Origin: a virus
Length of the DNA: 33,274 bases
IMG/VR virus record: IMGVR_UViG_3300022602_000274
Span: 1 to 33,274 of that record
Reading direction: 5' to 3' (one strand)
In this document: in pieces, positions 1 to 33,274 of the stretch
Position numbering within the stretch: position 1 is the first letter of the stretch
How the letters are laid out: the number at the start of each line of letters is the position of its first letter
Translations under genes and position numbers: made by a program
Notes under the pieces: model-generated
What the model saw: only the letters and a program-made list of their open reading frames with translations
Told to the model about the DNA's origin: nothing
Databases searched by the model: none

Positions 1-2
1 GC

Positions 3-671
3 AATGCTCCACGCATGTTGCGTGAAACCAGACTGTATCTACAGCATCTGAACAAATGGGATAATGCAACTACCAACAATCGTGTGGTATACTTGCCCAA
101 TTACTATCCACAGGAATATGTACAAAACCCATTTGATCGCAATAAAGACTGGGTCGATGTAGGATGTTTTGGCGCAGTACGTCCTTTAAAAAATCATCTG
201 TTACAGGCATTTGGTGCTATTGAGTTTGCTGAAAAAATTGGCAAACGTCTACGCTTTCATGTCAATGCTGGCCGTATTGAAATGCAAGGTGGTCCTGCAC
301 TAAACAATCTCAAAGGCCTATTTCAGCAGATTGCGGACCATGGGCACGAAATGCTTAATCACACCTGGGCTCCGCGTGAAGAATTCTTAAAAACCTGTGC
401 AACCATGGACATAGGCCTACAGGTCAGTTTCTCTGAAACATTTAATATTGTGGGAGCAGACTTGATCAGTCAAGGTGTGCCCCTGGTAGGTAGTGTAGAA
501 ATTCCCTGGAAAGTTGGTATTTTTGCAGCAGATCCTACCAGTAGTGAAGATATTGCCAACAAATTAGAAAGGGCTTATGCCTGGCCACGGGTCAATGTAC
601 AACTAAACCAGTGGAGTTTGACACACTATACCAACAAAACCGCCCGAGTATGGCATAAATACTTCAGTTAA
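3..671 (+). CDS. GT-B fold glycosyltransferase, 5'-truncated by the window edge
   Basis: The reading frame is open to the left edge, so this is the C-terminal part of a longer protein; the first ATG (position 15) is probably internal. The visible part looks like the nucleotide-sugar-binding half of a GT-B (GT4-like) glycosyltransferase. Counting from that Met, a first strand and loop GCFGAVRPLKNH lies at about 50-61, and the segment SFSETFNIVGADLISQGVPL at about 138-157 resembles the E-x7-E donor-binding region of GT4 enzymes. It would transfer a sugar from an activated donor to an unknown acceptor in the cytoplasm. A CATAAATA late-promoter-like octamer lies inside its 3' end and may serve the next gene. 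Family-level call only; the substrate cannot be read. Confidence 0.6.
   Translation, partial: NAPRMLRETRLYLQHLNKWDNATTNNRVVYLPNYYPQEYVQNPFDRNKDWVDVGCFGAVRPLKNHLLQAFGAIEFAEKIGKRLRFHVNAGRIEMQGGPALNNLKGLFQQIADHGHEMLNHTWAPREEFLKTCATMDIGLQVSFSETFNIVGADLISQGVPLVGSVEIPWKVGIFAADPTSSEDIANKLERAYAWPRVNVQLNQWSLTHYTNKTARVWHKYFS
654..661 (+). promoter_or_regulatory. T4-like late promoter octamer CATAAATA
   Basis: CATAAATA differs from the T4 late consensus TATAAATA by one base. It lies 22 nt before the ATG at 684, inside the last codons of the glycosyltransferase, and is followed by the ribosome-binding sequence AAAGGAA. The same CATAAATAC string recurs at 1120, also before a small gene. Confidence 0.4.
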
Positions 672-683
672 AGGAAACATATT

Positions 684-884
684 ATGTCAAGAGCACACAG
701 AGTAAGAACACATCATTGGCGTCAGGGACGCTTAGAAGTCAAGGACGCTTTTTTTGAGTCTATCGAAGAAGCTTTGAACTTTGCTAATGCTGTCGAAGGA
801 GCTGACAACGTCAAGGTTTACAATCACAACGAAGAAATTTTACACAGCATTTCTGCCACTGCTACCACAGAAAGCTACGCTTAA
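684..884 (+). CDS. Small conserved phage-type protein, tandem paralog 1
   Basis: A 66-residue protein with AAAGGAA upstream as a good ribosome-binding site. I do not recognise a named family. It opens with a beta-strand-like HRVRTHHWRQGRLEVK, then an F-x-S-I-E-E-A-L-x-F helix, then a second strand pair with VKVYNHNEEILH, and ends in SYA. The next gene has the same plan, including HRVRT, the FES(I/F)EEA helix, a K(V/I)YN strand and a terminal YA, so the two are tandem duplicates. The fold looks like a small alpha/beta domain of about 60 residues. No catalytic residues stand out. Function unknown. Confidence 0.75.
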   Translation: MSRAHRVRTHHWRQGRLEVKDAFFESIEEALNFANAVEGADNVKVYNHNEEILHSISATATTESYA

Positions 885-886
885 TC

Positions 887-1102
887 ATGCGACATCGTGT
901 AAGAACACAAAGTTGGATCAATGGTATATTGAATACCGTTGATCATTTGTTTGAATCATTTGAAGAAGCAGTGGCACATTCAGTTGCTCAGACTTCGACA
1001 CATGCCAGTGGTAGTGATGCACACAGCATCAAAATTTATAATCAAAATGATGAACTGGTACATCAAGTACATAGTTTGCCTCCTCAAGCTACCTACGCTT
1101 AA
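887..1102 (+). CDS. Small conserved phage-type protein, tandem paralog 2
   Basis: A 71-residue paralog of the preceding gene, starting 2 nt after its stop. Shared landmarks are HRVRT at the N-terminus, a FESFEEAV helix matching FESIEEAL, an IKIYNQNDELVH strand matching VKVYNHNEEILH, and a terminal TYA matching SYA. An insertion rich in Ser, Thr and His (about residues 35-45) lengthens the middle. No clear Shine-Dalgarno sequence precedes the start, so translation may be coupled to the gene before. Function unknown. Confidence 0.7.
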   Translation: MRHRVRTQSWINGILNTVDHLFESFEEAVAHSVAQTSTHASGSDAHSIKIYNQNDELVHQVHSLPPQATYA

Positions 1103-1119
1103 TCAAAATCCCAATTTGC

Positions 1120-1127
1120 CATAAATA
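1120..1127 (+). promoter_or_regulatory. T4-like late promoter octamer CATAAATA
   Basis: One mismatch to TATAAATA, 31 nt before the ATG of the holin-like gene, in the 56-bp gap after gene 887-1102. The downstream leader contains ATAAGGAG as ribosome-binding site. Confidence 0.4.
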
Positions 1128-1158
1128 CACTTATAAAATCAATTATAAGGAGCTAGGT

Positions 1159-1806
1159 ATGTCAAAAAAGAGCGATAATTGGATGCAAACGCTATGGCGT
1201 CCAATGATGGGATGGATGTACATGCTAATATGTCTACTAGACATGGCAGTATTTCCAGTCTTATGGGCCTTATGGCAAGGTGTCAATCATGCACCAATCA
1301 CACAATGGAATCCCCTAACCTTGCAAGGCGCTGGTCTATTCCACATTGCTATGGGCGCTGTGTTAGGTATCTCAGCATTTGGTCGTACACAAGAAAAACT
1401 GGCCGGCACCGCAGTAAACCCAACAGCAACAAGTCAAACCATGACAACCAATACCAACATGTCAGGTGTTCCGGCAGGAATGCAAGGCGGTATGGGCGGC
1501 GGCATGGGTGGTGGCTTTAGTGGTGGAATGAATTCAGGTATGGGCGGTGGCTTTGGCGGGCAATCTGCAGGCGGCTTTGGTGGAAGCACCGGCGGCTTTG
1601 GTGCACCGGCCTCAGGAGGATTTGGTGGAGCTCCTGCATTTGGAGGCTCAACTACACCGACATCAGCACCAACCACTCCGGCCTCAGGAGGATTTGGATC
1701 GGGTTTTAATAGCGGGTCTGGAGCAACGCCCGCAACATCTGCACCAGTGTCAGTAAATGCCGCCGGTAAGAAAGTTGTTCCAATTGGCAATCAACCAGAA
1801 CTATAA
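1159..1806 (+). CDS. Holin-like membrane protein with Gly/Met-rich tail
   Basis: A 215-residue protein behind a strong ATAAGGAG site. The N-terminal 80 residues hold two hydrophobic helices, about 15-38 (MMGWMYMLICLLDMAVFPVL) and about 57-75 (GAGLFHIAMGAVLGISAF), joined by a Pro/Trp-rich loop. The layout of WRPMMGWMY, a tryptophan loop and a second helix followed by a charged residue resembles phage 3TM-type holins, so a role in inner-membrane permeabilisation at lysis is possible. From about residue 100 the chain is low complexity (GGMGGGMGGGFSGGM, then GFGG/GAP repeats and Ala/Thr/Pro), unlike an ordinary holin. The following gene encodes a small exported peptide, which would suit a lysis-related pair. 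A structural membrane protein is the alternative. Confidence 0.45.
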   Translation: MSKKSDNWMQTLWRPMMGWMYMLICLLDMAVFPVLWALWQGVNHAPITQWNPLTLQGAGLFHIAMGAVLGISAFGRTQEKLAGTAVNPTATSQTMTTNTNMSGVPAGMQGGMGGGMGGGFSGGMNSGMGGGFGGQSAGGFGGSTGGFGAPASGGFGGAPAFGGSTTPTSAPTTPASGGFGSGFNSGSGATPATSAPVSVNAAGKKVVPIGNQPEL

Positions 1807-1816
1807 GGATATCAAA

Positions 1817-1972
1817 ATGAAAAAATTATTAGCTGTATTAGTTGCCTTATCATTGGTTTCTCCAGTCTATGCTGTAACAAAGAAACCGGTTAAGAAGCAT
1901 CAAAAGTTTGACGGCACAAAAATTGCCGATGATAAACCAACCAAACCCAAAGCACCAACAAAAAAGAAATAA
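1817..1972 (+). CDS. Small exported Lys-rich peptide with signal sequence
   Basis: A 51-residue protein. I place the start at 1817, preceded by AAGGATATC, rather than at the upstream in-frame ATG at 1757, which lies inside the holin-like gene and adds 20 unrelated residues. It begins MKKLLAVLVALSLVSPVYA, a textbook Sec signal peptide with an AxA-like site (VYA) near residue 19. The mature part is about 32 residues, very rich in Lys, Pro and Thr (TKKPVKKHQKFDG, ending PTKKK). It would be exported to the periplasm as a short basic peptide. Function unknown; a lysis accessory is possible from its position after the holin-like gene. Confidence 0.7.
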   Translation: MKKLLAVLVALSLVSPVYAVTKKPVKKHQKFDGTKIADDKPTKPKAPTKKK

Positions 1973-1992
1973 TCAATACCCGCAATTCGAAG

Positions 1993-2020
1993 GCCGGTAA
2001 GTTGACTCTGCCGGCTTTTT
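1993..2020 (+). terminator. Intrinsic terminator
   Basis: GCCGGTA (1993-1999) pairs with TGCCGGC (2009-2015) with one G-U wobble, followed directly by TTTTT. It closes the first transcription block. Its loop contains TTGACT, which acts as the -35 box of the promoter described next. Confidence 0.75.
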
Positions 2021-2030
2021 CGTTTATAAT
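2002..2030 (+). promoter_or_regulatory. Sigma70-like promoter TTGACT-N17-TATAAT for dnaJ-clpA
   Basis: TTGACT (2002-2007) and TATAAT (2025-2030) are separated by exactly 17 bp. The expected transcription start is at or within a base or two of 2037, the A of the dnaJ ATG. No Shine-Dalgarno sequence is present, so the transcript may be leaderless. The -35 box sits in the loop of the upstream terminator. Confidence 0.65.
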
Positions 2031-2036
2031 AACACA

Positions 2037-2882
2037 ATGACTTATTATGAAATTTTAGGTGTTGGCGACAAAGCCACAGCAGATGAAATCAAGCGAGCCT
2101 ATCGTAAATTGGCCAGTCAGCATCATCCTGACAAGGGCGGCGATACCAAAAAGTTCCAAGAAATACAAACAGCCTACGACACACTCAGTGACAACAACAA
2201 ACGTCAACAATATGACATGCAACGCAATGGATTTGGCGGCGGACCCGGTGGTGTACATTTTACCTGGCAAGGCGGCACAGGAAATCCCGACATTGATTCT
2301 ATATTTAGAAGCTTTGGATTTGGCGGAGACCCCTTTGGCAATTTTCGTCAGGCTCAACGACGCAACAAAGATCTACGTGTAGAAATACCTGTTACCTTGG
2401 TCAGTACCTTGGCAGATCAAACCAAAACCATAAGTGTGCAAACTACCAATGGCCATAGAGAAACGGTTGAAGTTCGTATTCCCCGCGGTATCAACCATGG
2501 TGCACAGATTAAATATGCAGGTCTGGGTGATAACCTTTTCAACACTCTACCACGCGGTGACCTGTATGTGCAGATTGCTATACAAAATGCGGAAAATTTT
2601 GCTGTCAATAACATTGACTTATTCACCAGGATTAATGTAAACTGCTTACTAGCGATTGTAGGCGGTACCGTAAAATTTGATAGCATTGATGGAAAAACAT
2701 TTGAATTAAGTATTCCACCAGGTACCCAGCCTGAAACCCGATTTAGAATTCCTGGGCAAGGTGTGTATCAAATGAATTCTGAAGTTCGCGGAGATTTATA
2801 CATTGACATACATGTTGATGTGCCACGAAACCTAACTGCGGACCAGCTACAATTAATTAAAAGTTTAATCAATAGTCAATAA
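2037..2882 (+). CDS. dnaJ: DnaJ/CbpA-type J-domain co-chaperone
   Basis: A 281-residue Hsp40. The J domain covers residues 1-65 with the HPD signature at 30-32, which stimulates the ATPase of a DnaK-type Hsp70. A Gly/Phe-rich linker (FGGGPGG and FGFGGDPFGNF) spans about 66-102, followed by two beta-sandwich substrate-binding domains (about 108-275). The Cys-rich zinc domain of type A DnaJ is missing, so it is a type B or CbpA-like protein. It should recruit host DnaK to phage clients. It is followed 8 nt later by the ClpA-like unfoldase, suggesting a phage protein-quality or remodelling module. The start has no ribosome-binding site but sits where the promoter would begin transcription. Confidence 0.9.
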   Translation: MTYYEILGVGDKATADEIKRAYRKLASQHHPDKGGDTKKFQEIQTAYDTLSDNNKRQQYDMQRNGFGGGPGGVHFTWQGGTGNPDIDSIFRSFGFGGDPFGNFRQAQRRNKDLRVEIPVTLVSTLADQTKTISVQTTNGHRETVEVRIPRGINHGAQIKYAGLGDNLFNTLPRGDLYVQIAIQNAENFAVNNIDLFTRINVNCLLAIVGGTVKFDSIDGKTFELSIPPGTQPETRFRIPGQGVYQMNSEVRGDLYIDIHVDVPRNLTADQLQLIKSLINSQ

Positions 2883-2890
2883 ATATTTTT

Positions 2891-5179
2891 ATGATACAAC
2901 ACAATCCTGAAATAGAAGTAATAGTAGGTAATGCTACAGACCTGGCAAAAAACTACAATCACGAATATGTAACTCTTGAACATCTGGCCTATGGCTTAAC
3001 AACTTTCAAACCCTGGAATGATTTGTTAACTGCATTTGGTGCAGATGTTGATGGATTAATCGGCGATCTTGAAACATATTTAAAACGACAAACATATCTT
3101 GTCAGTCAAGACGAAGAACCTGTGCCCAAGAAAACACACAGCCTTGAACGTGTGTTTAACCGTGCCTTCACTACCGTGCTGTTCAGCGGACGACACCATG
3201 TGCAGGTCATTGATATTTTCCTAAGTATCTGCAATGAAACCAATAGTCATGCCAGTTACTTCTTTATCAAGTATGGCCTAGAACGCAGCCAGATAGTGGA
3301 TTTTTACAATCAATACTATGTTGAATCCAAGCCAAAGCGTTTGCCAATGAATGCTCGTGCAGACGAAATCTTGCGAGAGTATTGTGAAAATTTAAATGTT
3401 GCGGCCAACGATGGCAAAATTGATCCTGTGGTAGGACGTGAGTTTGAACTGGATGAAATTGCCCAGGTCTTGGCCAAACGCAACAAGAGCAATGTGTTGT
3501 TGGTTGGTGATCCTGGCGTTGGTAAAACTGCCATTGCCGAAGGACTTGCTCGTAACATCATCAATGGACAGGTTCCTGAATATCTACGTGATTATACCGT
3601 GTATAACCTAGACATTGGTAGTTTGCTTGCTGGATCCAAGTATCGTGGTGAGTTTGAAGAAAAGTTCAAAGACGTTATTGGAGCACTCCAGGCCAAGGGC
3701 AAGTGCATCCTGTTTATTGATGAAGCACATCAGATGCGTGGAGCAGGGTCAGGTAGCAACAGCTCAGTAGACTTTGCCAACATGATCAAACCAGCTCTGA
3801 GCAAAGGCAATATCAAAGTCCTAGCATCAACCACCTGGGAAGAGTACACACAATCGTTTGAAAAAGATCGTGCCCTGATGCGTCGTTTTGTACGCATGAC
3901 CATTGAGGAACCAACATCAGCAGTGGCCAAAGAAATACTAAACGGACTCAAAGAATACTTTGAATCTTTCCACGGTGGTTCTATCAGCGATGAAGCCATT
4001 GATGCCGCTGTAGAACTGAGTGTACGTTATCAGCCAGACAAACGCTTGCCAGACAAGGCAATCGATCTAATTGACACAGCCTGTGCTAAATTAAAGATCA
4101 ATGCCATGGCATGGACTTGTCGTAAGAGTCATATCGTTGACATTATCAGTAAGTTTACGAAAATTCCCGCAGAACAAATTGGGTCAGAATCAACCAAGAG
4201 CTTGGTCAACTTAGAAGATACTATCAAACACAAATTGTACGGGCAAGATCGAGTGGTTGAAACTGTGCTGGAAAAAATCTACGTAGCACGTGCAGGCCTA
4301 AAGCCTATGAACAAGCCAATTGGTAACTTCTTATTCCTGGGTCCAACTGGTACAGGTAAAACTGAATTGGCCAAGTTGTTGGCCGAAGGCATGGGCATGA
4401 AGATGTTACGTTACGACATGAGTGAATACCAAGAAAAACATGCCTTGGCCAAGTTGATTGGTGCTCCCCCGGGCTATGTAGGCTACGATGACTCAAACCT
4501 GGGCGGCGGTTTACTAATTAGCGACATTGAAAAGAATCCCAACTGCATTGTACTATTTGATGAAGTTGAAAAGGCACATCCAGATATCATGAATATCCTG
4601 TTGCAGTTGATGGACGAAGGCACTATTACCAGCTCAAATGGCAAGAAAGCAGATGCACGTAACGCCATCATTATTCTAACTAGCAACCTGGGTGCCAGCG
4701 CCAACGAACAGAACAACATTGGCTTTGGTCGCGAACTGCAAAAGTCTGGTGAAGATGATAAAGCAGTCCGAGACTTCTTTAAACCTGAGTTCCGTAATCG
4801 CTTAGATGGCATTTGCAAATTCAACAAGTTAGATACAATCAGTATCAAGAAGATTGTTGCTAAATTTATTACCGAAGTCAATGAGTTGCTTGGTGAAAAA
4901 TCTTTACGTATCAGGCTTACCGAATCTGCTGTGGATTATCTAGCCGAGATTGGCTATGACAGCAAGCTGGGTGCCAGACCATTGGCTCGTAAAATTAATG
5001 ATTTGATTAAAGTTCCGCTAAGTAAGAAAATACTATTTGAATCCATACCTTTAAATAGTTTGATTGAAGTTGATGTTCAAGAAAAAGAGTTTGTGTTTGC
5101 TGTTGTAGACCAATTTACACAAACCGCACCTATGATAGATAGCGATGGATACATTGTTCTGGACTCGGTCCAATCCTAA
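2891..5179 (+). CDS. clpA: ClpA-like AAA+ unfoldase with two ATPase domains
   Basis: 762 residues, close to ClpA (about 758) and without the long middle coiled coil of ClpB. The N domain spans about 1-145 (EYVTLEHLAYGL at 25-36). D1 has Walker A GDPGVGKT (206-213) and Walker B CILFIDEAH (272-280). D2 has Walker A GPTGTGKT (484-491), the pore loop GAPPGYVGYDD (524-534), Walker B VLFDEVE (554-560) and FRNRLD (634-639). NNIGFGRE includes an IGF tripeptide at 610-612, at the position of the ClpP-docking IGL/IGF loop of ClpA and ClpX. This suggests it can dock on host ClpP; no clpP is visible here. Its last 35 nt overlap the next gene. Confidence 0.88.
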   Translation: MIQHNPEIEVIVGNATDLAKNYNHEYVTLEHLAYGLTTFKPWNDLLTAFGADVDGLIGDLETYLKRQTYLVSQDEEPVPKKTHSLERVFNRAFTTVLFSGRHHVQVIDIFLSICNETNSHASYFFIKYGLERSQIVDFYNQYYVESKPKRLPMNARADEILREYCENLNVAANDGKIDPVVGREFELDEIAQVLAKRNKSNVLLVGDPGVGKTAIAEGLARNIINGQVPEYLRDYTVYNLDIGSLLAGSKYRGEFEEKFKDVIGALQAKGKCILFIDEAHQMRGAGSGSNSSVDFANMIKPALSKGNIKVLASTTWEEYTQSFEKDRALMRRFVRMTIEEPTSAVAKEILNGLKEYFESFHGGSISDEAIDAAVELSVRYQPDKRLPDKAIDLIDTACAKLKINAMAWTCRKSHIVDIISKFTKIPAEQIGSESTKSLVNLEDTIKHKLYGQDRVVETVLEKIYVARAGLKPMNKPIGNFLFLGPTGTGKTELAKLLAEGMGMKMLRYDMSEYQEKHALAKLIGAPPGYVGYDDSNLGGGLLISDIEKNPNCIVLFDEVEKAHPDIMNILLQLMDEGTITSSNGKKADARNAIIILTSNLGASANEQNNIGFGRELQKSGEDDKAVRDFFKPEFRNRLDGICKFNKLDTISIKKIVAKFITEVNELLGEKSLRIRLTESAVDYLAEIGYDSKLGARPLARKINDLIKVPLSKKILFESIPLNSLIEVDVQEKEFVFAVVDQFTQTAPMIDSDGYIVLDSVQS

Positions 5180-5873
5180 TATTGCTGTAGAGCATACCAC
5201 TAAAAAATACTTCGGCAAATATCTATACAAGGTAGTTGTTTATTGTCCAGCGGGTCGATTGATCGATGGCAAAGGCACAATAGAAACTGAACTGGCCCAT
5301 AGACGCGAAGTAAGTAAAAATATCAACCCAGGTGGCTGGTGGGGAAATAGATTTAACAAAGATCTAGACAACGCTGATCCAAAACTGCTGGCAAAACTGA
5401 GAGATATTAGACACGATCGCACTTTAGGAATCAAACTTAGAGTTGAAGAACCAAGAATACAGATTTATGCAGAAACAAATGATCAGCTGGTCGATTTTGT
5501 CAACACCCATATAGGTAAAGCGCAACTGAATCGATTGGAATCCGTAGCAGGGCCCATAGACGAATCTGCAGAAGATATTCTGAATACCGGTGCAATTCTA
5601 CGCAAGACTGATATAGGATATCGATACAAGGTAATACTCAGAGACGGGCGATACACTCCCGAAATAAAACGGCAATTGTTTGAATATCTTACCAATCTGG
5701 GCCCGGATCAAATACAATTACCAAAAAGTGCTCGACAAATGTTACAAAAAAACAACAACTTTATTTGGAACCTGTATTTCTACAGCCAGGATCCCCAGAT
5801 TAATAGTTTTATAAATTTGATATCACCGGGCATAGTCTCAAATTGTCACGAGCTGGTAGTCATGAGCAAATAA
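5145..5873 (+). CDS. Unknown conserved-looking phage protein
   Basis: A 242-residue protein whose start overlaps the clpA end by 35 nt in another frame; no later in-frame Met lies near the N-terminus. I do not recognise the family. It looks globular alpha/beta: an N-terminal basic strand region (YFGKYLYKVVVYCPAGRLID), a Trp/Gly/Asn turn (NPGGWWGNRFNKDLD) near residues 61-75, and two similar halves, each with a strand pair KYLYKVVVY or GYRYKVILRDGRY near its start. This hints at an internal duplication. The end (VVMSK) overlaps a late-promoter-like octamer. Translational coupling to clpA is likely. Confidence 0.65.
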   Translation: MDTLFWTRSNPNIAVEHTTKKYFGKYLYKVVVYCPAGRLIDGKGTIETELAHRREVSKNINPGGWWGNRFNKDLDNADPKLLAKLRDIRHDRTLGIKLRVEEPRIQIYAETNDQLVDFVNTHIGKAQLNRLESVAGPIDESAEDILNTGAILRKTDIGYRYKVILRDGRYTPEIKRQLFEYLTNLGPDQIQLPKSARQMLQKNNNFIWNLYFYSQDPQINSFINLISPGIVSNCHELVVMSK

Positions 5874-5876
5874 ATA
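5869..5876 (+). promoter_or_regulatory. T4-like late promoter octamer AATAAATA
   Basis: One mismatch to TATAAATA, overlapping the stop codon of the previous gene and 27 nt before the ATG at 5904. The leader carries CAAGGAG as ribosome-binding site. Confidence 0.4.
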
Positions 5877-5903
5877 ATAGCATATTATTTCAAGGAGCCC
5901 GTG

Positions 5904-6068
5904 ATGGCAAAATTGCAAGAAGATGTACTAGTAATCAAAATCAGTAAATTAATCAAAGATTCGGACTCCGCTGGAACAGCCGTAACCGAAGACCTAATCA
6001 CTAGCCTAGAAGCAGTGGTGGCAGAATTAGCAGGTGCCGGCGCACTTGTTGAAGTAACAACAGCTTAA
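5904..6068 (+). CDS. Small unknown protein (54 aa)
   Basis: ATG at 5904 with CAAGGAG 8 nt upstream, stop TAA at 6066-6068. The product begins MAKLQEDVLVIKISKLIKDS and ends AGAGALVEVTTA. A central segment (TAVTEDLITSLEAVVAELAG) looks helical and amphipathic. It lies between the clpA operon and the GT-A glycosyltransferase, 21 nt before the latter, so the two are probably co-transcribed. I do not recognise a family. The good ribosome-binding site and the late-type octamer support a real gene. Confidence 0.7.
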   Translation: MAKLQEDVLVIKISKLIKDSDSAGTAVTEDLITSLEAVVAELAGAGALVEVTTA

Positions 6069-6089
6069 ATCAACCAAACGAGGATATCA

Positions 6090-6968
6090 ATGAGCGATAA
6101 GAAAATCAGCCAAAGCGATGCTGTAAATTTAATCAAGGCCGCGGCAGCAAAACAAAAAGAGCAACAAGCAGCACCAGCGCAACAGCAAGCAGGTCAACCA
6201 TTTGACTTTAGCAAGATCCACCTGCACATTGGTATTCCCTGCTACGGCGGCATGGTAAGTGAACCTACCATGACTTCATTCTTGCGTTTTACCCTGTTGG
6301 CTAGCCAAGCCAAACTGAATTGGAGCTTGGATACCATGGTCAACGAAAGCCTGGTAACACGTGCTCGCAACAACTTGATGGCCAAAATGATGACCAATAC
6401 ACAGGCCACACACTTTATGTTCATTGATGCAGATATTCGTTTCCAACCTGAATCAATCCTACAGATGTTGGCCTACGACAAAGATGTTATCGGCGGCTTG
6501 TATCCTAAAAAAGCCTTGCCTGTGAGCTATGTTATCAACTTGAAACCACAGACCAAGATCCAGGGTGATATCTTTACCGTGGATACCATGGGCACAGGTT
6601 TCTTGATGTTCCGTCGTAGCGTGTACGAAAAACTAATTGCCGCACATCCAGAAACCAAGTATGTGGACGATGTAGGCCTAGGCAAGCAGTACGAACCCAT
6701 GATGTACTCAATCTTTGATTGCAAGATCGATGAGCGTGGACACTACCTGTCAGAAGACTGGTTGTTCTGCCGTCGTTGGCAAGAGATTGGTGGCGAAATC
6801 TGGGCACATTCAAAAGTTCTATTGAATCACGTGGGACACTATGAGTATGCTGGAGACTTGGACAAGATTGCCATCGGTCAACGTGGAAGCATGGGCATTA
6901 TCGAAGATACCTTGAAAGCTCAGGGTGCCACACTTGATGGTCCATTGCAAGCAGCACCAGCTAATTGA
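6090..6968 (+). CDS. GT-A fold (GT2-like) glycosyltransferase
   Basis: A 292-residue cytoplasmic glycosyltransferase with ACGAGGATATC upstream. After a Gln/Ala-rich N-terminal linker (about 1-38), the GT-A core opens with HLHIGIPCYGG (44-54). HFMFIDADIRF holds the DxD metal and nucleotide-sugar site at residues 113-115. GTGFLMFRRSVYE and SEDWLFCRRW follow, the latter giving the ED acidic pair seen near the catalytic base in GT2-like enzymes. NHVGHYEYAG near the C-terminus could supply a metal His. Acceptor and sugar are unknown. It is the first sizeable gene of the late-type block. Confidence 0.75.
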   Translation: MSDKKISQSDAVNLIKAAAAKQKEQQAAPAQQQAGQPFDFSKIHLHIGIPCYGGMVSEPTMTSFLRFTLLASQAKLNWSLDTMVNESLVTRARNNLMAKMMTNTQATHFMFIDADIRFQPESILQMLAYDKDVIGGLYPKKALPVSYVINLKPQTKIQGDIFTVDTMGTGFLMFRRSVYEKLIAAHPETKYVDDVGLGKQYEPMMYSIFDCKIDERGHYLSEDWLFCRRWQEIGGEIWAHSKVLLNHVGHYEYAGDLDKIAIGQRGSMGIIEDTLKAQGATLDGPLQAAPAN

Positions 6969-6979
6969 TATTGAGCACC

Positions 6980-7426
6980 ATGTCAGAAAAGTTACACTTT
7001 AAACTCGAACTGGCGGGCACCTACTGGAAAAAGGTGCCCAAATATAGTGTTATCATTGAGGGCACCCCTGTTTGTACCAAAGAACCAATTACGGTCCCTA
7101 GTGGAGAGAGTTTTTTTGTTGAGTTTGATGCAGAAATCATTGAAGAAAACAAAACAACGCTTGAAGTTAGATTAGACAATAAAGATTTTAACGACACCGT
7201 TGAAAACGAAGACAAAACAGAAATTTTAAAAGACATGCTACTGCATATACGCAGTTTAGAAATTGACGAAATTGATGTTGGTCAACTGATTTATGATAAA
7301 TCGACCTTTAAGGCTGATGATCCTAGTCGTCCCGTACTGACTCAATGCGTGGACCTGGGCTGGCGTGGATCCTGGCGATTTGAGTTTGAATCACCTTTCT
7401 ACATTTGGCTGTTGGAAAACATTTAA
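6980..7426 (+). CDS. Beta-rich protein, paralog of gene 8563-8835
   Basis: I chose ATG 6980 (148 residues, MSEKLHFKLELAG); a TTG at 6965 overlapping the previous stop (TTGA) is an alternative that adds five residues. The first 45 residues, with YWKKVPKYSVIIEGTPV, match the plan YFNWRDRVPRYRVFVDGNLL of the shorter gene at 8563, so the two share a strand-rich domain. The middle (about 60-110) alternates strands with many acidic residues, and the end has GWRGSWRFEFESPFYIWLLE. A beta-sandwich, possibly carbohydrate-binding or virion-decorating, is the likeliest fold. This is inference from strand pattern and neighbours only. Confidence 0.65.
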   Translation: MSEKLHFKLELAGTYWKKVPKYSVIIEGTPVCTKEPITVPSGESFFVEFDAEIIEENKTTLEVRLDNKDFNDTVENEDKTEILKDMLLHIRSLEIDEIDVGQLIYDKSTFKADDPSRPVLTQCVDLGWRGSWRFEFESPFYIWLLENI

Positions 7427-7434
7427 GATAAATA
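7427..7434 (+). promoter_or_regulatory. T4-like late promoter octamer GATAAATA
   Basis: One mismatch to TATAAATA, immediately after the stop codon of the previous gene and 22 nt before the ATG at 7457. The flank TAGTAATA resembles that at 8834 (TAGTAACA). Confidence 0.42.
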
Positions 7435-7456
7435 TAGTAATAGAGAGCCTATTACT

Positions 7457-8566
7457 ATGTTTCTTACAGAACTTGCAGAACCACAATTACTTGTAATTTA
7501 CCCCGGTAGATTCCAGCCTTTCCACAAGGGCCACCATGCTGTTTATGAGTGGTTGACCGGCAAGTTTGGTCGTAGCAACGTCTACATCGCTACCAGCAAC
7601 AAACACAACGAATCAAAATCCCCTTTTACTTTTGCTGAAAAGTCATACTTTATGCAGTTGACTGGGGTTCCTGCTGATCGTATTGTGCAAGCAGTTCAAC
7701 CCTATCAAATCAAAAGTATTTTAGACACCGGGCATGTACAGGTAGCAAATCCCAAGAATACCGTAGTTATATTTGCTGTGAGCCAAAAGGACATGGCCGA
7801 AGATCCACGCTTTGATTTTGCTCCTAAACAGGATGGGTCAGACCCTTATTTTCAACCATTAAAAGATATTGGGCAGGCCGAGAACATGGAAAAGCACGGA
7901 TACATCATGACCGTGCCTACATTTGATTTTGCCATTGGTGGTCAACCCATGCAGTCCGGCACCGAGTTGCGTAAAATGTACGCGGCCAGCAGTGAAAGTG
8001 AACGTCAGAGTATTGTCAAAGACCTGTTTGGTCGTTATACTCAGGAAGCCGAGCAGATATTGACATCCAAATTGGTTCCACACAAGCCTGTTGAGCCACA
8101 CACCCTGCACAAAAAAGTCAAGTTACAAAAAGTTCCAAAACCCGCTCAAGAGCCTGTGGCCGAAGCCGGCGGAGTAGGTGTAGTACGTGGTGGAAATGAT
8201 CCACGTTATGTCATGGCCACTGCCGGTGATCAAAATGCAGTCACCGGTGCTACCCTGGGCAAAGAAATGCGGGCGTTTGGCTTGACTGGTCGTAAAAATC
8301 CTGGTGGCCCAACACAGCAAAAGAAAGTCAAAAGCAACATTGGCACAGGCATTCATGAGGATCTGGCCTGGGTACGAGATAGATTAGGCGAATCAGCTGT
8401 TGATAAATTGGCCGCACGTCACATTGAATTCCTTAATCAAGACATTGACGAAATTAAACAGCGTATTGCCACCGAAGAGTTGCCAGCGCAGTATGTGGAA
8501 AAACTTAAAGAAAAGATTGCGGCTCTTGAAAAGAAACGTCTTGAGCTGGCATTTAATCCCCAATGA
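7457..8566 (+). CDS. HxGH nucleotidyltransferase with CTS-like N-terminus
   Basis: A 369-residue protein. After a short leader MFLTELAEP, residues 12-180 form a cytidylyltransferase/NMN-adenylyltransferase-like domain: YPGRFQPFHKGH holds the HxGH motif at 23-26 and SGTELRKMY (167-175) corresponds to the ISSTxxR-type motif. It should couple a nucleotide to a phosphorylated substrate that cannot be named. The tail (about 200-369) is a linker with VAEAGG (234-239), a basic KNPGGPTQQKK stretch and a C-terminal coiled coil. MFLTELAE resembles T4 capsid-targeting leaders ending in a hydrophobic-x-E site, and VAEA could be a second prohead-protease site. Its stop overlaps the next start (ATGA). Confidence 0.75.
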   Translation: MFLTELAEPQLLVIYPGRFQPFHKGHHAVYEWLTGKFGRSNVYIATSNKHNESKSPFTFAEKSYFMQLTGVPADRIVQAVQPYQIKSILDTGHVQVANPKNTVVIFAVSQKDMAEDPRFDFAPKQDGSDPYFQPLKDIGQAENMEKHGYIMTVPTFDFAIGGQPMQSGTELRKMYAASSESERQSIVKDLFGRYTQEAEQILTSKLVPHKPVEPHTLHKKVKLQKVPKPAQEPVAEAGGVGVVRGGNDPRYVMATAGDQNAVTGATLGKEMRAFGLTGRKNPGGPTQQKKVKSNIGTGIHEDLAWVRDRLGESAVDKLAARHIEFLNQDIDEIKQRIATEELPAQYVEKLKEKIAALEKKRLELAFNPQ

Positions 8567-8835
8567 AAGATCACTTGATCACGGTGGATGTGTATTTTAA
8601 CTGGAGAGATCGAGTTCCACGTTATCGAGTGTTTGTAGACGGTAACCTGTTGACTGAACGAGACTTTACCTGGGGTGGGCGAGATATTTTTATTAGAGAA
8701 AATATACTTGTAAGTTTAAAACCGGGTCCGCACAATGTTGCTGTTGAACAGGTAGGATCAAATGGAATTATGCAGGCAAAAAATGTAACGCTAGATGGTA
8801 CTCCCAGTACTTTTGAGTTTGTTACAACAGAGTAA
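8563..8835 (+). CDS. Small beta-sandwich-like protein
   Basis: 90 residues, start overlapping the previous stop (ATGA), so probably translationally coupled. The sequence alternates strands and turns: VDVYFNWRDRVPRYRVFVDG, a WGGRDIFIRE turn, LVSLKPGPHNVAVEQVG and STFEFVTTE. The W-x-(D/K)-x-VP-(R/K)-Y-x-V pattern is shared with gene 6980-7426. LKPGPHNVAVE looks like the edge strands of small immunoglobulin-like or carbohydrate-binding modules. No enzyme motif. Possibly a virion surface or adaptor protein. Function unknown. Confidence 0.65.
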   Translation: MKDHLITVDVYFNWRDRVPRYRVFVDGNLLTERDFTWGGRDIFIRENILVSLKPGPHNVAVEQVGSNGIMQAKNVTLDGTPSTFEFVTTE

Positions 8836-8841
8836 TAAATA
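8834..8841 (+). promoter_or_regulatory. T4-like late promoter octamer AATAAATA
   Basis: One mismatch to TATAAATA, overlapping the previous stop codon, 21 nt before the ATG at 8863. It heads the run of CTS-like genes. Confidence 0.42.
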
Positions 8842-8862
8842 TAGTAACAACGGAAAAAAGCA

Positions 8863-9303
8863 ATGAAAACAACAGATTTTATCAATACTTACGCCACTGA
8901 ATCAGAAGAAGAAATCAGTATGGTTGTCAACAACCTACACACCATCATGCGTGTAACAGCTGACCTAGCCAAACGTGTTCGCGGCAGTGAAGACCTAGAC
9001 GAATGGTGCAAGGAAAAGATTGCAATTGCCAAAAGCATGATGGTTACCGTTGAAGATTATATTGCCAGCCAACAAGAAATGGGCGGCAGTGAAGAAGTTG
9101 CAGGATTTGATGCTGAACGTGCAGAACGTGCTTTTGCTGAAAGTCTAAACGAAAACGCAACAGGCGGTGCAACTGGTTCGGCCAGCATTGGCGTAGCAGT
9201 CAAAAGCCTAGGCGAAATGCCTACAGAAGTTATCAAACGTCAACAGACATATACCAATCAACGTACTCCAGGTGGTCCTGTTAAAGTAAAGAAAGCCAAG
9301 TAA
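8863..9303 (+). CDS. Unknown helical phage protein, possible internal head protein
   Basis: 146 residues, mostly helical. It starts MKTTDFINTYATESEEE, similar in style to T4 internal-protein leaders (Met-Lys, short amphipathic helix, acidic end). Residues 20-68 are a helical region (VVNNLHTIMRVTADLAKRV). The C-terminal 50 residues are Gly/Thr-rich and finish with RTPGGPVKVKKAK, which resembles the KNPGGPTQQKKVK element in the nucleotidyltransferase tail and the RGPITLRSKKTK end of gene 13783. Its stop shares one base with the next start. Family not recognised; capsid-internal location is inferred. Confidence 0.65.
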   Translation: MKTTDFINTYATESEEEISMVVNNLHTIMRVTADLAKRVRGSEDLDEWCKEKIAIAKSMMVTVEDYIASQQEMGGSEEVAGFDAERAERAFAESLNENATGGATGSASIGVAVKSLGEMPTEVIKRQQTYTNQRTPGGPVKVKKAK

Positions 9304-10310
9304 TGGATAATAATTTTAGCAAGATCCTGGAAACATTTAAACGTCTTGATGAGGCTGCTAATCCAGCACAGCAGGCCGCCATTGCCATTGCCATGAAGAA
9401 GGCACATAAAAAGCCCAAAACTGAAAGCGAATATGACGAGCGCGACATGGACGAACCTTGGGCACATGCTCAAGTAACACAGGCCGACATTGCTCGTTCC
9501 AAACAGGTCAATACAGCCGCAGGCAAGTATTCACCTGAAGTGTATGATCGCATGGCAAAAGATCCTGAATATGCACGACACATGCGTGATATGCAAAAAC
9601 AACATCACGGCATGGCCGAAGGCATGACCAAAGAAGCCATGTGGAAAGATGCTGAGCGCATGACACGCGACCAGTTCTGCGAAAAGTGGGGCGATGAACA
9701 TGCTGAATTTTGGGACGCCATCATGGGCGAAATGGACGAAGGCTCCATGGCTGATGCTGAACATCATCCTGACGGCCCTCACTTTGGCGGCTACTGGAAA
9801 GGCACAGATCCTAATCCACCCAAGCCAGGCCAGGGTGTAGGCGGCATGGAAGAAAGTGGCGTTGAAGCCAACTATGTACAAGGAGCCGGAGTTGATGATA
9901 GCCAAAGCCCAATACATACTCGTAGACTAAATGTCGACGAAGAGTGGGACGCATTTATGAATGAAATTGCTGGCGCTAACAATCCAGCACAAGGAACAAG
10001 TTCTACTGGAACCAATTCCATTGATGCCGCCAAGACAGCCAAAGAAATCAGTAATGCACAACAAAGTTTAAATAAATTCAAAGCCGCTGGAACAAATCTT
10101 CCAGTCAGCGTGGGTCAAGCTGCTAAGTCAGCTGTGGCCACTGCTTCTAATCCAGCCGCGGCAACAACCGGTCAAGGTCTAGATTCAAATGCCAAGAAAA
10201 CAACAATGGGTCTTGGTCAGCAGATAGAAAAACTCTTGACAACTGGTAATCAAGGACAGGTACAACAGGTAGCCAATGCTATCAAACAGAGCAACATGGG
10301 ACAGAAGTAA
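9303..10310 (+). CDS. Unknown protein with several prohead-protease-like sites
   Basis: 335 residues, low in hydrophobics and probably largely flexible. The leader MDNNFSKILETFKRLDEAAN ends in an L-x-E-A site at 15-18, the T4 gp21 cleavage form. Further candidate sites are MAEG (104-107), MDEG (144-147) and MEES (182-185). Between them lie charged helical stretches (DRMAKDPEYARHMRDMQKQ) and a YWKGTDPNPPKPGQGVGG linker. The last 115 residues are Ala/Gly/Thr/Gln-rich. Start and stop overlap both neighbours by one base. No known enzyme domain. I infer a packaged or scaffold-type head protein that is processed; it could also be an ordinary low-complexity structural protein. Confidence 0.65.
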   Translation: MDNNFSKILETFKRLDEAANPAQQAAIAIAMKKAHKKPKTESEYDERDMDEPWAHAQVTQADIARSKQVNTAAGKYSPEVYDRMAKDPEYARHMRDMQKQHHGMAEGMTKEAMWKDAERMTRDQFCEKWGDEHAEFWDAIMGEMDEGSMADAEHHPDGPHFGGYWKGTDPNPPKPGQGVGGMEESGVEANYVQGAGVDDSQSPIHTRRLNVDEEWDAFMNEIAGANNPAQGTSSTGTNSIDAAKTAKEISNAQQSLNKFKAAGTNLPVSVGQAAKSAVATASNPAAATTGQGLDSNAKKTTMGLGQQIEKLLTTGNQGQVQQVANAIKQSNMGQK

Positions 10311-12994
10311 TGTTTATATTTGATTTATTTGAAAAGTCCAAAGATCTTTATAACCGAACTCAAAATGCGGCCATCAAGCGCGGCATTGAGCAAGGTCGTC
10401 GATTGGACCCTTCAACTGGTAAAGATGATACCGCTGCCGTTGCAAGTTGGGTAGCTGGACAACAGCAAGATCTTGACCAAGAAAAAGAACAAAATGCTCG
10501 TCAAGAAAAAGAAATCAAAGCATTAAATCAACGTGTATCTGCCTTGTCCAAGGCCACAGGTACCACAACAGAACCCGCACCGGTTGCCAAACCTACACAA
10601 ACATTTGAACCCAGGACTGGTACTCCTATTGGACCAACTGCACAGGCTCCAGCGGCACCTGCTAGGCCCGCTACACCAGCTCCAGCGGCACGTGTTGCAG
10701 GCGCACCTCGGTTGGCTCCATCTACCTTGCCGGCAACTCAACCCAGTAACGTGCTGGCCATGCCTACTGCTACTACTGCTACAGCACCTGCACAGGCAAC
10801 CACCGCTGCTCAACCAGCTGTTACTCCTGCCGCTACACCAGCTGGACGTGTGGTTAGTCCCGCTGATCAGTTGGATCAATACAAACAACCTGAACCCACT
10901 ACCAGTACAGCACTTGGACAAATGGCTCAAACTCTTGCTCCCCCAGAAGAAGAATTACCATTCAAAGGCAAAGGAAAGGCACCTAGTACCGCTGGAATCT
11001 TTGGAGTTGGCGGCAGTCCAAAACAACGCGATGCCGACGCTGTAGCCGCCAAGAAAGATCAAACTACAGCAGAACCTACAGCACAGGCTCCTGATGAGAA
11101 ACCTGACTATAGTCAGCTGGGCGCCATGGGACAACTTATACATGGCCCATGGGGCACACAAGGGCAAGAAGAACCAATGAAAAAAGTTGCCAATATGAGA
11201 GAGGGCGCAGAGCCTACTACCAGTCCAGCAATTGGGTCGATGGTTAACCAACTATCACCAGGTGCTCCACAAACATACAAATATCCGCCAGCGATAGATC
11301 CGGTGGACAAACAAATACAAGACAATGCCAAATCATTTGGCACTGGAAAACTGCGTGATCGCGATGCACGATTGTATTATGGTCCTGCTAATGTGACCGT
11401 TCCTGCTGAGGAAGTTGCTCGCATATGGGAATATGTCATGGTAAAATACCCCAATCAGGCCGAACAACTGGATGCGTGGAAGAAAATTTTTAGTAATCTA
11501 AATGTTCTTAGAACTATACGACAATTGGTAGGCGAAATACAGCAAAGCCTGCCAATCAAAGAAGGTGACGTAATACCCATGACTGGGCAACCTCAGGTGC
11601 CAGCCGAAGTCAAGGCCTATCAATACGCTTTAGAAATATTAAAATCTGCATTCAACCCTGCTGTGCCTACTGCCAAAGTAGATCAAATGAAACAGATTCT
11701 GTTCCACGATTTCCAAGCACGTATACAGCAAAAGCCCGATGGTGCTTACTATCTAAATTTCAACAACGGCCGAACACAGAATTTACCAGATCCTCGTACT
11801 TTCCCAATGGAAGAAGGTGCTATGAACGACATCGACATTGGTCGTCAAGATTTACAACGTCTAACTGATCAGCAGTTCCAAAAAGCCTACGGAATCAGCA
11901 AAGAATTCTGGAAGTATCGTAACCAAGCTGTACTCAAAAAACCAGCACGTCGTCCAATGAGCCCACAATTGGCCAAGAGCGCCGTGGGTCAAAAGATGAA
12001 CACACTTTATGGACAAACTTGTCCTGGTTGCGGCAATTCTATCAACCCAGATCGTTGCGTATGCGAAGATTCTTGGTCGGCAGGCGACAATGCCTGGTCC
12101 AGTGAACACAACAATTGGACAGCTGAAGCTGCTGGAGAACCTGTTATAGCATTGACTGGTGTAGACGAAGATCGTTTACATACAGGTGATCCTGTCGTTG
12201 TTACGGCGCCAAATGAGTTTGAAGGTAAGACCGGTGAGATTGAAGAATTTAGTCCAAGCGGAAAATTTGTTATTGTGAATCTTTACAATCACGGTCGCCA
12301 CAGCATGCACTTGTCAGATGTTGAGTATAATCACTATGCCGACAAAGAAGATCAAGTCGACGAAGGTTATCAGGACTTTAAAAAGGTAGAACCATATGCT
12401 GTTTGCCTAGCTGGCAAGCCTGTAAAGAAATTTGACTACTATGAACAAGCTCGTCAATTCCACGACAACTGGAAGAAGAAGTTATACAATCAAGGTAACA
12501 AGGCCAAAGCAGATAAGATTACACTAATGCCCATCATGGATGAGGACAGCAATGACTTTATGGCCAATGACAGCACCAGCCCAGTGGGCGGTAAGGTTGA
12601 TGAAATCAAACAACGTCTGGATGCCAAATGCTGGTCAGGCAAGCACAAAGAAGGCACCAAGATCAAAGGTGGCGTTAGAGTCAACAACTGTGTGCCTAAT
12701 GAAAGCATCGAAGAAATGGACAAGAGTCAAAAAGGTGCCGCTGGTTGGAACATTGATGACTATGATTACAGCAAAGGTAAATGGACTCGTGCCAAAATAA
12801 TGACAGCCAAGGATGCCGTCAAAAGTGCCACTAAAGATTTAGATGCGGCATTTAATAACGCAGACAAAAAGAAACCTAAGCCAGTTAAAGAAAACTACTG
12901 GACTAAATTACAACGAGAACGTGACCAACGGCAACATGCCAGAGCCTACGATCTATTAGAATCATTACAAGATGTGTTTAAGGATATTAAATGA
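10310..12994 (+). CDS. Large multidomain protein, candidate processed internal virion protein
   Basis: 894 residues. It starts MFIFDLFEKSKDLY, has a coiled coil (about 54-82), then a long Pro/Ala/Thr-rich linker to about 215. A short repeat EPTTSTALGQMAQTLAP (195-211) and EPTTSPAIGSMVNQLSP (301-317) flanks LPFKGKGKAP. Residues 340-490 look globular and helical. A zinc-knuckle-like CPGCG...CVC (571-585) follows, then an SH3/KOW-like beta segment (about 605-675). The C-terminal part contains a Cys/Lys/Gly module (CWSGKHKEGTKIKGG...NNC) and a basic helix. Candidate prohead-protease sites are MREG (296-299), IKEG (416-419), MEEG (500-503), TAEA (604-607) and VDEG (683-686). Family not recognised; packaged polyprotein is inference. 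Confidence 0.7.
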   Translation: MFIFDLFEKSKDLYNRTQNAAIKRGIEQGRRLDPSTGKDDTAAVASWVAGQQQDLDQEKEQNARQEKEIKALNQRVSALSKATGTTTEPAPVAKPTQTFEPRTGTPIGPTAQAPAAPARPATPAPAARVAGAPRLAPSTLPATQPSNVLAMPTATTATAPAQATTAAQPAVTPAATPAGRVVSPADQLDQYKQPEPTTSTALGQMAQTLAPPEEELPFKGKGKAPSTAGIFGVGGSPKQRDADAVAAKKDQTTAEPTAQAPDEKPDYSQLGAMGQLIHGPWGTQGQEEPMKKVANMREGAEPTTSPAIGSMVNQLSPGAPQTYKYPPAIDPVDKQIQDNAKSFGTGKLRDRDARLYYGPANVTVPAEEVARIWEYVMVKYPNQAEQLDAWKKIFSNLNVLRTIRQLVGEIQQSLPIKEGDVIPMTGQPQVPAEVKAYQYALEILKSAFNPAVPTAKVDQMKQILFHDFQARIQQKPDGAYYLNFNNGRTQNLPDPRTFPMEEGAMNDIDIGRQDLQRLTDQQFQKAYGISKEFWKYRNQAVLKKPARRPMSPQLAKSAVGQKMNTLYGQTCPGCGNSINPDRCVCEDSWSAGDNAWSSEHNNWTAEAAGEPVIALTGVDEDRLHTGDPVVVTAPNEFEGKTGEIEEFSPSGKFVIVNLYNHGRHSMHLSDVEYNHYADKEDQVDEGYQDFKKVEPYAVCLAGKPVKKFDYYEQARQFHDNWKKKLYNQGNKAKADKITLMPIMDEDSNDFMANDSTSPVGGKVDEIKQRLDAKCWSGKHKEGTKIKGGVRVNNCVPNESIEEMDKSQKGAAGWNIDDYDYSKGKWTRAKIMTAKDAVKSATKDLDAAFNNADKKKPKPVKENYWTKLQRERDQRQHARAYDLLESLQDVFKDIK

Positions 12995-13347
12995 GAGTAG
13001 CTGAACTATTTGATGAATCTGCAGCCTGGAAGCGCAAAGAAGGCAAAAACAAAAATGGCGGCCTAAACAAAAAGGGTGTTGCTAGTTATCGTCGCGAACA
13101 TCCTGGCTCTAAGTTACAAACAGCAGTAACTACCAAGCCTTCAAAGTTGAAAAAGGGTAGCAAGGCAACCAAGCGTCGTAAGAGCTTCTGTGCTCGTATG
13201 GGTGGTATGAAGGGCCCAATGAAAAAGCCCAACGGAAAGCCAACACGCAAAGCACTAGCCCTACGTAAGTGGCATTGTGAATCAGTGGAGCAATTAGAAA
13301 CCATGCTGATGATTGCAGAGTCGTGGTTTAAAAATCAGAATAAATAG
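12991..13347 (+). CDS. Basic Cys-containing phage protein with Alt-like leader
   Basis: 118 residues, start overlapping the previous stop (ATGA). The leader MRVAELFDESAAW closely resembles the N-terminus of T4 Alt as I recall it (MELITELFDE), with a possible cut after ELFDE. The rest is strongly basic: KKGVASYRREHPGSKLQ, KLKKGSKATKRRKSFCARMG and ALALRKWHC. The RRKSFCARM...RKWHC pair of cysteines recurs in a small phage-associated domain that I believe corresponds to DUF6321, but I cannot confirm the number. DNA binding inside the capsid would fit the charge. The reading frame ends in the AATAAATAG octamer before dps. Confidence 0.65.
   Translation: MRVAELFDESAAWKRKEGKNKNGGLNKKGVASYRREHPGSKLQTAVTTKPSKLKKGSKATKRRKSFCARMGGMKGPMKKPNGKPTRKALALRKWHCESVEQLETMLMIAESWFKNQNK
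13339..13346 (+). promoter_or_regulatory. Late-promoter-like octamer AATAAATA before dps
   Basis: Overlaps the stop of the previous gene. It lies only 5 nt before the dps ATG at 13352, so a transcript from it would be nearly leaderless. Less convincing than the octamers 21-31 nt upstream of other genes. Confidence 0.25.
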
Positions 13348-13351
13348 TACT

Positions 13352-13786
13352 ATGGAACAATTAATTAAAGCCGCTAAGATTGGATTTGCAAGTCAATACA
13401 CATTCTACTTGAAAGCACATTTTTTTCATTGGAATGTGGAGGGCATCAACTTCCAAGAACTGCATAGTCTGTTTGAAACTATCTACACAGAAGTCTACGG
13501 CACAGTAGATGAGTTTGCAGAAAAGATTCGTAGCCTAGGTGGTTATGCCCCTGGATCAAATAGTCGATTCAGTATGCTAACACAGATTGCAGACGAAACA
13601 GAAATAATGCCAGGCATAGCCATGGTTGATGAATTGTTACAAGACGCAGACAACATGGTCAAAATACTCAAACGTGTTTATGATCTTGCCGAATCGGAAG
13701 GCGAACACGGATTCAGTAACTTTTTAGCTGAACGTATGGATGCATTTAGAAAACACGCATGGATGCTAAGGGCAACTACAAAATGA
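13352..13786 (+). CDS. dps: Dps-family ferritin-like protein
   Basis: 144 residues from ATG 13352, where the family match begins (MEQLIKAAKIGFASQ); 13 extra in-frame codons upstream lie in the previous gene. Dps proteins form 12-mers that oxidise and store iron using peroxide and may bind DNA. The ferroxidase ligands are complete with the exact spacing of E. coli Dps H51/H63/D78/E82: H26, H38, D53 and E57, within AHFFHWNVEGINFQELH and DEFAEKI. No basic N-terminal DNA-binding tail is present. It lacks a CTS-like leader, unlike its neighbours. The end overlaps the next start (ATGA). It could protect phage or host DNA from oxidative damage. Confidence 0.9.
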   Translation: MEQLIKAAKIGFASQYTFYLKAHFFHWNVEGINFQELHSLFETIYTEVYGTVDEFAEKIRSLGGYAPGSNSRFSMLTQIADETEIMPGIAMVDELLQDADNMVKILKRVYDLAESEGEHGFSNFLAERMDAFRKHAWMLRATTK

Positions 13787-14196
13787 AAATAAACGAAATT
13801 ATTACCGAAGCCGCTGATCATCATGCCGATTCTGCCAAATTAGCCGGTGATCAAATTGCAGCCTTAAAAGGTGCTGCGAGTTTGCCTGCTATCAGTATGA
13901 ACAAATCCAATGGTAGTGCATATGAACAATATCGTTTTATGATTGCTACCGGCTTGGTAGATGGCAAAGGCACTGGCGAATACATGGCGGCCGCTGGTGC
14001 CATGGCAGGCGATCCTTTGTTTACCTGCTATACAGATGAAGAATTTGCCATGATCAAAGATGCTGCTGAAATGTTAGGAGTTGGTCCAGTAAATCAACTC
14101 AGTAATCAAAAAAGTATGGAAGCAGATGATGTGCATAAGGTAAGCCCACATCAACCACGTGGTCCAATCACTTTACGATCTAAAAAAACAAAATGA
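13783..14196 (+). CDS. Unknown protein with CTS-like leader
   Basis: 137 residues from ATG 13783, which overlaps the dps stop (ATGA); the upstream Met at 13759 lies inside dps. The leader MKINEIITEAADHHADSAKL resembles T4 IP-type capsid-targeting sequences, with I-T-E-A fitting the gp21 cleavage consensus. Residues 40-105 are compact and Gly/Ala-rich (YRFMIATGLVDGKGTGEYMAAAGAM), followed by DEEFAMIKDAAEMLG, a helix. The end RGPITLRSKKTK is basic and resembles the ends of genes 8863 and 7457. Family not recognised. Confidence 0.65.
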   Translation: MKINEIITEAADHHADSAKLAGDQIAALKGAASLPAISMNKSNGSAYEQYRFMIATGLVDGKGTGEYMAAAGAMAGDPLFTCYTDEEFAMIKDAAEMLGVGPVNQLSNQKSMEADDVHKVSPHQPRGPITLRSKKTK

Positions 14197-14567
14197 AAAT
14201 CCATGAAGTCTTAACAGAGAATCGAACCAATTCTTTTGTTAAGGATCATATTCAATGGGTTGCAGACCAAGTTGGCATTCGCCATCTTCCTAAAATAGTC
14301 TTACTAGATAAACCTCGTGACACTACATTTGGTCAATATGAACCCGCAGATAAATGTATCTATTTGGTAACCGGTGGGCGCCATCCTGTTGATGTACTAC
14401 GCACCCTGGCTCATGAGCTAACACACTACAAACAGGATTCCGAAGACAATCTACCACCAGGCGCCGGCGAAACAGGTACTGATCAAGAAAACGAAGCCAA
14501 TGCTAATGCAGGCATTGTCATGCGCGACTTTGCTGAACACAATCCTGAATATTTTGGACTAAAATGA
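14193..14567 (+). CDS. Small zinc metalloprotease (HExxH) with CTS-like leader
   Basis: 124 residues, start overlapping the previous stop (ATGA). HELTH at 74-78 gives two zinc His and the catalytic Glu. ENEANANA around 99-106 supplies a downstream Glu (about E101) as likely third ligand, so it is a gluzincin- or SprT-like minimal protease of unknown substrate. The N-terminus MKIHEVLTENR has the same design as its neighbours, with a possible cut after LTE. That would place a protease inside the capsid or with the injected proteins. Its end overlaps a tiny reading frame (ATGA) leading to the deaminase gene. Confidence 0.75.
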   Translation: MKIHEVLTENRTNSFVKDHIQWVADQVGIRHLPKIVLLDKPRDTTFGQYEPADKCIYLVTGGRHPVDVLRTLAHELTHYKQDSEDNLPPGAGETGTDQENEANANAGIVMRDFAEHNPEYFGLK

Positions 14568-14641
14568 ATCCAACCCAATATCCTGTATGGCCCGAAGACG
14601 ACGGTTATGATAGCCCAAGAAATCCTTACTCCCCAGTCTGA
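14564..14641 (+). CDS. Possible 25-aa coupling peptide
   Basis: ATG at 14564 overlaps the metalloprotease stop (ATGA) and encodes MNPTQYPVWPEDDGYDSPRN... to a TGA at 14639-14641. It ends inside the deaminase gene, whose own start at 14607 has only a weak ribosome-binding site. It may be a short leader that brings ribosomes to 14607, or chance. Confidence 0.25.
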   Translation: MNPTQYPVWPEDDGYDSPRNPYSPV

Positions 14642-15239
14642 TCCCCAAGAAGAATTGGATCGTATACTCACACGTTGCTGTGAGATGGTACTCAACGGCC
14701 AAGAGTCAGACAATGATTTTTATGGCATGGTTGGTGCCTGTGTGGTATGCCCAGACGGCCAGCTCATATATGGTGTTAACTACGAAGGCGAAGATGGACG
14801 TCGTGTACACGCAGAACGTGCTGCATTAGAACGTTGCGACAACATAACACCTGAATGTATTATTGTTACTACATTGAGTCCGTGTAATCGCCCAATGGAC
14901 GAACGGTCTGGTGAAAGTTGTGAAGACCTAATTGAATCATATGGCATCAAATATGTCTATTGCGGTTATAAAGATCCCACACAGGCACATGATGACAGCA
15001 TTGAATCTGACAATCCAAAACTCAAATCTTTGTGTAAAAAATTAGCCGATACATTCTTGAAAGAAAACTTTGCCGACGGCAAGGTAAAAGGTAAAAGTCG
15101 TCCAGGACGGGTTAAACGTGCAGGTGCTAGTTGCTCGGGGAGTGTAACCGACTTACGTAAGAAGGCCAAAAATGCTTCAGGAGAACGTGCTAAAATGTAT
15201 CACTGGTGTGCCAACATGAAGTCTGGCAAGAAGAAATAA
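14607..15239 (+). CDS. CDA-fold deaminase fused to basic Cys module
   Basis: 210 residues. The N-terminal domain (about 15-125) is a cytidine/deoxycytidylate- or RibD-type zinc deaminase: VHAERAAL holds HAE at 68-70 and SPCNRPMDERSGESC gives PC at 92-93 and a second Cys at 105. The 11-residue gap between the cysteines is longer than in standard dCMP deaminases (2 residues), so the substrate is uncertain. The tail (about 150-210) is a separate basic module with GKSRPGRVKRAGASCSGSV and KMYHWCANMKSGKKK, containing two Cys and resembling the basic Cys proteins upstream. Roles could be nucleotide metabolism or a nucleic-acid-bound deaminase. Confidence 0.7.
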   Translation: MIAQEILTPQSDPQEELDRILTRCCEMVLNGQESDNDFYGMVGACVVCPDGQLIYGVNYEGEDGRRVHAERAALERCDNITPECIIVTTLSPCNRPMDERSGESCEDLIESYGIKYVYCGYKDPTQAHDDSIESDNPKLKSLCKKLADTFLKENFADGKVKGKSRPGRVKRAGASCSGSVTDLRKKAKNASGERAKMYHWCANMKSGKKK

Positions 15240-15241
15240 GT

Positions 15242-15350
15242 GTGCGGTGATGTTTAATGAAACTCGCCTGCCAATTCGTTGTTGCCCAGATGAAAAATAC
15301 GGAAAGTCATCGGGTTCTTCAATCCACATCGGTCCGTATTGCAACCGCAC
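15242..15350 (+). ncRNA. Candidate structured RNA (nested long-range helices)
   Basis: GTGCGGT (15242-15248) is perfectly complementary to ACCGCAC (15344-15350), and inside it AATACGGA (15296-15303) is complementary to TCCGTATT (15333-15340), leaving 3 bp between the two right arms. The nested 7-bp and 8-bp helices could form one folded domain. A short open frame (15250-15381) overlaps it, so the pairing may be coincidental. Confidence 0.28.
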
Positions 15351-15381
15351 TAGATATTTATTAAAGAACACACTACCTTAG
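15250..15381 (+). CDS. Possible small Cys-containing protein (43 aa)
   Basis: ATG at 15250, stop TAG at 15379-15381. The product MFNETRLPIRCCPDEKYGKS continues with SSIHIGPYCNRTRYLLKNTLP. The pairing of CCP with IHIGPYC could form a metal site. The composition looks protein-like, but the ribosome-binding site is weak and the region is also rich in potential hairpins. A competing 35-codon frame starts at 15257. Low confidence. Confidence 0.35.
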   Translation: MFNETRLPIRCCPDEKYGKSSGSSIHIGPYCNRTRYLLKNTLP

Positions 15382-15455
15382 GACGTTATGCGTTACTAGT
15401 GTGGACCGGCTGCTGGTCTAAAACGTTTGGGAGTCGTGCCCCGGAAGGCGTTTTT
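15369..15455 (+). other. Hairpin series, possible terminator at its end
   Basis: CACACTA (15369-15375) pairs with TAGTGTG (15397-15403). GACC (15404-15407) pairs with GGTC (15415-15418). AAAACG (15420-15425) pairs with CGTTTT (15449-15454), which merges into a T-run. The last hairpin could act as an intrinsic terminator for the late block. With 15242-15350 it fills most of the 296-bp interval between the deaminase and dsbA. Confidence 0.3.
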
Positions 15456-15482
15456 AAAGTGAGCAATTTTTTCAAACTTCTC

Positions 15483-15511
15483 TTGCATTTTACCATTAAA
15501 TAGTATATACT
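15483..15511 (+). promoter_or_regulatory. Sigma70-like promoter TTGCAT-N17-TATACT for dsbA
   Basis: TTGCAT (15483-15488) and TATACT (15506-15511) with a 17-bp spacer. The leader ends with AACAAGGAG before ATG 15536. An ATTAAATA late-like octamer (15495-15502) overlaps the spacer, so the gene may be served by both early and late transcription. Confidence 0.55.
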
Positions 15512-15535
15512 AGTTCAATTAACAAGGAGATTCGA

Positions 15536-15796
15536 ATGTCAGCACGTATGTTTAGCAATGAGCAAAAAGCCAAATTGACCCAGATTATCAACGAAGGCAT
15601 GGCAGTACTTCAGGAAATTGAAGACTTGAATGCCGGACTCAGTGATACCGTCAAAGCCATTGCAGAAGAAATGGAAATCAAACCAGCTATCCTAAAGAAA
15701 GCTATCAAAATTGCACAAAAGGCCAAATTAACTGATACCAACAACGATCATGAAGAGTTAAACACAATTCTTGAAACCGTAGGTAAGACACTTTGA
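15536..15796 (+). CDS. dsbA: DsbA-like double-stranded DNA-binding protein
   Basis: 86 residues, all helical, behind AACAAGGAG. The size, charge and order of helices resemble T4 gpDsbA, a small dsDNA-binding protein that acts near late promoters: a first helix (KLTQIINEGMAVLQEIEDL), a second (LSDTVKAIAEEMEIKPAILKKAI) containing a helix-turn-helix-like ELGV/EMEI turn, and a C-terminal acidic helix (HEELNTILETVG). In T4 dsbA sits among transcription and replication genes, as here before the polymerase. The call rests on pattern similarity from memory. Its stop overlaps the TTG start of the next gene. Confidence 0.6.
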   Translation: MSARMFSNEQKAKLTQIINEGMAVLQEIEDLNAGLSDTVKAIAEEMEIKPAILKKAIKIAQKAKLTDTNNDHEELNTILETVGKTL

Positions 15797-16086
15797 TATT
15801 TTCAAAAACCATTGACTACATACGCCGAGACTACGAAGAGTATCCCCTGCGTTGTGTGTTGGAAATAGTAGGTTGGTTTGGTAGTGTAGGGTGTGCCTTG
15901 GGTATGACTTATTTTATACCCAATCCACCATTACTACAGTTGTATACCATCTGGGTCATCAGCACCTTGATCTATTCCTGGGCCGCTTGGACACGTGGAT
16001 CGTTTGGCATGTTGGCCAACTATGCTCTGTTATTTTGCATTGACTCAGTTGGTCTAACTAAACTTGTATTAGCAGCTATAAAGTAG
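15793..16086 (+). CDS. Small membrane protein, three predicted helices
   Basis: 97 residues, starting with TTG that overlaps the previous stop (TTGA); no better ATG exists before the hydrophobic part. Likely membrane segments are about 20-42 (CVLEIVGWFGSVGCALGMTY), 47-66 (LLQLYTIWVISTLIYSWAAW) and 71-93 (FGMLANYALLFCIDSVGLTK). The RRDYEEYPLR start should face the cytoplasm. No enzyme motif is seen. Its 3' end contains the -35 box of the polymerase promoter. Function unknown. Confidence 0.6.
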   Translation: MIFSKTIDYIRRDYEEYPLRCVLEIVGWFGSVGCALGMTYFIPNPPLLQLYTIWVISTLIYSWAAWTRGSFGMLANYALLFCIDSVGLTKLVLAAIK

Positions 16087-16092
16087 TACAAT
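16064..16092 (+). promoter_or_regulatory. Sigma70-like promoter TTGTAT-N17-TACAAT for DNA polymerase
   Basis: TTGTAT (16064-16069) and TACAAT (16087-16092) with a 17-bp spacer. The -35 lies inside the end of the membrane-protein gene. The transcript would carry a leader of about 57 nt holding the hairpin at 16126-16145. Confidence 0.5.
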
Positions 16093-16125
16093 AAGATTCG
16101 TCCGCTTTAAGGGCATGTAGAGCAA

Positions 16126-16145
16126 GTGTAAGCTCAAAGTTACAC
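16126..16145 (+). promoter_or_regulatory. Candidate translational operator hairpin of DNA polymerase
   Basis: GTGTAA (16126-16131) and TTACAC (16140-16145) form a perfect 6-bp stem with an 8-nt loop GCTCAAAG. It ends 2 nt before the ribosome-binding AGGAG (16148-16152) and 11 nt before the ATG. T4 gp43 represses its own translation by binding a hairpin with an 8-nt loop beside its Shine-Dalgarno sequence; the layout here is the same although the loop sequence differs. Confidence 0.45.
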
Positions 16146-16156
16146 ACAGGAGATTT

Positions 16157-18817
16157 ATGAGTTATATTGACGCATTGTTTGATCGCGAGCATGATCGCAT
16201 TCACGTGGTAGAACGTGTCAATGGCGAACGGGTCTATCAAGAGTACCCAGCCAATTATGTATTCTACTACGATGATCCACGTGGTAAGTTCCAGACCATC
16301 TATGGAACGCCAGTCACAAGATTTGCCACACGCAACGGCAAAGAATTCCACAAAGAACAACGTATTAATTCAGGCAAGCGCCTATGGGAGTCAGACATCA
16401 ACCCTATCTTCCGTTGCTTGGAAGAAAATTATCTAGGCGCCCAATCACCAAAACTACAAACAGCCTTTTTCGATATTGAGGTTGACTTTGACCCTGAACG
16501 TGGTTTCTCAAAACCTGAAGATCCATTCAATGCCATTACTGCTATTTCGGTCTATCTAGACTGGATGGAAAAAATGGTAACCCTGGTTATTCCGCCCAAG
16601 AACTACTCGTGGGATACCGCTGAAGAAATTTGTCGGCAGTACGAAAACTGCTATCTGTTTGAACGTGAAGAAGACCTGCTCAACACATTCCTTGACTTGA
16701 TTGAAGATGCCGATATCTTGTCGGGTTGGAACTCAGAGGGTTTTGATATTCCCTATACCACCATGCGTATCAATCGTGTGCTATCAAAAGACGACACACG
16801 CAGACTATGCCTGTGGGGCCAATATCCCAAGCAACGTACCTTTGAACGCTTTGGTGCTGAGAACCTAACCTTTGACCTGATTGGTCGTATACACATGGAC
16901 TATATGCAACTGTATCGCAAGTACACATACGAAGAGCGACACAGCTACAGCTTGGATGCCATTGGCGAATACGAGTTGGATGAACGCAAAACACAATACG
17001 AAGGCACATTAGATCAACTATACAACCGAGACTTTCCCAAGTTTATCGACTATAACAGACAGGATACCATGTTGCTGGTCAAACTGGACAGGAAACTGCG
17101 TTTCTTGGATCTGGCCAACGAACTGGCACACGACAACACAGTATTGCTACCTACCACAATGGGTGCAGTAGCAGTTACTGAACAAGCTATTATCAATGAA
17201 GCACATAGTCGTAACATGGTAGTACCTAACAGGAGAAGCAGAGATGATCACGGTGAAACGCAAGCAGCAGGTGCCTATGTTGCTTTCCCCAAAAGAGGCA
17301 TGCACGAATACATCGGAGCAATTGACATTAACTCGCTCTACCCCTCAGCGATCCGTGCTCTTAACATGGGGCCAGAAACAATCGTCGGGCAACTAAGAAC
17401 TACCATGACTGACCACTACATCCGAGAAAAGATCAGTGGTGGATCAAGTTTTGCTGATGCCTGGGAAAACATGTTTGGTACATTAGAGTATCAAGCGGTC
17501 ATGAACATGGAACCAGGTACAGAAATTACCTTAGACTGGGCCGATGGAACTGAGGATGTTATGAGTGCCAAGGATGTCTGGCGCCTGGTATTTGACTCGA
17601 ACCAACCTTGGACCCTTAGTGCCAATGGAACTATATTTAGATTTGATATCAAGGGTATTATCCCGGGCTTATTGGAGAGATGGTATGCCGAACGTAAAGA
17701 AATGCAAGCTAAAAAGAAAACCGCAACATCTAAGGAAGATGAAGCGTTCTGGGACAAAAGGCAACTTGTTAAAAAAATTAACCTTAACTCACTTTACGGT
17801 GCGATCCTTAACCCGGGCTGTCGCTTCTTTGACCAACGTATCGGTCAATCGACTACGCTCACCGGTCGTATCATTGCGAAACACATGGATGCACACGTCA
17901 ACGAAGCAATCACGGGCGAATACAATCATACCGGTGAAGCCATCATCTACGGGGACACGGACTCGGTCTATTTCTCAGCCTGGCCGCAAATCAAAGAAGA
18001 AGTAGCCGCGGGTCGCATGGAGTGGAACAGAGAAATCTGTGTACAGCTATATGATACCATTGCTGAATCAGTAAACGAATCATTTCCGGCTTTTATGGAA
18101 CGTGCTTGCCATTGCCCAAGAGACATGGGTGCTATTATCAAGGGCGGTCGCGAAATGGTTGCTTCAAAGGGCTTGTTTATCAAGAAAAAACGCTATGCTG
18201 TACTGATTTACGACATGGAAGGTGTACGCTTGGACACACACGGCAAGCCAGGCAAGGTCAAGGCCATGGGCCTGGATCTCAAGCGTTCGGATACTCCCAA
18301 GGTTGTACAGGATTTCCTAAGCAGTATCTTGTTGGATGTGCTGACCGGCAAGGAACGTGAACACATTATTGCCAAGGTCAAGGAGTTCAAGATCGCCTTT
18401 GCCGACAGACCGGCCTGGGAAAAAGGTACTCCCAAACGTGTCAACAACTTGACCAAGTACACAGCCGAAGAAGCACGTCTTGGTAAAGCCAACATGCCCG
18501 GACATGTTCGTGCCGCAATGAACTGGAATAGATTGAAAAAGATGCACGGTGACAACTATTCAACTGCCATTGTAGACGGTATGAAAACCATTGTGTGCAA
18601 GTTGAAGGACAATCCCTTAGGGCTTACAAGTGTAGGATATCCTACAGACGAAACACATATCCCTGCCTGGTTTAAAGAGTTACCGTTTGATGACTCAAGT
18701 ATGGAATCAACCATTGTGGATCAAAAGGTAGAAAACTTGTTGGGTGTACTAGATTGGCGAATTGCTGAATCTACTGACATCAAAACAACCTTTGACGATC
18801 TGTTTACCTGGGAATAG
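16157..18817 (+). CDS. 43: Family-B DNA polymerase (T4 gp43 type)
   Basis: 886 residues, near T4 gp43 (898). It replicates phage DNA and proofreads. 3'-5' exonuclease: ExoI FFDIEVD (104-110; D106, E108), ExoII SGWNSEGFDIPY (189-200; D197), ExoIII YNRQDTML with D303. Polymerase: motif A DINSLYPSAIR (390-400), motif B KINLNSLYGA (540-549), motif C YGDTDSVY (598-605). All catalytic residues are present and the frame is intact. The ribosome-binding site is ACAGGAG. It has its own candidate promoter and a hairpin operator. The gp45-like clamp gene is one gene downstream. Confidence 0.95.
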   Translation: MSYIDALFDREHDRIHVVERVNGERVYQEYPANYVFYYDDPRGKFQTIYGTPVTRFATRNGKEFHKEQRINSGKRLWESDINPIFRCLEENYLGAQSPKLQTAFFDIEVDFDPERGFSKPEDPFNAITAISVYLDWMEKMVTLVIPPKNYSWDTAEEICRQYENCYLFEREEDLLNTFLDLIEDADILSGWNSEGFDIPYTTMRINRVLSKDDTRRLCLWGQYPKQRTFERFGAENLTFDLIGRIHMDYMQLYRKYTYEERHSYSLDAIGEYELDERKTQYEGTLDQLYNRDFPKFIDYNRQDTMLLVKLDRKLRFLDLANELAHDNTVLLPTTMGAVAVTEQAIINEAHSRNMVVPNRRSRDDHGETQAAGAYVAFPKRGMHEYIGAIDINSLYPSAIRALNMGPETIVGQLRTTMTDHYIREKISGGSSFADAWENMFGTLEYQAVMNMEPGTEITLDWADGTEDVMSAKDVWRLVFDSNQPWTLSANGTIFRFDIKGIIPGLLERWYAERKEMQAKKKTATSKEDEAFWDKRQLVKKINLNSLYGAILNPGCRFFDQRIGQSTTLTGRIIAKHMDAHVNEAITGEYNHTGEAIIYGDTDSVYFSAWPQIKEEVAAGRMEWNREICVQLYDTIAESVNESFPAFMERACHCPRDMGAIIKGGREMVASKGLFIKKKRYAVLIYDMEGVRLDTHGKPGKVKAMGLDLKRSDTPKVVQDFLSSILLDVLTGKEREHIIAKVKEFKIAFADRPAWEKGTPKRVNNLTKYTAEEARLGKANMPGHVRAAMNWNRLKKMHGDNYSTAIVDGMKTIVCKLKDNPLGLTSVGYPTDETHIPAWFKELPFDDSSMESTIVDQKVENLLGVLDWRIAESTDIKTTFDDLFTWE

Positions 18818-18819
18818 CC

Positions 18820-19758
18820 ATGGCCCTGTATGAACTGGTATCCCTGAGAAAGCATCTACTGGAAACTTTGGTTACTGATCCAGTGGAGAAAGAACTGGCA
18901 AAATTAATTGATAATATTCAAAGTCTAACCATCAAGGTAAATGGCATTGACGAACAAAATTTAAAATTTATCAATGACTTGAACCAGTACTACAATCAAA
19001 TACTTGATCAAATCAAAGCAACGGACCCTAAATTACAGGCTCATTTGGAAACACTCAATGACCAAATTGATGTAATCACACATCGGTTGTTTGCCAACAA
19101 TTATGATCTGGAAGAAAATACCGGCGGTGTTGAACACATAAGAAACAATCGTAGAATTAATGTTCGCCCAGACATTGAGGATTACATAAAACATCGTATC
19201 ATGTTGCATACCAGCTGGCGCTACCCTGCATTGGAAATTGGATGTAGAGATGGCGAATGGACACAATACATGATTTCCAGCGACCCTCTGTACCTGATAG
19301 ATTTGCACAAGGAATTTTTAACTGCGGCAACTGCAAATTTCACTCCAGAATTTCAACGCAGAGTACGCCTGTACAATTTGGTCGATCACGACCTCACAGT
19401 ATTGCCGGCCAATCAATTTGGCCTGGTGTTCAGCTGGGGATATTTTAACTATGTTGGTCTCGACACCATGAAACACTATCTAAAACAAATTTATAGTCTG
19501 TTGAGACCCGGTGGCACATTCTTTTTCAGTTACAACGACGGCGATACTCCTGCTGGAGCCGGAATGGCTGAGTGCTTTGCACAGACCTATATGCCAAAAG
19601 GCATGTTGTTGGCCTTGAGTGAAAGCATTGGGTTTGAATTGGAAACTGATTCATTTTTTGAACCAAACATAAGTTCCTTAGAATTACGTAAACCTGGCGT
19701 ACTTGAAACAAATAAACTTCACCAGGTAATGGGCGAAATAAAATTTATTAATGTTTGA
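18820..19758 (+). CDS. Coiled-coil plus class I SAM-dependent methyltransferase
   Basis: 312 residues, starting 2 nt after the polymerase stop. Residues 1-95 are a helical coiled coil (KELAKLIDNIQSLTIKV, LNDQIDVITHRLF). Residues 115-270 are a Rossmann-like methyltransferase: motif I ALEIGCRDGEWT (137-148), an acidic motif II near YLIDLHKE, motif IV-like LVFSWGYFNYVG and LLRPGGTFFFSY. It should transfer a methyl group from SAM; the substrate (sugar, small molecule or nucleic acid) is unclear. It separates two replication genes, so it looks like an insertion of accessory function, perhaps with the sulfotransferase and radical-SAM genes that follow the clamp. Confidence 0.7.
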   Translation: MALYELVSLRKHLLETLVTDPVEKELAKLIDNIQSLTIKVNGIDEQNLKFINDLNQYYNQILDQIKATDPKLQAHLETLNDQIDVITHRLFANNYDLEENTGGVEHIRNNRRINVRPDIEDYIKHRIMLHTSWRYPALEIGCRDGEWTQYMISSDPLYLIDLHKEFLTAATANFTPEFQRRVRLYNLVDHDLTVLPANQFGLVFSWGYFNYVGLDTMKHYLKQIYSLLRPGGTFFFSYNDGDTPAGAGMAECFAQTYMPKGMLLALSESIGFELETDSFFEPNISSLELRKPGVLETNKLHQVMGEIKFINV

Positions 19759-19783
19759 CTTTTTCTAAATACTCATCTACAAT
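19755..19783 (+). promoter_or_regulatory. Sigma70-like promoter TTGACT-N17-TACAAT for the clamp
   Basis: TTGACT (19755-19760) and TACAAT (19778-19783) with a 17-bp spacer. The start site would lie near 19790, leaving a short leader with ACGGAG before ATG 19806. A TCTAAATA late-like octamer (19764-19771) lies within the spacer, as in the dsbA promoter. Confidence 0.65.
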
Positions 19784-19805
19784 TAACATATTAACGGAGA
19801 AAACT

Positions 19806-20540
19806 ATGCGTGATTACTTATTAGATATTGTACAACACACTTATGGCCTGGGTGTTATCAACATGATCAAGGTTACTGGTACCGAAGACACAACCAGTAT
19901 CAATGCCTTTGACCAACAGACCAAAACTGTTGTGTTGAATGCGGAATTTAAAAAGGCACTTCCTGACTTTATTGGTACTTTTGGTATGCCCAACCTGGAT
20001 CGACTAAACACTATTCTTAATCTTCCAGTCTACAAGGAAGATGCAACAATTACGGTCAGTACACAAAAAGAAGAAGATGGTACTGAAGTTCCTAGCGGTG
20101 TAACTTTTGTCAACAAAGATGGTGACTTTAAAAACAACTATCGCTTTATGAGTACCGCAGTGATCAATGATCAACTCAAGAATGTCAAAATGAAACAGGT
20201 CAAGTGGGGTGTAGAAATTGTACCTACTGCGGCCAGTATTCAAAAATTAAAGTTTCAAACACAGGCGCATTCAGATGCCACAGCATTCAGTAGTAAAACA
20301 GAAGGTGGCGAACTGAAGTTTTTCTTTGGTGATGCCAGCAGTCATGCTGGTTCGTTTACATTTGCTACTACCAGCGGTACCTTGTCCAAACAACTATACT
20401 GGCCAGTTGCAGTAGTAAATAGCATTTTGAGCTTGCCCGGCGATAAAACATTTAAGATCTCCGATGAAGGTGTTGCTGAAATTACCGTCGATTCTGGTCT
20501 TGCCCTTTACAAATACATGTTGCCAGCACAGACAAAGTGA
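19806..20540 (+). CDS. 45: Probable sliding clamp (T4 gp45-like)
   Basis: 244 residues from ATG 19806 (ribosome-binding site ACGGAG); the in-frame ATG at 19755 overlaps the promoter and is unlikely. gp45 is the trimeric ring that tethers the polymerase to DNA and activates late transcription. The length is near T4 gp45 (228). Similar features include an N-terminal helix followed by a strand pair, the KALPDFIGTFGMPNLDRLNT segment matching the first-domain DLNGFLGIL-type strand and helix, the ATITVS strand, and a C-terminal strand ending ALYKYMLPAQTK. The pattern of alternating strands suits two clamp domains. Location just after the polymerase and an own strong promoter support the call; identity to gp45 is low. 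Confidence 0.6.
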   Translation: MRDYLLDIVQHTYGLGVINMIKVTGTEDTTSINAFDQQTKTVVLNAEFKKALPDFIGTFGMPNLDRLNTILNLPVYKEDATITVSTQKEEDGTEVPSGVTFVNKDGDFKNNYRFMSTAVINDQLKNVKMKQVKWGVEIVPTAASIQKLKFQTQAHSDATAFSSKTEGGELKFFFGDASSHAGSFTFATTSGTLSKQLYWPVAVVNSILSLPGDKTFKISDEGVAEITVDSGLALYKYMLPAQTK

Positions 20541-21163
20541 TTGTAGACGCAGGGTTTTTAACTACTTGGAAAAACAAAGGTCACGTGTTTGGCCAATGCA
20601 TGAGTCACCCTGGCGGTGATCTCATGTATGTAAACATTCCCAAAAACGCCAGTTCATGGACCAAGCCCAATCTAAAAGATCTTGGGTGGGAGTTTTACAA
20701 CTATCACACAGATCAGTTGGACAAACATGCACTAGTGGTCTTGCGTGATCCTGTAGAACGTTGGCTCAGTGGTATTGCCGAATACCTGACTCTGTATCAT
20801 CAGACTCTTGCCATTGACTCAACAGAAACCCTGGATATTATTTTTGATCGTGTGTGCTTTGATGACCATACCGAGCAACAGATAAAATTCATACACGGGC
20901 TTGATACTGACCGCTGTACGTTCTTTAGATGTGATTCTTACTATAGAGAAGACTTTAGTACATTCTTGGATGATCACGGTATACCCAATCGTTACCACAA
21001 GTACGAGTTTCAGCACGTGAGTGAATCCAGTCCGGACCGCCGAAGATTTCAAGAAATTTTTCGTGCCCAGTTAGAAAAATCTAAATATCTTACACAGATT
21101 AAAAACTACTATGAAGAAGATTACAGATTAATGGATTCAGTGGAATACTATGGGTCAAGATAA
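20537..21163 (+). CDS. Sulfotransferase-family protein
   Basis: 208 residues, starting with TTG? no: the frame opens at a GTGATTG overlap where ATTG/TGA join the clamp stop; the annotated start codon at 20537 is GTG. The core matches PAPS-dependent carbohydrate sulfotransferases: NIPKNASSW (33-41) as the 5'-phosphosulfate loop and VVLRDPVERWLSGI (67-80) as the 3'-phosphate-binding motif with Arg and Ser. It would move sulfate from PAPS to a sugar or other acceptor. It is shorter than cellular enzymes (about 250-300). The end overlaps the radical-SAM gene by 14 nt, so they are coupled. Substrate unknown. Confidence 0.7.
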   Translation: MIVDAGFLTTWKNKGHVFGQCMSHPGGDLMYVNIPKNASSWTKPNLKDLGWEFYNYHTDQLDKHALVVLRDPVERWLSGIAEYLTLYHQTLAIDSTETLDIIFDRVCFDDHTEQQIKFIHGLDTDRCTFFRCDSYYREDFSTFLDDHGIPNRYHKYEFQHVSESSPDRRRFQEIFRAQLEKSKYLTQIKNYYEEDYRLMDSVEYYGSR

Positions 21164-22175
21164 ACTTGATTTGAGATTGTTTAACACCACGTGGATGCAG
21201 TCGCATGTGCGTGGACAAAACTATTCAGGTCCGCCCATTACACATCACTGCACACAACCTTGGAAAACCCTGGTTGTCAATTTGGAAGGTGATTGTTTTG
21301 TATGTCTATGTGAAGCACACTTGCCTATTCCAGTTGGAGCAATAACCGACTTTGACGCTATAGAAGATGTATGGACCAGCGACGCTGCACAGGTATTACA
21401 ACAGACTATTTTAGATAAAACCTTTACTTATTGTGCTGTAACTGATTGTGGTATCATTGAACGAGACATCATATCCGGGCATCATATCAACATCAACATA
21501 GATGAAAGTTGTAATCTTGCTTGTCCTACCTGCCGACGTGGCATGATTAATCACACTAGTGGTCCGTTATTTGAACGGAAACTGGCTCAGGTCAATCACT
21601 TTGTAAAGTTAATTAACAAGTTTGATCAGCCAACGAATTTGGTCATGTCGGGCAATGGTGATCCATTGGCCAGTTTGATCATGAGACCACTATTTTTAAA
21701 CTGGAACCCATTGCCCAATCACAGCATTGAACTGGCTACCAATGGCCTGTTGATGAAAAAATTGTTGCCCAACAGCCCAATACTGCCAAATATTAAAACT
21801 TTTAAAATCAGTGTTGATGCCGGAACCAAAGAAATATATGAACAAGTCAGGCGTCCGGGTAAATTTTCAGTTATCAAAGAAAATTTAGATTGGTTGGCTG
21901 AAAACCGCAGGCCAGGAGTTGATGTAAATTTAATGTTTTGTATCAGTGTTACAAATGCAGGAGACATGATAAATTTTGCCAATATGTGCAGAGACTACGG
22001 ATTTGCTGCAAAATATACCCATGTAACTGATTGGAATACATTTGACAACTTCGCCAGCCAGGATGTTATAATTAACACTGACAATCCCTTGCATCCGCTG
22101 GCAGTAGAACAATTACAAACCATTGCAACAATGCCGCATGTAGATTTGTCACCGACACTGAAAAGATTACTATGA
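21150..22175 (+). CDS. Radical-SAM protein with N-terminal SPASM-like domain
   Basis: 341 residues. The canonical CxxxCxxC of radical-SAM enzymes is CNLACPTC with C121, C125 and C128, followed by a (beta/alpha) barrel with SGNGDPLAS, ELATNGLLM and FKISVDAGTKEIYEQVRRPG. Before it, residues 30-102 have the cysteine pattern of a SPASM domain: C34, then GDCFVCLCE (C49, C52, C54), then PVGAITDF...VW, then C95 and C100. SPASM normally follows the barrel, so the order is permuted. It should bind one 4Fe-4S cluster in the barrel and an auxiliary cluster in the SPASM part. Target unknown: peptide or sugar modification is possible. The end overlaps dpdA by 4 nt (ATGA). Confidence 0.75.
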   Translation: MGQDKLDLRLFNTTWMQSHVRGQNYSGPPITHHCTQPWKTLVVNLEGDCFVCLCEAHLPIPVGAITDFDAIEDVWTSDAAQVLQQTILDKTFTYCAVTDCGIIERDIISGHHININIDESCNLACPTCRRGMINHTSGPLFERKLAQVNHFVKLINKFDQPTNLVMSGNGDPLASLIMRPLFLNWNPLPNHSIELATNGLLMKKLLPNSPILPNIKTFKISVDAGTKEIYEQVRRPGKFSVIKENLDWLAENRRPGVDVNLMFCISVTNAGDMINFANMCRDYGFAAKYTHVTDWNTFDNFASQDVIINTDNPLHPLAVEQLQTIATMPHVDLSPTLKRLL

Positions 22176-23713
22176 CCCAAGACAACCTAACCGCTAAACA
22201 GAATGACTATGCTGTGTTTCTTCCAGCCATCAGTGGCTTCTATGCCACATTTGTAGGTAAGCAACGCAACGATAATTATGTAGACCCAGCACGTATGCCA
22301 GCTGGATTGACAGATATGGAAATGATGAATTGGTTAAATCCTACCAAGGCATTGTTCCCTTATAAGTGGTCACTTTACTCCGGTGGCCACGCAAACCTCG
22401 ACCTGAACAAACAGGACTGGTCAGAGGATATGGTACGCAATCGAGACCCCAACACACTAATGCTAGGCGACTCTGGTGGATTCCAGATTGCCAAAGGATT
22501 ATGGGAAGGAGATTGGAAGGCCCATTCAGGATGCCCGAAGGCCCAGAAAAAACGTGAACAAGTTTTGGCTTGGCTGGACGGCATTGCTGATTACGGTATG
22601 ATTCTTGATATTCCGACCTGGGTAGTGCATGATCCACATGCCAGCGCCAAGTGTCAGATTACCACGCACCAAGAAGCTGTAGATGCTACCAAGTACAACA
22701 ATGACTACTTTATGAAACACCGCAAGGGTGTTGCCAATGGTGGTGCCCGGTTCTTAAACGTGTTACAAGGTGCCAATCATAAAGAAGCAGAAGATTGGTA
22801 TCAGACAATGAAACACTATTGTGATCCTGCGGTTTATCCCGACACACACTTTGATGGCTGGGCCATGGGCGGACAGAACATGTGTGACGTACACTTGATC
22901 TTGCGTAGACTAGTGGCTCTGCGCTACGATAATCTATTACAGGAAGGTGTTCATGATTGGATGCACTTCTTGGGCACAAGCAAACTAGAATGGGCAGTCT
23001 TGCTCACAGTTATACAACGTGCTATTAGGAAATATGTTAATCCTAGTTTTACAATATCATTTGATTGTGCTAGCCCATTCTTAGCCACAGCCAATGGACA
23101 GGTATATCATCACATTGACCTACCCGATGGCGGCAAATGGTCATATCGCATGAGTCCCATCGTGGATGATAAAAAATACGCAACCGACACCAGACCCTTT
23201 AGAGATGCTGTGCTACAGGATAAACTGATACATCACTTTGACGAAAGTCCACTCAGTGCGCTGTGTCAAATGAAAGATATCTGTGTATACAAGCCGGGCG
23301 ATGTCAATAAGAATGGTAAAGAAGGCAAAACATCGTGGGATAGTTTTAGTTATGCACTCTTAATGGGACATAATGTATGGATGCATATCGAGTCAGTACA
23401 ACGTGCTAATCGTCAATTTGATCTAGGTGCTCATCCAGCCATGATGCGGCGCAGTGAAGGTGACTATGCGTTCTTTGAGGACATTGTAGAGGCTATATTT
23501 TCTGCTCCTACCCGAGCCGAAGCTGAAGCCATCATCGAAAAATACGATGAGTACTGGATGGAAATCGTGGGCACACGTGGCTTCAAAGGTAAGAAAACAC
23601 GCAATAGCCTGACCAACTTTAACGCACTATTTGAGTTTGAAGATGGTAGCGAAGATGAAGCAGAACCCGAAGTAGAATTTGATGAATCACGACTTGACCA
23701 ACTGGAGGCCTAA
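22172..23713 (+). CDS. dpdA: DpdA: DNA guanine transglycosylase (TGT paralog)
   Basis: 513 residues. TGT-fold enzymes swap guanine for a 7-deazaguanine base; phage DpdA proteins act on DNA. Landmarks: LMLGDSGGFQ with the catalytic-pocket Asp D100 (DSGGFQ 100-105), FLNVLQGAN (Q199) matching the VQGG loop, GWAMGGQ (229-235) matching the GG(L/S) loop, and FDCASPF (297-303) matching FDCVxPTR with nucleophile D298. The bacterial TGT zinc motif C-x-C-x2-C is not seen in the expected place; only ALCQMKDICVY with two Cys is there, although the following HNVWMH keeps a His. It is longer than tRNA TGT (about 375). It should modify phage DNA against host restriction. Confidence 0.85.
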   Translation: MTQDNLTAKQNDYAVFLPAISGFYATFVGKQRNDNYVDPARMPAGLTDMEMMNWLNPTKALFPYKWSLYSGGHANLDLNKQDWSEDMVRNRDPNTLMLGDSGGFQIAKGLWEGDWKAHSGCPKAQKKREQVLAWLDGIADYGMILDIPTWVVHDPHASAKCQITTHQEAVDATKYNNDYFMKHRKGVANGGARFLNVLQGANHKEAEDWYQTMKHYCDPAVYPDTHFDGWAMGGQNMCDVHLILRRLVALRYDNLLQEGVHDWMHFLGTSKLEWAVLLTVIQRAIRKYVNPSFTISFDCASPFLATANGQVYHHIDLPDGGKWSYRMSPIVDDKKYATDTRPFRDAVLQDKLIHHFDESPLSALCQMKDICVYKPGDVNKNGKEGKTSWDSFSYALLMGHNVWMHIESVQRANRQFDLGAHPAMMRRSEGDYAFFEDIVEAIFSAPTRAEAEAIIEKYDEYWMEIVGTRGFKGKKTRNSLTNFNALFEFEDGSEDEAEPEVEFDESRLDQLEA

Positions 23714-23898
23714 TGACACAACACCAAGAAAATCATTTGAAACATCTGTTAGAAGAACACCATCGATTGGATAAACGCATTGATGGATTAGAATCAACTG
23801 GAGTATTTGAAGATGCTAATCTTGAAGTTTTGAAGAAACAACGGTTGCATTTAAAAGATGAAATTGCTAAAATACAAACTCAACAACATCGCGAGTAA
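23713..23898 (+). CDS. YdcH/DUF465-like small helical protein
   Basis: 61 residues, start sharing one base with the dpdA stop. The helix-turn-helix-hairpin pattern LLEEHHRLDKRIDGLES...DANLEVLKKQRLHLKDEIAKI matches the DUF465/YdcH family: a first helix with H-x-x-L-D-x-x-I, a short loop, and L-K-K-x-(K/R)-L-x-L-K-D-E-I. It should form an antiparallel coiled coil. The biochemical role of the family is unknown. Being coupled to dpdA, it may be a partner or only a neighbour. Confidence 0.65.
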   Translation: MTQHQENHLKHLLEEHHRLDKRIDGLESTGVFEDANLEVLKKQRLHLKDEIAKIQTQQHRE

Positions 23899-23901
23899 TA
23901 T

Positions 23902-24417
23902 ATGAAAAGAGCAGGACACGAAGCAGTAAGTTTCTTTATTGGCCAAGAAGTAGAACACTCGCCAGCATATGGGCACACAACCCTGTTTGTGGTCGGTATA
24001 CAAGATAGCCAAATTGCCGTACAAGAAGCATTAAACAACAACTGCACTCATATCTATTTTGGTGCCAATCAAAGTTTTCCCAATTTAGATGTCAATGACG
24101 GCGATGCCTGGCGTGAATGGGAATCAATGATTGCCGACTGCCTACAACGTGGATTCCTGTGTACATTGGATCTGGATGTGTCCTGCACTGAAGGACTAGT
24201 TGAAAGCAGTCTAGTTGATTATAACAACTTCATTCCAATGATTTCGGTAAAATTACCCTATATACAACTGCTGGGATATAATGCCACAATCAAGTTGGAT
24301 GACAAAGGATTTGCCAAAACAAATCCAGGTGTTTGGTGTCATCAGTTGCATGACCTAAGAACTCGTGAACGCTTTACTGACTGGTCCAAGTATACCAAAG
24401 ACGAAGTTATTAAATAG
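23902..24417 (+). CDS. Unknown protein in the dpdA neighbourhood
   Basis: 171 residues. The pattern of strands and helices (TTLFVVGIQ, NNCTHIYFGANQSFPN, FLCTLDLDVSC, FIPMISVKLPYIQLLGYNATIKLDD) suggests half of a TIM-like or flavodoxin-like fold. Cysteines are scattered and do not form a CX14CX2C or CX3CX2C cluster motif, so it is not QueE. VWCHQLHDL near the end could bind a metal. It follows the YdcH-like gene by 3 nt, so it may belong to the dpdA operon and help make or alter the modified base. No family recognised. Its last 8 nt overlap the convergent oxygenase gene. Confidence 0.65.
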   Translation: MKRAGHEAVSFFIGQEVEHSPAYGHTTLFVVGIQDSQIAVQEALNNNCTHIYFGANQSFPNLDVNDGDAWREWESMIADCLQRGFLCTLDLDVSCTEGLVESSLVDYNNFIPMISVKLPYIQLLGYNATIKLDDKGFAKTNPGVWCHQLHDLRTRERFTDWSKYTKDEVIK

Positions 24418-25057
24418 TTGCACCCATTATGTGCAGAGCATAACGATCGGTATGCCCAAAGTTACAACTACCGTGCGGAGTGTTGCGTACATCAAAAGTT
24501 ACAGCATCGCCACGTTTCCATTTGATAAAATCGTCGCCCATTTGCATGGCTTGGCCTGGTGCCCAGTCGTCGAAGAATATAATGTATTTGACCTGTTGGC
24601 TACCTGAATCATTTTCGTAATTTTTTCTAACATGGTCGTAGTGCAAAGGAAAATAGTGGCCAGGTTTCAATATGTGTAGTTGGGTCAGCATGTTTTCTGC
24701 ATCGATGTTGAACTGGTCAGCAATGGCCTGATCAAGTGCATTGCCAAAAATACCATAAATGGATTCTTTGTATGCTATTTCGGCCATGGAGTGTTTTAGA
24801 AAGTAGTCATATTTGGGATCGCCAAACCAGGCATCTACAACTGATTGATCTAGATCGCAGTTTGCAGCAACCTTTTTGGTAAATGGCGTACCAGGTTGAT
24901 ATTTTGGTTGGGTTATAGTACTGACAAAACCGTTGAGATGTTCTTGTTTGAGTCTATCAAGCATGGCGACTATGGTATCGCCGGCATAGGAAATAGAGTA
25001 GCCAGATGGGCCATTGACCTGGTTCTTCGCCAGGAAGTCGTAGTAGTCTTTATTCAT
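24410..25057 (-). CDS. 2OG-Fe(II) oxygenase-like protein
   Basis: 215 residues, the only clear minus-strand gene. The C-terminal half has a double-stranded beta-helix pattern: LHILKPGHYFPLHYDHVRK with HxD at H139/D141, KYIIFFDDW, WKRGDAVTFDV and TPHGSCNFGHTDRYALHI with distal H195 and R205 for 2-oxoglutarate. It should hydroxylate or demethylate an unknown substrate using Fe(II), O2 and 2OG. Such genes are frequent in marine T4-like phages. Its promoter lies in the divergent 25058-25136 gap. Its 3' end overlaps the + strand gene by 8 bp. The substrate is unknown; modification of a DNA base or of a protein is possible. Confidence 0.75.
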   Translation of the reverse strand: MNKDYYDFLAKNQVNGPSGYSISYAGDTIVAMLDRLKQEHLNGFVSTITQPKYQPGTPFTKKVAANCDLDQSVVDAWFGDPKYDYFLKHSMAEIAYKESIYGIFGNALDQAIADQFNIDAENMLTQLHILKPGHYFPLHYDHVRKNYENDSGSQQVKYIIFFDDWAPGQAMQMGDDFIKWKRGDAVTFDVRNTPHGSCNFGHTDRYALHIMGATI

Positions 25058-25079
25058 GTGTGTTTTGGATAAAATTGAG

Positions 25080-25108
25080 TTGCTTGTATTATATATTTAT
25101 TGTATACT
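25080..25108 (+). promoter_or_regulatory. Sigma70-like promoter TTGCTT-N17-TATACT, divergent region
   Basis: TTGCTT (25080-25085) and TATACT (25103-25108) with a 17-bp spacer, reading to the QueD-like gene at 25137. The region is very AT-rich. Confidence 0.5.
25094..25101 (-). promoter_or_regulatory. Late-promoter-like octamer AATAAATA (minus strand)
   Basis: Read on the minus strand this is one mismatch from TATAAATA, 36 nt before the ATG of the oxygenase gene at 25057. It overlaps the + strand promoter spacer, so the two directions would compete. Confidence 0.3.
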
Positions 25109-25136
25109 AACCTTATAACCTTTAAACTTATTAATT

Positions 25137-25580
25137 ATGAATCAAGAACAAAGAGCAGTAATCGACAGAATTAGCACAGCGGCCCAACGTCAAATTTGGG
25201 TCACGTTTGAAAAAGAAGGCATCCACTGCTATCCAGCGGCGGCCACAGACCCCAACCTAAATACAGCAGGAGAATATGATGTATCGTTTTTGGCTAATCC
25301 CCATCGCCATATGTTTCATTTCCGTGTGGCTATCGATGTGTTCCACAACGACCGAGACATTGAATTCATCCAGTTCAAACGCTGGCTCATTAGTCTGTAT
25401 CAAGACGGTGTGTTGGCGCTCGACTGGAAAAGTTGCGAAATGATGGCCGATGACCTATATTTACAAATTGCCGCACGGTATCCCAATCGTGCAGTAACAA
25501 TCGAAGTATCCGAGGACGGTGAAAACGGATGCAAGATTTCTTATAACCTCACCCGTCCTGCTCAATCAATTGTAATTTAA
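25137..25580 (+). CDS. QueD/PTPS-like T-fold protein
   Basis: 147 residues. QueD makes 6-carboxytetrahydropterin in the preQ0 pathway. Matching landmarks: an N-terminal FEKEGIH with H30 in place of FEAAH; NPHRHMFHFRVAI with H56 and H58 in place of the LHGHSF zinc pair; DRDIEFIQFKRWL in place of GWIIDFAELK; SCEMMADDL (99-107) in place of PTSEVLA; and VTIEVSEDGENGC (120-132) in place of VMVKETCTAGC. The catalytic Cys that normally precedes HGH by four residues is absent; C31 next to H30 is the nearest. It may be a divergent QueD or another T-fold enzyme. Good fit with dpdA and folE nearby. Confidence 0.55.
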   Translation: MNQEQRAVIDRISTAAQRQIWVTFEKEGIHCYPAAATDPNLNTAGEYDVSFLANPHRHMFHFRVAIDVFHNDRDIEFIQFKRWLISLYQDGVLALDWKSCEMMADDLYLQIAARYPNRAVTIEVSEDGENGCKISYNLTRPAQSIVI

Positions 25581-25592
25581 AGGAGTAGTAAC

Positions 25593-25856
25593 ATGGCCAA
25601 ACCAGAATGGCTTACCAAGTATCTTCGTATGAAACCTGAAGTCACACAGATCTTTGATGATCTAGATGATTACTTTCAATTTTGTCGCGATTATGGTTAT
25701 CCATATGATGAGCGCAACTTGTATAACGAGCGCACACCCTACGGTGAATTCATGAAAATGAAACGTGGACGTGAACCATGGGATCAATGGCGTACTCCCA
25801 AGCGTGATCGCACAAACTTCAAGCCACGCGATAGCGGCTGGAAACCACGTGACTAA
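25593..25856 (+). CDS. Small basic/aromatic protein of unknown function
   Basis: 87 residues behind AAAGGAGTAGTAAC. The N-terminal half is helical (EWLTKYLRMKPEVTQIFDDL) with an acidic and aromatic stretch DDYFQFCRDYGYPYDERNLYN. The C-terminal half is basic and Arg/Lys/Trp/Pro-rich (KMKRGREPWDQWRTPKRDR, then GWKPRD). A nucleic-acid-binding tail would fit. No family recognised. It is probably co-transcribed with the QueD-like gene 12 nt upstream. Confidence 0.65.
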   Translation: MAKPEWLTKYLRMKPEVTQIFDDLDDYFQFCRDYGYPYDERNLYNERTPYGEFMKMKRGREPWDQWRTPKRDRTNFKPRDSGWKPRD

Positions 25857-25986
25857 TTATACGGTCAGTTACTACATGTCAAGTGGGTACAAAACTAGAA
25901 AATCTTTTGGTACTTTAACAGAGGCCATTAGATTTTCTATCTATAACATTCCGTTTCAAAGTTTGTTTCAAATTATTAAAGATTAA
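25849..25986 (+). CDS. Tiny protein, GTG start, resembles genes 684/887
   Basis: GTG at 25849 overlaps the end of the previous gene; ATG 25876 is a shorter alternative. The 45-residue product reads TNYTVSYYMSSGYKTRKSF, then TLTEAIRFSIYNIPFQSLFQ. The order strand, Gly turn, F-x-T-L-x-E-A-I-x-F helix resembles the FESIEEALNF plan of the tandem paralogs at 684 and 887. Its stop shares one base with the next start. Low certainty of expression. Confidence 0.45.
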   Translation: MTNYTVSYYMSSGYKTRKSFGTLTEAIRFSIYNIPFQSLFQIIKD

Positions 25987-27179
25987 TGAAATTATATAAA
26001 ATGCGTAAATTATGGTACATGGGCTTAGAGCCTTATAAAGCAAGATACACACTACAACTGCAAGAGTGGAATCGTGCGGTGTTTGAACGTCGCGGCATTG
26101 ACTACGAAATTGTCACAGGCGAAACATTAAGTAATGATCAAGCCATTGTAACAGGACAAGTGCTAGATGCACACGGTCGTACTTACTTTGGTATGAGCCA
26201 ACTAATGAATCTTGTACGCAAGATGAAACAAGGAGAAGTAACAAATGAAGATGTTATCTACTTTGAAGACATGTTTCAACCCGGTATTGAGAGCTTGCCT
26301 TACATTATGGATCAAATCGATCCTGCTCACCGTCCCCGTATTGCTGTTCGCTGTTTGGCACAAAGTATTGACCCCGATGATTTTGTTCACGTGTGGGGCA
26401 TGCAGAAGTGGATGGCTCTTTATGAAAAGATGGTGGATAGTTTCGCTGATATTATTCTAGCATCAAACGAAGAGATGGCCATGCACATGAAGGTGGCTGG
26501 GTGGGAAGGTGATATCTACAATATTTCAGGTCTAGCGTTTGGTAAGGCCGAAGTTCGGTCACGTGTTCGAGGCGACTTGAAGCCCTTTGAAGATCGTGCC
26601 ATGCGGGTAGGCTTTGCGGCTCGGTGGGATCAAGAGAAACAGCCAGACTTTTACATGGACCTGATCGAAGCATGGAACGACAACTTCCACTTGCCCAAGG
26701 TAGAGTTTTGCATTTTTTCAGGTGCAAAATTAAAAAGCAACAACGATAGCTATATGGCTCGTACCCGAGACCTACAGGCACGTGGCTTGCTAACTGTATA
26801 CGAGGATTTAGAAAAAAATGATTACTACGCTTTGCTTAACGATACTCGTGTATTGTTTAATTGCGCTTTACAAGACTGGGTCAGTAACACCGTATCAGAA
26901 GCAGATACGCTTGGATCGAATGTTTTATATCCTGCTTATCGTAGCTTCCCTGAAACTTTTGCAAATGACGCAAGCCGGTTATACGTTCCTTGGTCGTTAG
27001 AAGATGCCATGAGCAAGTTAGGTACCCTGTTACAAAAACCTCATGCACGTCAGGGTGCTATCAGTGATTGGACCGATGGCACTATTGACCGTATTGTGGA
27101 TATCTTAGAAGGCAAAGGCGAAAGTTGGCGTCGTATGACAACTGATTATCGTAAACACACACATGAAAGCAAATACTAA
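25986..27179 (+). CDS. GT-B fold glycosyltransferase
   Basis: 397 residues, start overlapping the previous stop (TAATG). N-terminal Rossmann part about 1-195: MRKLWYMGLEPYKARY, EDVIYFEDMFQPGIESLPYI and ADIILASNEEM, the last resembling the acceptor-to-donor hinge of GT-B enzymes. C-terminal part from about 205: RVGFAARWDQEKQPDFYMDL, corresponding to the GR-x-x-x-EKG-type donor motif, and ALQDWVSNTVSEADTLGSNV at the E-x7-E position. It would transfer a sugar to an unknown acceptor. Similar proteins are common in marine T4-like phages. Full length and intact. Confidence 0.7.
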   Translation: MKLYKMRKLWYMGLEPYKARYTLQLQEWNRAVFERRGIDYEIVTGETLSNDQAIVTGQVLDAHGRTYFGMSQLMNLVRKMKQGEVTNEDVIYFEDMFQPGIESLPYIMDQIDPAHRPRIAVRCLAQSIDPDDFVHVWGMQKWMALYEKMVDSFADIILASNEEMAMHMKVAGWEGDIYNISGLAFGKAEVRSRVRGDLKPFEDRAMRVGFAARWDQEKQPDFYMDLIEAWNDNFHLPKVEFCIFSGAKLKSNNDSYMARTRDLQARGLLTVYEDLEKNDYYALLNDTRVLFNCALQDWVSNTVSEADTLGSNVLYPAYRSFPETFANDASRLYVPWSLEDAMSKLGTLLQKPHARQGAISDWTDGTIDRIVDILEGKGESWRRMTTDYRKHTHESKY

Positions 27180-27180
27180 C

Positions 27181-28392
27181 ATGACAACCAAAGACATCAC
27201 AGCAGAACAACTGATCGAAGTTTTAAAATTTACACCACGCAAATACTCAATTAGCCTTTGGGGCTACGGTGGTGAAAAGGTCATGGGTCGTGTACCTCGT
27301 GCGGTCTGGGACTACTGCATGGAACATCAAGTAGACTTGCAAGACATTGCCTGGAACAGCGAAGCCGCCGAAGACATGAATCTTGATCCAGATCTGTTGC
27401 CATTTCCTCCAGGTTCGTGGTATGAGTGCGATGGTATGGCACACGCCAATGGTGTAAGCCGTGGATCTGGTACCTTACAGATCGAAGATGAGAACGGTGA
27501 AACGGTTATTGAGCAGAGTATTGATGATTTTTCAGGCGACAACATAGACGATGAAAGCCCTGAATTTGACTGCACCAACGAATCCTGGATTGGTGAAGCC
27601 GCAGAAGGCGAAGTGGTATTTGTTGGATCCAGTAACGAAAAAGGTACGTTCTTTGAAGGCGAAATCGAACTTACAGAACCATTTGATATCCGTAAACTCA
27701 AACTACAGTATGAAGAAGTTGACGGAGAAGAATTAATCTACGGTGTCGAATATGCTGGCGAAGACATCGACAACTGGGGTGGTAGCACCGATGGTAAGAG
27801 CTCAGACTTTGACATGTATCTAGTGGGTGATGCCTGTACATGGACACGCTACGAGCCCGAAGAAAAAGACTGGGGTCATCCGCCCTATGGTACAAGTCCA
27901 AGCGATTGGGAAAAGTCGCCCAAGTTTGACTTTGCCGAACACAAACCGGTATACCCAGGTTACTATAACGCAGTATGGAGTCATTTTGGCACTACGTATG
28001 GAAGCCTGTACTGGGACGGTAGTAACTTTGGCGAGTGGGAATACGGTAAGTTTAACCCTATCGCTGGAGTTAAAACCTGGCAGGGTTACAACTGGGACAC
28101 TTCAGACTGGGCCAATCAACCACCTGAGCCGCCAAACCTGATTTGCTCTAATAAAAAATGCGGTTGGACCGGTATGAGCGAAGAACGACGTACTGACGAC
28201 AACTATGATGATCATTGCCCTGAGTGTGATGGCACGGACTTTGATTGGATTGACTATGATCCAGATACCAAAACAGGTCGTGCTAATCGTGCAAAATACT
28301 GTGTTACTCAGACCGAAGAACAAGAATTCATTGCCGGAATGAATGCGGCATTGGAAGAGCTCCAACAAGAATTTATTCAGTTAGAGGATTGA
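27181..28392 (+). CDS. Acidic protein with zinc ribbon
   Basis: 403 residues from ATG 27181; an in-frame ATG 18 nt upstream lies in the previous gene. The start TTKDITAEQLIEVLKF is helical. The middle (about 95-270) is very acidic, Gly/Trp/Tyr-rich and beta-like (GTFFEGEIELTEPFDI, GYYNAVWSHFGTTYGSLYWD). A zinc ribbon near 326-352 has CSNKKCGWTG...HCPECDGTDF with four Cys. The C-terminus is a helix (EEQEFIAGMNAALEELQQEF). I do not recognise a named family. The acidic surface and zinc ribbon could indicate a DNA mimic or a regulator, but that is speculative. Confidence 0.7.
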   Translation: MTTKDITAEQLIEVLKFTPRKYSISLWGYGGEKVMGRVPRAVWDYCMEHQVDLQDIAWNSEAAEDMNLDPDLLPFPPGSWYECDGMAHANGVSRGSGTLQIEDENGETVIEQSIDDFSGDNIDDESPEFDCTNESWIGEAAEGEVVFVGSSNEKGTFFEGEIELTEPFDIRKLKLQYEEVDGEELIYGVEYAGEDIDNWGGSTDGKSSDFDMYLVGDACTWTRYEPEEKDWGHPPYGTSPSDWEKSPKFDFAEHKPVYPGYYNAVWSHFGTTYGSLYWDGSNFGEWEYGKFNPIAGVKTWQGYNWDTSDWANQPPEPPNLICSNKKCGWTGMSEERRTDDNYDDHCPECDGTDFDWIDYDPDTKTGRANRAKYCVTQTEEQEFIAGMNAALEELQQEFIQLED

Positions 28393-28393
28393 T

Positions 28394-28600
28394 GTGACAA
28401 CATTTACCAGTGAAGATGTAGCCGCACTATTAACCGATTGGTTTCCAGGCGATGTTGACCCGGTCAACGAAGGCGAGTATGATGTAATGACTGCACATTG
28501 GCCTTGGCCGCATCGTGTGTCATGGACTGCGAAAAAGGGTTGGGATACTGCCGAGCCTGTAGCGCAATGGCGTGGATTAAAGCTAAGGATTCCAGAATGA
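28394..28600 (+). CDS. Small Trp-rich protein, GTG start
   Basis: 68 residues, GTG at 28394 with TTAGAGGA upstream; the ATG two bases earlier is followed at once by TGA. Sequence: TFTSEDVAALLTDWFPGDVD, then WPWPHRVSWTAKKGWDTAEP and a C-terminal WRGLKLRIPE. Five Trp in 68 residues is unusual. The stop overlaps the next start (ATGA). Function unknown. Confidence 0.55.
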   Translation: MTTFTSEDVAALLTDWFPGDVDPVNEGEYDVMTAHWPWPHRVSWTAKKGWDTAEPVAQWRGLKLRIPE

Positions 28601-28782
28601 GTGACTTACCTCAATGCGGATGTGGCAAAACCATGCACCCACCCTACTGCGATGGCAGTCATGGCCGCACTCCCGAACAGCTGAAAGAGTGGCAAGACAA
28701 GATAGAATTAGAACGCTATCAAAAACAAGCTCAAGAACTTTGGTTTGACGGCGGATCATGTACCGGAGGGAAACCCGAATGA
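28597..28782 (+). CDS. CDGSH-type iron-sulfur protein
   Basis: 61 residues from ATG 28597, overlapping the previous stop (ATGA); the longer frame from 28498 runs through that gene. The segment CGCGKTMHPPYCDGSH fits C-x-C-x2-(S/T)-x3-P-x-C-D-G-(S/A/T)-H exactly, with ligands C7, C9, C18 and H22. CDGSH (mitoNEET-like) domains hold a redox-active, labile 2Fe-2S cluster. The rest is a charged helix (TPEQLKEWQDKIELERYQKQ) and a CTGG tail. It may take part in electron or cluster transfer, perhaps to phage Fe-S enzymes such as the radical-SAM protein; that link is inference. Confidence 0.75.
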   Translation: MSDLPQCGCGKTMHPPYCDGSHGRTPEQLKEWQDKIELERYQKQAQELWFDGGSCTGGKPE

Positions 28783-29039
28783 GTATTGTAATGTTTATGC
28801 TTGCATTGTTCTTTGGATTTGTTTGCGGACGAGTCAGTGTCAAACACGAACCGCCCGACCTCAGCAATGCTGAATTAAAACTCAAAGAAGAGCTGGTTGT
28901 GGCTCAAAATTTAAACGAAAGTCTTTTTCAAGACCTACAAGAAGCAAAAGAAGCACTTTGGAAAATGAAACAGGAAAAACAAAATGGCAACCAAAAAACC
29001 AGTAGTCGAAAAAACTCCAGTAAAGAAAACCAAATCTAA
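28779..29039 (+). CDS. Single-TM plus coiled-coil protein
   Basis: 86 residues from ATG 28779, with CCGGAGGG upstream, overlapping the previous stop (ATGA). Residues 1-17 (SIVMFMLALFFGFVCG) are one membrane helix, followed by RVSVKHEPPDL and a coiled coil (LKLKEELVVAQNLNESLFQD, then EAKEALWKMKQEK). The end is basic and polar. The layout resembles small phage inner-membrane or spanin-like proteins, but no lysis neighbours are here. Its last 56 nt overlap the next gene in another frame. Confidence 0.6.
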   Translation: MSIVMFMLALFFGFVCGRVSVKHEPPDLSNAELKLKEELVVAQNLNESLFQDLQEAKEALWKMKQEKQNGNQKTSSRKNSSKENQI

Positions 29040-29220
29040 ATATCCTATAGTTACCGTGGGTAGCCATAGTGTCAGAACTGAATACGAAGATGGTCGAGTT
29101 GACTTTGTGGTAGACGATGCCAAGCTACAAGCCGACGTGTATTCTGCATTAGCTGAATATGTGGCCACACAGAGTGAAGCTATAAATACAGCTACACCAA
29201 CTAAAAAAAGAAAAAAATAA
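28984..29220 (+). CDS. Small Lys-rich protein
   Basis: 78 residues, start inside the previous gene with CAGGAAAAAC upstream as ribosome-binding site. N- and C-termini are basic (KKPVVEKTPVKKTKSKYP and PTKKRKK), the middle is compact: TVGSHSVRTEYEDGRVDFVV and a helix (DAKLQADVYSALAEYVATQ). Both ends could bind nucleic acid. The stop shares one base with the amidohydrolase start. Family unknown. Confidence 0.6.
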   Translation: MATKKPVVEKTPVKKTKSKYPIVTVGSHSVRTEYEDGRVDFVVDDAKLQADVYSALAEYVATQSEAINTATPTKKRKK

Positions 29221-30503
29221 TGCAATTTATCGATGTTGATTCTCACTATTTCCCCGCGGATTGTTACAAAAAACTACCAGAACCATTCAAGAGTTTAGCA
29301 CCACAATTCCATTGGAAGTCATATTCAGAGAAACCTGCCTGGTGGGACATGACCTACGGCGTTCCTACAGCCAGAGACGATGGTGCTACTACAAAAAAAG
29401 TGTATGACTGGGAAAATTTTAAACACTCAAGGTTTGTATGCGATGACAACGGATATCATGACATTGATATATTTCCTGGTGGTGTGTCAAGATATCTTGA
29501 TTCTGTTCGAGTTGGGTTAGAGAAAAAATTACCATTCAGCAAGGATTACGGTGGACCGCACAGAGGTAGTTTAAGATATTCTGAACCCGGAGCTGTGGAT
29601 TTAGAAGCAAGAAAATCCGCCATAGCCGCACTGGGAGTTCATAAAAATGTCCTGGTTCCTTACAATTACATGCTAGGGCTAACCTACAGAATAAACTATG
29701 AACTGGCCGTGGCCATGGCTGACGCATACAATTCAACGGTACAAGAAGATTGCCAAGGTCAAGAACAATTTTGGCCATTGATTTGGATTCCAGCACAAAA
29801 TCCAAATGTCAGTCAAAATTTGCAAATGATTGAACAGGGAATACAGCGTGGTGCTGTGGGTGTAATGCTGGGCGAACACTTTACTTCAGTCAGTCATTGT
29901 CTAGGCCAAGCCTGGGGTACCTGTAGTTGGATGGAACCTGTGTGGGCACATGCTGACCAACACCAATATCCTATTTTCTTTCATATCAATGACTGCTGGT
30001 ACGACAATTTAAAATATTTAAAAACCACAGACCCGGCCATAGTGGCCAACTGGTACAAGGTACACGAAAAACTAATACCCCTGATCAAACACAGCGATGA
30101 TCCCTTGCAAGGATTGTATGAATTGAGTTTTGCCAGTTTGATTACCGAAGGTGTGCTGGATAGATATCCAAACTTGCGGCTGACCTGGCAGGAAAAAGGA
30201 ATACATTGGGTCTTGCCTTTGTTGAACAAGTTATCCGAACTGCTCGGACGTGACTGCACACAATATTTAAAAAATTGGAGTTTTGGAATACAGCCTGAAT
30301 GGCCCAACTTTGATACCGACGCCAAAGCCATTGGCTATGATCGTTTGTTGTTCTGTACCGATTATCCACACTACGATCCTGCTGGCAAAAATCAAGAAAA
30401 AGATGTGGCAATGGTAGTGGCCATGGACATTGAACAGATCAACAAAGAAAAAATGGCCGGCTTGAATGCGGCTCGATTGTTTGACAAAACAAATTTTAAA
30501 TAA
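29220..30503 (+). CDS. Amidohydrolase-2 family metal-dependent hydrolase
   Basis: 427 residues with the TIM-barrel plan of the Amidohydro_2 family (decarboxylases and hydrolases such as ACMSD-like enzymes). Metal-site landmarks: FIDVDSHYF (D5-x-D7-x-H9) at the start of strand 1, FFHIND with H255, and FCTDYPHYD with D381 and H384 near the end, then NAARLFD, which is typical of the family. QRGAVGVMLGEH and LPLIWIPAQNP mark intermediate strands. The substrate is unknown. Such genes are unexpected in phages. It lies between small phage genes and the sugar-nucleotide genes. Intact and full length. Confidence 0.75.
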   Translation: MQFIDVDSHYFPADCYKKLPEPFKSLAPQFHWKSYSEKPAWWDMTYGVPTARDDGATTKKVYDWENFKHSRFVCDDNGYHDIDIFPGGVSRYLDSVRVGLEKKLPFSKDYGGPHRGSLRYSEPGAVDLEARKSAIAALGVHKNVLVPYNYMLGLTYRINYELAVAMADAYNSTVQEDCQGQEQFWPLIWIPAQNPNVSQNLQMIEQGIQRGAVGVMLGEHFTSVSHCLGQAWGTCSWMEPVWAHADQHQYPIFFHINDCWYDNLKYLKTTDPAIVANWYKVHEKLIPLIKHSDDPLQGLYELSFASLITEGVLDRYPNLRLTWQEKGIHWVLPLLNKLSELLGRDCTQYLKNWSFGIQPEWPNFDTDAKAIGYDRLLFCTDYPHYDPAGKNQEKDVAMVVAMDIEQINKEKMAGLNAARLFDKTNFK

Positions 30504-30536
30504 TATACCAAATTTCTACTAGATTAACAGTATCTA

Positions 30537-30545
30537 TGCTATAAT
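30537..30545 (+). promoter_or_regulatory. Extended -10 promoter TGCTATAAT for the epimerase operon
   Basis: TATAAT at 30540-30545 is preceded by TG at the extended -10 position (30537-30538). No good -35 box is found at 16-18 bp. It lies in the 70-bp gap before galE and would give a leader of about 20 nt. Confidence 0.45.
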
Positions 30546-30573
30546 CTTACTAATATCAATTTAGAAAATATCA

Positions 30574-31539
30574 ATGAAAAAAATTATAGTAACCGGCGGA
30601 TGTGGTTATATTGGTAGCCATGTTGCACGAGCATTCAAGCAAAACGGCGATCAGGTCTTGATCATTGATCGGGTGTTACGATTACATACGCTAAAAGGTA
30701 TTGATGGATACCATATTGGCGACTTTGCCGATGATGCCAGTCTTGCTGCTATTTACGATTGGAATCCTGACGTTATTGTACATTGTGCCGGCACTAGCTT
30801 AGTCGGTCCCAGTATGACAGATCCAGGTGTTTACTATGACAACAATATCAGTAAAACCATAAAATTACTGAACTGGGTCAATAGATTTACAAAAAAACCC
30901 ATCATCATGTTTAGTTCAAGTGCGTCGGTATACGGTGAACCCGAGGCCTTGCCTATCCGTGAAACTGCTCGTGTACAACCTATCAGTCCCTACGGTCGTA
31001 CCAAGGCCATGACCGAAACCATACTCAAAGACTTCTGGGGTGCCTATGCCCTGCCCAGTACAATTTTTAGATATTTCAATGCGGCTGGTGCAGAACCTGT
31101 TGCCTTTGACCTTGGCCAAGAACCTGAGGCTACTCATATTGTTGCTCGTATCTTGGAGGCCAGTATCACAGGTCATGTGTTCAGTATCAATGGTGAAGAC
31201 TTTGATACTCCTGACGGCACTTGTATCCGTGACTATGTTCATGTGTGGGATATTGCCCGTGCTCATGTCATGGCCGCTGAACGACACTACACACAGGCTG
31301 GTGCTATACAGAGAATTTACAACTTGGGCACCAACCAAGGTGTCAGTAACAAGCAAATTGTAGACTATGTGGCTGAAAAATACGGCTTGATTCACGTCAA
31401 CTACGGACACAGACGCATGGGCGATCCGGCACAACTGGTAGCTGATGCTGAGTTGGTCGGAGTAGAGTTGGGATGGCGACCCGAGTACAGCGATATTGCT
31501 ACCATTATCGATTCAGCTTACAAGTGGTACACTCAATGA
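30574..31539 (+). CDS. galE: NAD-dependent sugar epimerase, GalE-like
   Basis: 321 residues of the extended SDR family. NAD-binding VTGGCGYIGSH (6-16; GxxGxxG at 8-14), SSSASVYGE (114-122) with the catalytic Ser, and SPYGRTKA with Y140-x3-K144. RYFNAAGAEP and the later GTCIRDYVHVWDIARAH match UDP-glucose 4-epimerases. It likely interconverts UDP-Glc and UDP-Gal or their N-acetyl forms to feed the glycosyltransferases. Slightly shorter than E. coli GalE (338). It is the first of three coupled genes; the next start overlaps its stop (ATGA). Confidence 0.85.
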   Translation: MKKIIVTGGCGYIGSHVARAFKQNGDQVLIIDRVLRLHTLKGIDGYHIGDFADDASLAAIYDWNPDVIVHCAGTSLVGPSMTDPGVYYDNNISKTIKLLNWVNRFTKKPIIMFSSSASVYGEPEALPIRETARVQPISPYGRTKAMTETILKDFWGAYALPSTIFRYFNAAGAEPVAFDLGQEPEATHIVARILEASITGHVFSINGEDFDTPDGTCIRDYVHVWDIARAHVMAAERHYTQAGAIQRIYNLGTNQGVSNKQIVDYVAEKYGLIHVNYGHRRMGDPAQLVADAELVGVELGWRPEYSDIATIIDSAYKWYTQ

Positions 31540-32120
31540 CATTTCAAACCCTGTTTGACTTTGAGGCCGCGCTAGCTGAATATACCGGTGCACCATATGT
31601 GGTAGTAACCGATGGGTGTACTCATGCTATAGAACTTTGCTTTAGATTAGACCGCATTACCTACACAGAATTCTCAGCCTTTACGTATCTAAGTATTCCA
31701 CAGCTGATGCAGGAACTTGGCGTCAGGTATGAACTAAAGACTGACTACTGGCAATCAGTGGGCCAATATCAGTTTGGGTACACCAATATCTGGGACAGCG
31801 CACTACTGCTGAAACCCAACATGTATCGTGCCGGACACAAGCAATGCCTGAGTTTTGGGCATGGTAAGCCACTCAGCATCGGCAAGGCCGGTGCCATCCT
31901 GCTGGATTCAGAATGGGAATATGAAGAACTGAGTCGCATGCGATCAGATGGTCGCGATCTACGTATCTCACCCTGGCAGGCGCAGGAGACCTTTGGCGAA
32001 GGCTATCACTACTGCCCTACCTTAGAAACATGTCAATTGGGTATAGAAAAATTACCCCTGGTCAACCCAGAACCTAAATATCACGAATACCCAGATTTAA
32101 GAAAATTGACGTTCAAATGA
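31536..32120 (+). CDS. Shortened DegT/DnrJ-like PLP aminotransferase
   Basis: 194 residues from ATG 31536, which overlaps the epimerase stop; the longer frame from 31473 runs inside galE. Sugar aminotransferases of this family are about 370 residues. Present: FEAALAEYTGAPYVVVTDGC (9-28) matching the FE..fA.y.G...v.v.SGT start, an Asp at NIWDSAL (D87) and SFGHGKPLSIGKAGAILL (106-123) with K111 at the PLP-lysine position. The C-terminal small domain is missing, so it may be a minimal or degenerate aminotransferase, or bind sugar-nucleotide without full catalysis. Its stop overlaps the next start. Confidence 0.6.
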   Translation: MTFQTLFDFEAALAEYTGAPYVVVTDGCTHAIELCFRLDRITYTEFSAFTYLSIPQLMQELGVRYELKTDYWQSVGQYQFGYTNIWDSALLLKPNMYRAGHKQCLSFGHGKPLSIGKAGAILLDSEWEYEELSRMRSDGRDLRISPWQAQETFGEGYHYCPTLETCQLGIEKLPLVNPEPKYHEYPDLRKLTFK

Positions 32121-32818
32121 AAATCCTAGTAAATGGTCCATCAGTTACACTAGGGCCCATTTCGTGGCCTGTGCAGTTAGAGAAAAAAATAGCCTGTGAA
32201 ATTGTAAATTTTTCTCGAGTTGGCTGTGGAAACAATTACATACACGATTCAACCATACTGGAAGTGACCCAAAGAAAATATGATCTTGTGGTCATTTCGT
32301 GGACCTATTTTTTTCGAAGAGATTTCAGAATCAAAACGCCAGGTGCTGTGCTACATGGTCTAGAACTTGAAGATCCGCACCTGCATAAAAATCCATATCT
32401 TGATAAATTTTGGTTTTTCCTGAGGCACACGCATCCACCCGGTGCCGATATTTCTACCTATACTGAGGACCTAGAAAGATATAATTCTGCACTTGATCTA
32501 TACAGCACCATGTATTCGGATGAACAAAGATTAGAGGAAACCCTGCTGAATATAATATCTCTGCAGTCAGTATTGAAAAATCTAAACATTCCTTATGTGT
32601 TTACATTCTACAAACCATTGTTGCATTTGAAGAAACTGCAATACCTGTATGACCAAATTGATTATGATCATGTACATGGTGTACATATTTGTCATTTGGC
32701 CAGACAAAACAACTGGGAAAGAGATCGGCATCCCGATACTCCTGCCCATATTGCCTATGCTGACACACTTTTAGAACATCCTGTTGTAAAAGATCTGTTG
32801 ACAACTACTTGTATATAA
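32117..32818 (+). CDS. SGNH-hydrolase-like protein
   Basis: 233 residues, start overlapping the previous stop (ATGA). Features of the SGNH/GDSL-like fold: MKILVNGPS as first strand with Ser9, VNFSRVGCGNNYI (GxxN-type block) at about 30-42, a strand LVVISWTYFF, and RDRHPDTPAHIAYAD (202-216), similar to the C-terminal Asp/His block. It may remove or add acyl groups on glycans. The first Ser block is not the full GDSL form, so catalytic activity is unsure. The promoter of folE overlaps its end. Confidence 0.55.
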   Translation: MKILVNGPSVTLGPISWPVQLEKKIACEIVNFSRVGCGNNYIHDSTILEVTQRKYDLVVISWTYFFRRDFRIKTPGAVLHGLELEDPHLHKNPYLDKFWFFLRHTHPPGADISTYTEDLERYNSALDLYSTMYSDEQRLEETLLNIISLQSVLKNLNIPYVFTFYKPLLHLKKLQYLYDQIDYDHVHGVHICHLARQNNWERDRHPDTPAHIAYADTLLEHPVVKDLLTTTCI

Positions 32819-32826
32819 TATACAAT
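32798..32826 (+). promoter_or_regulatory. Sigma70-like promoter TTGACA-N17-TACAAT for folE
   Basis: Perfect TTGACA (32798-32803), 17-bp spacer, TACAAT (32821-32826). The -35 lies inside the end of the SGNH-like gene. The leader carries CTCGGAG before ATG 32865. Confidence 0.7.
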
Positions 32827-32864
32827 ATTAACAAAGTCATCCACGACACTAACTCGGAGAATTG

Positions 32865-33274
32865 AATGCCTAAATACGCATCACCAGAAGAACAAAAAAT
32901 AGCAGATTTACTAGTAGACGAAGCACCATATCACCCAGGATATGAAGACGCCGCAATGAGCATGAGCGATAAAGGTTACAAAGAAGCTAACCTGGCTGAT
33001 GCTATTCGTTTTAATATGCGACGTAATAAGAAACGTTTCTGGGCCGGAGACAACATCAGTGAGTATGTAGTGGGTCACAGAGATGAACTGATTGCAGGTG
33101 CTACCAAGGCCTTTGAAGGTGTCCTGGATGCCTTGTTGATCGATAGAGAAACAGATCCAAACAGCCAAGGTACAGCACGTCGTCTTGCTAAAATGTATTT
33201 TAACGAAATAATGGGAGGTCGATATGATCCAGCACCTGATGCAACAGCTTTTCCAAATGATTCAGAAGATAGAT
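32865..33274 (+). CDS. folE: GTP cyclohydrolase I, 3'-truncated by the window edge
   Basis: 136 residues are visible and the frame is open to the right edge. GTP cyclohydrolase I converts GTP to 7,8-dihydroneopterin triphosphate, the first step of folate and of the queuosine/7-deazaguanine pathway. The diagnostic part is near the visible end: TARRLAKMYFNEIMGG, matching TPxRVAKMYxxEIFSG, then TAFPND. The first 70 residues (PEEQKIADLLVDEAP, KKRFWAGDNIS) are an N-terminal extension before the catalytic domain; the zinc ligands lie beyond the window. It has a near-consensus promoter. In a dpdA-bearing phage it most likely supplies precursor for DNA modification. Confidence 0.8.

Follow-up and report, generated by a model that had tools for sequence, protein, structure and literature searches.

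The closest described counterparts of the locus reported here are the internal proteins of phage T4. IPI, IPII, IPIII and Alt are substrates of the prohead protease gp21 and carry capsid-targeting sequences (CTS; for the rules, see PMC9026906), i.e., conserved N-terminal leaders of about 10 residues on divergent cargo, with hydrophobic residues at i, i+3 and i+4, Glu at i+6 and an L/I-x-E site before the cut. The T4 core proteins gp22 and gp67 are cut several times per protein by gp21, which yields small peptides; the cut motif published for phage phiKZ is S/A-x-E. For the polyvalent proteins (Iyer et al. 2017, PMC5512222), which combine several domains, among them kinase, GNAT and peptidase domains, packaging and injection have been predicted. 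Finally, mass spectrometry of cyanomyophage virions (S-CREM2, PMC10665884; S-SCSM1) revealed enzymes which the authors regarded as possible contaminants of CsCl preparations. The S-CREM2 paper mentions no leader, propeptide or targeting sequence and reports the enzymes without recognising their leaders.

We analysed a viral DNA stretch of 33,274 nt, called the window in the following, whose source is a freshwater-type giant phage related to T4. T4-type capsid-targeting leaders are present at the N-termini of 5/10 genes of a cluster at 7457-15239. Very probably, the cluster encodes internal proteins of this phage's head which would be targeted by their leaders, matured by a gp21-type protease and co-injected; for the window phage itself, we infer packaging, cutting and injection as the most likely course. 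An earlier note had read the leaders as T4-like capsid-targeting sequences. All leaders quoted there are in frame and present in the translations, and the reading is supported by near-matches to the N-termini of T4 CTS proteins, gp24 and Alt. Two starts were corrected: MKINEIITEA begins at ATG 13783 instead of the longer ORF start at 13759, and the ferritin at ATG 13352. The parts of the cluster are as follows (↓, predicted cut):

7429..7439, + strand: late-promoter-like TAAATATAGTA, 28 nt upstream of the nucleotidyltransferase start
7457..7480, + strand: leader MFLTELAE of the nucleotidyltransferase, kept in 13/13 distinct orthologs
7457..8566, + strand: NMN/NaMN adenylyltransferase-like nucleotidyltransferase, 369 aa (PF01467, E 7e-6)
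8836..8846, + strand: second TAAATATAGTA, 27 nt upstream of ORF 8863
8863..9303, + strand: ORF with the long leader MKTTDFINTYATE; cassette D at the C-terminus, after LNE↓N
9154..9300, + strand: cassette D (NATGGATG...NQRTPGG), net charge +6
9303..10310, + strand: 335-aa protein with cassette C behind KRLDE↓A
9354..9425, + strand: cassette C (AANPAQQAAIAIAMKKAHKKPKTE), immediately after LDE within the 335-aa protein
10310..10333, + strand: leader MFIFDLFE of the 894-aa protein, fits the core pattern
10310..12994, + strand: 894-aa multi-module protein, weak matches to PHROGs of unknown function
12605..12703, + strand: cassette B (IKQRLDAKCWSGKHKEGTKIKGGVRVNNCVPNE), immediately after VDE within the 894-aa protein
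12991..13017, + strand: leader MRVAELFDE, close to T4 Alt MELITELFDE
12991..13347, + strand: leader plus DUF6321 protein, net charge +22 (PF19846, E 1e-21)
13352..13786, + strand: ferritin/Dps-like protein, no leader (PF00210, E 8e-23)
13783..13809, + strand: leader MKINEIITE↓A, recurs on non-homologous bodies, resembles T4 gp24 MAKINELLRE↓S
13783..14196, + strand: 137-aa leader protein
14193..14219, + strand: leader MKIHEVLTE↓N, letters vary and pattern is kept in an 8-sequence alignment
14193..14567, + strand: zinc-metallopeptidase-like protein (HELTH), 124 aa, HE..H invariant in an 8-sequence alignment
14607..15239, + strand: cytidine deaminase (PF00383, E 1e-10)
15066..15236, + strand: cassette E (NFADGK...WCANMKSGKKK), net charge +14, immediately after FLKE at the deaminase C-terminus

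The fetched T4 N-termini (Alt, MELITELFDE; gp24, MAKINELLRE; IPII/IPIII, MKTYQEFIAE) bear out the likeness between MRVAELFDE and Alt, which the earlier note had pointed out, and T4 gp24 (KINELLRE↓S), Alt (TELFDE) and IPIII have spacing and sequence in common with the window leaders. Two leaders previously termed looser hold up as well: MKTTDFINTYATE, whose length is similar to that of the T4 IPI leader, groups with MKTTEFLQE, MKPTEFIVE and MKTTDFIVE in one family, and MFIFDLFEK contains L-F-E. KRLDEA of the 335-aa protein is present but is the weakest candidate as a CTS and is better read as a cassette border; orthologs of this protein (MDNNFSDILGIFKK, MDNNFYNILQTFKR) have no clear CTS. The proposal that several basic proteins are packaged was wrong, as only the DUF6321 protein (12991) is strongly basic, the net charges of other cluster proteins being -5 (8863), -12 (9303), 0 (10310), -2 (13783) and -7 (14193).

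In orthologs, the letters of the leaders change and the pattern stays. The leader is retained in all 13 nucleotidyltransferases (e.g., MFIAEMFTE, MFVTELFE, MYISELAE) and in 14/19 metalloproteases, orthologs of the MRVAELFDE protein start with MKITEIIVE, MKVTEIITE or MKSSDFVVE, and MKINEIITE is kept in the homologs of the 137-aa protein (3/3 distinct N-termini). No leader was found in the control families DNA polymerase (0/72), TGT-like (0/49), ferritin (0/34), GalE (0/17), ClpA (0/10) and DnaJ (0/10). The leader is modular, one type being attached to unrelated mature proteins: at 32 viral loci, MKINEI(I/L)TEA heads many proteins that are not homologous to each other, and 257 Gb of bacterial genomes yielded a single match by chance, a chromosomal aminopeptidase. 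Its codons vary freely, nearly one peptide being encoded by 28 distinct DNA sequences, the chance bacterial match included. GH19, GNAT and GGACT enzyme domains are found among the leader-bearing cargo.

The nucleotidyltransferase itself matched an NMNAT in the PDB (E 1.5e-3) and NadD/NadM in a fold search (E 7e-5, TM about 0.5 to the target); its leader ends in LAE↓P, where cutting would be poor, and in some relatives the end is ...DP. The metallopeptidase-like protein gave weak DUF6782/M78 matches and a match to the metallo-protease family phrog_87 (E 1e-4), and the 894-aa protein had no Pfam match above the cut-off. The cytidine deaminase at 14607-15239, with its C-terminal cassette after FLKE↓N, had gone unnoticed in the earlier note. 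Its N-terminus MIAQEILTP is leader-like with the cut Glu missing, and its orthologs start with MRLSEF, MKILEF or MFLAEF.

A direct search of the 33-kb window for an S77 protease found none, because no head gene lies in this fragment; a 374-kb relative (DNA polymerase 83% identical) contains both a gp21-type S77 protease and gp23. Such proteases are also present in three DUF6321-bearing contigs and in all leader-bearing cyanomyophages tested, and leader-bearing NMNATs occur in S77-bearing phages. An S77 search in 40 contigs gave three positives, all with Glu before DUF6321; absence from the other contigs says little because most of them are fragments. The head operon of the relatives codes for the S77 protease and for gp23, whose propeptide has sites that match those of the leaders (LAE↓N, LYE↓S, LSE↓S and LNE↓S); in the 374-kb relative, a protein at the gp67 position starts with MFVTELFDP, which also speaks for the head-protein reading. 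A diverged protease of phiKZ-type specificity (S/A-x-E) was considered and rejected because P3 at the sites is never S or A (cassette E: L 9, V 6, I 2; DUF6321: L 23, I 13, V 11, M 4).

Going beyond the earlier note, we found that L/I/V-x-E sites also sit at the borders of swappable peptide cassettes. Cassette E has [LIV]xE directly upstream in 17/17 distinct copies, the deaminase C-terminus included; the P1 Glu is invariant, P3 is always L, V or I, and P2 and P4-P8 vary, which reads as the profile of a protease site. A hydrophobic-x-E border precedes cassette C in 11/14 distinct copies, with the remaining three beginning at their own Met (e.g., MAKSRAQQAAIAIS), and lies just upstream of cassette B in 34/51 distinct copies, which in relatives follows sites such as ITE↓AVKQRLD and FLTE↓VKQRLD. 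Cassette D follows FIKE↓D in L018, where it forms a leader-plus-cassette protein. In deaminase homologs, cassette E is swapped for DUF6321 or cassette B, and the Glu is gone from those without a cassette (FLKN, FLNT). The sequence upstream of DUF6321 shows a two-class pattern, with Glu in 6/6 S77-positive complete genomes vs. 0/5 S77-negative ones (p = 0.002), and homologous cassettes in S77-negative phages lack the site, their starts lying near the corresponding position.

We lean towards a head-cargo polyprotein system in T4-related phages, in which the prohead protease would strip leaders and excise swappable cassettes, while protease-less phages would encode the cassettes directly. The cassettes (DUF6321, CW-, AQQAAIA-, NQRTPGG- and FADGK-type), often basic and appended to enzymes, would supply each virion with an exchangeable set of co-injected peptides, and their homologs in protease-less phages would sometimes lie inside the head cluster, between scaffold and capsid genes. 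It is rather unlikely that targeting and leader cleavage follow T4 while the L/I/V-x-E motifs at the cassette borders stay unprocessed, with the cassettes remaining fused and the borders reflecting recombination at conserved linkers. Cassette homology may simply extend to the residues before the border, and the DUF6321 protein gp137 and the cassette-B protein gp160 of S-CREM2 were both detected in virions by published mass spectrometry, where they may be uncut. Against this stand the invariant P1 Glu and L/V/I at P3 among variable neighbours in cassette E, the loss of this Glu in cassette-less deaminases, and site-free cassettes starting near the equivalent point in S77-negative phages. Deaminases and DUF6321 represent natural controls, having the site together with the cassette or the protease and lacking it without, so the processing claim is directly testable.

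Virion presence is documented by published mass spectrometry for proteins of equivalent function from S-CREM2 and S-SCSM1, which are distant relatives of the window phage. In S-CREM2, leaders at the exact T4 positions are carried by 5/28 of the non-structural proteins detected in the virion and by 1/167 of those that escaped detection (p = 2.4e-4), this exact 4/7/8/10 rule having been applied after a slightly looser one (5/28 vs. 3/167, p = 0.002); a broad leader regex failed to discriminate between the two groups (3/28 vs. 16/167, p = 0.53). Among the leader-bearing virion proteins of S-CREM2 are a cytidylyltransferase, a kinase and a SAM hydrolase, and the virion NMNAT of S-SCSM1 starts with MKSFLQFLKE↓A. 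These data bear on the idea that the leader proteins are scaffold-core components which are degraded and expelled at maturation like T4 gp67/gp68 and never delivered to the host. T4 core proteins are indeed cut and mostly removed, and MFVTELFDP of the gp67-position protein in the 374-kb relative is a leader of this kind. Because mature S-CREM2 and S-SCSM1 virions contain leader-bearing enzymes, and GH19, GNAT and GGACT domains are unlikely in a scaffold, we consider this improbable. Sorting to another phage structure, such as a membrane or replication site, is a role that short amphipathic N-termini might well serve, but appears very improbable for leaders which are close in sequence to T4 gp21 substrates, predict virion presence in S-CREM2 and accompany NMNATs in S77-bearing phages.

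The core leader pattern, M[KRF]h.[ED]hh..E, is found at 5/47 N-termini of the window vs. 0/241 internal Met, and all five cases lie inside the one ten-gene cluster (p = 1.6e-4). Eight other contigs gave 19/1860 N-termini vs. 1/6975 internal Met (p = 2e-12), the 19 including orthologs of the window genes from which the pattern was drawn. A rule derived solely from the published mutagenesis of IPIII (hydrophobic-x-x-hydrophobic-hydrophobic-x-E) picks 12991, 13783 and 14193 (3/47 vs. 1/241 internal Met, p = 0.015). Taken by itself, the T4 spacing rule was enriched in the pooled set (27/1907 vs. 32/7216, p = 1.6e-5) and showed no enrichment when the 374-kb relative was counted separately (4/587 vs. 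13/2060, p = 0.54). A strict leader regex run over the contigs was about equally frequent at internal Met and was discarded as too loose. Short degenerate motifs are common, which counts against the leader reading, as do the LAE↓P end of the nucleotidyltransferase leader, the absence of head genes from the window and the possible contamination of the CsCl-prepared virions. Coincidence among AT-rich N-termini, to which a degenerate pattern and a small window might lend themselves, is next to negligible in view of the counts outside the window, the reuse on unrelated bodies and the zero counts in control families.

The window contains only two exact copies of TAAATATAGTA, both promoter-placed, with none expected from a Markov model, and in the 374-kb relative, the motif lies 26 nt upstream of portal gp20 and of the leader-bearing nucleotidyltransferase. 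The nine-base TAAATATAG occurs there 11 times vs. 8 expected, i.e., near expectation, and it is the placement rather than the frequency that is informative. The canonical T4 late promoter TATAAATA was rejected for the cluster, which has TAAATATAGTA instead; its one window copy lies away from the cluster. As internal head proteins, the cluster products would be transcribed from late-type promoters, and amphipathic leaders of 8-13 residues would dock the cargo on the prohead scaffolding core as in T4. The phage's gp21-type S77 protease would then cut after L/I/V-x-E, removing the leader and, judging from site conservation, freeing small cassettes in several proteins. The matured cargo (NMNAT-like nucleotidyltransferase, metallopeptidase, DUF6321, other cassettes and probably the deaminase cassette) would stay with the DNA and, by analogy to T4, be injected at the next infection. 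This would provide a readable sequence rule for head-carried proteins of T4-like environmental phages, allow the set of proteins injected by uncultured phages to be predicted, and specify exact mature N-termini for small modules previously without an assigned role, such as DUF6321. It may also explain the NMNATs, kinases and SAM hydrolases in cyanophage virions, which had been left open as cargo or contamination.

Compared to T4 CTS, the window leaders share the length, the spacing, the L/I-x-E site, from whose match the cut is predicted here, and the conserved leader on divergent cargo. They differ in a register one residue shorter (3/6/7/9 vs. 4/7/8/10), in their cargo (NMNAT-like, metallopeptidase, DUF6321, GH19, GNAT, kinase-like) and in the multi-cassette proteins with internal sites. 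The latter resemble gp22 and gp67 in their several predicted cuts, whereas the pieces are recurrent, swappable, often basic and appended to enzymes, and other phages have homologs of them that lack a leader. With the polyvalent proteins, the cluster shares the predicted packaging and injection of multi-domain proteins. Those proteins have been proposed to depend mostly on peptidases embedded in them, whereas here a prohead protease is expected to act in trans and the targeting would be provided by a short leader. The 894-aa protein was rejected as a polyvalent protein because it has no recognised peptidase or other domain, the metallopeptidase being a separate 124-aa protein. The virion enzymes of cyanomyophages (NMNAT-like cytidylyltransferase, APH-like kinase and SAM hydrolase of S-CREM2; NMNAT of S-SCSM1) belong to the same functional class and to S77-bearing T4-like phages, and we found T4-type leaders on them (MKNFSSFLTE↓A, MKSFLQFLKE↓A); the nucleotidyltransferase motif is GRFQPFHKGH in the window and of the GRFNPPT or GRYNPPHKGH type in the cyanophages.

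Genes for replication and metabolism occupy the 33,274-base viral record, and ten genes, all in one direction, span positions 7457 to 15239. Five of these ten begin with one leader design, a short N-terminal peptide ending in hydrophobic-x-Glu (hxE), and the earlier note was right about their presence and common design:

7457-8566: NMNAT-like protein (moderate fold similarity), leader MFLTELAE
from 10310: leader MFIFDLFE
12991-13347: DUF6321 (PF19846) protein, charge +22, leader MRVAELFDE
from 13783: leader MKINEIITE
14193-14567: metalloprotease-like protein with invariant HE..H, leader MKIHEVLTE

In ORF 8863 (MKTTDFINTYATE), a leader is present with a displaced cut site, and its orthologs start with MKTTEFLQE, MKPTEFIVE or MKTTDFIVE. 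An extended leader is also seen in T4 IPI (MKTFKEFTSTTTPVSTITE/A; the slash marks the expected cut). The claim of several basic proteins held for the DUF6321 protein but not for the other unassigned leader proteins, which are not basic overall, although two recurrent peptide modules, cassettes D and E, are (+6 and +14). The Dps/ferritin-like gene at 13352-13786 lies within the cluster, yet is leaderless, as are its orthologs (0/34). Elsewhere in the window, a Radical-SAM/SPASM gene is followed by one for a 513-aa protein without a Pfam match (21150-23713), whose DSGGFQ motif is typical of tRNA-guanine transglycosylases; they are possibly a 7-deazaguanine modification pair. An amidohydrolase (PF04909), a GalE-like epimerase and a DegT aminotransferase fragment (29220-32120) may form a sugar-modification set.

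In the T4 record, IPII and IPIII start with MKTYQEFIAE/A, gp24 with MAKINELLRE/S and Alt with MELITELFDE, to which the earlier note likened MRVAELFDE; cuts were placed by the L/I-x-E rule, the specificity of gp21 (PMC9026906). Residues 4 and 7 of IPIII are reported to serve chiefly for targeting, 8 and 10 for processing (PMC9026906), and the window leaders show identical spacing, shifted one residue earlier.

The core pattern M[KRF]h.[ED]hh..E matched 5/47 N-termini versus 0/241 internal methionines in the window, and 19/1860 versus 1/6975 in eight other contigs. Because the window itself shaped this pattern, and orthologs of its genes are among the 19 matches, three further tests were run. 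The peptide MKINEI(I/L)TEA, searched as degenerate DNA, occurred in 32 viral stretches versus once in 257 Gb of bacterial genomes, in a chromosomal aminopeptidase. The proteins behind it are largely unrelated to one another and include GNAT, kinase-like and DUF6267 proteins, cassette proteins and small unknowns, and its 28 DNA spellings, including the chance bacterial match, encode almost one peptide, indicating selection at the protein level. Orthologs keep the pattern while the letters shift (nucleotidyltransferase 13/13, metalloprotease 14/19), whereas control families lack it (DNA polymerases 0/72, TGT-like 0/49, ferritins 0/34, GalE 0/17, ClpA 0/10, DnaJ 0/10). Leaders also precede GH19 lysozyme-like proteins (L022:7272-7907; G004 contig 96166-97323, equal to L115:1166-2323), one with a TAT signal directly behind the leader; in another, a GGACT domain separates the leader from GH19.

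The earlier note wanted a gp21-type protease sought elsewhere in the genome. No head genes were recognised within the window itself; in a 374-kb relative (DNA polymerase 83% identical), a T4-ordered operon encodes an S77 protease (E 6.5e-26) together with gp23 (E 2e-98). In this relative, a small gp67-position protein starts with MFVTELFDP, and KMLAE/N closes the gp23 propeptide, with LYE/S, LSE/S and LNE/S at the equivalent place in three other S77-bearing contigs (boundaries set by eye), so the same site type is expected for the same protease. The motif TAAATATAGTA lies 28 nt before ORF 7457 and 27 nt before ORF 8863, and in the relative it precedes both the portal gene gp20 and the leader-bearing nucleotidyltransferase gene by 26 nt, a placement consistent with late transcription.

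We mapped the virion proteome of the cyanomyophage S-CREM2 (PMC10665884, Table 3) to its annotated genes. Exact T4-position leaders (M..h..hh.E) begin 5/28 non-structural or unknown virion proteins versus 1/167 undetected ones (p = 2.4e-4; a looser rule tried before gave p = 0.002). Besides two unknowns, the five virion proteins comprise a cytidylyltransferase, an APH-like kinase and a SAM hydrolase. The proteome also includes the DUF6321 protein gp137 and the cassette-B protein gp160, and the virion NMNAT of S-SCSM1 starts with MKSFLQFLKE/A. The authors left cargo versus contamination undecided for the S-CREM2 enzymes, and their text does not mention a leader (PMC10665884). In the Cas9-like virion protein gp12 of S-CREM2 (L292:7704-10313), a leader-like FASFMAE/A lies roughly 20 residues from the N-terminus, which may point to a misannotated start codon or a displaced leader. 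The packaging proposed in the earlier note is probably correct, and for the window phage we infer cutting, packaging and injection.

Short recurrent modules in these proteins carry the cut motif at their N-terminal border. For cassette E, this is [LIV]xE/NF[AH]DGK in 17/17 distinct contexts, with P1 invariant, P3 only L, V or I, and P2 and P4-P8 variable. An hxE stands just upstream of DUF6321 in 44/80 loci; the others are nearly all Glu-free there and often start with MAKTAAW. Among complete GenBank genomes, S77 occurs in 6/6 cyanomyophages versus 0/5 others, and Glu before DUF6321 tracks it exactly (p = 0.002). In two Pelagibacter podoviruses, scaffold and capsid genes flank the DUF6321 gene. 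The window cytidine deaminase ends in FLKE/NFADGK..., and its homologs carry cassette B (FLDE/DCW) or DUF6321 (LDE/S) at this point, whereas cassette-free ones read FLKN or FLNT, without Glu. Metalloprotease homologs either end plainly or carry cassettes after LDE.

Deaminase N-termini (14607-15239 and homologs: MRLSEF, MKILEF, MFLAEF, MIAQEIL) keep h-x-E-[IF] and lack the later cut-site Glu, which perhaps reflects targeting without leader removal, or cutting at the early LxE. Cassette B and DUF6321 stand in tandem in two loci (L252, L266) with no hxE site between them (CWEGYSPVPGKKKEEKGSCAKSPAKKTAAW). An 814-aa leader protein (G009 contig 36058-38502) with repeated VAE/G and VAE/A borders between unrelated segments is possibly a larger polyprotein. 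Swappable cassettes with cut-motif borders are the new part of this system, which thereby goes further than T4 as described.
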